This document shows positions 1 through 41,382 of a stretch of DNA of 41,382 nucleotides, in pieces (the first letter of the stretch is position 1; every line of letters starts with the position of its first letter). The stretch is from the NCBI GenBank assembly GCA_023512105.1, contig JAIMAE010000008.1, positions 1 through 41,382 on the forward strand, read 5' to 3'. The translations under genes and the position numbers were made by a program. The stretch comes from Bacillota bacterium (lineage in GTDB: Bacteria > Bacillota > Sulfobacillia > Sulfobacillales > Sulfobacillaceae). Under the pieces are notes generated by a model. The model saw only the letters and a list, made by a program, of their open reading frames with translations, searched no databases and had not been told where the DNA came from.

Positions 1-40
1 GGTGTACACCAACGCCGAGTTGCCGGACGGGGAGGAGTGA
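1..40 (+). CDS. yebC: YebC/PmpR family protein, C-terminal end only
   Basis: Only the last 12 codons and the TGA stop at 38-40 are inside the window. The tail reads VYTNAELPDGEE, which matches the usual C-terminus of YebC/PmpR proteins (now linked to relief of ribosome stalling and to transcription control). The position directly in front of ruvC is the normal one for yebC in many bacteria, and the context carries most of the weight because so little protein is visible. The GGGGAGGAG run inside its last codons doubles as the ribosome binding site of ruvC. Confidence 0.6.
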   Translation, partial: VYTNAELPDGEE

Positions 41-47
41 GCCCTCC

Positions 48-554
48 GTGCCATCGAGACCGATGCGGGTGCTGGGGATCGACCCCGGCACCGCCATCGT
101 CGGTTGGGCGGTGGTGAGCGGGGAGCGACAAAATCCGGTGGCCGAGGCCTACGGAGCGATTCGCACCCCCGCCCGCCTGCCCGCCGGAGCGCGACTGGCG
201 ATGATATATCGGGAACTTTCGGAACTGATTGACCGCATGCGCCCCGACCGCGCCGCCGTGGAACAACTGTTCTTCGGCCACAACGCCCCCACCGCGCTCT
301 CGGTCGGACAAGCTCGCGGAGTCACCTTGTTGGCCCTGGCCGAGGCCGGGATCGAGCCCTTGGAGCTCACCCCGGCCGAGGTCAAGGAGGCGGTGGCCGG
401 CTACGGGCGGGCGGAGAAGGGGCAGATCCAGCGGATGGTCACCCGCCTGTTGGGCCTTCCCGAACCGCCCCGCCCGGACGACGTGGCCGACGCCTTGGCG
501 GTGGCCTTGGCCGCCTACACCCACTTCCGCTATCGGGAGGCCATCGAACGATGA
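48..554 (+). CDS. ruvC: Crossover junction endodeoxyribonuclease RuvC
   Basis: RuvC is the Holliday-junction resolvase: a dimeric, metal-dependent nuclease that nicks the junction after RuvAB branch migration. The 168-residue protein has the usual length. The RNase-H-like fold is visible from the first acidic motif (GIDPGT near residue 10), the AVEQLFF segment carrying the second acidic residue, the GQARG loop, and the C-terminal PDDVADALAVA motif with the last two catalytic Asp residues. The GTG at 48 is preferred because the GGGGAGGAG site lies about nine bases upstream; the in-frame ATG at 63 has no such site and would begin immediately before the conserved core. It overlaps ruvA by four bases (ATGA), so the two are translationally coupled. 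Confidence 0.95.
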   Translation: MPSRPMRVLGIDPGTAIVGWAVVSGERQNPVAEAYGAIRTPARLPAGARLAMIYRELSELIDRMRPDRAAVEQLFFGHNAPTALSVGQARGVTLLALAEAGIEPLELTPAEVKEAVAGYGRAEKGQIQRMVTRLLGLPEPPRPDDVADALAVALAAYTHFRYREAIER

Positions 555-1147
555 TCGCCGAGCTCAGCGGTACCGTCAGCCACAAGGAATCCGACCAGTG
601 CGTGGTCAACGTCGGGGGCGTCGGCTACCTGGTTCACCTCTCCGCCCGCACCGCCTCGGCGCTGCCTGGGGTGGGGGAGCGGGTCCACCTGTACACCCAC
701 CTTCTGGTGCGCGAGGAGGAATGGCGCCTGGTGGGGTTCTCCTCGCCGGAGGAGCGCCGGTGTTTTCTCGACTTAATCAGCGTCAGCGGGGTCGGCCCCA
801 AGTTGGCCCTGCAGGTGATGGGGCAGTTTTCGGTGCCCGAGCTGGAGGAGGCGGTCCGGCGCGGGGAGTGGGAGCGCATCCGCGCCGTCCCCGGGGTGGG
901 CACCAAGTTGGCCCAGCGCCTGCAACTGGAGTTGGGCTCGCGCTGGAAAGGGCGAGAGCCGGCCCGGGAGAGCAGCGGGGTTGCCAGCGGGGAGGACGAG
1001 GCCTTGCTGGCCTTGACCGGGCTAGGCTACCGGCCTGAGGAGGCCAAGGCCGCCTTGGCCGAGGTGGCGGCCGAGCTGCCTTTGCCCCAGCGGATCCGGG
1101 AGGCGCTGCGCCGCCTCGACCAACATCTGAAGCGGACGGGGGGATAG
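551..1147 (+). CDS. ruvA: Holliday junction branch migration protein RuvA
   Basis: RuvA binds four-way DNA junctions as a tetramer and loads the RuvB motors. The 198 residues match the family length and show its three parts: an N-terminal OB-fold that begins MIAELSGTV and contains the VGGVGYLV and HLLVREEEWRLVGF segments, a middle helix-hairpin-helix region with the repeated motifs SVSGVGPKLAL and AVPGVGTKLA (about residues 75-120), and a C-terminal UBA-like domain (LTGLGYRPEEAKAAL) that contacts RuvB. A short linker rich in Gly, Glu and Ser separates the last two parts. The start overlaps the ruvC stop as ATGA, and ruvB follows three bases after its stop, so ruvCAB is one transcription unit. 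Confidence 0.95.
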   Translation: MIAELSGTVSHKESDQCVVNVGGVGYLVHLSARTASALPGVGERVHLYTHLLVREEEWRLVGFSSPEERRCFLDLISVSGVGPKLALQVMGQFSVPELEEAVRRGEWERIRAVPGVGTKLAQRLQLELGSRWKGREPARESSGVASGEDEALLALTGLGYRPEEAKAALAEVAAELPLPQRIREALRRLDQHLKRTGG

Positions 1148-1150
1148 GGC

Positions 1151-2209
1151 GTGGCCGAGGAGCGAATCGTGGCCGGTCAGCGGTTGGACGGCGACCTCGA
1201 GTTGACGCTGCGACCCAAGCGGCTGCACGAGTACATCGGGCAGGAGCGGGTCAAGGAGCGGCTGGGCATCTTCATCCAAGCCGCAGCCCAGCGCGGGGAG
1301 GCGCTGGACCATGTGCTCCTCTACGGCCCTCCGGGGCTGGGCAAGACCACCTTGGCCCACATCATCGCCAACGAACTCGGGGTCAACATCCGCTTTACCT
1401 CCGGTCCGGCCATCGAGCGGCCGGGAGACCTGGCCTCCATCCTCACCAATCTGGAGGACCGGGAGGTTTTGTTCATCGACGAGGTGCACCGGTTGAGCCG
1501 CCAGGTGGAAGAGGTGCTCTACCCGGCGATGGAGGACTTTGCCCTCGACCTCATCTTGGGCAAGGGGCCGGGGGCCCGCTCGCTGCGGTTGGACCTGCCG
1601 CGCTTTACCTTGATCGGGGCCACCACCCGCCCGGGGCTGATCGCCTCTCCGCTCCGCGACCGCTTCGGGGTGCTGATTCACCTCGACTTCTACCGGCCGG
1701 AGGAGCTGGAGGCGATCGTCCTGCGCTCCGCCAGCGTCTTGCAATGTCAGGTGGAGCGGGAGGCGGCCCGGGAGATCGCCCGGCGCAGCCGGGGCACTCC
1801 GCGGATCGCCAACCGACTTCTGCGTCGGCTGCGCGACTTTGCCGAGGTGCGGGGCGAAGGGCGGCTGACCCAGGAGGTGGTGGAGGCCGGCCTCGAGCTT
1901 TTGGCAGTGGACCCGCACGGCTTGGACCAGACCGACCGGCGCATCCTGCGCCTGATGGCGGAGAGCTACCAAGGGGGACCGGTGGGGCTGGAGACCCTGG
2001 CGGCGGCGGTGGGCGAGGACGTGGGGACGGTCGAGGACGTGGTCGAACCCTATCTGTTGCAACAAGGCTTTCTCCAGCGCACCCCGCGCGGGCGGGTCCT
2101 GACCTCGCGGGCCTGGGAGCACCTGGGGCTGGTCCCCCCGCCAAATTTCGCCCAGGCCCAATCCTTGCCGCAACAGCTGCAGTTTGAAGAGCCCGTAGAC
2201 CGACGATAA
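1151..2209 (+). CDS. ruvB: Holliday junction branch migration helicase RuvB
   Basis: RuvB is the AAA+ hexameric motor that drives branch migration together with RuvA. The 352-residue protein has a Walker A motif (GPPGLGKTT, near residue 60), Walker B (LFIDEVHRL), sensor 1 (IGATTRPG), the SPLRDRFG arginine-finger segment and a C-terminal winged-helix domain that opens with [10 protein letters not shown] and ends [14 protein letters not shown]. The start is GTG, with only three bases between it and the ruvA stop; no strong Shine-Dalgarno sequence is present there, which suggests coupling to ruvA. The sigma-factor gene sigI starts 16 bases after its stop. Many Firmicutes have queA-tgt-yajC at this position, so the following neighbour is unusual. 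Confidence 0.96.
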
Positions 2210-2225
2210 GCAGGGCGGGGAGGCC

Positions 2226-2987
2226 ATGGACGGCGGAATTCCGAGGTTCTCCGCAGGCGGGCCGCAGGCCTTTGTCGAGGCGGCCCAGGCGGGTAACCGG
2301 GAGGCTCGGGACGAGCTGATCCGAGCCTACACGCCGTTCATTTTGCGCGTGGCCAGCCAAGCCGCCGGCCGCTACGTGGTGGTCGGCCAGGACGAAGAGG
2401 TCAGCGTGGCCTTCTCCGCCTTCAACGAGGCCATCGACGCCTATCGCTCCGACCAAGGCAGCTTCCTTCGCTTTGCCGAGACGGTGGTCCGTCGCAGGTT
2501 AATCGACCTCTTTCGCCATCGCGAACGGGCCCAAGGGCGGGAGGTGGTGTGGAGCGACCTGGAGGCCACCCTCGGGGAGGAGGGAGAGGAGGTTGCCTTG
2601 CCGGCGCTGGACGCGGCGGCCGAGGCGGCTTGGCGTCGCGCCGAGGAGGCGACCCAACGTCGCTGGGAGATTGAAGAGCTGGGGCGGCGGCTGGCCCAGT
2701 TTCGGATCAGCTGGGAAGACCTGGCCCGGCACGGCCCCCGCCACCGCGACGCCCGCCGGCGGGCCTTGGAGGTGGCCCGCAGGGTGGCCGAGGACCAAGA
2801 GCTGGCCCGCCACCTGGTGGAGCGGAGCGAACTGCCGATGCGCCGGCTGTTAGAAGTGATCCCGGTACACCGGAAAACCTTGGAACGCCATCGAAAATAT
2901 ATCATAGCGGCGGCCCTGATTTGGATCTTCGATTTGACGCATCTCAAGACTTATCTGATGGAGGACGGACCGGATGGTAGGCCATGA
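2226..2987 (+). CDS. sigI: RNA polymerase sigma factor SigI
   Basis: SigI-type sigma-70 factors control heat-shock and cell-wall genes in bacilli and cellulosome genes in some clostridia, each held inactive by a membrane-bound RsgI partner. The 253 residues are in the family range. The region-2-like core is clear (GQDEEVSVAFSAFNEAID, then GSFLRFAE and VVRRRLIDLFRH), and so is the C-terminal helix-turn-helix block (LPMRRLLEVIPVHRKTLERH followed by RKYIIAAALIW) that is the SigI hallmark. The middle is a charged helical linker. The ATG is preceded by a G-rich ribosome binding site at about 2213-2222. Its last 14 bases overlap rsgI, the usual coupling for this pair. What signal it serves here is unknown. 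Confidence 0.9.
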   Translation: MDGGIPRFSAGGPQAFVEAAQAGNREARDELIRAYTPFILRVASQAAGRYVVVGQDEEVSVAFSAFNEAIDAYRSDQGSFLRFAETVVRRRLIDLFRHRERAQGREVVWSDLEATLGEEGEEVALPALDAAAEAAWRRAEEATQRRWEIEELGRRLAQFRISWEDLARHGPRHRDARRRALEVARRVAEDQELARHLVERSELPMRRLLEVIPVHRKTLERHRKYIIAAALIWIFDLTHLKTYLMEDGPDGRP

Positions 2988-4230
2988 TGGCCGCGTGGCC
3001 TCCAACCGGGGAAGCGGGGGCGGGGAGCATCCCCCGGCTGCCGCCACCGGGTTGGTGGTCTCGAAGCAGCGAGGCTGGGCGATAGTGCTGATGCCGGGCG
3101 GCGAGTTTCGCCGGGTGCGGGCGAAGGCCGAGTGGCAGGTGGGCGACCAAGTCGCGCCGGCGCCGGAGCGGCCGGTGGGGCGCTGGGCCTCTTGGGCCGC
3201 TGTCGCCGCGGCCGCTGCGGTGTTGGGGCTCAGCCTGCCCCGCATCTTCTCGGCCGGAGTGGCCGAGGCGGCCGGGGTGGTGAGCGTCGATTTTGACGGC
3301 AGCGGCGTGGATTTGACGGTCTCCAAGACCGGCCGGGTGGTGGCGGCGCGGGCTTTTGGACCAGCCGCCCAGGCGTACCTCAAGGCCCACCAGGTGGTTG
3401 GCCTGCCGGCCAAGGACGTGCTGCAGCAGCTCACCCAGGCGGCGGTCAGCCAAGGCCTGATCGGCGCTTCCCACCCTTACCTGGTGCTCGGCACCACCAG
3501 CGCCACCCCCCTGCTGTCCGAGTTGGCGGCGGCCGAGAAGGCCTGGCAGCGGCAGTACCACTGGCCGGTGGCGGTGGTCACGGTCTCCGGGCCGCTCCCT
3601 CCCACCGTCAAGACCGCCCCGCAGAAATTGCCGGTCAGCGTCGGCCGCTACCTGCTTTGGCTGCGGCGCCACCCCGGCGAGGTCCCGCCCTCCTGGAATG
3701 TGGTCCAGGGTGACCAGCTGGAGCACTTGGTGGGGCCCTCCGCCCCCGCCCCGGAGTCGTCTGCCCACCGGGCCAAGCCTTCGGCCACCCGCACCTCCCA
3801 AAGTCGGGACGGCGGCGAGCGCGAGCGCTCACGCCCCTCCGAACAGCGTTCTTTGAACCAGCAGCCGGCAAAGGCGCCTTCCCCGGGCGCGTCTCGCTCC
3901 TCCGAGGCCGGCGCGCCCGGCAAGGAGTCGGGCGTCGGCGCCAGCCAGGGCGAGGGCGGCCAGCCCTCCTCGCACAACCCCGCGGAGGGCAACTCCGGAG
4001 GCGACCGCGGGGAGAGCAGCTCCGACCATTCCGCGAATGCCCGTCGCGGCTCGGAGCGGGGAGATCACCCGAGCCGTCCTGCCTCGCCCTCCCTGCTCCC
4101 AAAAAATTCCGCCTCGGATGGCGCGCTTTCCTCCTCCCGCCCTCGGGTTCGCTATAATAAGGGTGTTTATGCCGGACCGGCCCAAGGTCGGCAAAAGGGG
4201 GGCGTGGAGGCTGACCACCGCAAGCAGTAA
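2974..4230 (+). CDS. rsgI: RsgI-like membrane anti-sigma factor
   Basis: The expected partner of SigI, binding it on the cytoplasmic side and sensing conditions outside. The 418-residue protein begins with an RsgI N-terminal domain (GLVVSKQRGWAIVLMPGGEF, residues about 24-45), followed by one membrane helix (about 69-90), then the conserved extracytoplasmic RsgI middle domain (VVSVDFDGSGVDLTVSKTG and following). From about residue 245 to the end it is a low-complexity Ser/Pro/Gly/Glu/Arg tail that is probably disordered and outside the cell. No sugar-binding or enzymatic sensor module, as found in clostridial RsgI proteins, can be recognised. The gene overlaps sigI by 14 bases, and its last 62 bases overlap the start of yajC. 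The tail is so repetitive in composition that a frameshift near its end cannot be excluded. Confidence 0.85.
   Translation: MVGHDGRVASNRGSGGGEHPPAAATGLVVSKQRGWAIVLMPGGEFRRVRAKAEWQVGDQVAPAPERPVGRWASWAAVAAAAAVLGLSLPRIFSAGVAEAAGVVSVDFDGSGVDLTVSKTGRVVAARAFGPAAQAYLKAHQVVGLPAKDVLQQLTQAAVSQGLIGASHPYLVLGTTSATPLLSELAAAEKAWQRQYHWPVAVVTVSGPLPPTVKTAPQKLPVSVGRYLLWLRRHPGEVPPSWNVVQGDQLEHLVGPSAPAPESSAHRAKPSATRTSQSRDGGERERSRPSEQRSLNQQPAKAPSPGASRSSEAGAPGKESGVGASQGEGGQPSSHNPAEGNSGGDRGESSSDHSANARRGSERGDHPSRPASPSLLPKNSASDGALSSSRPRVRYNKGVYAGPAQGRQKGGVEADHRKQ
4153..4158 (+). promoter_or_regulatory. Possible -10 box in front of yajC
   Basis: A perfect TATAAT lies inside the last codons of rsgI, 11 bases ahead of the yajC ATG. 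No good -35 box is found at 16-18 bases upstream (CCTCCT there), so it may be weak, activator-dependent or fortuitous. If active, the yajC message would be almost leaderless. Confidence 0.35.
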
Positions 4231-4480
4231 CGGGGTCTACTGGATCTTTTTTGCCCTGATCGTCGCCATGACGGTGTGGATGTTCTACCAGCAGTCTCGT
4301 CAACAAAAGGCGCGCCAGAAGATGCAGGCCGAGCTCAAGCGCGGCGATCGGGTGTTTACCAACGGGGGGCTGATCGGCACCGTGCGCGAGGTCAAGGATG
4401 ACCGGGTGGTGCTGGAAGTGGCCAAGGAAGTGCGGATCGAAGTCTTAAAAAGCGCCGTAGGGGGAAAATATCAGGAGTAA
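4169..4480 (+). CDS. yajC: Preprotein translocase subunit YajC
   Basis: YajC is the small single-pass membrane protein that associates with SecDF-SecYEG. The 103-residue product has an N-terminal region of about 22 residues, one membrane helix (GVYWIFFALIVAMTVWMFY), then the family signature of a basic QQSRQQKARQK stretch followed by LKRGDRVFTNGGLIGTV and a beta-rich tail ending KSAVGGKYQE. The ATG at 4169 is chosen because AAGG at 4159-4162 sits a suitable distance upstream; an in-frame GTG at 4163 is an alternative and a longer upstream reading frame is only overlap with rsgI. SecD and SecF do not follow; a terminator does. Confidence 0.88.
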   Translation: MPDRPKVGKRGAWRLTTASSNGVYWIFFALIVAMTVWMFYQQSRQQKARQKMQAELKRGDRVFTNGGLIGTVREVKDDRVVLEVAKEVRIEVLKSAVGGKYQE

Positions 4481-4507
4481 TCGCAGGTCCAAGAGGCCTC
4501 ATCAAGG

Positions 4508-4537
4508 CGCGAGGGAACGGTTCCCTCCGCTTTTTTT
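4508..4537 (+). terminator. Intrinsic terminator after yajC
   Basis: A GC-rich hairpin (AGGGAA paired with TTCCCT across a CGG loop, extended outward by GCG/CGC with one bulged base) is followed directly by seven T residues at 4531-4537. It ends the ruvCAB-sigI-rsgI-yajC unit before the glutamate dehydrogenase gene. Confidence 0.85.
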
Positions 4538-4600
4538 GAGGGCGCCGGTCGTTCCCAGTCCGGTTGTCCGACCGTTTGGTCGCGGAGAGGAGGGGGTGCG

Positions 4601-5854
4601 GTGTCGGACACCTCGTTGAATCCCTACCACCGGGCGCAAGCCAGCTTTCGCGAAGCGGTGGTCACCCTGGGGTTGGATGAAGCCGTCTACGACATCTTAA
4701 AGCAGCCGTTGAGATTTTATGAGGTCGCGGTGCCCTTCGTGCACGACGATGGCCACCTTGAGGTCCTGGTCGGCTACCGTTCGCAACACAACGACGCGCT
4801 CGGCCCCTGCAAGGGGGGCTTGCGCTTTCATCCCGACGTGAACGCAGATGAGGTCAAGGCGCTGTCGATGTGGATGACGGTCAAATGCGCCCTGCTCAAC
4901 CTGCCCTACGGCGGGGGCAAGGGCGGGATTCGGGTCGATGTGGAGAAGCTCTCCGAGCGGGAGATCGAGCGAGTCAGCCGGGAGTACATCCGGGCGATCG
5001 CGCTGGTGATTGGGCCCGACAAGGACATCCCGGCGCCCGACGTCTCCACCAATCCCCAGATCATGGCCTGGATGGTGGACGAGTACAGCCGCATCCGGGG
5101 AGAGAACACCTTTGGCCTGATAACCGGCAAGCCGTTGGTGATCGGGGGCTCGCAGGGACGGGTGGAGGCCACCGGACGCGGTCTGGTCTTTGCCACCAGC
5201 CAGTTGGCTCACGAGATGGGGCTGGATTTTGCCAAGACCACGGTGGCCGTGCAAGGGTTTGGCAACGTCGGCTCGGTGGCGGCCCTCTTGGCCCACGAGA
5301 TGGGGGCGCGGGTGGTGGCGGTCTCCGACAAGGAGGGCGGGGTCTACAACCCGGCGGGGCTGGACGTGGCCGAGGTGCTGGCCCACAAGCGCCGGGCCCA
5401 CAGCGTGGTCGGCTACCCCAAGGCCGAGCCCATCTCCAATCCCGACCTGTTGGAGCTTCCGGTGGACGTGCTGTTCCCGGCGGCCTTGGAGAATCAGATT
5501 ACCGCCGACAACGCCCCGCGGATTCGGGCCCGGATCGTGGGGGAGGGGGCCAACGGCCCGACCACCCCGGAGGCGGACCGGATTTTGTTCGACAAAGGGG
5601 TGATGGTGGTCCCCGACGTGCTCGGCAACGCCGGCGGGGTGACCGTCTCCTACTTCGAGTGGGTGCAGAACCAGACCCGGTTTTACTGGACCGAGGAGGA
5701 GGTCAACCGGCGGCTGGAGGAGTACATGCGGCGGGCGATGGCAGAGATGCACCAGATGCACGAGCGGTATCAGGTGCCGCTGCGCCAAGCCGCCTACTTG
5801 GTGGCCGTGCAGCGGGTGGCCGAGGCGATGGCGGTCCGCGGTTGGTTGCGGTGA
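4601..5854 (+). CDS. Glu/Leu/Phe/Val dehydrogenase, probably NAD-type glutamate dehydrogenase
   Basis: Catalyses reversible oxidative deamination of glutamate to 2-oxoglutarate and ammonia. The 417 residues match the RocG/GudB hexameric class. The N-terminal domain shows GPCKGGLRFHP and LPYGGGKGG, each carrying a conserved substrate/catalytic Lys, and the PAPDVSTN motif with the catalytic Asp. The C-terminal Rossmann domain begins with VAVQGFGNVGS, and the LGNAGGVTVSYFEWVQN segment follows. The GTG start has a GGAGGGGG site just upstream. It is the first gene after the terminator, and the carboxyltransferase gene begins 20 bases after its stop, so both may be cotranscribed. Cofactor preference cannot be decided from sequence reading alone. 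Confidence 0.93.
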   Translation: MSDTSLNPYHRAQASFREAVVTLGLDEAVYDILKQPLRFYEVAVPFVHDDGHLEVLVGYRSQHNDALGPCKGGLRFHPDVNADEVKALSMWMTVKCALLNLPYGGGKGGIRVDVEKLSEREIERVSREYIRAIALVIGPDKDIPAPDVSTNPQIMAWMVDEYSRIRGENTFGLITGKPLVIGGSQGRVEATGRGLVFATSQLAHEMGLDFAKTTVAVQGFGNVGSVAALLAHEMGARVVAVSDKEGGVYNPAGLDVAEVLAHKRRAHSVVGYPKAEPISNPDLLELPVDVLFPAALENQITADNAPRIRARIVGEGANGPTTPEADRILFDKGVMVVPDVLGNAGGVTVSYFEWVQNQTRFYWTEEEVNRRLEEYMRRAMAEMHQMHERYQVPLRQAAYLVAVQRVAEAMAVRGWLR

Positions 5855-5873
5855 GCGGCGAAGGGGGAGCGGG

Positions 5874-7421
5874 TTGACCAACCCACGACTGGAGGAACTG
5901 AGGGCGCGGTTGCGCCGGATCGAGGCGATGGGGGGCGCCGAGCGGGTCGAACGCCAACACCAGGCCCGCAAATGGACGGCGCGCGAGCGCATCGCCTACC
6001 TCTGCGATCCGGGCACTTTTGAGGAGATCGGGGCCCACGTTCACCACCGTGGGCAGGGACTGGGCCTGGGGGGCGTGGAGGCCCCGGCCGACGGGGTGGT
6101 GACTGGATACGGGCGCATCGACGGGCGGGTGGTCTACGTCTACGCGCAGGACTTCACCGTCTTGGGCGGGTCGTTGGGGGAGATGCACGCGGCTAAGATC
6201 CAGCGCGTGCAAGATTTGGCGCTGGCCAGCGGGGCGCCGATCATCGGGCTCAACGACTCCGGGGGCGCCCGCATCCAAGAGGGGGTGGACAGCCTCAACG
6301 GGTACGGCGAGATCTTCAAGCGCAACACCTGGGCCTCTGGGGTGATCCCGCAGATCACGGTGATCATGGGGCCGAGCGCCGGGGGCGCGGTCTACTCCCC
6401 GGCCCTGACCGACCTGATCGTGATGGTCCGCGGCTCCGCGCAGATGTTTATCACCGGTCCCCAGGTGATCGAGGCGGTCACCGGGGAGAAGGTCAGCGCC
6501 GAGGCCCTGGGCGGGGCCGACGCCCAGCTCAAACGCTCGGGGGTGGCCCATCTGGTGGCCGGCGACGACCAAAGCGCGCTCAGCTTGGTCCGCCACCTGT
6601 TGTCGTACCTACCCAACAATCACCTGGAGGAACCTCCGGTGGTGGAGAGCGACGACCCGATGAACCGGATCGAGCCCGGCCTGCGCGAGGTGGTGCCGAT
6701 CGACCCGGCCAAGCCCTACGACGTCCTGCGAGTGATCGAGGCGGTGGTCGACCGCGGGTCTTGGTTGGAGATTCAACCCGGCTTTGCCGAAAACGTGGTG
6801 GTGGGATTCGCCCGCCTGGGCGGGCGGCCGGTCGGGGTGTTGGCCAATCAGCCGCGGGTGCTGGCCGGCACCTTGGACATCGACGGGTCGGACAAGCTGG
6901 CCCGCTTTGTCCGGCTTTGCGACGCCTTTAACCTGCCGCTGGTCACCTTGGTCGACACCCCTGGCTATCTCCCCGGCACCGCCCAGGAGTACGGAGGGAT
7001 CATTCGCCACGGGGCCAAGGTGCTCTACGCCTACGCCGAGGCGGTGGTGCCGAAGCTGACCGTGATCCTGCGCAAGGCCTACGGCGGGGCGTATCTGGCG
7101 ATGTGCAGCCGCTCCCTGGGTGCCGACTTGGTCTTTGCCTGGCCCACCGCCGAGATCGCGGTGATGGGACCGGAAGGGGCGGCCAACATCATCTTTCGGG
7201 ACGAGATCGCCCGGGCCAGCGACCCGGCCCAAAAGCGCGCCGAAAAGGCCCAGGAATACCGGGAACGGTTTGCTCACCCCTACGTGGCGGCCGCGCGCGG
7301 CTACGTCGACGCGGTGATCGACCCGGCCGAGACCCGCCCCCGGCTGATCGCCGGGCTGATGGCGCTCTACAACAAGCACGAGGTGCGTCCGCCGAAAAAG
7401 CACGGGAACATTCCGCTGTGA
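5874..7421 (+). CDS. Acyl-CoA carboxyltransferase (propionyl-/methylmalonyl-CoA type)
   Basis: The carboxyltransferase half of a biotin-dependent acyl-CoA carboxylase or methylmalonyl-CoA decarboxylase. At 515 residues it has full PccB/MmdA length, with the paired crotonase-like domains visible: the N-half carries GLNDSGGARIQEGV and MGPSAGGAVYSPA, and the C-half carries LVDTPGYLPGTAQE, LRKAYGGAYLAM and VMGPEGAANIIF. It ends with the usual KHGNIPL. The start is TTG with a GGGGGAGCGGG site upstream. A small gene and a biotin carrier gene follow, as in methylmalonyl-CoA decarboxylase or carboxylase loci. Neither a biotin carboxylase nor a sodium-pump beta subunit is within the window, so the direction of the reaction is open. 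Confidence 0.92.
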   Translation: MTNPRLEELRARLRRIEAMGGAERVERQHQARKWTARERIAYLCDPGTFEEIGAHVHHRGQGLGLGGVEAPADGVVTGYGRIDGRVVYVYAQDFTVLGGSLGEMHAAKIQRVQDLALASGAPIIGLNDSGGARIQEGVDSLNGYGEIFKRNTWASGVIPQITVIMGPSAGGAVYSPALTDLIVMVRGSAQMFITGPQVIEAVTGEKVSAEALGGADAQLKRSGVAHLVAGDDQSALSLVRHLLSYLPNNHLEEPPVVESDDPMNRIEPGLREVVPIDPAKPYDVLRVIEAVVDRGSWLEIQPGFAENVVVGFARLGGRPVGVLANQPRVLAGTLDIDGSDKLARFVRLCDAFNLPLVTLVDTPGYLPGTAQEYGGIIRHGAKVLYAYAEAVVPKLTVILRKAYGGAYLAMCSRSLGADLVFAWPTAEIAVMGPEGAANIIFRDEIARASDPAQKRAEKAQEYRERFAHPYVAAARGYVDAVIDPAETRPRLIAGLMALYNKHEVRPPKKHGNIPL

Positions 7422-7455
7422 GCCGGCCAGGCGGCGGGTGGGAGGAGGCAGGAGG

Positions 7456-7626
7456 ATGAGCCGACCAAGCGGCGAGGAACCGTTGAAACCGGAGTGGGTG
7501 GCGGCGATCGCGGCCGCGGTGGCCAGCTTTGAGGCCGAACAGGGCGGGAGGGCTGGCCAGATGGTGGTCTTGGGGATCCGTCAGACTTGGCCGCGGCCTT
7601 CTCCCTGGCGATGGCGCCCGCGCTGA
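7456..7626 (+). CDS. Small protein resembling the delta/accessory subunit of acyl-CoA (de)carboxylases
   Basis: A 56-residue product beginning MSRPSGEEPLKPEWVAAIAA. Its EWVAAIAAAVASFEA helix and a later SPW motif recall the small proteins that sit between the carboxyltransferase and biotin-carrier genes in many Firmicute methylmalonyl-CoA decarboxylase/carboxylase loci. A GGAGGAGGCAGGAGG run lies just upstream of the ATG. The last residues (SPWRWRPR) differ from the usual SPWxxAGR ending; one extra base would give SPWAMAP, so a small frameshift near the end is possible. Identification rests mainly on position and is tentative. Confidence 0.5.
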   Translation: MSRPSGEEPLKPEWVAAIAAAVASFEAEQGGRAGQMVVLGIRQTWPRPSPWRWRPR

Positions 7627-7718
7627 GGGATTGATGCGGCAAGCGATGGACGTTTGATTAGCCCCTTGCCGTCGGAGCAGGACTGAGAGGACACAGGGAA
7701 AGAAGGAAAGACGTCAGG

Positions 7719-8102
7719 ATGGCAATTCGCCGATACCGCATCACCGTGAACGGACAAGTCTTCGAGGTGCTGGTGGAAGCGCTGGAGGCACCCGAGGAGG
7801 GGGAGTCGAGGCCTCAAGCTCCGCCCTCTCCTGCGCCGGCCAGGGCGGCCGAGGCTCCCCCCAAAAGTGGCCCGGGCGAGCGTCCTGGGCGGGTTGAGGT
7901 GACTTCCCCGTTGCCGGGAGCGGTGTTGGAGGTCAAGGTGGTGGCCGGACAGGAGGTGTCCCCGGGACAGGTGCTGGTCATCTTGGAAGCCATGAAGATG
8001 GAGAACGAGATCATCGCCCCCCGGGCCGGGCGGGTGGCCCAGGTGGCGGTGGCCCCCGGGCAGAGCGTCAGTGCCGGAGACCTCTTGGTATCCATTGAAT
8101 AG
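7719..8102 (+). CDS. Biotin carboxyl carrier protein
   Basis: Carries the carboxybiotin group between carboxylase and carboxyltransferase active sites. The 127-residue protein has a short N-terminal beta segment (MAIRRYRITVNGQVFEVLVE), a Pro/Ala-rich flexible linker at about residues 24-56, and a C-terminal biotinyl domain with the biotin attachment motif EAMKMEN, Lys93. The architecture is that of the gamma/BCCP subunits of propionyl-CoA carboxylase or methylmalonyl-CoA decarboxylase. It belongs with the carboxyltransferase gene at 5874. The PIG-L-type gene overlaps its last 32 bases in another frame, so that neighbour may be translationally coupled. Confidence 0.92.
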   Translation: MAIRRYRITVNGQVFEVLVEALEAPEEGESRPQAPPSPAPARAAEAPPKSGPGERPGRVEVTSPLPGAVLEVKVVAGQEVSPGQVLVILEAMKMENEIIAPRAGRVAQVAVAPGQSVSAGDLLVSIE

Positions 8103-9177
8103 CGGGGGAGACACCGGACCGGTCCTGGTGGTGGCACCTCACCCGGATGACGAGGTCTTGGGCTGCGGGGGGCTGATCGCCCGCTGGCGGGCTCGAGGGG
8201 TGGCGGTGACGGTGGTGTTGGTCACCCTCGGCGATGGGTTTCGGGAAAACGCCGTCCGCTACTACCTGAGGGTGCCGGTCCAGCCTCACGAGTTTCTGCA
8301 CCTGGGCTACGAGCGCCAGGCGGAGTGTCTGGCCGCCTTGCAGGCGCTGGGGGTCGAGGAGGAGCGGGTCATCGCCTTGGGATTTCCCGACGGGGGGCTG
8401 ATCCATCTCCTCACCGACCGATGGCAAAACCGGCCGTGGCGCAGTCCAACCACCGGGGCCAGCGCGGTGCCCTATTGGACGGCCCAGGCCTGGGAGGTCC
8501 CATACACCGGGTCTGCCTTGGTGGAGCAATTGGCCTCGGTGATGGCGGCGGTGCGCCCGCGCACGATGGTGGTGCCGCATCCGTGGGATCAGCACCCGGA
8601 TCACTGGGCCACCCAGGTGTTCTCGCAGGTGGCGTGGCTCAAAGCCGGACTGCCTGAGGCCAACTGGCTCGGCTATTTAATCCACTGGCCGCGCTGGCCC
8701 CGGCTCAGCCGCGCCTTTCCCTGGCCTCCCAAGGGGCCCCCGTCTCGGTTGCGGGAGCGGCGGTGGTGGCGACACCGGCTGGAGCCGGAGCTCAAAGAGG
8801 CCAAATGGCGCGCCCTCAGCTGCTATCAGTCGCAGCGCGAGCTGATCCTGCCCTTCATGCGCGCGATGTGCGGATGGGAGGAGTGGTTTGGTCTGGACTT
8901 CCGCTGGGACTTGGTCGGCCCTTCCCAGGACACCTGGGGGGTGGGGCTGCAACTCCGCGAGGCCGCGGAGGGCCGGCGCTGCCGGGTGGAAGGAGCAGAC
9001 CGACCGGTCCTGCTCAACCTCTGGGAGGGCCCGGATTGCCGCTATCGTCGGATCGCCCTCGAGCCCGACCGCTCGGTCTTCCTGTCCAGCGAATGGGCGG
9101 TGGCCGCCGCCGAGGTGGGAGCGCGGAGACGCACGCCGGCCTTGCGGCTGGCGGGAGGAGCCGATCCCCGCGCCTGA
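8071..9177 (+). CDS. PIG-L/LmbE family deacetylase
   Basis: A zinc-dependent N-deacetylase fold acting on GlcNAc-like or related amide substrates; the actual substrate is unknown. The metal-binding motif APHPDDEVLGCGG is at residues 22-34, and the second motif HPWDQHPDHWATQ, with the further His ligands, is near residue 170. At 368 residues it is longer than the roughly 230 typical of bacillithiol/LmbE-type members: there is a Trp/Arg/Pro-rich insertion after residue 205 and an extra C-terminal part of about 100 residues with no recognised domain. The GTG at 8071 is inside the biotin-carrier gene; a TTG at 8095 and GTGs at 8128/8131 are alternatives, but the later ones would cut very close to the active-site motif. 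Confidence 0.82.
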   Translation: MPETSWYPLNSGGDTGPVLVVAPHPDDEVLGCGGLIARWRARGVAVTVVLVTLGDGFRENAVRYYLRVPVQPHEFLHLGYERQAECLAALQALGVEEERVIALGFPDGGLIHLLTDRWQNRPWRSPTTGASAVPYWTAQAWEVPYTGSALVEQLASVMAAVRPRTMVVPHPWDQHPDHWATQVFSQVAWLKAGLPEANWLGYLIHWPRWPRLSRAFPWPPKGPPSRLRERRWWRHRLEPELKEAKWRALSCYQSQRELILPFMRAMCGWEEWFGLDFRWDLVGPSQDTWGVGLQLREAAEGRRCRVEGADRPVLLNLWEGPDCRYRRIALEPDRSVFLSSEWAVAAAEVGARRRTPALRLAGGADPRA

Positions 9178-9538
9178 CCGGTAGGGCGGTCAGACAACTT
9201 CTCACTACGGGATCTGGCCCCGGGACCAGGTGGCGAAGCCCTCAAAAACCCACGTCAAGCGCGGAGCGAAAATCCCAAAATCGAAATCTATTATCGAAAA
9301 CATAGTAAATCACAGGCTACTTCTTCGATTATGATTGTCGTGTGACCAGGCGGTTGTCCCAGACTTGCAGCTTGGTTGGACGTCAGCAAGTACTACAGCA
9401 TGACGATAATGCCTACGTTACGGTTCCGCCTTATGCGCTCTACTCGGGATAATTAGTCTGTTGATTCGGAAAAAACGGAATCAGGTCCGTGCAGGCGGAT
9501 AGGCAAGCCAGTCCTAACACCTTCAAGAGGAGGAAACC
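9178..9538. other. Intergenic control region before the aromatic island
   Basis: No gene is seen in these 361 bases. The first part has two GC-rich hairpins without a T run (for example GACCG/CGGTC at 9176-9191). The AT-rich middle contains the shared 67-bp element at 9275-9341, and the similarity to the 16.6 kb copy resumes after a short gap at ACTTGCAGCT near 9363-9372. A GATAAT at 9448-9453 could be a -10 box but has no convincing -35. The fall in GC here marks the left edge of the aromatic gene island. Confidence 0.6.
9275..9341 (+). promoter_or_regulatory. Shared island regulatory element, copy 1
   Basis: An ungapped 67-bp stretch that matches 16633-16699 at about 55 of 67 positions counted by hand. 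The best conserved parts are the left half, with CTATTATCGAAAA, GTAAATCAC, and the right end GATTATGATT. In this copy a CTAT-N10-ATAG dyad surrounds the TATCGA core, and TATGAT at 9330-9335 could be a -10 box with only a poor -35 (AAATCA) 17 bases upstream, as expected for an activator-dependent promoter. It lies about 200 bp ahead of the amidohydrolase start. The proposed binder is the LysR protein encoded at 14000-14926, which is inference. Confidence 0.65.
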
Positions 9539-10564
9539 ATGTATCACGGACTTAAAGTACTCGACGTTCACGGGCATGTTTCAGTGCCCCCCGGATCCAG
9601 CCACCGTCTTGCTCTCTTGTTGGGCTCGAACACTGCTTTGCCCAGTCCGCTGTCCATGGGGCAATCGGTACCCGGGGTAAGCGAGGAGGAGTTCCGCCAG
9701 GCCGCCGCACGCCATGTGGCTTATTTAGATGCCCGGAACATCGATGTCCAGCTTATCGGCCCTAGACCATTCATGATGCTGGGCTGGATGCAACCGCACC
9801 TGTTACCGGCGTGGACTCGGTATGTCAACGACACCATAGCCCAGCAGTGTCGCTTTTATCCGGACCGCTTTGTAGGAGCCTGCCAGTTGCCGCAGAATAG
9901 CGAGGCCAAGGATCTCAGCCACTGCCTGCCCGAGTTGGAGCGGTGCGTTCGCGAACTCGGTTTCGTCGCCGCCTACGTGAGTCCGGACCCTGGAGGAAGG
10001 CGAACTACTCCGGGGATGCATGAGCCCTACTGGTATCCACTTTACGAGGCCTGCGAGGATATGGATATCCCTATCATCGTCCACGGCACCAATTCCCTCG
10101 ATCCCCGATTCGCGGTGGTACCCCACAACTACCAACTGGGGTTTGTCACGGAACAGTACCTGGCGGGTCAGTTTATTTCTCATGGTGACGTGTTTGAGCG
10201 GTTTCCCCGGCTGCGCGTGATTATTTGCCACGCTGGCGGGGCGCTTAACCGGTTCATCCCTTCTGATCCGCATTTGGCTCAAAAGGACTTAAGTCGAAAC
10301 CTGTTTTATGACAGTTGCGCCTATGACCTTCACTTTCTGGAGGCCGCCATCAAACAACGCGGGGTCAGCCAAATGCTTTTTGGTACCGAAGCCCCTGGAT
10401 CCGGGCAGGCGATTCGGCCCGAGACGGGACGAACATCCGATGACCTGGTGCCGGTGATTGCGGAGCTCCCATTCCTGAGCGAAGCCGACCGGCAGGCGAT
10501 CTTTTACCATAATCCGCTGCGAGTGGTACCGGGGTTCGCCAAGGCGCTTGGACCGCAGCCTTGA
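9539..10564 (+). CDS. Amidohydrolase-2 family protein, LigJ-like 4-oxalomesaconate hydratase candidate
   Basis: A 341-residue metal-dependent TIM-barrel protein of the ACMSD/LigJ/LigI group. Likely metal ligands are visible: HGH at residues 11-13, HGTN with His182, HAGG with His231, and Glu284 in FGTEAPGSG. A Glu at the last position is the LigJ pattern, whereas ACMSD-type decarboxylases normally have Asp there. That, together with the nearby RraA-family and LigB-family genes, favours hydration of 4-oxalomesaconate to 4-carboxy-4-hydroxy-2-oxoadipate in gallate/protocatechuate 4,5-cleavage. A decarboxylase or lactonase of the same family cannot be excluded. AAGAGGAGG precedes the ATG. It leads a codirectional run with the Rieske oxygenase and MFS transporter, and its codon use is less GC-biased than the genes to its left. 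Confidence 0.75.
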   Translation: MYHGLKVLDVHGHVSVPPGSSHRLALLLGSNTALPSPLSMGQSVPGVSEEEFRQAAARHVAYLDARNIDVQLIGPRPFMMLGWMQPHLLPAWTRYVNDTIAQQCRFYPDRFVGACQLPQNSEAKDLSHCLPELERCVRELGFVAAYVSPDPGGRRTTPGMHEPYWYPLYEACEDMDIPIIVHGTNSLDPRFAVVPHNYQLGFVTEQYLAGQFISHGDVFERFPRLRVIICHAGGALNRFIPSDPHLAQKDLSRNLFYDSCAYDLHFLEAAIKQRGVSQMLFGTEAPGSGQAIRPETGRTSDDLVPVIAELPFLSEADRQAIFYHNPLRVVPGFAKALGPQP

Positions 10565-10622
10565 CCTGCTGTGTTCGGGAGTGCGACAGAGGGCTGAGAA
10601 ACCCACAAGGAGGTCTCGCGTC

Positions 10623-11930
10623 ATGTTGGATGCCGAAAGTAACAAACTGCTCACCGAGGTGGGGAAAGGCACCCCAATGGGAGAGCTTTTGCGGCGATAT
10701 TGGCATCCTATCGCCGCTGTGACTGAATTCGAAAGCCAGGATCTGAAGCCAGTGCGCCTGTTGGGGGAGGACCTGGTGTTGTTCCGCTCGCGCGAGGGCC
10801 ATTATGGATTGGTGCAGCGCCAATGTGCGCATCGACGTGCGGATCTAAGCTACGGCTGGGTCGATGAGGCAGGCCTTCGCTGCAGCTATCACGGCTGGGC
10901 TTATGATGTCTCGGGGGCATGCGTCAGTCAGCCCTTCGAAGATGTCACCCGCGGCGAACGCAACCAGCGTTTTCGCGATTCGTGCCGTATCACCGCCTAT
11001 CCGGTGCGGGAAATGGCCGGTCTGCTCTTTGCCTACCTCGGTCCGCTGCCTAGCCCAGAGTTGCCGCGATGGGAGTTGTTCGATTACCGGAACGGATTTG
11101 CCCAGATCATCTTTGCCGAAGTGCCCTGCAATTGGCTGCAAGCAGTAGAGAACGACCTGGACCCCGTTCATTTCGAATGGCTTCACGCCAACTGGTCGGC
11201 TCGACAGGCGGGCCGGCGAAACTTTCGGGCCCCTACCCATCTTAAGATCGACGTTTTCGAATGGGAGTTCGGGTTCGGATACCGGCGGATTCTTGAGGAC
11301 ACCACCGAGGCGGACCCGGTGTGGTCGCAGCCTCGCCTGCACCTGATGCCTAACATTTTCATGCCTGGCGGAGAGCACCTGGAGTATCGCGTCCCGGTTG
11401 ACGACCACCGTACGCTGAGCGTGGTGTGGGCTTGGGAGGCGGTGCCGCAAGATCGCGAGCCGTACGTACAAACCCGCATCCCCCATTGGTATGCGCCCAT
11501 CCAGGACCCCGCGACCGGCCGGTGGATCACGACTCACATTATCAATCAAGATACCGTGGCCTGGGTGGGTCAGGGGGTCATAGCCGACAGGACCGCTGAA
11601 CGTCTTGCAAGTTCGGACGTAGGAATCGTGGCGCTGCGGCGCCGCTTGCGCCAGGACCTGGAGGCGGTGGCGCGGGGTCAGGATCCCAGCGGGGTGGTGA
11701 GAGATCCAGACAAGGCGCGGCTGGTGCGTTGGCCGGACAATCGCCGGCCATTGCATGAGAGGGGTCTGCCGCGGGCGGAGTGGCTCCGCCAACTCGAAGG
11801 CCGGCGCCGGCGGGTGGGGATCGGCGAGGATGAGTACTTCATTTTCTACGCCGGCCAGCCCCCTGAGGTCCGACGGGCGTACGAGGAGGCGATGGGGTTG
11901 GCGCCTACCCCGAGGACTCAGCCGGTTTGA
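10623..11930 (+). CDS. Rieske non-heme iron oxygenase, LigX/PobA-like
   Basis: A single-component-type oxygenase subunit of 435 residues. The N-terminal Rieske domain has the CxHx16CxxH motif at C68, H70, C87, H90, and the mononuclear iron site lies in ENDLDPVHFEWLH near residue 180. The opening (GKGTPMGELLRRYWHPIAA) is characteristic of the phenoxybenzoate dioxygenase and dehydrodivanillate O-demethylase branch, so O-demethylation or aryl-ether attack on a lignin-type methoxyaromatic acid is a reasonable guess. It needs a separate ferredoxin reductase, which is not in the window. AAGGAGG sits nine bases ahead of the ATG, and 58 bases separate it from the amidohydrolase gene, so the two are probably cotranscribed. 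Confidence 0.88.
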   Translation: MLDAESNKLLTEVGKGTPMGELLRRYWHPIAAVTEFESQDLKPVRLLGEDLVLFRSREGHYGLVQRQCAHRRADLSYGWVDEAGLRCSYHGWAYDVSGACVSQPFEDVTRGERNQRFRDSCRITAYPVREMAGLLFAYLGPLPSPELPRWELFDYRNGFAQIIFAEVPCNWLQAVENDLDPVHFEWLHANWSARQAGRRNFRAPTHLKIDVFEWEFGFGYRRILEDTTEADPVWSQPRLHLMPNIFMPGGEHLEYRVPVDDHRTLSVVWAWEAVPQDREPYVQTRIPHWYAPIQDPATGRWITTHIINQDTVAWVGQGVIADRTAERLASSDVGIVALRRRLRQDLEAVARGQDPSGVVRDPDKARLVRWPDNRRPLHERGLPRAEWLRQLEGRRRRVGIGEDEYFIFYAGQPPEVRRAYEEAMGLAPTPRTQPV

Positions 11931-12126
11931 AGTCGAGCGTGCAACGTGCTGGAACCATCGCGGCGCCGTTGGAAGTGCAAGGACCCGACGGCGACCCAGC
12001 GGATCGTCCCTCCGCCCCCTGGCCACCTTACACGTCTTCGGGTTCGTACCGGGAACCGCGAGGCAGCCGGGTGGACAGAGATAACCGGTGCTCGCTTCCT
12101 TGTCGGGCAGGCCTAAGATTCATTCA

Positions 12127-12136
12127 ATGATATCAT
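12127..12136. promoter_or_regulatory. Palindrome ahead of the MFS transporter
   Basis: A perfect 10-bp palindrome, ATGATATCAT, in an AT-rich patch 26 bases ahead of the transporter start and 12 bases ahead of its Shine-Dalgarno sequence. It could be an operator or part of a promoter. It only loosely resembles the TATTATCGA element seen elsewhere in the island. The rest of the 231-base gap between the Rieske gene and the transporter shows nothing recognisable. Confidence 0.3.
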
Positions 12137-12162
12137 AATTTTGTAAAAAGGAGGAGACTTTG

Positions 12163-13470
12163 GTGGCTCAAACCGGTCCGGCTCCACGCCCTCGGGAGGG
12201 GGCGAACCAGTCTTACGTCGCCACGTTGGTGGCCATCTGCACTTTAGGCGTCCTTCTGGCAGCCTTTGACTCCATTGCCCGCAACGTAGCCTTTCCGCTC
12301 ATCCTCCATGCGTTGAAGATGAACGTCGCCCAAGGGGCGCTGGTTTTCAGCGGTGCCTTCGGGGTAACCTTTCTGGCCAGCATCCTCATGGGGCCTCTGA
12401 TGGATCGAGTAGGTCGCAAGCGTGCTTTCCTCCTTGCCTTGTTGGCCGCCGGCCTAACCAGCGGTGCTACAGCGTTTATCCAGACCGTAGGACAATATGT
12501 GGCGGTGGGAATCTTGGCCGGGGTGTGTCTTGCGGTCCTTCAGCCGGCGGGGGTTCTGGTCGCCGAAGAGGCCCCGGCTCGTTGGCGAGGTACGCTTTTG
12601 GCCATTACCCATGCCGGGTTTTCCGGCGGGGCAATTCTGGTGAGCCTCATCGGATCTGCGGTACTTCCCAGCGGAAATTGGCGGATGTTGTTTTATCTGT
12701 GCTTCTCACCGCTCCTGCTGGCGGCGGTTGCCACCTTTGTGCTGCGTGAACCGGCCCGCTCGCAAGAGGCGATTGCGGTGAAACGGGCCCGCGACCGCAT
12801 TGCCCGTGGGGAACGGTTGGCGACCAACTTTCAGATTGATGAAGAGAAGGCTACACATAACGAATGGCGTCAGATTTTCGCCCCCGACCTCCGTCGGCAG
12901 ACCATTGTCATTACCATCGCCGGTTTCCTGATTAATTTCAGTCCGGCTCTGGTACTGGCTCTGGGGGTGACCTTTATGACCGTATTCGACCATCTGGCGA
13001 TAGGCGCGGCGTCCCTGGCGATGGCGGTTGAAGGGTTTGCCGTTCTGGTGGGTACCTTGGTTTCAGGATCCCTCACGGACCGCTTCGGCCCTCGCAATGT
13101 AGTCATCCTTTGGACGCTCCTCGGCGGCATCTCCTTGGCGTTACTAGCTATCCGCGGAGAGGCGGGCTGGGTAACGGCCGCGTTGGGTGGGTATGGCTTT
13201 TTCGGACAAGGTGCACTGAGTTCATGGATTAGGTACGTAAACGATTCCTTTCCCACCCGAGCCCGGGGCAGCGGTGTCGGCTTTGTGAACGGCATTTACT
13301 TTCTCGGGGGAGGGATTCTGGGCCCAATACTGTTTGGCAGTTTCATGCAAACCGGCCACGCTCCTGTAGCCCCTCTCGTGGCTGGCGGGTGCTCTATCGC
13401 CAGCGCGTTACTGCTTTTCATGGGGCGTCCAATTCGGCCTCGCTTGGAACTAGAAGAAATCGCTTCGTAA
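12163..13470 (+). CDS. MFS transporter, probable aromatic-acid uptake
   Basis: A 435-residue major facilitator protein with about 12 predicted membrane helices. The loop 2-3 signature is GPLMDRVGRKRAF, repeated in the second half as GSLTDRFGPRN. A charged central cytoplasmic loop of about 50 residues (from KRARDRIARGERLATNFQID onward) separates the two halves and is longer than usual. Proton-linked import of an aromatic acid is inferred from its place between the Rieske oxygenase and the LysR-RraA genes. GTG at 12163 is chosen over TTG at 12160 because AAGGAGGAG at 12148-12156 then has better spacing. A hairpin without a T run follows the stop. Confidence 0.85.
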   Translation: MAQTGPAPRPREGANQSYVATLVAICTLGVLLAAFDSIARNVAFPLILHALKMNVAQGALVFSGAFGVTFLASILMGPLMDRVGRKRAFLLALLAAGLTSGATAFIQTVGQYVAVGILAGVCLAVLQPAGVLVAEEAPARWRGTLLAITHAGFSGGAILVSLIGSAVLPSGNWRMLFYLCFSPLLLAAVATFVLREPARSQEAIAVKRARDRIARGERLATNFQIDEEKATHNEWRQIFAPDLRRQTIVITIAGFLINFSPALVLALGVTFMTVFDHLAIGAASLAMAVEGFAVLVGTLVSGSLTDRFGPRNVVILWTLLGGISLALLAIRGEAGWVTAALGGYGFFGQGALSSWIRYVNDSFPTRARGSGVGFVNGIYFLGGGILGPILFGSFMQTGHAPVAPLVAGGCSIASALLLFMGRPIRPRLELEEIAS

Positions 13471-13999
13471 ACCTTGGGCGTTGTTGGCACGGAGCCCGCG
13501 CTGTTCCGTGCTGCTGTACGTGGTCAGGACGGCAAATAGGTAGCAGGTAGTCAGAACGAGGTGTGAGGGGCGGCCGAGTCGACTGGTGGAGAGTTTTTGT
13601 CGGCCGACTTGGCTGCTCCCGTATGCGCATCCCACCAGCTTCGGTCAGCGAGATGTTCGCGTGCCTTCGCAAGAGCTCTCTTGGCCGGGCGAGTTTCGCA
13701 GTGACGAAGGGTATGGCAGAGGTCGTGGCGTCGAATGCGCCCGTTCCGTGCCCTTGGAGGCGCCGTGCTCGGTTTACCGCCGCCCAGACCCTTGAGGGAA
13801 TAGGTGCAGATGGAACTGGCGCCGCGACGGCACGTGCGCCGCGGGTCCGCGCACCGGTCCAGCGGGGTGCTCGGGGGAGAACGTGATGCGGTAGAAGAGC
13901 GGAGAATAGGGCTCAGTGACGTACCCTGGAGCAGAATCCGGTCACGGTAATCCGGGCACTCTCAACCGGTGCACGCCTTGTTATTCTCCTGGTGAGCCG
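13471..13999. other. Gene-free gap between convergent MFS and LysR genes
   Basis: About 530 bases with short overlapping open frames but no ribosome binding site plus recognisable protein. Apart from the hairpin at 13487-13511 nothing specific is seen. It may hold remnants of lost genes; none could be identified by reading all frames. Confidence 0.5.
13487..13511 (+). terminator. Hairpin downstream of the MFS gene
   Basis: GCACGGA pairs perfectly with TCCGTGC over an 11-base loop, starting 16 bases after the transporter stop. No T run follows, so it may be a weak or factor-dependent terminator or an mRNA-stabilising structure. Confidence 0.35.
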
Positions 14000-14926
14000 T
14001 CAATAAGGGTCCCCGCTACCCGGACTGGGAAGAAAGGTCGTAAAGGTTCGCCCCTGATCGCGGATGCTTTGTGCGCACTCTGCCAACAGCGCAAGGCCTT
14101 CCTCGCTTCCCGCCCGCGGGTATTTATGTTCGATCCAGTAGCAAGTGCGCTCCGGAGGCGGGACCGTAAGGGTGAACACGGTGAAATGGCCGGTGGCCTC
14201 AAAGGCTCGCGCCATCGATAATGGGACGATGGCCCATTGGTCCCGGCTCGTCATAAAGGCCATAATTAGCTGTGCCGTGTCTAAGGCCACCAACGGGGCG
14301 TCCCGGGAACCCCACCATTGCTCGTGCCACGACTGAAAGAGCGGACCCCAGTTGATGTACAGTTCGTGGCGGGGGTTCAGGTCCCGCGGATGTACGGGCT
14401 CGGTTGGGGTTCCTTCGCGAACCGGGCGAATCAGCACCAGCGGTTCGGAAAAAAAGGTCTTCACAACGACGTTCGGCACAAATCGTTCATGGAGCACGAA
14501 GGCCACGTCCAGCTCACGATGTTCGATGAGCGCATACAATTCCGCAGATTGTTGAGTACGCAATTCAATCTTCATCGAGGGAGCCCGCTGGCGCAGTAGC
14601 CGGTAGACGGGAGGCAGCACAAAGGCATTGACGCTATCCACCGATCCAATGGAGAGGGACAGCGTCACCCCACTGCGAAATTGTCGAATCTCTCGACGAA
14701 GCGAATCCCATCGTTCGGCAATGGCCAGAAAACGTTGTCCTGCCGGAGTTAGATGAATGGACCGCAAGCCCCGCCTCCGATCGATCAGTTGGACTCCCAT
14801 CTCTTTTTCGAGCTCCTCGAGACGGTGGCTGACAGTGGATTGGGAGAGATGCAAGTGCTGCGACGCGCGCAAGAGGCTTCCCGACCGTGCGATTTCGAGA
14901 AACGCTTCAATGCCGAGCGTATACAT
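14000..14926 (-). CDS. LysR family transcriptional regulator
   Basis: A 308-residue LysR-type regulator with an N-terminal winged helix-turn-helix (GSLLRASQHLHLSQSTVSHR, then LEELEKEMGVQLIDRR) and a C-terminal inducer-binding domain (from about residue 90). Translation from the ATG at 14926 is chosen because AAAGGAG lies seven bases upstream; a longer frame adds only seven residues. It is divergent from the RraA operon at 15176 with about 250 bases between, the classic arrangement for autoregulation and activation of the facing operon. That gap holds a relative of the element found upstream of 9539 and 16830, so it is the best candidate for the island-wide regulator. The inducer is probably an aromatic acid or pathway intermediate (inference). 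Confidence 0.9.
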   Translation of the reverse strand: MYTLGIEAFLEIARSGSLLRASQHLHLSQSTVSHRLEELEKEMGVQLIDRRRGLRSIHLTPAGQRFLAIAERWDSLRREIRQFRSGVTLSLSIGSVDSVNAFVLPPVYRLLRQRAPSMKIELRTQQSAELYALIEHRELDVAFVLHERFVPNVVVKTFFSEPLVLIRPVREGTPTEPVHPRDLNPRHELYINWGPLFQSWHEQWWGSRDAPLVALDTAQLIMAFMTSRDQWAIVPLSMARAFEATGHFTVFTLTVPPPERTCYWIEHKYPRAGSEEGLALLAECAQSIRDQGRTFTTFLPSPGSGDPY

Positions 14927-14976
14927 TGCCAACTCCTTTCCGAGCACCTCAACCAGAGTGGTTTGGGCAAAACAAT

Positions 14977-15020
14977 CGTATATATTATCGACAAAAACAA
15001 TAAACTCATGGCTGTTTATA
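14977..15020 (+). promoter_or_regulatory. Shared island regulatory element, looser copy 3
   Basis: The stretch carries TATTATCGA at 14983-14991 followed by an A-rich block, then TAAAC-TCATGGCT, which lines up with small gaps against the TATTATCGAAAA ... TAAATCACAGGCT part of copy 1. Right of this is a perfect inverted repeat, ATAAAC (15000-15005) and GTTTAT (15014-15019) with an eight-base spacer, and the tandem GTTTATAGTTTATA. It is about 50 bp from the LysR start and about 160 bp ahead of the first RraA gene, in the same orientation as the other copies. Confidence 0.5.
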
Positions 15021-15175
15021 GTTTATATTAATTTCTGGGCTGGCGGGAGCCTCGAAGTGGGGTTGCGAAATCCATGCGGGCGAGCGATGGGAACGGATGC
15101 CCGGGTCCATCTTGAGTTGGGCAAACCCTCAGAAACAGGCCGATCTTAATAGCGTAAGAAGCGAGGTTAGACAGA

Positions 15176-15847
15176 ATGTCGGACGTCAGTGATCGGTTGG
15201 CATCGTTGGATGCTTGTGCCCTCTCGGACGCGCTTGACCTCCTAGGTTTGCGAGGGGCCACGTCTGGCATCCGACCCCTATGGGAAGGGGCGCGACTGTC
15301 GGGGCGCGTGGTGACGGTCAAGGTCAAACCGGTGGGGGCGGTTCCGGCGGCCGAACATCTCGGGATCAGGGCGATCCTCCTGGCGGAACCGGGTGACGTA
15401 ATCGTGGTGGACCACGGGGGGCGGCTGGACGTTTCGGCTTGGGGTGGACTTTTGGCCGTGTCCGCACAGATGCGCGGCGTCGAGGGCGTGATCATCGACG
15501 GCGCCTGTCGGGATGTAGATGAATTTCGAGCGTTAAAGTTTCCGGTCTTCGCCCGTGGCGCGGTGCCGTTCACGGCGCGGGGTCGCGTCATGCAAGAAGC
15601 GGTGAACGTTGAGGTGCAATGTGCTGGCGTTGCGGTGGCCCCGGGCGACTACGTCTTGGCCGACGCCAGCGGGGTGGTGTTTATCCCGGCTGCGCGAGCC
15701 GAGGAAGTACTCGCGGCAGCGGAGCGAATTGCCGCCAGGGAGGCGGAGATGGCCAGCGCGATTCGCCGCGGCGTCCCTCCCGACCAAGCCTTGGGTGCGT
15801 ACGAGGGCATGTTGCGCAAGGAGGCAAGAAACCATGAACCACGATGA
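15176..15847 (+). CDS. RraA/aldolase-superfamily protein 1
   Basis: A 223-residue protein of the RraA fold, a superfamily that contains 4-carboxy-4-hydroxy-2-oxoadipate (CHA) and HMG aldolases, oxaloacetate decarboxylases and the RNase E inhibitor RraA. The central signature is present (GVIIDGACRDVDEFRAL, Arg112-Asp113, then FPVFARG). In class II aldolases of this family an acidic metal ligand is expected 21 residues before that Arg (D-x20-RD); here the residue is Gly91. It may therefore not be an aldolase, or may act together with the protein encoded directly downstream. The ATG has GAGG nine bases upstream. It overlaps the second RraA gene by 14 bases, and the operon is divergent from the LysR gene. 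Confidence 0.85.
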   Translation: MSDVSDRLASLDACALSDALDLLGLRGATSGIRPLWEGARLSGRVVTVKVKPVGAVPAAEHLGIRAILLAEPGDVIVVDHGGRLDVSAWGGLLAVSAQMRGVEGVIIDGACRDVDEFRALKFPVFARGAVPFTARGRVMQEAVNVEVQCAGVAVAPGDYVLADASGVVFIPAARAEEVLAAAERIAAREAEMASAIRRGVPPDQALGAYEGMLRKEARNHEPR

Positions 15848-16487
15848 CGTGCTAGAGCAATTCCGACAGCTGCCCATCGCGGCCGTTTCCGATGCCCTAG
15901 ATCGCCTGGGGATTGCCGGTCAATGCCATGGCCTGAGGCCTTTGCAATTTGGCTGGGCCATGGTTGGTCGTGCTTTTACGGTCGAATACCGCCCGTGCGG
16001 GGTGGTTAAGGGAACGGTGGGCGACTTTATCGATGACGTGCCTCCTGGGGCAGTGGTGGTGTTGGACAACGCGGGGCGCACCGACTGCACGGTCTGGGGG
16101 GATATCTTAACGTTAACTGCTTCGCGGCGCCGGGTGGCGGGCACCGTGATCTGGGGGGTCTGCCGCGATGTGCGCAAGAGTCGCGAGCTCGATTATCCCA
16201 TATTCAGCTGTGGTCACTATATGCGCACGGGGAAGGACCGCGTCGAAGTGGCTCACCTAAACCAGCCGGTTGCGCTGGCGGAAGTCCAGGTCGCACCGGG
16301 AGATCTCGTAATTGGCGACGACGACGGGGTGCTGGTGGTGCCTCAATCTAGAGAAGTGGAGGTCTTGCGGGTGGCCCAGGAGATTGAGGCCGCAGAGCGG
16401 AGTATCATTGGCGCGGTGGAAGCGGGATATCCTCTTCGGGAGGCCCGCGAGCAGTTCCGCTACCATACTTTGCAACGGCACGAATAG
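15834..16487 (+). CDS. RraA/aldolase-superfamily protein 2, CHA-aldolase candidate
   Basis: A 217-residue RraA-fold protein. It keeps the D-x20-R-D motif: Asp90 in VWGDIL and Arg111-Asp112 in GVCRDV, consistent with a divalent-metal pyruvate aldolase that would cleave CHA to pyruvate and oxaloacetate. The substrate assignment is inferred from the neighbouring ring-cleavage genes. AAGGAGG at 15819-15825 and ATG at 15834 lie inside the end of the previous gene, so translation is probably coupled and the two products could form a mixed oligomer. Sequence between the two is clearly divergent, so this is an old duplication rather than a recent one. Confidence 0.87.
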   Translation: MNHDDVLEQFRQLPIAAVSDALDRLGIAGQCHGLRPLQFGWAMVGRAFTVEYRPCGVVKGTVGDFIDDVPPGAVVVLDNAGRTDCTVWGDILTLTASRRRVAGTVIWGVCRDVRKSRELDYPIFSCGHYMRTGKDRVEVAHLNQPVALAEVQVAPGDLVIGDDDGVLVVPQSREVEVLRVAQEIEAAERSIIGAVEAGYPLREAREQFRYHTLQRHE

Positions 16488-16632
16488 TCGGCGGCTAAAC
16501 CTGGACCCACTGGGCGGTGTGGATTCGGGTGCTATCCTTTCTCAGGAACGCGTGGCAGAGGTAACTTGCTCCTCGCGCACCACGCGCCCTGTGCCGTATG
16601 CCCCGTAAGCCGTCATCGAGCCACTGGGACGT

Positions 16633-16699
16633 CCAAAAGCGAGATCTATTATCGAAAAGATGGTAAATCACCGTCAACTCGGTTGATTATGATTCTCGT
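16633..16699 (+). promoter_or_regulatory. Shared island regulatory element, copy 2
   Basis: The partner of 9275-9341, without gaps over 67 bases. It sits about 130 bp ahead of the third RraA gene within a 342-base gene-free gap. TATGAT at 16688-16693 is a possible -10 box, with AAATCA again at the -35 position. After a short deletion relative to copy 1, ACTTGCAGCT at 16711-16720 also matches. The left dyad is CTAT-N10-ATGG here, so one half is less perfect than in copy 1. The rest of the gap (16488-16829) shows nothing else. Confidence 0.65.
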
Positions 16700-16829
16700 T
16701 GGGCGAGGCGACTTGCAGCTAGCGAGACTGCAGGAGTGGGGCTCACCGAGAACGGCCAGATCCGGTCGCACTGGGGACAGGAACCGATGCTCGTGCCCCG
16801 ACATCAGACGACAAGGAGGTACGGCGGAG

Positions 16830-17507
16830 GTGCATCCAGAGACAGGCGATGCTGCTGGGCATTTCCCAGAGAGTTGGGGGCCCGATAGCCCTGAGGGGTG
16901 GCTTGCATTAGGAAGCGCAACGATTTATGAAGCCGGGGGGCTGCCTTGTGCAATGGACCCCGCCATTCGCTCGATCTCTGGGGTGGCTGTTGCGGGGGCA
17001 GCATTCCCGGTGGTCTGCGCCGCAGGCGACAACCTTGCGCTGCACCTGGCCATACTCGAAGCTCCCCCGGGCAGTGTGTTGGTCGTCAGCGCTGGTGGGA
17101 TCATGGGTGGATACTGGGGCGAAGTGATGACGGTTGCCGCCCAAGCGCGAGGAATTGCGGGATTGGTCATTGACGGTGCGGTCCGAGATGTCCAGGCCCT
17201 TCGAAACCGTCGGTTCCCTGTGTTTGCCCGAGGACTGGCCATATTACACACGACTAAACATGAACCCGGGGTCCGGGGAGGTCCTACGGTGGTGGGAGGT
17301 ATGCTCGTTCACGCCGGAGACTGGGTGGTAGCGGACGAGGATGGGGTGGTGATCGTTCCCCAGTCGTTGCGACACCGGGTTTGGGAGCAAGCGCTGGAGC
17401 GGGCGAGAAAGGAAGCTGACTACCTCAACCGGTTAAGCCAAGGAGCCACCACGCTTGAATTGTATGGGCTAAAGGCCCCCACCGGTGAGCGCGTGGGGGG
17501 TCATTGA
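16830..17507 (+). CDS. RraA/aldolase-superfamily protein 3
   Basis: A 225-residue RraA-fold protein, the third of its family within 2.4 kb. It carries the acid at the expected place (Glu98 in YWGEVM) 21 residues before Arg119-Asp120 in DGAVRDV, so a metal-dependent aldolase or decarboxylase role is plausible. Its N-terminus (GWLALGSATIYEAGG) is that of the CHA-aldolase-like branch. GTG at 16830 is chosen because AAGGAGG lies at 16813-16819; a frame extending upstream to 16566 would run through the regulatory element and has no supporting similarity. It has its own copy of the shared element upstream and is followed after 109 bases by the ring-cleavage dioxygenase. Confidence 0.85.
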   Translation: MHPETGDAAGHFPESWGPDSPEGWLALGSATIYEAGGLPCAMDPAIRSISGVAVAGAAFPVVCAAGDNLALHLAILEAPPGSVLVVSAGGIMGGYWGEVMTVAAQARGIAGLVIDGAVRDVQALRNRRFPVFARGLAILHTTKHEPGVRGGPTVVGGMLVHAGDWVVADEDGVVIVPQSLRHRVWEQALERARKEADYLNRLSQGATTLELYGLKAPTGERVGGH

Positions 17508-17616
17508 GGGACCGCCAAGAACGCAATCCAACATGTGAGAAGTGTGTAACGGTTGCCTACGAGGCTAGGAGCTGCAGGGGTTGGTGCTACAAGTTGGGTT
17601 AAAGGAGGGGGGTACC

Positions 17617-18573
17617 ATGGCTGACATCGTGTTGGGGGTGGGGACCAGTCACAGTCCCCAATTGAATATCCCTGTAGACCAGTGGGACCTGTTGGTTCGG
17701 AAGGACGAAGAAGACCCTGCATTGAATTACTCAGAACTGCTGGCCAGGGCACCGGCTGGGATCGCCGAGCGCATCACGCCCCAGGCTCGCGGAGGGGCGA
17801 TGGAACGGGCGCAAGTGGCAATTCGGAGTCTTGCCGCGGCGTTGGAGACGGCGCGCCCCGATGTCGTGTTGGTCATTGGAGACGACCAGCACGAACTCTT
17901 TTCTGCCACCTACCAGCCGATGTTTTGCATTTTTGCTGGGCCCTCTACCATTTCGCGCCGTCCGTTTCGTCCCAATGCTCCAGCCTGGCTTCAGGTCGAG
18001 CTGGCTACCGAACCGGTCGAACCGATATCGCATCCGGGCCACCCCGAATTGGCGCTGTACCTCATTGACGCCGTTATCGCCGAGGGGTTCGATGTCGCCG
18101 TGTCGCTGCAATGGCCTCCGGACATCGGCCTGGGCCATGCCTTTTCGTTTTTGTATCGGCGGTTGACGCCCCGGGCGGACCTGCCGATGGTCCCCGTGAT
18201 GGTCAACACCTTCTATCCTCCCAACCAGCCGTCCCCTGCTCGGTGCCTAGCATTCGGGAGGGCACTAGGAAAAGCCTTGCGCCGTTGGCCAAGTAGCACG
18301 CGGGTAGCCGTGGTGGCATCCGGTGGTTTGAGCCACGTGGCATTGGACGAGGATTTAGACCATTCGGTGCTGCGGGCCTTGGAGACCCACGATGAGGACG
18401 CGCTCTGTCGTCTGCCGGAGCAGGCGCTGGTGCAAGGCACCTCAGAAATCCGAAACTGGCTGGTAGCGGCCGGGATGTTTAACGACCGTCGCTTTCGCTT
18501 AGTGGACTACGTCCCTGCGTATCGCTCGCCAGCGGCTACCGGTACAGGTTTTGCCTTCGCCTTGTGGGAGTAA
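17617..18573 (+). CDS. Class III extradiol ring-cleavage dioxygenase, LigB family
   Basis: A 318-residue LigB-superfamily protein related to the catalytic subunits of protocatechuate 4,5-dioxygenase and to gallate dioxygenases. It starts MADIVLGVGTSHSP with the conserved first His (His12); further conserved pieces are VLVIGDDQHELF (residues 84-95), GLGHAFSF, and the ASGGLSH motif near residue 230. At the position of the second LigB metal ligand (His61 in Sphingobium LigB) the sequence appears to read Gln91, followed by His92. No LigA-like small subunit gene is adjacent, so it may act alone like gallate dioxygenase. AAAGGAGGGG precedes the ATG. It is 29 bases from the FAD hydroxylase gene. Confidence 0.85.
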   Translation: MADIVLGVGTSHSPQLNIPVDQWDLLVRKDEEDPALNYSELLARAPAGIAERITPQARGGAMERAQVAIRSLAAALETARPDVVLVIGDDQHELFSATYQPMFCIFAGPSTISRRPFRPNAPAWLQVELATEPVEPISHPGHPELALYLIDAVIAEGFDVAVSLQWPPDIGLGHAFSFLYRRLTPRADLPMVPVMVNTFYPPNQPSPARCLAFGRALGKALRRWPSSTRVAVVASGGLSHVALDEDLDHSVLRALETHDEDALCRLPEQALVQGTSEIRNWLVAAGMFNDRRFRLVDYVPAYRSPAATGTGFAFALWE

Positions 18574-18602
18574 GCAGGGGGAACAGTGGGGAGGCGCGGC
18601 GC

Positions 18603-20198
18603 ATGGCTATGTCTTCACCGGAGGGCGTGGTCATCATTGGGGGCGGGCCGGTCGGGCTTGGATTAGCCGTCGAACTCGGTCAACGCCACATCCCCGTGTT
18701 GCTGGTGGAACGGCGGGAGGCCATGCATCACATCCCTAAGGGTCAAAATCTTACCCAGCGTACCCTGGAACACTTTTACTTCTGGGGTTGCGTCGAGGCG
18801 TTGCGGAAGGCCCGACTTCTGCCGCCAGGTTACCCGATTGGGGGTATCACCGCCTACGGTAACCTCCTGAGCCGGTACTGGTACGCCGCTCCTGGCCGGG
18901 AGGTGGTCAATGACTTCTACTTCCAGACCAACGAGCGGCTGCCCCAATACCTTACTGAGGCGGTGTTGCGGCAGCGGGCGCAACTGTTGCCGACCGTGCG
19001 GTGTCTGTATGGCTGGCGGGCAGTGGAGATCAAGGCAGGGCCGACCGGAGTTGCGGTGGCCATCGAGCCCATGGACAACTCCGAACCGGTTCGATGGGTG
19101 ACCGGCCAATACCTGGTTGGCTGCGATGGAGCGCACTCCCTGGTTCGCGAGGCGGTCGGAATCGGGCGGAGGGGCCCTCGGTTCGACCAACGGATGGTGT
19201 TGGCGGTGTTTCGTTCTCGGGCCCTTCACAAACACCTGGCGCGCTTTCCGCCCCGCACCACGTATCGCGTCCTGCGCCCGGAGTTCAAGGGTTATTGGCA
19301 ATTCTTTGGCCGCGTGGACGTGGGGGAGGGGTGGTTTTTTCACGCCCCGGCTTTTCCCGAGGCCGAGAAGGATTCCAGGGCGGTGGTCAAGATCCTCCAT
19401 CAAGCCGCCGGTTTCGATTTTCCCGCCGTGATGGAACACGTGGGGTTTTGGGACCTGCGGGTGGAAGTGGCAGAAGTCTATCAAGAGGGCCGGGTGTTCA
19501 TCGCCGGAGACGCCGCCCACAGCCACCCACCCTATGGGGGATATGGCCTCAATTCCGGGTTAGAGGATGTGGTTAACCTGGGGTGGAAGCTGGCGGCGGC
19601 TTTGGGGGGGTGGGCAGGGCCAGGGCTGCTGGCATCGTATAGCGCCGAGCGCCAACCGGTCTTCCAGGAGACCGGGGACGCGATCGCGCGGGCGATCGCG
19701 GAGGATCGGAAGTTCTTAGAGACCTACTCACCGGAACGGGACATTGCGGCGTTCGAAGCGGCGTGGGCGCGGATGGCGTCGAACTTGCCCAGCCCCCAAG
19801 CCTACGAACCCCATTACGAAGGATCGCCGCTGGTTTGGGGTCCGCCCGGCGGGCGATGCGGCATTTATGGTCAGCACCTCCGCACGGCGCGCCCTGGCCA
19901 TCACCTCTTCCCGCTGGCTTTAAGCTCGGGGCGCAATGTTTACGAGGAATTGGGGAACTTCTTTACGCTCGTGGCCACCGGCGATCCAGCCCCGTTGACG
20001 GATTGGGAGCGCGCGGCCCAGCGGCTGGGCATCCCGCTCAAGGTGGTATGGGAACCGCATCCAGAGAGGTTACAGAGCTGGGCAAACCAGTGGGTGTTGG
20101 TCCGACCGGATCAGTACGTGGCGTGGGCGGCGGAAGCAAGTCCACCCGATCCCGCGACGATCCTGGCCCGCGCGGTGGGGCACCTCACTGCCCAGTGA
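18603..20198 (+). CDS. FAD-dependent aromatic hydroxylase
   Basis: A 531-residue class A flavoprotein monooxygenase of the PheA/TfdB/MhpA type, which hydroxylates phenolic rings using NAD(P)H and oxygen. Motifs are in order: the dinucleotide fold GGGPVGLG at residues 13-20, the DG motif LVGCDGAHSLVREAVG around Asp175, and the GD motif VFIAGDAAHSHPPYGGYGLN around Asp303. A C-terminal thioredoxin-like part, common in the phenol hydroxylase group, is likely after about residue 410. The product would plausibly be the catechol- or pyrogallol-type acid opened by the adjacent dioxygenase; the substrate is not predictable from the sequence alone. ATG at 18603 has GGGGAGG upstream; another ATG follows two codons later. 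Confidence 0.87.
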   Translation: MAMSSPEGVVIIGGGPVGLGLAVELGQRHIPVLLVERREAMHHIPKGQNLTQRTLEHFYFWGCVEALRKARLLPPGYPIGGITAYGNLLSRYWYAAPGREVVNDFYFQTNERLPQYLTEAVLRQRAQLLPTVRCLYGWRAVEIKAGPTGVAVAIEPMDNSEPVRWVTGQYLVGCDGAHSLVREAVGIGRRGPRFDQRMVLAVFRSRALHKHLARFPPRTTYRVLRPEFKGYWQFFGRVDVGEGWFFHAPAFPEAEKDSRAVVKILHQAAGFDFPAVMEHVGFWDLRVEVAEVYQEGRVFIAGDAAHSHPPYGGYGLNSGLEDVVNLGWKLAAALGGWAGPGLLASYSAERQPVFQETGDAIARAIAEDRKFLETYSPERDIAAFEAAWARMASNLPSPQAYEPHYEGSPLVWGPPGGRCGIYGQHLRTARPGHHLFPLALSSGRNVYEELGNFFTLVATGDPAPLTDWERAAQRLGIPLKVVWEPHPERLQSWANQWVLVRPDQYVAWAAEASPPDPATILARAVGHLTAQ

Positions 20199-20380
20199 AG
20201 GATGGGGCGAGAGACGCGATGGCCGGCAGGGAGTTGTTCGATTTGAATTGAAGGGTTTTACCTGCTGGATAGGGAAAACAGGGACGCGACCCGGGCGCCC
20301 TCTTCGCATCGAAGGGCGCAGCAGGGGGCGCGAGACCGAGGCTGGTCGGTATCTCCTGTGTGGGCAGGGAGGTGAACGAG

Positions 20381-21721
20381 ATGGGCAGTCTCAAACCGGA
20401 TCATTTGCGAACAATTCGCGAGGCAATGGATCGAGGGCTTCTTCCGCGGTGGGTGCTAACCGATCCGGACATCTACGCCCTCGAACAGGAGAAAATCTTC
20501 GCCCGCACTTGGCAGTTCTTGGCTCATGAGTCGGAGCTGCCGCGACCTGGGGATTTTGTTACCCGCTGGATGGTGCACGATCCGGTAATCGTAATTCGCG
20601 GCGACGACGGAGTGGTGCGGGCTTTCCTAAACTCCTGCTCCCATCGAGGAACACTCTTGTGTGGCGCCGATTTCGGCAATCAAAAGGTCTTTAGCTGTCC
20701 TTATCATGGATGGACCTTTAATCACTATGGGGAACTGGTGGGCGTCGCGCTGGCCAACCAAGTGTGGGGGCCGGAACTCAAGCGAGAGGAGTGGGGATTG
20801 CGGCCGATTCCCCGCCTGCAGGCGTATCAGGGACTGATCTTCGGGAACCTCGATCCAGCGGCGCCGCCGTTGACGGACTACTTGGGCGACATGAGGTGGT
20901 ACCTCGATCTGATAATGGGGCGAACTGGGGGAATGGAGGTACGGGGTGTCCCCCACCGGTGGGTGGTGGAGGGCAACTGGAAGCTATTGTACGAAAACTT
21001 TACCGGCGATCCCTACCATGTGCAGAGCACACACCGATCCACCGTGGAGTTGGGCATTACCCCCAACCGCACCCTGGGAGCCGACCGGAAAGGGTATCAG
21101 GTGGTGTTGCAGAATGGACACGGGGTCAACGTGACGCTCTATACCGAGATCCCCGAGAGGCCTTTTCAACGCATGCCAGAAGAGACGTGGCCACTCTTCC
21201 GGCGCCATCTCACGCCGGTGCAACACGACCTGATGCAGCGGGCCTCGGTGTTCGTCGGAGGGGTGTTTCCCACGCTATCCTTTGTGAGCCCGCTCCACGG
21301 CACCGAAGGGGACCTCTACAACTTCCTCAACTTTCGCGTGTGGAGGCCGATCGACCCCTGCCACGTGGAGGTGTGGTCGTGGTTTCTAATCGATCGGGCG
21401 GCCCCGGAGGGATACAAGCAGGCGGCCTACAAGGGGTACATCGACTCGTTTGGCCCGTCGGGCACACTCGAGCAGGACGACACCGAGATGTGGGCGCGAG
21501 TGATGCAGGCGAGCCAGGGGTGGATGGCGCGTGACAGGACCCTCCAGTACCAAAACGTCATGAACTACCTGATGGGGTGGGGCCGGGTGGACCCGGATCC
21601 CGGTTTTCCGGGGCCGGGGACGGCCTATCCAGGACTGGTGGACGCGGTATCGCGCAGCACGCACCGTTACTGGTTTGGTCTGTTGACGGACGGCGCCGAC
21701 GGGGAGGGGGATCTAGGATGA
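20381..21721 (+). CDS. Aromatic ring-hydroxylating dioxygenase, alpha subunit
   Basis: The catalytic large subunit of a two-subunit Rieske dioxygenase, 446 residues. The Rieske cluster motif is CxHx17CxxH at C86, H88, C106, H109, and the catalytic iron site is within YENFTGDPYHVQSTH near residue 210. The acidic third ligand is probably in the LEQDDTEMW segment. Length and motifs fit the benzoate/biphenyl/phenylpropionate dioxygenase class. ATG at 20381 follows GGGAGGTG; an in-frame GTG at 20360 is less well supported. The stop overlaps the beta-subunit start as ATGA. About 180 bases separate it from the FAD hydroxylase gene, with no clear promoter. Ferredoxin and reductase genes are not adjacent. 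Confidence 0.9.
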   Translation: MGSLKPDHLRTIREAMDRGLLPRWVLTDPDIYALEQEKIFARTWQFLAHESELPRPGDFVTRWMVHDPVIVIRGDDGVVRAFLNSCSHRGTLLCGADFGNQKVFSCPYHGWTFNHYGELVGVALANQVWGPELKREEWGLRPIPRLQAYQGLIFGNLDPAAPPLTDYLGDMRWYLDLIMGRTGGMEVRGVPHRWVVEGNWKLLYENFTGDPYHVQSTHRSTVELGITPNRTLGADRKGYQVVLQNGHGVNVTLYTEIPERPFQRMPEETWPLFRRHLTPVQHDLMQRASVFVGGVFPTLSFVSPLHGTEGDLYNFLNFRVWRPIDPCHVEVWSWFLIDRAAPEGYKQAAYKGYIDSFGPSGTLEQDDTEMWARVMQASQGWMARDRTLQYQNVMNYLMGWGRVDPDPGFPGPGTAYPGLVDAVSRSTHRYWFGLLTDGADGEGDLG

Positions 21722-22218
21722 ACCTCGAAATACGGGCCGCAATCGAGGAGTTTCTGTACCACGAGGCATACCTCCTAGACCATCACCGTTATCTAGAGTG
21801 GCTCGACTTGCTGACTGATGACATCGTTTACCGAATGCCGGTACGGGTCACGCGCGAGCGACGCGAAGGCGACGACGTGCATTCGGTGGCCGTCTATTTT
21901 GACGAAACCAAGGCATCGTTAGAAAAGCGGGTGCGCCGCCTCTACGTACGTTCGGCATGGGTGGAGGAGAACCAGCCTCGCCAACGTCACTTTGTGACCA
22001 ACGTGATGGTTCGCCCCACCGACGAGACCGATGAATACGCCGCTCTCAGTTACTTCCTGGTGTTGCGAAGCCGTGGCAGCAACCATGATCTCGACCGCAT
22101 CTTCGGACAACGCGATGACCGCTTGCGGTTGGTAAACGGGACCTGGAAACTTGCGCGGCGGGAGATCTTGGTAGACGAGGCCAGTCTGCATGCCATCAAT
22201 CTGAGTCTGTTCTTTTAA
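21718..22218 (+). CDS. Aromatic ring-hydroxylating dioxygenase, beta subunit
   Basis: The small structural subunit (166 residues, SnoaL/NTF2-like fold) that completes the alpha3beta3 oxygenase. Family features are the opening AIEEFLYHEAYLLDHHRYLEWLD split by the usual turn, followed by LLTDDIVYRMPV, then the SAWVEENQPRQRHFVTNV segment and the C-terminal WKLARREILVDEA. ATG at 21718 overlaps the alpha stop by four bases, so subunit amounts are coupled. After the stop an AAAAGGAG site and an ATG at 22229 look like the start of another cistron, but the frame that follows soon becomes the antisense of ctaG and is not recognised. Confidence 0.9.
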   Translation: MNLEIRAAIEEFLYHEAYLLDHHRYLEWLDLLTDDIVYRMPVRVTRERREGDDVHSVAVYFDETKASLEKRVRRLYVRSAWVEENQPRQRHFVTNVMVRPTDETDEYAALSYFLVLRSRGSNHDLDRIFGQRDDRLRLVNGTWKLARREILVDEASLHAINLSLFF

Positions 22219-22382
22219 AAGGAGCCGGATGGGTAACGGGCTGGCTGGGGGCCTGTGGCGAGGCTTGGCCGGGCAGGCGGGAGTCCTGTCGACTTCCGTG
22301 GGCCATCCCCAGGCAGCCCGAGACCAAAAGGGCCCTTCTTCCGGACCTTGGACCACGTTCGGAGTGCGTCCTTACGACCTTT

Positions 22383-23240
22383 TCATCCCCGCTTGCGCCG
22401 CACCACCCGACGTTCGCTGGAGTCGGGGCGGATCACCGAAAGAGTGGGCGGTGGAGTCGGCAGCGTGCCCTCCCGGCGTTCCCGGCGCATCCAGGCGGCG
22501 AAGGCGGCGACGAAGGCCGCTCCCAAGGCCAGATGCATCCCCAGCAGCATCAACCCCCCACCTAGCTGCTGGTCGGCCACCTGGCTGAGCCCATACAGGC
22601 GCGGCACCTGCGCGTAGACGGGGTAGAGCGGCTGCGAGGAGAGGGTGATCAAGACCTGGGGCAGCATCATGGGGATGCCGGCCAAGAAGAGGTACAACAA
22701 CTGCACGCTGGGGTGCAGGCGCGGCAGCCCCGGCACCGGGCTTAACACCGGCCACCACAGCAGTAAGGCGGTGGCGGTCAACACCAGGTGGCTGATGAAA
22801 AGCGGCAGCGGGCCGGAGACGGTCCAGTCGTACAAGGAAGGGACCACGCCCAGGGACAGGGCGGCGGTGAAGAGCAAAATCGCCCACAGCGGTTTGCTCA
22901 GGAAGGCCAGAAGGCGCCGCGCCCACGACGGTTTTAGGGCTTGGGCGGCCAGGACGGGGGGCACTCCGAGGCATCCTAAGGGCACGGCCACCATGGTCAA
23001 TAGCATGATCTGCAGCGCATGGGCAGAAAACAAAAACCGGTCGAGATAAGATAGCGGTCCGCCAAATCCCACGTAGAGGCTCACCCAGGCTGCCCCCAGG
23101 TAGAAGCGCTGGCGAGTGCCCAGCCGCAACAGCTCGCCAGGAAGGACCCGCCTGGCCCAATGGCGGGCTAAGAGGCCAAGGCCCAACACCGTCACCAGGG
23201 TCAAGGGGCCAAGCCACTCCCACGCACTTGCCTGCCACAA
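22383..23240 (-). CDS. ctaG: Cytochrome c oxidase assembly factor CtaG (caa3 type)
   Basis: An integral membrane protein of 285 residues with about seven hydrophobic helices, the caa3_CtaG family that supports assembly of caa3 cytochrome oxidase in Gram-positives. Family landmarks are HALQIMLLTMVAVPLGCLGV with the conserved His, the SHLVLTATALLLWWPVL segment, and PLYPVYAQVPRLYG near the end. The C-terminus is a basic Arg-rich tail. Start is TTG at 23240, with AGGAGG upstream on this strand. It converges on the beta-subunit gene and is divergent from the ABC transporter operon, so it stands alone. Its presence points to aerobic respiration. Confidence 0.85.
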   Translation of the reverse strand: MWQASAWEWLGPLTLVTVLGLGLLARHWARRVLPGELLRLGTRQRFYLGAAWVSLYVGFGGPLSYLDRFLFSAHALQIMLLTMVAVPLGCLGVPPVLAAQALKPSWARRLLAFLSKPLWAILLFTAALSLGVVPSLYDWTVSGPLPLFISHLVLTATALLLWWPVLSPVPGLPRLHPSVQLLYLFLAGIPMMLPQVLITLSSQPLYPVYAQVPRLYGLSQVADQQLGGGLMLLGMHLALGAAFVAAFAAWMRRERREGTLPTPPPTLSVIRPDSSERRVVRRKRG

Positions 23241-23660
23241 CCCCGTCTTCCTCCTCGGTCGGGCGGCGCTTTTCGCCGACCCTCAAGACTACGGCAATAT
23301 TCTAGCCGATGCAACTCGGGTGCGAACTAAGGCTGGGGGAAGAAATTGTTGGCTCCGTGAGGACAACCAAGGTACGCTTTGGGGCATTTCCCCGCCATGT
23401 TGCGCACCCTGATGTCATGAATCTTGCGCATGGTTCGAGGCCGAGACCTGCCAGAGAAATGAAACAGCCGCAAATGCTCCTAAAAGATGTCTTAGAAACC
23501 GGCCAACCCGGGAGGATTTCCATCAACAGGAGAGAATATAAATATTTGCCCAGGAGATACTTTGTTGGGCCAAATTTCGACGGGCTGGATTTCATAGCAT
23601 CCATATCTCCAGGGAGGCCTAAGCGCCATAAGTTATCAGGCAGGGGGGAATCATTGCGCG
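23241..23660. other. Gene-free region between divergent ctaG and ABC operon
   Basis: About 420 bases with no supported gene. It must contain the promoters of both flanking units, but no clear -35/-10 pair was found. The part from about 23520 is more AT-rich. I looked for TPP, SAM, cobalamin and FMN riboswitch landmarks because the transporter family sometimes has them, and recognised none. Confidence 0.45.
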
Positions 23661-24749
23661 ATGAAGAAAGCTTTAGCGGCCACCCTGGTCACGCTGATCA
23701 GCGGGGCGGCCTTGGCGGCTTGCGGCAGTAGCAATGCCTCGCCGCCGGCCCAGGCTTCGGGGGCGGCGCCATCGAAAGCCACCCAGGCCTCGACGCCTAC
23801 CCATCTGGTGTTTAATCCCGATGGGACGCCCAATTTGAAGGGCTTGACCATAAAAATGGGAATGGCGGCCGGCAATGCCCACGTCGGCGACACCACCATT
23901 TATGTCTTGACGCAATACCTCAAAAAATGGGGGGCCAACGTGACCTTCACGCTGGGCAACTCCAATACCACCGCACTGGCCACCGTGGCCGGGCGGCTTC
24001 AGGTCGACGACGGCACCTTGCCCCAGCTGGTCGATGCGGGGGCGGTGTTGATTGGCCCGGCGATGGAGCACGTTGACTACATCTTGGTTGGGAACAACAT
24101 CACCAGCATCCAACAGCTGAAGGGCAAGTCGATCGGGGTGGCGATCAGCACCTCGCCGGACGACGTGCTCCTCACTCCGCTGCTGCAGCAGGCTGGCCTC
24201 ACGCCCGACCAGGTTCACGTCGTCTTCACCCAGTCCTCCTCCAATACCGTCAACGCCATGTTGACCGGACGGCTGGACGCCGGCTTTGTGCATGCCGATG
24301 CCTGGCTCAAGCTGCAGCAGGACAAGAACCTGCACATCCTCATCACCGGTTCCAAGTTGGCGCCCTGGATGGCGGACAGCTTCATCGGCGCCAATGCCAA
24401 CTGGCTGAAGAGCAACCCCGCGCTGGCCGAGGCGGTGGATTTGGCCTGGCTCCACGCCGCGCGGCTGTTTAACACCAACACCCAGGCTTGGGTCAATTAC
24501 GCCGAGGAATACACCCACAACGCCGACCCGCCGGCCACCGTCAAGGCGATTCACGATGCCCTGGCCACTGCCAACCCGTGGCCGTCGGACGGCGGAGGCT
24601 TTACCACCGCCATCGTCCAGCAGAACTACAACGAGGACAAGAAGCTGGGAGCCATCAAGGGGCTCGGCCTGCGTCCAATCTCCGACTGGCTGGACACCAC
24701 GCCCTGGAAGGCGGCGGTGAAGGTCTTCCAAAGCGGTTCCGGTTCCTAA
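23661..24749 (+). CDS. ABC transporter substrate-binding lipoprotein, NMT1/SsuA-like
   Basis: A 362-residue extracytoplasmic solute receptor. The signal peptide ends in a lipobox (LAAC, Cys21), so the protein is lipid-anchored; a Ser/Ala/Pro linker of about 25 residues follows. The mature part has the two-lobed SsuA/ThiY/NMT1 fold, recognised from LQVDDGTLPQLVDAG, LKGKSIGVAIS and the SSNTVNAMLTGRLDAGFVHA segment. This family binds sulfonates, nitrate, taurine, pyrimidine precursors, riboflavin or aromatic acids, and the ligand cannot be told here. The codons for MKKAL follow a G-rich site (CAGGGGGG). It is the first gene of a five-gene plus-strand operon with both permeases, the ATPase and a CocE-like protein. 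Confidence 0.87.
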   Translation: MKKALAATLVTLISGAALAACGSSNASPPAQASGAAPSKATQASTPTHLVFNPDGTPNLKGLTIKMGMAAGNAHVGDTTIYVLTQYLKKWGANVTFTLGNSNTTALATVAGRLQVDDGTLPQLVDAGAVLIGPAMEHVDYILVGNNITSIQQLKGKSIGVAISTSPDDVLLTPLLQQAGLTPDQVHVVFTQSSSNTVNAMLTGRLDAGFVHADAWLKLQQDKNLHILITGSKLAPWMADSFIGANANWLKSNPALAEAVDLAWLHAARLFNTNTQAWVNYAEEYTHNADPPATVKAIHDALATANPWPSDGGGFTTAIVQQNYNEDKKLGAIKGLGLRPISDWLDTTPWKAAVKVFQSGSGS

Positions 24750-24810
24750 CGTCGGTGCCGGCGGGTCTCCCGCCGGCAGCCAGGGTTTGAACAAAGGAGC
24801 AAACGGAGTC

Positions 24811-25662
24811 ATGAGCGACATCACCACCGCCACGCCGTCTTCCTCGCCACTAAATCCCTCCGTGGCGCGCGCAGCCCGGGAACGGCACGAACGACAAAAG
24901 ATGCGCAGCGCGCTCTACTGGCAGCTGGGCTCGATCTTGGTCTTTTTGAGCCTGTGGCAGCTGTCATCCCTCTTCATGGATAAGATCCTGATCTCCAACC
25001 CGGTGCAGATCATCAAAGACTTTGTCCACATCATCGCCGACGGGGTGCTGATCGCCAAGTTTCTCGACAGCATGGGGGAGATGCTGCTGGGCTTTTGCAT
25101 CTCCGCCTGCATTGGGGTCACGCTGGGGATCTTGATGGGGCGGTACAAGACCGTGGAGCGGATTTTCGACCCCTTTGTCAATTTGGCCAACGCCACCCCG
25201 ACCATCGCGCTTTTGCCCCTGATGGAGATCTGGTTCGGATTAGGCCTGTGGGCGCGGATCTCCTTCATCGTAGTCATCTCGATCTGGACGCTGTTGATCA
25301 ACACCTTGGCCGGAATCAAGAACGTGCCGGCCGGCTATCGCGACGTGGGAGTGGCGTTTGGGCTGAGCGAGGTGGAACGCCTGCGCAAGATCGCCGTTCC
25401 CGCCGCTATGCCCTACATCCTCACCGGCGCTCGGGTGGCCTTGGCCCAAGCCGCGGTGGGCATGATCTTGAGCGGGCAGGAGATCGGCGAGGCCGGACTC
25501 GGGGGCCTGACTGAGACCTACGGCTCGTATTACCAGACCGGCCACCTGATCGCCGCCATCATCTCGAGTGCCTGTCTTGCCATCTTTGCCTTCTGGCTGT
25601 TGCGCCGCTTCCAGGCGCGTTTTTACCCCTGGATCCAAGCCGTGGCCGCGACCCGCCGTTAA
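24811..25662 (+). CDS. ABC transporter permease 1 (SsuC/TauC-like)
   Basis: A 283-residue BPD-type permease with about six membrane helices after a hydrophilic Ser/Ala/Arg-rich N-terminal arm of about 35 residues. The EAA loop, which contacts the ATPase, is visible as VPAGYRDVGVAFGLSEVERL followed by RKIAVPAAMPYI. ATG at 24811 follows AAAGGAG and GGAG sites; a start at 24787 would be inside the first of these. It lies 61 bases after the receptor gene. A second, different permease is encoded after the ATPase, so the channel is probably a heterodimer. Confidence 0.9.
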   Translation: MSDITTATPSSSPLNPSVARAARERHERQKMRSALYWQLGSILVFLSLWQLSSLFMDKILISNPVQIIKDFVHIIADGVLIAKFLDSMGEMLLGFCISACIGVTLGILMGRYKTVERIFDPFVNLANATPTIALLPLMEIWFGLGLWARISFIVVISIWTLLINTLAGIKNVPAGYRDVGVAFGLSEVERLRKIAVPAAMPYILTGARVALAQAAVGMILSGQEIGEAGLGGLTETYGSYYQTGHLIAAIISSACLAIFAFWLLRRFQARFYPWIQAVAATRR

Positions 25663-25729
25663 CCTTGCGTGGGCGCCCCATTCAGCGATCACCGAGCAGT
25701 GGACTAATCGATAAGGAGCGACCGAAACG

Positions 25730-26497
25730 ATGCTCAGCATACGCCATGTCAGCAAGGTCTTTGACACCAAGGACCGCGAAGTGCTTGCCCTCCACGACGT
25801 CAACCTGGACATCGAGGAAGGGGAGTTCATCAGTTTTGTGGGGCCTAGCGGGTGTGGAAAAACCACGCTCTTGCGCATCATCGACGGGCTGACCGAACCC
25901 TCGGAAGGCGAGGTCATCTTCAACGGCCAGGTCCTCTCCGGGGTTTCTCGGGAGATGGGCTTTGTCTTTCAGGACATCAACCTCTTGCCCTGGCGCAGCG
26001 TGGTGGAGAACGTGGAGATTGGGCTGGAGGCCCGCGGGGTGGAGAAATCAGAACGCCGCCGCCAGGCGCTGGAGGCGCTTCGGATGGTGGGGTTGGAGCA
26101 GGTGGCCGATGTGCCTCCCTACACCCTGTCGGGAGGCATGCAGCAGCGGGTGGGGGTGGCGCGGGCCTTGGCCATCCGCCCCAAGGTGCTGCTGATGGAT
26201 GAGCCGTTTGGCCATCTCGACAACTTTACCCGCGAGACCTTGCAGATCGAGGTGGCCAAGCTGTGGCAGCAGCTCAAGACCACCATCATCTTCGTGACCC
26301 ACGACGTGGACGAGGCGATTTTCCTATCCACCAGAATTGCCCTCTTCCACAGCAATCCCGGGCGCCTGGCCAAGGTGTTGGAGGTCGACTTGCCGCACCC
26401 CCGATGGGAGTTCAACGTGCGGGCGGATGAGCGTGCGATTGCCATGCGCGAGTACATTCTGGATTACCTCGGAGTGCGGAAGGACGTGATGGTATGA
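25730..26497 (+). CDS. ABC transporter ATP-binding protein (SsuB/TauB-like)
   Basis: A 255-residue ATPase with Walker A GPSGCGKTT (residues 38-46), the Q-loop in GFVFQDINLLPWR, the signature LSGGMQQRVGVARAL near residue 131, Walker B VLLMDEPFGHLD, and the switch His in FVTHDVDEA. The LLPWR segment after the Q-loop is typical of the sulfonate/nitrate/taurine importer family. The two permeases flank it. The downstream permease gene overlaps its stop by four bases (ATGA). Confidence 0.93.
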   Translation: MLSIRHVSKVFDTKDREVLALHDVNLDIEEGEFISFVGPSGCGKTTLLRIIDGLTEPSEGEVIFNGQVLSGVSREMGFVFQDINLLPWRSVVENVEIGLEARGVEKSERRRQALEALRMVGLEQVADVPPYTLSGGMQQRVGVARALAIRPKVLLMDEPFGHLDNFTRETLQIEVAKLWQQLKTTIIFVTHDVDEAIFLSTRIALFHSNPGRLAKVLEVDLPHPRWEFNVRADERAIAMREYILDYLGVRKDVMV

Positions 26498-27321
26498 GTC
26501 AGGCCGAACTGGAAGGCCAGACCCTGCCCCGTCCGCGCCGTCGCAAGGACCAGGAGGGCTGGTGGCAAAAACACGGCATCTCTTTGGTCGCGGTGTTGGT
26601 GTTTTTGGGACTCTGGCAGCTCTCTGGGCTCTTTTTAAACCCGATCTTGCTGTCTACTCCGGTGGCGGTGATTCGCGATTGGTTTCAGATCGCGCTCAAC
26701 GGCTACCTCTTCATTGGCCTTTTAGAGGGCTTTCGGGAGATGTTGATCGGGCTTTTCTTTGGCGTGGTGGTGGGGATCACCGTGGGGATCCTGATGGGCC
26801 GGTATCAGGCGCTCGACCGCATCTTGAGCCCCTACGTCAATTTCTTTAACGCCACGCCCCTGATCGTCATCATCCCCTTGGTCATCATCTGGATTGGGAT
26901 CACCGTCAACGCCCGGATCTTTCTGGTCTTCATGATCACCCTGTGGCCGATGTTGCTGAACACCGTGTCCGGGATCAAGAACGTGCCGAAAGGCTACATG
27001 GAGGTCGGGCAGGCCTTCGGCTTCAGCGAGCGCGAGCTGATTCGCAAGGTGGCCATTCCGGCCGCAGTGCCCTACATCTTGGCCGGGGCGCGGGTGGCGG
27101 CCGGGCTTTCGATCATCGGGATGATCGTGGGTGAGATGGAAATCTCCTTCTTCGGCTTGGGCATGATGTTGTCCACCTATGGGGCGTCGTTCCAAACCGG
27201 CCACTTCTTCGCGGTGGTGCTGACCTCTTCGATCTTCGGCATCGTCAACGTCTCGATTCTGAAGTGGATCCAGCGGCGCTGGTTCCCGTGGATTGCAGGC
27301 ACGGCTGGACAGAACACGTAG
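26494..27321 (+). CDS. ABC transporter permease 2 (SsuC/TauC-like)
   Basis: A 275-residue permease, clearly homologous to the one at 24811 but not a recent copy. About six membrane helices follow a basic N-terminal arm. The EAA loop reads VPKGYMEVGQAFGFSERELI then RKVAIPAAVPYI. Its start overlaps the ATPase stop as ATGA, so the two are coupled. Having both permeases with intact EAA loops argues for a heterodimeric channel rather than a spare copy. The hydrolase-like gene follows within nine bases. Confidence 0.9.
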   Translation: MSQAELEGQTLPRPRRRKDQEGWWQKHGISLVAVLVFLGLWQLSGLFLNPILLSTPVAVIRDWFQIALNGYLFIGLLEGFREMLIGLFFGVVVGITVGILMGRYQALDRILSPYVNFFNATPLIVIIPLVIIWIGITVNARIFLVFMITLWPMLLNTVSGIKNVPKGYMEVGQAFGFSERELIRKVAIPAAVPYILAGARVAAGLSIIGMIVGEMEISFFGLGMMLSTYGASFQTGHFFAVVLTSSIFGIVNVSILKWIQRRWFPWIAGTAGQNT

Positions 27322-27329
27322 GAGGATCC

Positions 27330-29090
27330 GTGTACACGCAACGGTGGGAGACCTCGCGGCGAGAGTACGGGGTGGCGGTGGAGCGCGATGTGGCCATCGC
27401 CATGCCCGATGGCACCCATTTGGTGGGGGACATCTTTCGGCCTGACCGGCCGGGCCGCTACCCGGTGATCCTCGGTTGTCACCCGTACAACAACGAGCTC
27501 CAGACGGCGCCGATTCGACCGATCGGGTACGGACCCCATCGCGGCTTTTTGGAGGCCGGCGACCCGGAATTCTTCGTTCGCCGCGGCTACGTCCACGCCA
27601 TCTTCAATGTCCGGGGAACCGGCAAATCCCAAGGCCTCTACCAGATGATGGGACCCCGGGAGGTGGCGGACGTCGCCTACCTCATCGGGGTATTGGCCAA
27701 CATGCCGTGGTCCTCGGGGCGGGTGGGAATGTTTGGGGTCTCCTACTTCGCATGGCTTCAGGCTCAGGTGGCGGCCGTGCATCCCGAGGGACTGGCCTGC
27801 ATCTTCGCTCCGTTTGGGGCCACCGACTTCTACCGCGACGTCTTCTACCGCGGCGGGATCTTAAATCACCGGTTTTTGGTCCACTGGCTGCACCATGTGG
27901 ACAATCCTCGGCCGTTCAACTGGACGCGGGACCGCTTGGGCGAGCAGAGGTACCGGCAGGCGCTGGCTGAGCTTCGCGACGACGAGGACTTGATGGGGGT
28001 GGAGGCGATTGCCAGGGCCGTCGCCAGCCCCGAGCTGCCCCGCCACCAGCTGCTGCTAGACGTGGTGCTCAATTCCCTAGACGGCGACTACTATCGCGAG
28101 CGCAACGTCAACTACCAGGAGGCGACGGTGCCGGCGGTGGTGGGCGGATGTTGGGGCATGTACGGCCTGCACCTTCCGGGCGGGTTGCGCAGTTTCAGCC
28201 AATGGAAGGGCCCAGCCAGGCTGGTGGTGGGCCCTCCCCTCTACCTCGACCGTCCGGTGTACCAGTATCAGTACTATGCGCTGCGCTGGTTCGATACTTG
28301 GCTAAAGGATCGCGAGGTGGGGATCGGGGAGGAGCCGCCGGTTCAGCTCTTCATTCCTCCCACCGGAGAGTGGCGCTTTGCTCCCAAGTGGCCATTGGAG
28401 GAGACGCGGTGGACCCCCTTCTATCTGCACGAAAGGGGGCTCTTGAGCGAACACGAGTTTTGGCCGGGAGAGGTTCCGACTCGTTATGAGGACTCGACGT
28501 TTCTGCATGGGGAGGCGACGTTTTGGACCCCGCCCTTGGTGGAGGTGACTGAGGTTTGCGGTCCGGTGGCCGTCACGCTCTACGCGGCGACCACCGACCG
28601 CGAGTTACTGCTGTTTGCCACCTTGCTGGTGCGAGGGCAAGACGGAACTGAGGAAGAGTTGACCCGGGGTTGGCTTAGGGCCTCGCAGCGGTTGCTCGAC
28701 CCTTCTAGCCCACCCTGGGCGCCTCACTTGGTGCACAGCCGGCGCGAGATGCTGGTTCCCGGAGAGGTGTACGAGCTGAAGTTCCCTTTGGTGGCCACCG
28801 CCCGTCTACTTCGTCCCGGTGAACAACTGGGCCTGCGCATTAAATCTGCCGATGACGAACCAGCCCGCAACCGGCTGCAACAGGTGGCCCGTGGGGGACT
28901 GTGGAGGCAGACGCCCTCCCGCGTTACCATTTTCCACGACCCCGAGCACCCCTCCGAACTGTTGTTGCCCGTCGTCCGCGGCAACCTCATCGGAACCTTC
29001 CTCTCCGGGGGCGTCTTGCCCAATGTCTCCCCCGGCGGCGAGCCGATGGGGAAAATTGACCGGGCAAAAGAGTGGCGGTCCGACCAATGA
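27330..29090 (+). CDS. CocE/NonD-type hydrolase-like protein with altered catalytic residues
   Basis: A 586-residue protein with the two parts of the CocE/X-Pro dipeptidyl-peptidase group: an alpha/beta-hydrolase domain starting with MPDGTHLVGDIFRP, and from about residue 400 a beta-rich jelly-roll domain. The nucleophile elbow is GVSYF with Ser138 (usually GxSYxG, so one Gly is lost). In the family the Asp is in a GWYD motif and the His in a GPWxH motif; here the matching places read GGCWGMYG (272-279) and VVGPPLYLD (299-307), with neither Asp nor His evident. It may be inactive, a binding protein, or use other residues. GTG at 27330 follows GTAGGAGGA. Position in the ABC operon suggests it acts on, or binds, the imported compound. 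Confidence 0.8.
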   Translation: MYTQRWETSRREYGVAVERDVAIAMPDGTHLVGDIFRPDRPGRYPVILGCHPYNNELQTAPIRPIGYGPHRGFLEAGDPEFFVRRGYVHAIFNVRGTGKSQGLYQMMGPREVADVAYLIGVLANMPWSSGRVGMFGVSYFAWLQAQVAAVHPEGLACIFAPFGATDFYRDVFYRGGILNHRFLVHWLHHVDNPRPFNWTRDRLGEQRYRQALAELRDDEDLMGVEAIARAVASPELPRHQLLLDVVLNSLDGDYYRERNVNYQEATVPAVVGGCWGMYGLHLPGGLRSFSQWKGPARLVVGPPLYLDRPVYQYQYYALRWFDTWLKDREVGIGEEPPVQLFIPPTGEWRFAPKWPLEETRWTPFYLHERGLLSEHEFWPGEVPTRYEDSTFLHGEATFWTPPLVEVTEVCGPVAVTLYAATTDRELLLFATLLVRGQDGTEEELTRGWLRASQRLLDPSSPPWAPHLVHSRREMLVPGEVYELKFPLVATARLLRPGEQLGLRIKSADDEPARNRLQQVARGGLWRQTPSRVTIFHDPEHPSELLLPVVRGNLIGTFLSGGVLPNVSPGGEPMGKIDRAKEWRSDQ

Positions 29091-29365
29091 CTGGTGTGAC
29101 GCGTCGGTATGATACAGCCACGGCGATCCTATTAGGCACCTCGGGCACCAATGGAGGCCAACCACCTGCTTATGGGAGGGAGAGGAATTCAGGTCCTGAT
29201 TTGAGGCCGAGTGGTGTCGGTTTCTCCCTCACCGACCCTTATGGTTCTGCGTTCAGCATCACAGGTTCGGTGCCTGGAGTAATCGGCCGCAGGGCATAAG
29301 GCTTGGCCTGGGCAAGAGAGCGGTTGCGCGCACGAGCGCCAACCCGCGGGCGGACCATTGGTGCA

Positions 29366-30628
29366 CTATGCCCGTTCCGCCACTGGAATCCACTCCACTC
29401 GAGGAGTCCCCTCGAGTTCGAGCGATGCGCGGGGATCGAGTCGGTATCCTACCACCACCGCTTGACTGCGGCCGTAAAGGGCTTCTAACCACTGGGCGCG
29501 TCGACGAGCGCGCTCCACGTCAGACCTATCGACAGTGGTGGAAACCTCGGCTGCAATCCACACCTCGCCCTCGGTATCGCGGGCCCTGGCTACCGCATCG
29601 ATCTGGAGTAACTCTAGACGCTCCTTTTCTCCAATTTTCCCGGCATCCAGAAACTCGTCTAATTGCTCAGCCCAATCCTCTGGAGACAGGCATCGCACCC
29701 TTCGGTACCCCCTGGTCCCCAGGTAGGCCGGTGCCAAGCGGGGGAAGCGAACCTCTAGAAATTGTCCACGAAGGTCGCCAGTCTGAGCCTCCAAACGCGC
29801 AACCCGAGCTTCAAGGCGGGCCTGGGCTTCGGCCAAGGCGTCCAGGCGGGCTTCGGTGCGCTTCAGCGCCTCGGCCAGTTCCTGCAGCCGCGCTTCAGTC
29901 CGGGTCTGGGCTTCGGCCAAGGCGTCCAGGCGGGCTTCGGTGCGAGCCTGCGCCTCGGCCAGTTCCTGCAACCGCACTTCAGTCCGGGCCTGGGCTTCGG
30001 CCAACTCCTGGAGGCGGGCTTCGGTGCGAGCCTGCGCCTCGGCCAGTTCCTGCAACCGCGCTTCAGTCCGGGTCTGGGCTTCGGCCAAGGCGTCCAGGCG
30101 GGCTTCGGTGCGCTCCTGCGCCTCGGCCAGTTCCTGCAGCCGCGCTTCAGTCCGGGTCTGGGCTTCGGCCAACTCCTGGAGGCGGGCTTCGGGGCGAGCC
30201 TGCGCCTCGGCCAGTTCCTGCAACCGCACTTCGGTCCGGGTCTGGGCTTCGGCCAACTCCTGGAGGCGGGCTTCGGGGCGAGCCTGCGCCTCGGCCAATT
30301 CCTGCAACCGCGCTTCAGTCCGGGCCTGGGCTTCGGCCAGGGCGTTGAGGGGCGAGGTCAAACTCTGTAGCGCCGCCTCGGTATGCTCGTGTTGCACCCG
30401 CATCGTTTCTAACAGCGCCTCGAACCGAGCCTCCAGATGCACCACGGTCTCGCCCAGGGACGCGAGCAACGTTTCGGTTTGACGCTGGGATTCGGCAATT
30501 GAACGGACTAATTCCGGCAGCGCCAACAAGTCCTCATTCAGGAGAACGCGTCTCAACTCCCGTTGCCATTCCGGATGGGCCTCTAAAAAGTGGAGCAAAT
30601 CATGGAAATCCCCGACATCAAAGGACAA
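29366..30628 (-). CDS. Coiled-coil repeat protein with nuclease-like C-terminal domain
   Basis: A 420-residue protein of unknown function. Residues 1-93 are helical. Residues 94-275 are 13 tandem 14-residue units of the form LQELAEAQARTEAR (two heptads each), predicting one long coiled coil. The C-terminal 145 residues form a compact domain with GQFLEVRFPRLAPAYLGTRG, then LQIDAVARA and a strand WIAAEVSTTV. The spacing of D and E-x-S resembles the PD-(D/E)xK-like folds found in the DUF3782-type proteins common in cyanobacteria and thermophiles, with Ser/Thr where Lys would be expected. The TTG start has GGAGGTGA seven bases upstream on this strand. The function may be DNA-related, but this is a guess. 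Confidence 0.8.
   Translation of the reverse strand: MSFDVGDFHDLLHFLEAHPEWQRELRRVLLNEDLLALPELVRSIAESQRQTETLLASLGETVVHLEARFEALLETMRVQHEHTEAALQSLTSPLNALAEAQARTEARLQELAEAQARPEARLQELAEAQTRTEVRLQELAEAQARPEARLQELAEAQTRTEARLQELAEAQERTEARLDALAEAQTRTEARLQELAEAQARTEARLQELAEAQARTEVRLQELAEAQARTEARLDALAEAQTRTEARLQELAEALKRTEARLDALAEAQARLEARVARLEAQTGDLRGQFLEVRFPRLAPAYLGTRGYRRVRCLSPEDWAEQLDEFLDAGKIGEKERLELLQIDAVARARDTEGEVWIAAEVSTTVDRSDVERARRRAQWLEALYGRSQAVVVGYRLDPRASLELEGTPRVEWIPVAERA
29804..30349 (-). repeat. Tandem 42-bp coding repeats (13 units)
   Basis: Thirteen consecutive 42-bp units encode the 14-residue coiled-coil repeats. The units fall into LQEL and LDAL types with small changes (T/A/E before RTEAR, and RPEAR in two units), and several neighbouring pairs are nearly identical over 84 bp. 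Such DNA is prone to gain or loss of units by slippage, and to assembly error with short reads. Confidence 0.9.
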
Positions 30629-30680
30629 GTCACTTCACCTCCCTCCATTGCCTCCAGTGTTTAGCATAGCACAGAAAAAT

Positions 30681-30695
30681 GACAGGATTCCTGTC
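30681..30695. promoter_or_regulatory. Inverted repeat upstream of the coiled-coil gene
   Basis: GACAGG and CCTGTC form a perfect 6-bp inverted repeat with a three-base centre, 53 bases upstream of the TTG start in an AT-rich stretch. It could be an operator. No convincing -35/-10 pair was found beside it. Confidence 0.3.
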
Positions 30696-30752
30696 TAATT
30701 TCATCATTGAGTCAACCGGCTTGTGCAGACTCTGGCAACCTTCCAGGGGTGC

Positions 30753-30920
30753 TCACCTGCGGCGTCGGACATGATGGTCAGAGTCTCTGCGCGTCTGCAG
30801 CGTCCCGGAACTTATTCGGCTTGAGCGGGAGCGTAGGCCTACCAAAACGCCCAGCGCCAGGATGATAGCGTCTAAGGCGACGGCCAAGGCAAGCCAGGTA
30901 TTAAAGTTCGGAGTCATCAT
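30753..30920 (-). CDS. Small single-pass membrane protein
   Basis: A 55-residue open frame starting with two Met codons. Residues 7-28 form one strongly hydrophobic helix (TWLALAVALDAIILALGVLV), followed by a basic, Arg/Ser-rich tail ending HHVRRRR. On this strand GGAGGGAG lies about ten bases ahead of the ATG. The hydrophobic block plus positively charged tail is what a short inner-membrane protein would show, and chance frames here are usually not so patterned. It runs in the same direction as the coiled-coil gene, 124 bases upstream of it. No family was recognised. Confidence 0.5.
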   Translation of the reverse strand: MMTPNFNTWLALAVALDAIILALGVLVGLRSRSSRISSGTLQTRRDSDHHVRRRR

Positions 30921-32104
30921 TGTAGGGGTCTCCCTCCAGAGGGTGCTGTTAGACTCTACACGCCCCGTCCCAGTGAGGAAGTATCGTCTCGGTTATGAGG
31001 CAGTGAGGTTCGGTTGTGTGTGGTTGACCACCTCCAATTGCGCCCCTGTGAGGAATTGATGGGATAGACTATGCCGTTCACAGGCAAGTAGAATCCACCA
31101 TGGCGAGCCGTCTTTGGCTACTAATAATACTGGCACTGTCGTGGCATGGCTTGGTCCGGGGAGGGCAAGCTTGGCCGCCACGGAAAGACGTTCTCGGCGG
31201 AGTTGTCCATGCTAGAGGGTATCCCTTCGCGTCGAACACTCCCTTTGGTGGTCATGTGACGGCCAGGGAGGGGGAGTACGCGCAGGAGCCCCCTTAGCCG
31301 TCCAAGGGCTGTAGGCGGTTTTTTACCGAAGATGACCGGGATGGGGTTGAATTGGGCCGTCATGCAAGGCTCCGGGCTCAACGCGCAACAGACGGTCATG
31401 GTCGTCACCGTGCTTACGCCAGGGCCCTGCTCGGCCAAGTGGCACGCTTGCCCCGTTTGTCTCCCGGTGGGGGTTTGCCTCTGGGTTCGCATTGATAGTC
31501 GCTGGGCATCCCGCTCAGACCTTGGTAACGACGGCCCGGTCCTAGACAGAAAGGGGATGCCAAAGGGCAAGACCGACACGTGTTTCGCAGTGGGGAACGG
31601 TAGGATTGCAAGCGATTCCCCCTAGGCTTCCTGCTACCCCATGCGATTCTTCCACGATGGACGCGGTGCCGAACGCCACTTGACGACAGAGTGAGAAGCA
31701 TCACCGCAAAGCCTCTCGGTCCCGCGGGAGTGAACTCCGCCGTCACCGCATGGTTGCAGTCACACCTTGGAGGTCGCCCTCCCCCGGGACCTTCCGCCTC
31801 CTTGCCGGGGAGCTACCCCGACAAGGCACAGGAGGACTAGGCGGATCAGGCGGGGAGGCTTCGCGACCAGGGTTCTGTGCGGGGCGAGGCCTACCGACGG
31901 CGCCGTAGGCTCTGGTTGGCAGGGCTTTCGGCGCCAAGTGTTAATGGTCGGTCCCCTAAGTTCGCTCCCTGGTGGTGCCGGGTTGGGGGCAAGCCGCAGC
32001 CGGAGACCGCGCCTTGTGGACCTGGAGTTGGTGGCGGCCAGCGAACGACCGGAGGGATTCTCGCGGACCACTGTCCGCCACCAGCGGAAACGCGTGGAGC
32101 TTCC
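30921..32104. other. Gene-free stretch of about 1.2 kb
   Basis: Several short open frames exist on both strands (the longest about 150 codons on the minus strand at 31121-31579), but none combines a ribosome binding site, sensible composition and a recognisable protein. Base composition is more even than in the flanking genes. It may be the remains of decayed genes or a mobile element. No inverted-repeat ends, tRNA or transposase motif was found by eye. Confidence 0.5.
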
Positions 32105-33070
32105 TCAAGACGGATTCCAGGTTAAAAAGCCCATGCCGACTCCGGTGCCGGCCGGGGAGCGATAAGCGGGGACGTAGTCGACCAGTTGAGGGGAGAAATC
32201 AGCCAGCGCGGATGCAACGGTAATCCAGGCGCGAAGCTCCGAGGTACCGGCGGTCAGCAGCCCCGGGTCAAGCTTGCGCAAGTTCTCCGGCCGACCGTCT
32301 AAGATGGCGTCTAAGACTTGGTGATCCAACCCCTCATCGATTCCCCAATGCGTTAGTCCCCCCGAAGCCACCAAGGCAATGCGCTTGTTCTCCGGCCATT
32401 CGGCGATGCCTTGGGCCAAAGCCTTGCCTAGCTGCCAGCACCGTTCGGGTGATGGCTTGTTCGGGGGGTAGTGGGCGTTGACAATCACCGGAAGGATGGG
32501 AATGTGGGTGGGAAGACCTAGTCGCCGACGCACGAAGGTAAAGGAATGACTGAGTGGGCGGCCGGGGATTTGTTGAGAGAATTGGCTCACGTCAAAGTCC
32601 AGTCCGCTTAGATGCCTGACCAGATGACGGCCGAGGTCGGGTAGCGCCGGGTAGGGGTCCGGGGCGTTATTATGCCAAGCCCAGAGACCGGGGCGATACG
32701 CCGGGGCCACCCGTTCTGGGGGAATCGGAAGGTCCCAAATCACCTCGCCGCAGAAGACGGCCAGGGCCGGTTGGCCTTCGGGGCCCCAAAGCTCGTCTTG
32801 GTCGTCTCCGACCACCACCACGACATCGGGGGCGGCGGCCTTCAGGTGTTGCCCTAAACGGCTGATCGCATCCTGACAAGCCTGATACTTGGCCTGCCAC
32901 CGCTCCAGGGTCACCTCGTCGGCGAGACGGGCGGCATTTTCGGCCAGCAAGGCCTCGTAGGGGACGGTCGGGTTGGTTCGGTCGAGTGCTCCGAGGTCGG
33001 TCCAAAGTTCGGGCGAGATGCTCAGCTGGGGACTGTGCGATGAGGCCAGCCCAGTGACGATATCCGCCAT
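32105..33070 (-). CDS. Second LigB-family extradiol dioxygenase
   Basis: A 321-residue paralogue of the dioxygenase at 17617, sharing the start (MADIVTGLASSHSPQLS versus MADIVLGVGTSHSPQLN), the VVGDDQDELW block, LSHSFTFVRRRL, the NAHYPPNKPSPERC stretch, ASGGLTH and the end VDYVPAYRSPAGTG. His12 is kept. At the second-ligand region it reads GDDQDELW, so even the His that follows Gln in the first copy is replaced by Asp. Ring cleavage of a catechol-type acid is the family activity. AAGGAGG precedes the ATG on this strand. The gene stands alone, divergent from the small genes at 33468. Confidence 0.85.
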   Translation of the reverse strand: MADIVTGLASSHSPQLSISPELWTDLGALDRTNPTVPYEALLAENAARLADEVTLERWQAKYQACQDAISRLGQHLKAAAPDVVVVVGDDQDELWGPEGQPALAVFCGEVIWDLPIPPERVAPAYRPGLWAWHNNAPDPYPALPDLGRHLVRHLSGLDFDVSQFSQQIPGRPLSHSFTFVRRRLGLPTHIPILPVIVNAHYPPNKPSPERCWQLGKALAQGIAEWPENKRIALVASGGLTHWGIDEGLDHQVLDAILDGRPENLRKLDPGLLTAGTSELRAWITVASALADFSPQLVDYVPAYRSPAGTGVGMGFLTWNPS

Positions 33071-33168
33071 CGTATACCTCCTTAGTCGCGCTGGAACTGA
33101 CAAGGCCGGGGCCGGTGAGTGACGGGTTCGATATTCGCCCAGGACCATGATCGGCGACTGCACCTTCT

Positions 33169-33174
33169 AGTATA
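33169..33174 (-). promoter_or_regulatory. Possible -10 box for the second dioxygenase gene
   Basis: On the minus strand the sequence reads TATACT, about 100 bases ahead of the dioxygenase ATG, with TTCGTT 17 bases further upstream as a weak -35. The surroundings are locally AT-rich. Confidence 0.35.
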
Positions 33175-33418
33175 CTTTCCGGCTAAAACAAAACGAAGAT
33201 CCCAGGCATCTGGCCGCCGGTTTCGCACTGCCCTGCGCTTGCCAAATCTATGCCGGGCCGTTCGACACGGTTTGGTTTCTAGGCATACCTGGCCCTTGGT
33301 GCTCCTCTCGGCGGCGAAGAGGGAGCGGTGCCGGTGCTGGCCTTAGCTGCGGGAACAGGGGGGTCTGGAAACAGGGAGGGCTGCATGAGGCGTCCGAAGC
33401 CGGCCTTCTGGGGAGCTA

Positions 33419-33427
33419 TGGTATAAT
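33419..33427 (+). promoter_or_regulatory. Extended -10 promoter for the small gene pair
   Basis: TGGTATAAT is a perfect -10 box with the TGn extension, 40 bases ahead of the ATG at 33468. No -35 match is seen, which extended -10 promoters tolerate. Confidence 0.5.
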
Positions 33428-33467
33428 CAGCGCATATCAGAGAGGTGGACGGGGGTAGGAGCCGCCG

Positions 33468-33863
33468 ATGGGCTTGAGGATCGACGAGGCCTCCCGGAGA
33501 GTACTCGAACGGCTCTATCTGGCTCATGCAATCGCCGAGGCAAGTCGGGACGACGACCGATATCGCCTCTATCCGGAAGATCCGGTGTTGTTTACGTTGG
33601 AGGAATCCGACCGCGAGACCCTGGTCTGGTTCATGTACCATCTGCTCTTTGGACGCAGCCAAGTCTTTTGGGATTGGGCGGAGAGGGTCTTGGGGATTAG
33701 CCCGGAACACCGGGAGTCATGGGTGCGGGAGGCGTGGGATCGCCTGCGCACGCCAAGGCTGGAGCGCTTCGTGGCTCTCAACATGGAGCGAGGCCGACTG
33801 TTACAATGGCCGCCTGGCTCCAGCGCCGCTGCGGCAGAGGAGGGTGTGCATGGCGCTGTATGA
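33468..33863 (+). CDS. Conserved-looking protein of unknown function
   Basis: A 131-residue, mostly helical protein, rich in Arg, Glu, Leu and Trp (for example FWDWAERVLG and SWVREAWDRL). It has no signal peptide or membrane segment. No family was recognised. AGGAG precedes the ATG, and an extended -10 promoter lies upstream. The last 14 bases overlap the next gene, which suggests the products act together. The final 20 residues are Ala/Gly/Glu-rich and mainly reflect the overlap. Confidence 0.7.
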   Translation: MGLRIDEASRRVLERLYLAHAIAEASRDDDRYRLYPEDPVLFTLEESDRETLVWFMYHLLFGRSQVFWDWAERVLGISPEHRESWVREAWDRLRTPRLERFVALNMERGRLLQWPPGSSAAAAEEGVHGAV

Positions 33864-34176
33864 TGGGCTGGATAGCGAAACCCAGTCGGTAATCCGCAAG
33901 CTGTGGCAGGCCGACGCCCAAGGTGGCGCCAGCGCCGAGCGCTGGCGACGATTCTGGCAGTCGGTTACGTCGGATGAGGCAAATACCCTGCTGGCTGACT
34001 GGCTTCGCACCGTTCAACCACATCTGGACTGGGAAGAACACGTGGCCGGTTTCTTAAGCGCGGTGTTGGGAATCCGCAACCGTCCTTGGTTTACCGGCGA
34101 ATACTCCGAAGAGTACGCGGCCGCCTCGGCCGAGGAGTGGGAGGCGGTTTCCAGGCGGTTGGGGGATGCCGAGTAG
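33850..34176 (+). CDS. Small acidic protein of unknown function
   Basis: A 108-residue, soluble, helical and Trp/Glu-rich protein beginning MALYDGLDSETQSVIRKLWQ. It was not matched to any family. GAGGAGGG lies just ahead of the ATG, which is inside the end of the previous gene; a longer frame reading upstream is only overlap. The ERWRRFWQS and EWEAVSRRLG segments give it a general likeness to its partner, but no clear homology can be claimed by eye. It ends the pair; no terminator was found. Confidence 0.65.
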   Translation: MALYDGLDSETQSVIRKLWQADAQGGASAERWRRFWQSVTSDEANTLLADWLRTVQPHLDWEEHVAGFLSAVLGIRNRPWFTGEYSEEYAAASAEEWEAVSRRLGDAE

Positions 34177-34496
34177 CGTCCCTGCGAGCGGACTTTACGT
34201 CGTGGCGCCTTAACCTGCCCTGAAGGCCCTCCGTACCTGGGAGATCTTCCCCTCCAGCCAAGTCCACCATGCCTGCTCCCCGTTGAGGCGAAGTCCGATT
34301 GGGAAGCCGCCGGAGTCTGTGCCAGACCGGGTGGCGGACCATCCAAAATAGACAGAAAAGCGAATAGAGATATAACCAATCGAACTGGCTTCCCTGCGTC
34401 ATTTGACCTTACGATTGCCTCCAATCTGTGATATTCTTACCAGAAAATGGTGTGCGACGTGCTTGGCCCTGGATGGGCAAGAGGGAGAGTGGCCGC
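34177..34496. other. Gene-free gap before the amidase operon
   Basis: About 320 bases. The second half is AT-rich and contains TTGACC at 34403-34408 and TATTCT at 34432-34437, too far apart (23 bases) to form a normal promoter. The transcription start of the following operon is probably here, but no specific site can be supported. Confidence 0.45.
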
Positions 34497-35294
34497 ATGG
34501 AGGTCTTTGCGCGGCGAGTATCCGGGCATAAGGGGGTTCCCGCTTATCTCGCCTTGCCAGATCGGAAGGGCCCCACCCCGGTGGTGGTGTTGTTGCACGA
34601 GCGGTACGGCCTGGTCCGCCACACCGAGGACTTGGCCGGCCGCTTGGCCTCCGCAGGCTACGCGGTGCTGGCGCCCGACTTGTTCTATGACCATCCCAAC
34701 CTGGAAGCCCTGCACGCCGGTCGGGTGACGTTTCACCCCAGCGACCGGGAGGTGGTCGAAAAGATCGAAGACGCGCTGACCGCTTTAGAGGGTGTTCCCG
34801 GGGTGGACGTTGCGCGGCTGGGCATGATCGGCGTCTGCCAGACCGGCCGCCATCCGTTTGCCTGGGGCGCGGTTCATCCCCTGTCGGCCTGTGCGGTGTT
34901 CTACGGGGCCGCTCAGCGGAGGGACTGGGAGGTCACGGAGGCTCAACCCCACGGTATGGAGGGCCTGATTGCCGCCGTACCCTGCCCGGTGTTAGGGATT
35001 TTTGGGGAAAAAGACCACGTGATCTCGATCCAGGACGTCCTGCGATTTCGCGATGCGCTGGAACGCTACTGCAAGTCCTACACCATCCGGCTCTATGCCG
35101 ATGCGCCGCACGGCTGGTTGAACGACACCATGCCCGGCCGCTACCGCCCGCATCTGGCCGCCTTGGCCTGGCAGGCCTTACTCGATTTCCTGCAGGACAC
35201 CTTACAAGGGGCGCCTGTGGACACGATTCAGTGGCAGTTTGTGAGCGAGCATCACCCCGACTACGACTTTGGCAAGAACGTACGCCTGGAATAG
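34497..35294 (+). CDS. Dienelactone hydrolase family protein
   Basis: A 265-residue alpha/beta hydrolase. Dienelactone hydrolases open lactones formed during aromatic breakdown and use a Cys-His-Asp triad. Here Glu35 is in LLHERYG, Cys114 in GVCQTGRH, Asp173 in FGEKDHV and His205 in ADAPHGW, so the whole set is present. The elbow GVCQTG differs slightly from the usual GxCxGG. ATG at 34497 has AGAGGGAGAG upstream; an ATG at 34473 is a less supported alternative. It opens a plus-strand run of eight close genes, and the next gene starts three bases after its stop. The actual substrate is unknown. Confidence 0.83.
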   Translation: MEVFARRVSGHKGVPAYLALPDRKGPTPVVVLLHERYGLVRHTEDLAGRLASAGYAVLAPDLFYDHPNLEALHAGRVTFHPSDREVVEKIEDALTALEGVPGVDVARLGMIGVCQTGRHPFAWGAVHPLSACAVFYGAAQRRDWEVTEAQPHGMEGLIAAVPCPVLGIFGEKDHVISIQDVLRFRDALERYCKSYTIRLYADAPHGWLNDTMPGRYRPHLAALAWQALLDFLQDTLQGAPVDTIQWQFVSEHHPDYDFGKNVRLE

Positions 35295-35297
35295 GGG

Positions 35298-35963
35298 GTG
35301 AGGGGGGTGGAGTGGGACCGAAACGCTTTACATCGCCTAGACCCTGCCCGCACCGCCTTGGTGCTCTTCGACGTGTTAACCGCCTACCTCCACCCGGCGG
35401 ATCCGGTAAAGGCGGCGGTGTTGGCCGAGCGTCAACTGCTGGCTCGCTTGCAGGCGCTTTTAGAAGACTGTCGCCGTCAGGGGGTGTGGGTCTGCTACAC
35501 CTGCGCGGCCCATAGCCCGGATGGGGGAGACGTGGTGGCGCGCTTGACGGATACCGACATGGACCTCCGCCCTTGGAGCGACGCACCGCGTCCGTTCCGC
35601 CCAGAAGTCCATCGAGGAGAACCCGGGGCGGCCATCGCCGAGGAGTTGACCCCGCGGCCCGGGGAGTTGGTCCTCCCCAAGTACCGTTGGAGTGCTTTCT
35701 ACCAAACTGCCCTGGAGTTGCAGCTTCGGGCCCGTGGGCTTGACACCATCATCTTGGCCGGGATGTCGACCGACGTGGGGATTGCCAGCACCGCCTTTTC
35801 TGCGCGAGACCGAGACTTTGGAATGGTGGTGGCACGCGATGCCTGTTGGTCCCACCGGGGGCCGAATCACGACTTCTTGATGGATCGCGTCTTTCCCCGC
35901 ATGGCCAGGGTGCGGACGGTAGCGGAGATTCGGACCATGTGGAAGGAGGAAGCCCGCCGGTGA
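35298..35963 (+). CDS. Isochorismatase-fold protein lacking the nucleophile Cys
   Basis: A 221-residue protein of the isochorismatase/cysteine hydrolase fold. Asp25 (LVLFDVLTAY) and Lys128 (LPKYRWSAF) are in place, but the residue expected to be the Cys nucleophile is Gly161 in MSTDVGIASTAF. True isochorismatases such as EntB and PhzD also have Gly there and hydrolyse a vinyl ether without a covalent intermediate, while amidases of the fold need Cys. So this one is unlikely to be an amidase. GTG at 35298 is used, with GTG at 35307 as an alternative. It overlaps the SDR start by four bases (GTGA). Confidence 0.83.
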   Translation: MRGVEWDRNALHRLDPARTALVLFDVLTAYLHPADPVKAAVLAERQLLARLQALLEDCRRQGVWVCYTCAAHSPDGGDVVARLTDTDMDLRPWSDAPRPFRPEVHRGEPGAAIAEELTPRPGELVLPKYRWSAFYQTALELQLRARGLDTIILAGMSTDVGIASTAFSARDRDFGMVVARDACWSHRGPNHDFLMDRVFPRMARVRTVAEIRTMWKEEARR

Positions 35964-36721
35964 ACAGGGAGGAGGCAAGTCCGGAGGGCCGTCCGGTGGC
36001 AGTAGTCACCGGAGCCGCCAAGGGGATTGGGCGTGCCATCGCCGAGCGTCTGGGGAGCGACGGATGGGCGCTCGTGCTGTGGGATGTCTTGGGCGAAGGC
36101 GCCGCGGTAGCCGCCCGGCTGCGGGAACAAGACATCCCGGCCCGCTTCGAGCAGGTGGACGTCTCCGATGAGGAGGCGATTTTGGCGGCGATCTCCAGTT
36201 GGCCGGTGGGCTGGAGGAAGGTGCGGGGATTGGTCAACAACGCCGGCATCTTTCCTCGGAGCGAGGCGCTCTCGATGTCCTCGGCGGTGTGGAACCGCGT
36301 GCTGGCGGTGAACCTGACCGGCGCGTTTCTCTGCAGCCGAGCCCTCGCCCCCCTGATCTTGGCCCAGGGGCAGGGGGCGATCGTCAACCTGGCCTCGGGC
36401 CGAGCCTATGCCGGGGCCAAGTTGGGCTGTGCCTATGCGGCCTCCAAAGCCGGCATACTGGGTCTCACCCGCTCGTTGGCGTTGGAGTGGGCACCGGCGA
36501 TCCGGGTCAACTGCGTGGTCCCCGGGGTGACCGACACGGATCAGCCGCGGGAGGCTGGGATCGACGATGCCACCTTGTATGCTCGGGGGGCCTCGATTCC
36601 GCTGGGCCGCATTGGACGCCCCGACGATGTCGCCAAGGGGGTGGCGTTCTTACTCGGCCCGGATGCCGAGTACATCACCGGACAGGCCTTGTTCATCAAT
36701 GGGGGAGCCCTGATGGGATAA
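35960..36721 (+). CDS. Short-chain dehydrogenase/reductase
   Basis: A 253-residue classical SDR. The cofactor site is TGAAKGIG (residues 17-24), NNAG is at 93-96, the catalytic Ser is probably Ser146 in NLASGRAY, and YAASK provides Tyr159 and Lys163. The C-terminal ITGQALFINGGA is the family ending. WD at 41-42, at the end of the second strand, favours NAD(H) over NADP(H). The substrate is unknown; an alcohol or dihydrodiol intermediate of the operon's pathway is likely. GTG at 35960 overlaps the previous stop (GTGA), and the MFS gene follows after 84 bases. Confidence 0.88.
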   Translation: MNREEASPEGRPVAVVTGAAKGIGRAIAERLGSDGWALVLWDVLGEGAAVAARLREQDIPARFEQVDVSDEEAILAAISSWPVGWRKVRGLVNNAGIFPRSEALSMSSAVWNRVLAVNLTGAFLCSRALAPLILAQGQGAIVNLASGRAYAGAKLGCAYAASKAGILGLTRSLALEWAPAIRVNCVVPGVTDTDQPREAGIDDATLYARGASIPLGRIGRPDDVAKGVAFLLGPDAEYITGQALFINGGALMG

Positions 36722-36805
36722 CGGCACTCCGGCTGACCAGAGGGGCGCGAAGTCCGCGCATCGTCACCCGGATGCCCGGTGGAGGGAAGAGATAGGGGGG
36801 AGAGC

Positions 36806-38068
36806 GTGAGTTCGGTCCAATCGGTTTCGCCGATGCCGGTCGGGCGGGCGCGGGTGCGATGGACCCGCGTCGGCCCCGCCTTGTTTGTGGCCACTGCGGT
36901 GGCGCAGATCGACAAGATCAGCATCGCGGTGGTGATCGCCAACGCCGCCTTCCTGCGGACGATGGGGCTGGTGGGGCATCCGGCGGTGGTGGGGGCGCTG
37001 GTGACCGCCTTTTTGGCCGCGTATGGAGTGGGATTGTTTATCTGGGGCTTTTTGATTGACGCCTTGGGCCCCCGGCGGGCGGCGGTCATCGCAGTGATTT
37101 TGTGGAGCGTGATGCTGGCCTGGGGAGGGCTTTCCACGTCGCTGGGCGAGCTTTTCGCCTCGCGCATCGGGCTCGGGCTGACCGAGGGCATTCTCTTTCC
37201 GGTCTGCAACGCCTTTGTGGCCCGATGGTTTCCCTGGTCGGAACGCGGACGCGCGCAGTCGTTCTGGTTTAATGGGGCCACCATCGGGGCGGCGGTGGGA
37301 GGCGCGGTGGCCACGGCCTTAATCGTGGCCGCCGGATGGAGGGCCATGTTCCTGGTGCTGGCGGTGGCCGGGTTGGTGATCGTGGTCCCCATGCTGTGGT
37401 GGCTCACTCGGGACGACCCCGACTCCGACCCCCGGGTCAGCGAGGCGGAGCGCCAGGAGATCCGGGCCCAGGTGGCGCGACCGCCGGCTCGGCCAGTCGG
37501 GGAGGTGCTCCGGGATTACCGGTATTGGCTGCTGGTGTTGGCGTTTACCCTGAACAACATCTTCTTCTGGGGCTGGCAGTCGTGGATGCCCACCTACCTC
37601 ATCCACGCCCGCCACTTCTCGTTTGCCGCCGCCGGTGGGGTCACCGCCTTGATGTTCGCGCTGGAGGTGATCGCGGTGGTGGCGATGGCCGCGGCCACCG
37701 ACCGCATCGGACGCCGGGCTTGGTGGGGAGCGTTGGGGTTCGCCGCGGCGGCGGTGGGACTGTTTGTCGGGGGACATGTTCCGGCGTTGGGGGTAGGGGT
37801 GGCGATCATGATCCTGGGCCTGTGCGGGCAACAGGCCAGCGCAGGCAACACCCAGTCGCTGATCCACAGCTTCAGCGACGCCCGTTCGATGGGCAAGGCG
37901 GCGGGAATCCTCAACGCCGTGGCCAACTTGGCCTCGGCCTTTGCCCCGGCGCTTATCGGGGCGATGATTGGGCTTCACAGCACGTTCTCAGGCGTGCTCT
38001 GGTTTTTGTCGTTGGTCCTGTTGGCGGCGGCCTTGTCGACGGCCTTGCTGGCCCCGAGCGGCTATTAG
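36806..38068 (+). CDS. MFS transporter (anion:cation symporter-like)
   Basis: A 420-residue, 12-helix major facilitator protein that looks like the ACS/GudP-type organic-acid symporters. The first helix contains AQIDKISIAVVI, loop 2-3 reads GFLIDALGPRR, and WFPWSERGRAQSFWFNG is the family's motif near helix 4-5. The second half has ATDRIGRRAWWG. Import of the pathway substrate is inferred from its place between the SDR and the first amidase cassette. GTG at 36806 follows GGGGGGAGAG; a frame open from 36779 has no better site. The next gene starts 64 bases downstream. Confidence 0.87.
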   Translation: MSSVQSVSPMPVGRARVRWTRVGPALFVATAVAQIDKISIAVVIANAAFLRTMGLVGHPAVVGALVTAFLAAYGVGLFIWGFLIDALGPRRAAVIAVILWSVMLAWGGLSTSLGELFASRIGLGLTEGILFPVCNAFVARWFPWSERGRAQSFWFNGATIGAAVGGAVATALIVAAGWRAMFLVLAVAGLVIVVPMLWWLTRDDPDSDPRVSEAERQEIRAQVARPPARPVGEVLRDYRYWLLVLAFTLNNIFFWGWQSWMPTYLIHARHFSFAAAGGVTALMFALEVIAVVAMAAATDRIGRRAWWGALGFAAAAVGLFVGGHVPALGVGVAIMILGLCGQQASAGNTQSLIHSFSDARSMGKAAGILNAVANLASAFAPALIGAMIGLHSTFSGVLWFLSLVLLAAALSTALLAPSGY

Positions 38069-38132
38069 GAGCGATGAGCCTCAAGGGCTTGGGAAGCGAT
38101 CTGGCAAACAGCGGAGAGGGGGAGAGGGTCAG

Positions 38133-38834
38133 ATGGCGGTTTGGGATGGCATCATTCCCGACCACGACCTGGCGGTATATCAGGCGGCGCAGTTTGGCGA
38201 GCGGATGGAGATGGGTAACCACCCGGCCTTGGTCATCGTCGACGTGCTATGGGCCTTTGTCGGCCCGCGGGTTGACACCTTATCGGCGATAGCCGAATAC
38301 CCCACCGCCTGCGGGGCGGTGGGATGGGAGGCAATGGAGCGGATTCGCTGGCTGCTCGACCGGTTTCGGGCCCACGGCCTGCCGGTCGTCCACGTGAAGG
38401 CCGGCAGCGACCCTCAGGCCTTTGGCGGGACCACCAAGCGCCCCACCGGCTACCGCGACCCTCGGGCCTACGAATTTCCCGAACTGGTGGCGCCGGTGGC
38501 GGGAGAGCCGGTGGTGGTGAAGAGCAAGGCCAGCGGGTTTTTCCGCACTCCGCTCGATGTCTTGTTGCACAAGCGGGGGGTGGACACGGTGCTGATCGCC
38601 GGCTCGACCACCTCGGGCTGCATTCGCGCCACCGCGGTGGACGCCCACTCGCTGGGGTTTGCCACCGTGGTGCTGGAGGACGGGGTGTTCGACCGCTCCC
38701 CCTTCTCCCATGCGGTGTCGCTGTTCGAACTGCAGATGAAGTACGCCCAGGTGCTTTCGGTCGAGCAGGCTTGGCAACTATTGGAGGCGCGAGGGATGGT
38801 TTCCGGGATGCGCGGGGAGGAGAGCCATGTCTGA
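38133..38834 (+). CDS. Isochorismatase-fold amidohydrolase, cassette copy 1
   Basis: A 233-residue cysteine hydrolase of the N-carbamoylsarcosine amidase/maleamate amidase type. The triad is complete: Asp37 in LVIVDVLWAF, a Lys in VVKSKASGFF (Lys130 or Lys132), and Cys163 in GSTTSGCIRATA. The non-proline cis-peptide region and the TTSGC motif match members that hydrolyse linear amides or carbamoyl groups. The ATG has GGGGGAGAGGG upstream. Its end overlaps the PuuE-like gene by eight bases. It resembles the protein encoded at 39808 in motif and context, forming the first of two cassettes. Confidence 0.87.
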   Translation: MAVWDGIIPDHDLAVYQAAQFGERMEMGNHPALVIVDVLWAFVGPRVDTLSAIAEYPTACGAVGWEAMERIRWLLDRFRAHGLPVVHVKAGSDPQAFGGTTKRPTGYRDPRAYEFPELVAPVAGEPVVVKSKASGFFRTPLDVLLHKRGVDTVLIAGSTTSGCIRATAVDAHSLGFATVVLEDGVFDRSPFSHAVSLFELQMKYAQVLSVEQAWQLLEARGMVSGMRGEESHV

Positions 38835-39705
38835 GTTCGCACGCTATCCCTACCGCGCCATCGTGGACCACCCGCCGTTTCGGTGGCCCGAGGAGGCGCG
38901 GGTGGCGGTGTGGATCATCCCCAACGTCGAGTACTTTCCGTTCGCGGGGCCCGGCGCGGTGATCAACGAACGGACCGCATCGTTTCGCCCCGACGTGGTC
39001 AACCACAGCTGGCGCGACTACGGGATTCGGGTGGGGTTCTGGCGCCTCGTGGACTGCTTGGACCAGGCCCGGGTGCCGGTGACGGCGGCCTTAAACAGCT
39101 TGGTTTGCGACCATTACCCGCAGGTGGTGGAGGCCGGGGTCCGCCGCGGCTGGGAGTGGATGGGGCACGGGGAGACCAATTCCCGTTGGTTGGTCGGACT
39201 GGAGGCGGAGGAAGAGGCCGCGCTGATTGCCCGGGTGCGGGGCCGGATCGCCGAGGCCACTGGAAAGCCGCCGTCAGGATGGCTGAGCCCGGGTTTGAGC
39301 GAGACCGAGCGAACCCCGGAGCTCTTAAGGCAAGCGGGCGTGGAATATGTGGCCGACTGGGTGGCGGACGAGGTGCCGTTTTGGATGCAGACGGCGCACG
39401 GCCCGCTCCTGGCGCTTCCCTATTCGATCGAAATCAACGACATGGAGCTGATCTTGCGGCAACGCCGCTCCGGTCCAGAGTTCCGCGAGCGGCTGATCGA
39501 CCAGTTTGAGCAACTGTGGCGGGATGGCGACCGGGTGGCCCGGGTGATGGCGATCGCGCTACATCCCTTTCTGATCGGCCAACCCCATCGGATTCGCTAC
39601 CTCGCCGAGGTGTTGGACTACCTGAGAAGCCATAACGGGGTGTGGTTTGCCACCGGGAGCGAGATTGCCCGCTACTACCGGGAACGGTTTGGAGAGAACC
39701 TTTAG
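38827..39705 (+). CDS. Polysaccharide deacetylase-fold protein, PuuE/cyclic-imide-hydrolase-like, copy 1
   Basis: A 292-residue protein of the NodB-fold branch that includes PuuE-type allantoinase and cyclic imide hydrolases, which open cyclic amides rather than deacetylate sugars. Landmarks are VAVWIIPNVEYFPF, WRDYGIRVGFWR, MGHGETNSRW, GWLSPGLSET, a DW-x3-DE-x-PFWM region and ALHPFLIGQPHR near the end. The canonical TFDD motif of chitin deacetylases is absent (NVE there), as in PuuE. The ATG overlaps the amidase gene by eight bases, which supports successive action: ring opening, then linear-amide hydrolysis. The substrate is not known. Confidence 0.8.
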   Translation: MSEFARYPYRAIVDHPPFRWPEEARVAVWIIPNVEYFPFAGPGAVINERTASFRPDVVNHSWRDYGIRVGFWRLVDCLDQARVPVTAALNSLVCDHYPQVVEAGVRRGWEWMGHGETNSRWLVGLEAEEEAALIARVRGRIAEATGKPPSGWLSPGLSETERTPELLRQAGVEYVADWVADEVPFWMQTAHGPLLALPYSIEINDMELILRQRRSGPEFRERLIDQFEQLWRDGDRVARVMAIALHPFLIGQPHRIRYLAEVLDYLRSHNGVWFATGSEIARYYRERFGENL

Positions 39706-39807
39706 CGCGCTGGCCGATGCGCGGTCAGACCTTCTTCCCGCAGTGGGCGGAAGCGGTTGTCGTCCAAACCGAACACCGAAGGGGTTGTGCACAAGGAGGT
39801 TGTCCTT

Positions 39808-40461
39808 ATGGCAGAGGACTCGATGGAGGCGTTTTTTGCCGCGAGAGGATTTGGCCGGACCATTGGATTTGGGGAGAAGTCAGCGCTCTTGGTGATCGAC
39901 ATGGTGCGAGCCTTTACCAATCCGGAACTGCCGCTCGGGGCGCCGCTGGACCGCCAGATCGAGGTCATCCGCGAGCTGTTGGCGGTGGCTCGGGAGCGGG
40001 AGATCCCGATCTTCTACACCTCCGTGGCCTACGAGGACCGCGATCTGGCCGATGCGGGCATTTGGGCGTTAAAGCAGGCCGGGATCATGACCCTGCGGGC
40101 GGGCACGTCCGAGGTGGAAGTCGACGAGCGACTGGGACGGCGGCCCGAGGAGCCGGTGATCTTCAAAAAGTACGCTTCGGCGTTCTTCGGCACCGACCTC
40201 TTGACCCGCCTTAACACCCGCCGCGTCGACACCCTGATCGTCACCGGTTGCACCACCAGCGGCTGTGTTAGAGCCACCGCCGTCGACGGTCTGCAAAATG
40301 GCTTTCGGGTGATGGTGGTGCGAGAGGCGGTGGGGGACCGGGCCGCGCCGGCTCATGAACAAAGTCTCTTTGACCTGCAGGCCAAGTACGCCGATGTGGT
40401 CTCGGCGCAAGCGGTGGTGGCCTATTGGAAGAAGGCCGGCGGGCTGGCGAGTGGGCATTAG
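39808..40461 (+). CDS. Isochorismatase-fold amidohydrolase, cassette copy 2
   Basis: A 217-residue cysteine hydrolase of the N-carbamoylsarcosine amidase/maleamate amidase group. The triad is Asp31 (LLVIDMVRAF), Lys121 (VIFKKYASAF) and Cys153 (TGCTTSGCVRATA). Its C-terminal SLFDLQAKYADVVSA matches SLFELQMKYAQVLSV of copy 1. AAGGAGGT precedes the ATG. It begins about 100 bases after the first PuuE-like gene and is followed after 42 bases by the second. Several of its segments, for example FYTSVAYEDRDLADAG, resemble maleamate amidases more than copy 1 does. Confidence 0.88.
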   Translation: MAEDSMEAFFAARGFGRTIGFGEKSALLVIDMVRAFTNPELPLGAPLDRQIEVIRELLAVAREREIPIFYTSVAYEDRDLADAGIWALKQAGIMTLRAGTSEVEVDERLGRRPEEPVIFKKYASAFFGTDLLTRLNTRRVDTLIVTGCTTSGCVRATAVDGLQNGFRVMVVREAVGDRAAPAHEQSLFDLQAKYADVVSAQAVVAYWKKAGGLASGH

Positions 40462-40503
40462 CTCGGAGGTGAATTGGGCATGGGGTTGAAGGAGGGATAG
40501 GGC

Positions 40504-41382
40504 GTGGATAACACCTTGTACCGCTATTCGCCGATGATTCGCCGACCGCGCATTGAGTGGCCGCACGGGGCGCGGCTTGCGGTCTGGATCGGACTGAATG
40601 TCGAACATTACCAGCTCGACAAACCTTCCACCAGCATTCATGGAGCCACCGCCACCCTGGTACCGGACCCCTTAAATTACGGATGGCGGGACTATGGACC
40701 GCGGGTCGGGATCTGGCGCCAGATGGAGATCTTTGACAAGTTCGGAATTCGGGCCAGCGTACTGCTCAACGCCGACGTCTGCCACCACTACCCGGAGATC
40801 ATCGAAGAAGGCAATCGGCGTCATTGGGTGTGGTTGGCGCACGGCAAAAACAATTCCATCCTCGAGGCCAACCTGTCGGAGGTAGAGGAGCGGGCGTATT
40901 TAACCGAGGTGGTGGCGACCATTCGCGAGGCCACCGGCACCGCACCGCGCGGATGGTTGGGCCCGGCGTTGAGCGAGACCTTCGCCACTCCGAAAATCTT
41001 GGGCGAGCTCGGCATCACCTATCTCTGCGACTGGTGTGCGGATGACCAGCCGTTTCCGCTCAACACCCCCCATCGGATGATCTCGGTGCCTTACTCGATC
41101 GAGGTCAACGACATCCCTCTGTTTGTAGGGAAAAGCTACTCCGGGGAGGAGTTCTACCAGCTTTTGGTGGACCAGTTCGAGGTGCTGTACGCCGAAGGAG
41201 CCCGGTCGGGACGGGTGATGGCGATTGCCCTGCACCCGTTTGTCACCGGGGTGCCGTTCCGGGCCAAGTACCTGGAGAAGGCTTTGGCCTATATGGCCGA
41301 GCGCCCATACGTGTGGTGGGCCACCAGCGACGAGATCGCCGACTGGTACTTTGCGCACTACTACGACGAAGCCGTGCGGAGC
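40504..41382 (+). CDS. Polysaccharide deacetylase-fold protein, PuuE/cyclic-imide-hydrolase-like, copy 2 (cut at window end)
   Basis: The frame runs open from GTG at 40504 through 293 codons to the end of the window, so almost the whole protein is present and the stop lies beyond. GAAGGAGGG is upstream of the start. It parallels the protein at 38827 along its whole length: ARLAVWIGLNVEHY, WRDYGPRVGIWR, LAHGKNNSI, GWLGPALSET, DWCADDQPF, PYSIEVNDI and ALHPFVTGVPFR. The divergence is large, so the duplication is old and the two enzymes may prefer different ring substrates. What follows downstream is unseen. Confidence 0.8.
   Translation, partial: MDNTLYRYSPMIRRPRIEWPHGARLAVWIGLNVEHYQLDKPSTSIHGATATLVPDPLNYGWRDYGPRVGIWRQMEIFDKFGIRASVLLNADVCHHYPEIIEEGNRRHWVWLAHGKNNSILEANLSEVEERAYLTEVVATIREATGTAPRGWLGPALSETFATPKILGELGITYLCDWCADDQPFPLNTPHRMISVPYSIEVNDIPLFVGKSYSGEEFYQLLVDQFEVLYAEGARSGRVMAIALHPFVTGVPFRAKYLEKALAYMAERPYVWWATSDEIADWYFAHYYDEAVRS

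Follow-up and report, generated by a model that had tools for sequence, protein, structure and literature searches.

Organization of the locus

The window, that is, the whole stretch of 41,382 nucleotides analysed here, carries an amidohydrolase, a LigB-type extradiol dioxygenase, three RraA-family proteins, two Rieske oxygenases and an FAD hydroxylase, together with a LysR-type regulator (Table 1). The gene set suggests a route of ring hydroxylation and extradiol cleavage followed by a LigJ/LigK-like lower pathway. Among solved structures, the product of the 9539 gene is closest to the meta-cleavage hydrolase LigY (E 3.9e-46), followed by 4-oxalomesaconate hydratase (E 6.4e-43). Each of the three RraA-family proteins matches an aldolase model of the LigK kind or a related one without reaching the curated cut-off; that encoded at 16830 is closest to 4-carboxy-4-hydroxy-2-oxoadipate aldolase models, again below their cut-offs. 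The 15834 gene is probably in one operon with 15176, and the RraA pair is kept beside lysR in a genome of the same genus (G001). The Rieske genes from 20360 onwards are assumed, by gene order, to belong to the 16830 unit.

The lysR product contains both domains expected of its family (PF00126, E 5.2e-18; PF03466, E 3.5e-19) and is the only regulator recognised by Pfam among the 30 window ORFs scanned (150 listed). Its true start is probably the ATG at 14926, judging from the translation and from the position at which alignments to its homologues begin.

Table 1. Coordinates of the element copies and neighbouring genes in the window
Feature	Position	Strand	Remarks
Element copy 1 (78 bp)	9275..9352	+	5' of amidohydrolase/Rieske genes; 62/78 to copy 2
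Copy 1 box TTAT-N11-TAAA	9291..9309	+	Common-register reading; whole-genome pattern search
Copy 1 putative -10 TATGAT	9330..9335	+	Offset 39 from TTAT, same in 3/3 copies; role inferred
ACTTGCAGCT at copy 1	9363..9372	+	Common to copy 2, 10 bp displaced
Amidohydrolase, first gene behind copy 1	9539..10564	+	Nearest solved relatives: LigY hydrolase, 4-oxalomesaconate hydratase
Rieske oxygenase with LigXa_C match	10548..11930	+	
LysR-type regulator (HTH_1 + LysR_substrate), likely binder	14000..14947	-	Pfam
Element copy 3 (diverged)	14969..15046	+	lysR/rraA gap; 37/78 in register to copy 1 and to copy 2
Copy 3 box TTAT-N11-ATAA, perfect T-N11-A dyad	14985..15003	+	Register and pattern search
Copy 3 putative -10 TATATT	15024..15029	+	Offset 39 from TTAT
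RraA-family protein, first gene behind copy 3	15176..15847	+	
Second RraA-family protein	15834..16487	+	ATG start read from translation
Element copy 2 (78 bp)	16633..16710	+	5' of RraA/LigB/FAD hydroxylase genes
Copy 2 box TTAT-N11-TAAA	16649..16667	+	Common-register reading; whole-genome pattern search
Copy 2 putative -10 TATGAT	16688..16693	+	Offset 39 from TTAT
ACTTGCAGCT at copy 2	16711..16720	+	Common to copy 1
Third RraA-family protein, first gene behind copy 2	16830..17507	+	GTG start inferred
LigB-type extradiol dioxygenase	17581..18573	+	
FAD-dependent aromatic hydroxylase	18564..20198	+	
Rieske ring-hydroxylating alpha subunit	20360..21721	+	Beta subunit in ORF 21577-22218

Some further features of the window are recorded here in their own right. 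LigB-type relatives at E 1e-10 number 8 in the genome under study (G000) and 6 in G001, one of them lying at 32105-33163 on the minus strand of the window. A palindrome, ATGATATCAT, occupies an AT-rich stretch (12115-12160) just before the MFS gene at 12160; in the gap before this gene, alignment to the element did not rise above shuffles. A 42-bp repeat array at 29720-30391, in which a 252-nt unit recurs in 11 overlapping register copies, falls inside a 420-aa minus-strand ORF (29366-30628) that has a weak DUF1664 match below the cut-off.

A 78-bp repeat before two gene sets

A preliminary description of this DNA had reported a repeated 67-bp promoter element, matched by hand count at about 55 positions (9275-9341 and 16633-16699). 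The count is exactly 55/67, and the ungapped match extends to 62/78 (9275-9352 versus 16633-16710), with background identity of 20/78 on each side. Copies 1 and 2 share a 13-mer, GTAAATCAC, GATTATGATT and later ACTTGCAGCT, the last displaced by 10 bp between them; all the words singled out earlier are present in both. The non-coding, gene-facing placement originally described is likewise borne out, as both copies lie between likely genes and each faces a plus-strand gene (9539 and 16830). A mechanical ORF (8763-9305) and the upstream extension of another (16566-17507) touch the copies and are taken as chance reading frames.

A third copy defines a common layout

A third, diverged copy, absent from the preliminary description, was found in the divergent lysR/RraA gap (14985-15029, plus strand). 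In local alignment against this gap copy 1 scores 34, reached by 0/500 dinucleotide shuffles, and copy 2 scores 24, reached by 13/500. When the 41-kb window was scanned on both strands with a held-out matrix built from copies 1 and 2 only, from box to -10, copy 3 (14985, plus strand) was the top remaining site (20.7, next 14.5). This score was reached in 2/2000 shuffles of the gap and in 12/2000 shuffles of its AT-rich core. The signal is weaker with a box-only matrix (16.4; 21/2000 gap and 35/2000 core shuffles), and with the full matrix the AT-rich core gives 147/2000, the core cutting the 78-bp site by one base.

All three copies can be read in the common register TTAT-N11-WWAA-N20-TATNNT. 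The left arm and the spacing of a LysR box are retained in copies 1 and 2, but their right arm is TAAA in place of the ATAA of copy 3, so that they are not strict T-N11-A dyads. The dyad is perfect (TTAT-N11-ATAA) in copy 3 and in the corresponding site of G001, and reads TTAT-N11-TAAA in copies 1 and 2 and TTAT-N11-TTAA in G010, a genome of the same family.

Distribution of the element

The genome under study comprises 3,477,346 bases (3.48 Mb) in 404 contigs and is 96.83% complete. A BLAST search of it with 9265-9400 returned the query itself, copy 2 (E 4.6e-13) and beyond these just short matches, the first of 19 bp at E 0.22. The pattern TTAT-N11-WWAA-N20-TATNNT has three matches in this genome, all on the plus strand, facing 9539, 15176 and 16830, and all within 7.4 kb around lysR; read backwards as a control, it has one. 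Since the pattern was written from the three copies, its informative part is the absence of matches elsewhere in the genome. It has 0 matches in G001 and 0 in G010. With two mismatches allowed, a loose search for the box recovers the three copies plus three additional locations in the genome under study (control 1), none in G001 and 8 in G010 (control 3). The three additional matches (C9:2148-2168, C107:17996-18016 and C236:1185-1205) are likely due to chance.

A sequence-only profile built from copies 1-3 and the G001 site was run on 34 genomes of the family, that under study included. Only its four source sites fell below E 0.05 (all ≤8e-10), the next match being at E 0.054 in G022; 150 first-look candidates were scored in most of these genomes, and all of them in G000 (65), G001 (31) and G010 (144). 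In G000 the profile gives three copies, and no fourth among the 65 candidates scored. By BLAST, 13 of the 34 family genomes, again including G000, have a match at E ≤1, those outside G000 being 15-25 bp long. The best of the latter, an exact 19-bp match to the 3' part of copy 1 (G018:C2:491050-491068, E 0.006), is probably a chance one.

Across the 42 genomes of the order, which include the family and G000, there was no further match at E 0.01. Plasmid records gave no DNA match to the element, and the LysR relatives among them are all below 60% identity. No clear copy was found in the 600 bp upstream of each of 15 amidohydrolase relatives: of the 30 alignments (15 loci with copies 1 and 2, against single-base shuffles), 3 exceed the 95% shuffle level, 1 equals it and 0 exceed the shuffle maximum.

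An interspersed repeat, the case earlier named as telling against a shared promoter, is rejected, as is a mobile element. BLAST, pattern and profile find no further copy in G000: over its 3.48 Mb, BLAST gives two copies and the profile three, all within 7.4 kb.

The LysR protein and its relatives

Among the 42 genomes of the order (E 1e-30), homologues of the LysR protein were found in G001 (72%) and G010 (52%), together with a paralogue in the genome under study itself (contig C46, 46%). Seven further homologues, at 35-46% identity, came from 154 genomes of the class (E 1e-40) and from 398 genomes of the phylum sampled from a larger group (E 1e-50).

Comparison of orthologous loci, also proposed at the outset, shows that G001 keeps a site in the lysR/rraA gap. 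There lysR is divergent from two RraA genes (75-77% to 15176 and 15609), and the lysR / rraA-rraA gene order is conserved. With the matrix of copies 1 and 2, this gap holds the top site of 20 kb (15.9, next 11.9), a score reached in 7/2000 gap shuffles; with copy 3 added to the matrix the site scores 26.6 (next 10.6), and its box-only score is reached by 13/2000 shuffles. G001 has no relative of the 9539 amidohydrolase at E 1e-30. In G010, lysR adjoins LigB, amidohydrolase (77%) and three RraA genes. Scored by the box matrix, the TTAT-N11-TTAA of its gap comes only third in 15 kb (12.3, against 15.0 for the top site), and the longer matrices and the profile give no match to it.

An AT-only perfect T-N11-A dyad lies 5' of lysR in 6 of 10 genes (shuffle mean 2.1; 6 reached in 2/300 shuffles). 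This set includes the window's own gene and was reduced from 11 (7/11 with the dyad) by leaving out the near-duplicate L048. Dyads with spacings of 10 and 13 are likewise in excess, in 5/10 genes each (5 and 7 of 300 shuffles), and the N11 excess is therefore treated as supporting evidence only.

A second lysR cluster occurs in the genome under study (C46:1-4880), where the paralogue (46%) is divergent from an amidohydrolase gene (41-43% to 9539) followed by RraA and Rieske genes; the element matrix finds no match at this locus. At three loci in other genomes (L024, L026 and L041) a 9539-type amidohydrolase is clustered with LigB and RraA genes, and no significant element copy was detected in these clusters.

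A proposed local LysR regulon

The element probably combines operator and core promoter, and through it the neighbouring LysR protein would control a small local regulon, a reading in which we have reasonably good confidence. In its simplest form, the protein would bind the TTAT-N11-WWAA box at three promoters and, with a pathway intermediate as the presumed co-inducer, would activate three transcription units. The predicted units start at 9539 (amidohydrolase and Rieske oxygenase), at 15176 (two RraA proteins) and at 16830 (RraA, LigB dioxygenase, FAD hydroxylase and perhaps the Rieske genes beyond), the operon limits being provisional. The lysR gene itself is also a likely target. The left arm of the copy 3 box reads GATAAT on the minus strand, -10-like for lysR, and because the box covers it, LysR could repress its own gene.

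The preliminary description had envisaged a promoter element with TATGAT as -10, bound by the LysR protein and coordinating two units. This core idea is partly supported: it has gained from copy 3 in the lysR gap and from the G001 site, and falls short in that the dyad is not strict in copies 1 and 2 and that the candidate promoters number three.

If TATGAT/TATATT is the -10 and transcription starts about 7 nt after it, the 78 bp would reach from about -67 to about +11, and a hand count puts the box centre near -42. Published descriptions of LysR activators place their binding near -65, and a secondary site stretches to below -35 (PMC4834489). On direct reading, none of the three copies has an AT-rich hexamer where a -10 would be expected for a box at -65. 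This leaves two readings, an unusual geometry or a true -10 at another position.

Copies 1 and 2 might instead have arisen when a short promoter segment was duplicated, in which case they share an origin and no regulator. They are indeed far more alike (62/78) than either is to copy 3 (37/78), their identity falls to background outside the match, and even the spacer agrees at 13/20 positions. A duplication alone is nevertheless unlikely, in that the gap next to lysR carries this box and layout both at copy 3 and at the G001 site, and mismatches between copies 1 and 2 amount to 3/34 in the box and -10 blocks against 13/44 outside (Fisher p 0.027, for blocks chosen after the data were seen). Another regulator, encoded at a different place in the genome, might instead use the element as its operator, with lysR merely adjoining one target; this too is rather improbable. 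The departure of copies 1 and 2 from strict LysR dyads is compatible with such a regulator, as are the presumed box centre near -42, which would be unusual for a LysR activator as described (PMC4834489), and the regulator survey, which covered 30 window ORFs only. On the other hand, box and LysR stay together in G001, AT-rich T-N11-A dyads recur 5' of LysR homologues, and the three pattern matches are confined to 7.4 kb around lysR.

That the element forms part of a transcribed RNA structure, or the end of a mobile element, appears highly improbable. Copy 2 does fold somewhat better than shuffles (z -1.69; 12/200 fold as well), but neither copy 1 (z -0.04) nor the 100 nt following each copy (z 0.00 and -0.63) does so, and the window has no Rfam match at gathering scores. 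The small number of copies in the genome, two by BLAST and three by profile, argues against a mobile-element end.

Possible growth of the regulon

In G001 a single site is present, at the lysR / rraA-rraA core; the genome under study has two further cassettes before ring-cleavage operons. We tentatively consider, as a possibility that is more doubtful than the local LysR regulon itself, that this regulon grew by copying of a promoter cassette, with the box near -42 and LysR acting at the -35 region. Loss of cassettes in G001, instead of gain in the genome under study, is possible. If both the -42 geometry and cassette copying hold true, the locus would be a small, clean example of a catabolic regulon gaining members; without them it would be an ordinary local LysR regulon. 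For the local LysR regulon as such, the sequence alone predicts which operons of an aromatic cluster switch together, and by which protein, and yields a 45-bp pattern found only three times in the genome.

Comparison with known systems

The closest known systems are GalR, LigR and ThnR, of which the first two are described as LysR activators with few sites in their own ring-cleavage cluster (PMC9942251, PMC12710314). Since GalR and LigR are reported to work likewise, the term 'undescribed regulon', used initially, is too strong as regards the kind of system. The present system would probably work like GalR and LigR.

GalR governs the gallate regulon of Pseudomonas putida KT2440 and, as here, is a LysR protein encoded divergently from a ring-cleavage pathway gene (PMC9942251). 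Its sites were predicted by comparison, within nearly 40 nt of conserved DNA containing two LysR-type sites, and it activates two promoters, compared with three elements here (PMC9942251). The divergent neighbour in the present locus is an RraA gene, and the layout differs from that of GalR. The GalR effector is reported to be 4-oxalomesaconate (PMC9942251), which a LigJ-like enzyme such as the 9539 product could use.

LigR is a LysR activator of Novosphingobium aromaticivorans and Sphingobium SYK-6, and in N. aromaticivorans two DAP-seq sites flank ligR, 5' of the operons of the 4,5-extradiol branch (PMC12710314). Like the present boxes, its conserved site contains TTAT, which in LigR sites overlaps a T-N11-A (PMC12710314). 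The LigR motif TT-N-GC-N6-TTAT (PMC12710314) is absent on direct reading from copies 1-3 and from the G001 site. LigR sites lie at -51 to -85 (-48 to -80 in SYK-6; PMC12710314), whereas the box here would be centred near -42.

ThnR, which acts in tetralin degradation, resembles the regulator proposed here in being a single LysR protein that serves multiple promoters within one catabolic system, including divergent promoters close to each other (PMC4834489). The pathway is a different one. At three of the ThnR promoters the primary site is centred at -64, and at one it is centred at about -76 (PMC4834489).

Follow-up and report, generated by a model that had tools for sequence, protein, structure and literature searches.

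Two isochorismatase-fold/PuuE-fold gene pairs are arranged head to tail at positions 38133-41382 of the window, by which we mean the whole 41,382-nucleotide stretch of DNA analysed here. Each pair probably opens a small nitrogen ring and then removes the nitrogen. One pair has relatives inside phthalate-degradation clusters, so it likely targets phthalimide-like compounds. Our preferred reading, to which we give slightly less than an even chance, is that puu2 and iso3 convert a phthalimide-type imide via the half-amide to phthalate, and that iso2 and puu1 do likewise for a related imide. Phthalimide and related imides arise from fungicide and drug breakdown.

Results

The first pair consists of iso2 (38133..38834, + strand, ATG start), a predicted isochorismatase-fold cysteine amidohydrolase, and its partner puu1 (38827..39705, +), a predicted PuuE-like NodB-fold ring-opening hydrolase that matches the PuuE structures 1z7a and 3cl6 at 1.8e-33 and 1.1e-30. 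The two genes overlap by 8 bp. After a gap of 102 bp follows the isochorismatase-fold hydrolase gene iso3 (39808..40461, +; its ORF runs from 39757, with a likely ATG at 39808) and, 42 bp further on, its partner puu2 (40504..41382, +), likewise a predicted PuuE-like NodB-fold ring-opening hydrolase, as judged from an AF2 model, TM scores and its clade. The stop codon of puu2 is missing because the ORF is open at the contig end. This layout bears out the initial annotation, which described consecutive, near-contiguous pairs of the same order. The pairs are also divergent, as it had stated: iso2 and iso3 share 33% identity and puu1 and puu2 43-45%, making them two distinct cassettes.

An upstream MFS transporter, SDR and lactone hydrolase had been named as well. 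All are present, and the catabolic setting is supported. The MFS transporter (36779..38068, +; PF07690) is a likely substrate importer. Its best NCBIfam match is a D-galactonate transporter model, below cut-off, and a 477-bit homologue sits between both iso-puu pairs of a Pseudonocardia locus (L031). The short-chain dehydrogenase (SDR; 35957..36721, +, start inferred) matches PF13561 at 1.2e-57, and the dienelactone-hydrolase (DLH) family protein (34428..35294, +) matches PF01738 at 2.2e-34. A third isochorismatase-fold gene near the cassette, iso1 (35298..35963, +; PF00857, 1.5e-36), had escaped the initial annotation. It is YecD-like (best PDB match YecD, 1j2r) and carries Gly in place of the catalytic Cys (STDVG vs TTSGC). 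Here and below we infer the roles of the MFS transporter, SDR, DLH protein and iso1, as well as all substrates and the order of steps.

The cassette forms the end of a catabolic island, also previously unmentioned, that starts at about 9.5 kb. By gene content, its upstream part (9539..33163) encodes an amidohydrolase-2, a Rieske oxygenase related to phthalate 4,5-dioxygenase, RraA/LigK-type aldolases, LigB dioxygenases, an FAD hydroxylase, a Rieske alpha/beta dioxygenase, a NitT-type ABC transporter and a CocE/NonD hydrolase. Horizontal gain is likely, since G+C drops from 68% to 61-64% inside the island and close cassettes were absent from the genomes of 100 relatives searched. The source assembly is a MAG of 404 contigs; plain contamination is less likely, as ruvB and sigI lie on the same contig.

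Both puu proteins match Pfam Polysacc_deac_1 (PF01522), puu1 at 3e-10 and puu2 at 6e-5, which is at the cut-off. The AF2 model of puu2 (pLDDT 95, run from input rows without plasmid records) has a PuuE-type NodB barrel, with a TM score of 0.82 to PuuE (3cl6) and of about 0.6 or less to CE4 deacetylases, in agreement with the fold proposed at the outset. The Asp-His-His metal triad of NodB/CE4 enzymes (TFDDG, HxxxH) is not conserved in the puu family, where the invariant residues N32, E34, H113 and N117 (puu2 numbering) replace it. On fold and motif we therefore rejected simple polysaccharide deacetylases. We likewise rejected membership of the true allantoinase family: against the PuuE model TIGR03212 the two proteins score 148 and 120 bits, far under the curated cut-off of 424.6, and they branch separately from PuuE. 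In the tree, puu1 falls in a clade of four (support 100/99), every member of which lies beside an iso2-type gene, and puu2 in a 17-row clade (support 100/99).

iso2 and iso3 match Pfam Isochorismatase (PF00857) at 1.1e-30 and 4e-36, and an alignment places the Asp-Lys-Cys triad positions in both iso2 (TTSGC) and iso3. iso2 is 61% identical to its counterpart in the Pseudonocardia L031 pairs, 37% to maleamate amidase NicF (3ot4/3uao) and 33-36% to PatE. The top PDB match of iso3 is 26st (2.7e-59), which by 100% identity over its stretch is a Rhodococcus RHA1 pRHL2 protein whose gene adjoins those for an ABC transporter and phthalate 3,4-dioxygenase. By this gene order the RHA1 protein is PatE, the phthalate half-ester hydrolase; in R. 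opacus M213, one annotation of the counterpart gene reads 'phthalate ester hydrolase (isochorismatase hydrolase)'. PatE reportedly hydrolyses monoalkyl phthalate esters, in work attributed to Hara et al. 2010, which makes an ester role for iso3 possible. At 47-50%, iso3 is closer to PatE than to N-carbamoylsarcosine amidase (1nba, 39%), which we therefore rejected as its closest characterised relative. Its identity to the Rubrobacter-type partner is higher still (64-65%), and puu2 and iso3 may therefore have separate histories.

Linkage between the two families is real and far above chance. Among the best 80 PuuE-relative loci of other genomes in the matches listed, the isochorismatase partner is directly adjacent (≤500 bp, same strand) in 29, within 3 kb in 8 further and more distant within the locus in 1; about half have no isochorismatase in reach. 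The cassette is thus conserved, and the outcome that the initial annotation had named as fatal to its proposal, a lack of linkage in all relatives, did not materialise. Pairing follows type, with puu1-like genes beside iso2-like genes only (12/12) and puu2-like beside iso3-like in 14 of 17 cases, and the two partners co-diverge, their distances being correlated (Mantel r 0.81, 0/2000 permutations). In an Aminobacter locus (L111) and an archaeal one (L101), an amidase-signature enzyme replaces the isochorismatase as PuuE neighbour, which points to an amide product. A PucR-type regulator lies beside the Pseudonocardia L031 pairs.

The puu2 clade includes PuuE proteins inside phthalate clusters, beside 3,4-dihydroxyphthalate decarboxylase (PhtC). 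PhtC above its curated cut-off lies near puu2-type genes in Actinomycetes (L066), Pseudonocardia (L092), Rubrobacter (L058), Domibacillus (L051), Pseudarthrobacter (L110) and two plasmids (L112, L113), and with a borderline score in Rhodospirillales (L045); the numbers behind this clade-level co-occurrence are low, and L032 and L061 are closely related. Of the 101 genomes searched (the window's own and 100 relatives), only the window's genome encodes a PhtC above cut-off. Its neighbours there are a Rieske oxygenase, whose closest match is a putative phthalate 4,5-dioxygenase, and a dehydrogenase that most resembles 4,5-dihydroxyphthalate dehydrogenase. All three genes are on another contig (C99), and within the window the cassette has no phthalate gene next to it; it is in relatives that cassette-type genes are seen within phthalate clusters. 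The initial suggestion of a complete pathway at this locus therefore goes beyond what the gene layout supports. The three genomes with the closest puu1 relatives each encode PhtC as well. The Beijerinckiaceae puu1 relatives have no PhtC above cut-off, which makes the substrate of puu1 less certain. Most PhtC-bearing Rhodococcus/Arthrobacter plasmids, including those of RHA1 and A. keyseri, carry a PatE-type gene and no close PuuE.

Discussion

As read from the sequences, the fold, catalytic residues, gene order, linkage, phthalate association of relatives and phthalate-type genes of the same genome are consistent with each pair being a two-step hydrolytic module. Here, the PuuE-like enzyme would hydrolyse a small cyclic imide (or amide) and so open its ring, giving a carboxylic acid half-amide, which the isochorismatase-fold enzyme would split via a Cys thioester into a dicarboxylic acid and ammonia. 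In the case of puu2, the substrate would be a phthalimide-type aromatic imide and the product a phthalamate-type half-amide, from which iso3 would release phthalate and ammonia. Phthalate could then be converted to protocatechuate by the genome's own phthalate genes. iso2/puu1 would be another such module, which diverged earlier and acts on a related imide. A precedent for the two steps is the HxnM/HxnN pair of A. nidulans (PMC9304392). Counting against this reading are the location of PhtC on a different contig, the roughly one in two loci lacking an isochorismatase, the many PhtC-bearing plasmids with a PatE-type but no close PuuE gene, the possible ester role of iso3 and its greater closeness to the Rubrobacter-type partner, and, for puu1, the Beijerinckiaceae relatives. 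The broad range of cyclic imides, hydantoins, ureides and N-heterocycles initially considered can thus be narrowed for iso3/puu2, given the phthalate clusters with PhtC and the RHA1 kinship. More speculatively, the PuuE-like/PatE-like cassette may be a genetic basis for the mineralisation of phthalimide by bacteria that was added onto phthalate clusters and resides on plasmids of actinobacteria, with the two versions here tuned to two aromatic imides; we consider this extension possible and rather doubtful.

The same two-step chemistry could serve aliphatic imides or imides derived from pyridines, of the succinimide, maleimide or glutarimide type, with phthalate unconnected. iso2 is about equally close to NicF and PatE, many genomes with puu-type genes lack PhtC, and HxnM/HxnN form a glutarimide route (PMC9304392). 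Against this reading, which we regard as unlikely while taking it seriously, stands the link to PhtC seen both in the puu2 clade and in the genome that holds the window. Alternatively, the puu proteins might open a hydantoin- or allantoin-like ring, with the iso proteins taking off the N-carbamoyl group. Allantoinase as closest fold, the similarity of iso3 to carbamoylsarcosine amidase and the PucR-type regulator would fit such a ureide route. We nevertheless judge it improbable, given the sub-cut-off PuuE scores and separate branch, the closer kinship of iso3 to PatE and the lack of purine genes seen nearby.

More doubtful still is a phthalate diester route, in which the NodB-fold protein would hydrolyse one ester bond of a dialkyl phthalate and the PatE-like enzyme would cleave the resulting monoester. 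iso3 is related to a phthalate-cluster hydrolase, esterases exist within the NodB fold, and phthalate hydrolases with a CSHase domain have been mentioned (PMC6362181), but the overall puu2 fold is closer to PuuE than to esterases, and in some relatives the neighbour of the PuuE protein is an amidase of the amidase-signature type. We find it hardly credible that the PuuE-like proteins should be plain polysaccharide deacetylases and their pairing without metabolic meaning, as the Pfam name that favours it stands against the fold, the lost metal triad and a conserved, co-diverging linkage.

In the open literature, to which our search was mostly confined, we found no gene set for the breakdown of phthalimide or related imides and nothing direct on the isochorismatase/PuuE pair. 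The phthalimide-like reading would thus assign genes, in a form open to testing, to a breakdown route that had none described in our search. If true, it would provide a two-gene marker for imide breakdown readable from genomes, assign a function to an auxiliary gene of known phthalate clusters, and give new names to genes now called polysaccharide deacetylase or N-carbamoylsarcosine amidohydrolase.

Compared with PatE/PehA (RHA1 pRHL2, PDB 26st; A. keyseri pRE1), iso3 has the Asp-Lys-Cys triad in common and its relatives occupy similar actinobacterial-type phthalate clusters. In contrast to the RHA1 and A. keyseri stretches, iso3 has a PuuE-like partner gene. NicF and N-carbamoylsarcosine amidase share fold and triad with iso2/iso3 at 27-39% identity, and their substrates are products of other pathways. 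With PuuE allantoinase (3cl6, 1z7a), the puu proteins share the fold and a family-conserved active-site His, and a small cyclic substrate is expected; they differ in identity (25-27%), in their sub-cut-off score and in gene context. In A. nidulans, the cyclic imidase HxnM and the amidase HxnN convert an imide via the half-amide to a diacid and ammonia, in a paper that does not mention isochorismatase (PMC9304392). HxnM is structurally closest to H. pylori 3qbu, a protein related to the P. putida YZ-26/HxnM-type cyclic imidase that matches puu2 less well than PuuE does. In its two-step logic, the HxnM/HxnN route resembles the one that we propose for the cassette (PMC9304392).

Two isochorismatase-PuuE pairs end a catabolic island

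The four cassette genes lie where the initial annotation had placed them, and Pfam and NCBIfam confirm their families. The isochorismatase-fold gene iso2 (38133-38834) overlaps the PuuE-like gene puu1 (38827-39705) by 8 bp. The second pair follows 102 bp downstream with iso3 (39808-40461) and, after a further 42 bp, puu2 (40504-41382), which reaches the contig end and is missing its stop codon. The PuuE-like proteins are 43-45% identical to each other, iso2 and iso3 33%. Upstream lie MFS, SDR and dienelactone hydrolase genes and iso1 (35298-35963), the third isochorismatase-fold gene of the cluster. The YecD-like iso1 has Gly at the catalytic Cys position, as in its best PDB match, YecD. It is therefore probably no Cys hydrolase, and is perhaps a non-hydrolytic or structural partner.

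The cassette forms the end of a catabolic island, which begins at ~9.5 kb. For ring oxidation and cleavage it encodes a Rieske oxygenase that has a putative phthalate 4,5-dioxygenase among its best PDB matches, a separate Rieske alpha/beta dioxygenase, an FAD hydroxylase and two LigB dioxygenases. The other products are LigK/RraA-type aldolases, a NitT-type ABC transporter, an amidohydrolase-2 protein and a CocE/NonD hydrolase. RraA-type aldolase genes stand in tandem (15176-17507), and the LigB-type extradiol dioxygenase genes (17581-18573 and 32105-33163) are on opposite strands. At the contig start, ruvB and a sporulation-type sigma-I gene suggest that the host belongs to the Bacillota; G+C falls from 68% in this part to 61-64% in the island.

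The partners are linked and diverge together

Among the best 80 PuuE relatives in the matches listed, in named genomes, 29 have an isochorismatase gene on the same strand within 500 bp, with gaps in adjacent pairs that mostly range from -50 to +44 bp. Another 8 relatives have one within 3 kb, and only a single relative has one further off in the locus. Adjacent partners were iso2-like for puu1-like genes in 12/12 cases and iso3-like for puu2-like genes in 14/17, and the distance matrices of the two partners correlate (r 0.81, 39 pairs; 0 of 2000 permutations as high). In the tree, puu1 groups with three actinobacterial proteins in a starred clade whose members all adjoin an iso2-type gene, and puu2 falls into a starred clade of 17 rows. 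Pseudonocardia acidicola K10HN5 carries both cassette types on separate contigs (L031 and L087), so the two types are separable modules; in L031, two pairs flank a homologous MFS gene. No close PuuE cassettes were found in any of 100 relatives of the window's genome.

A further PuuE-like gene of this genome (contig C139; L023, 2614-6239; 46-47% to puu1) is flanked by genes of the VOC and FAH types and has no isochorismatase partner. Tandem PuuE-PuuE doublets occur on Sphingomonas pJE1 (L120, 9983-11820) and Rhizobium pMK-2 (L121, 9989-11832), one with isopropylmalate-dehydratase and HMG-CoA-lyase genes, the other with amidase and MFS genes.

Fold and proposed mechanism

The predicted puu2 structure (pLDDT 95) is closest to PuuE (TM 0.82), followed by uncharacterised members of the PuuE group and then the H. 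pylori 3qbu protein (0.74); CE4 deacetylases reach ~0.6 or less. Where NodB proteins have an Asp-His-His triad, this group has invariant N32/E34, H113 and N117; PuuE, too, binds no metal according to the HP0310 paper. The Asp-Lys-Cys triad is intact in both iso2 and iso3. In the natural sequence of steps, the puu enzyme would open a ring and the iso enzyme would then cleave an amide. The cassette probably opens an imide and cleaves the half-amide; a ureide is a possible alternative substrate. The amide intermediate of the imide scheme is supported by Aminobacter (L111), a Rhizobium plasmid (L121) and the archaeon Haloglomus (L101), where an amidase-signature enzyme is found in the neighbourhood instead. 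In the haloarchaeon, this gene directly follows the PuuE-like gene (8001-8873 onward).

Phthalate genes accompany some puu2 relatives

Gordonia, Rhodococcus, Kocuria and Microbacterium have plasmid-borne genes of the puu2 type, accompanied by genes for a CSHase-like protein, an MFS protein, a reductase, a Rieske dioxygenase and a protein with a class II aldolase fold. In Microbacterium and Gordonia, this last protein scores 385-390 bits as the 3,4-dihydroxyphthalate decarboxylase PhtC (cut-off 200 bits). A nearby PhtC above cut-off likewise accompanies puu2-type genes in Actinomycetes (L066), Pseudonocardia (L092), Rubrobacter (L058), Domibacillus (L051) and Pseudarthrobacter (L110); in Rhodospirillales (L045) it is borderline. 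On three Rhodococcus plasmids (R. pyridinivorans pGZ01, L118, 12001-12838; R. ruber; AH-ZY2), the PuuE match is split in two and no gene is listed there, which may reflect decay or a frameshifted relic.

Within the window, no phthalate genes adjoin the cassette. The same genome has one PhtC above cut-off (contig C99, 281 bits), whereas none of the 100 relatives has any. Directly beside this PhtC are a Rieske oxygenase, whose nearest match is a putative phthalate 4,5-dioxygenase, and a dehydrogenase most similar to 4,5-dihydroxyphthalate dehydrogenase. In numbers that are small and partly non-independent, PhtC above cut-off occurs in 10/34 puu2-side genomes (6 of the 10 in the puu2 clade), and in 3/3 nearest puu1 relatives versus 1/25 other puu1-side genomes. 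In the Pseudonocardia genome with L031 and L087, PhtC stands beside a phthalate-type Rieske dioxygenase and a dihydrodiol dehydrogenase. Phthalimide is our best single guess for the substrate, with an aliphatic imide, which the same two steps would process, as a possible alternative.

Comparison with known hydrolases

The best PDB match of iso3 is 26st, whose aligned stretch shares 100% identity with a Rhodococcus RHA1 pRHL2 protein encoded between ABC transporter and phthalate 3,4-dioxygenase genes. We take this protein to be PatE, which hydrolyses monoalkyl phthalate esters, and its A. keyseri pRE1 counterpart to be PehA. In RHA1 and A. keyseri, the PatE-type gene is present and PuuE is absent nearby. 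The name N-carbamoylsarcosine amidohydrolase, given to 26st and to PatE-type genes of phthalate clusters (L131, 8995-9660; L113, 13660-14316), is probably misleading. For M213, the gene of a comparable phthalate island has been annotated in print as 'phthalate ester hydrolase (isochorismatase hydrolase)'. The iso3 protein is 47-50% identical to the RHA1 protein, and an ester is a possible substrate. A phthalate half-ester and half-amide are near-isosteric, and a PatE-like enzyme is thus plausible as a phthalamate hydrolase. For the imide scheme, HxnM/HxnN of Aspergillus nidulans provide a worked-out precedent, from imide through half-amide to diacid (PMC9304392).
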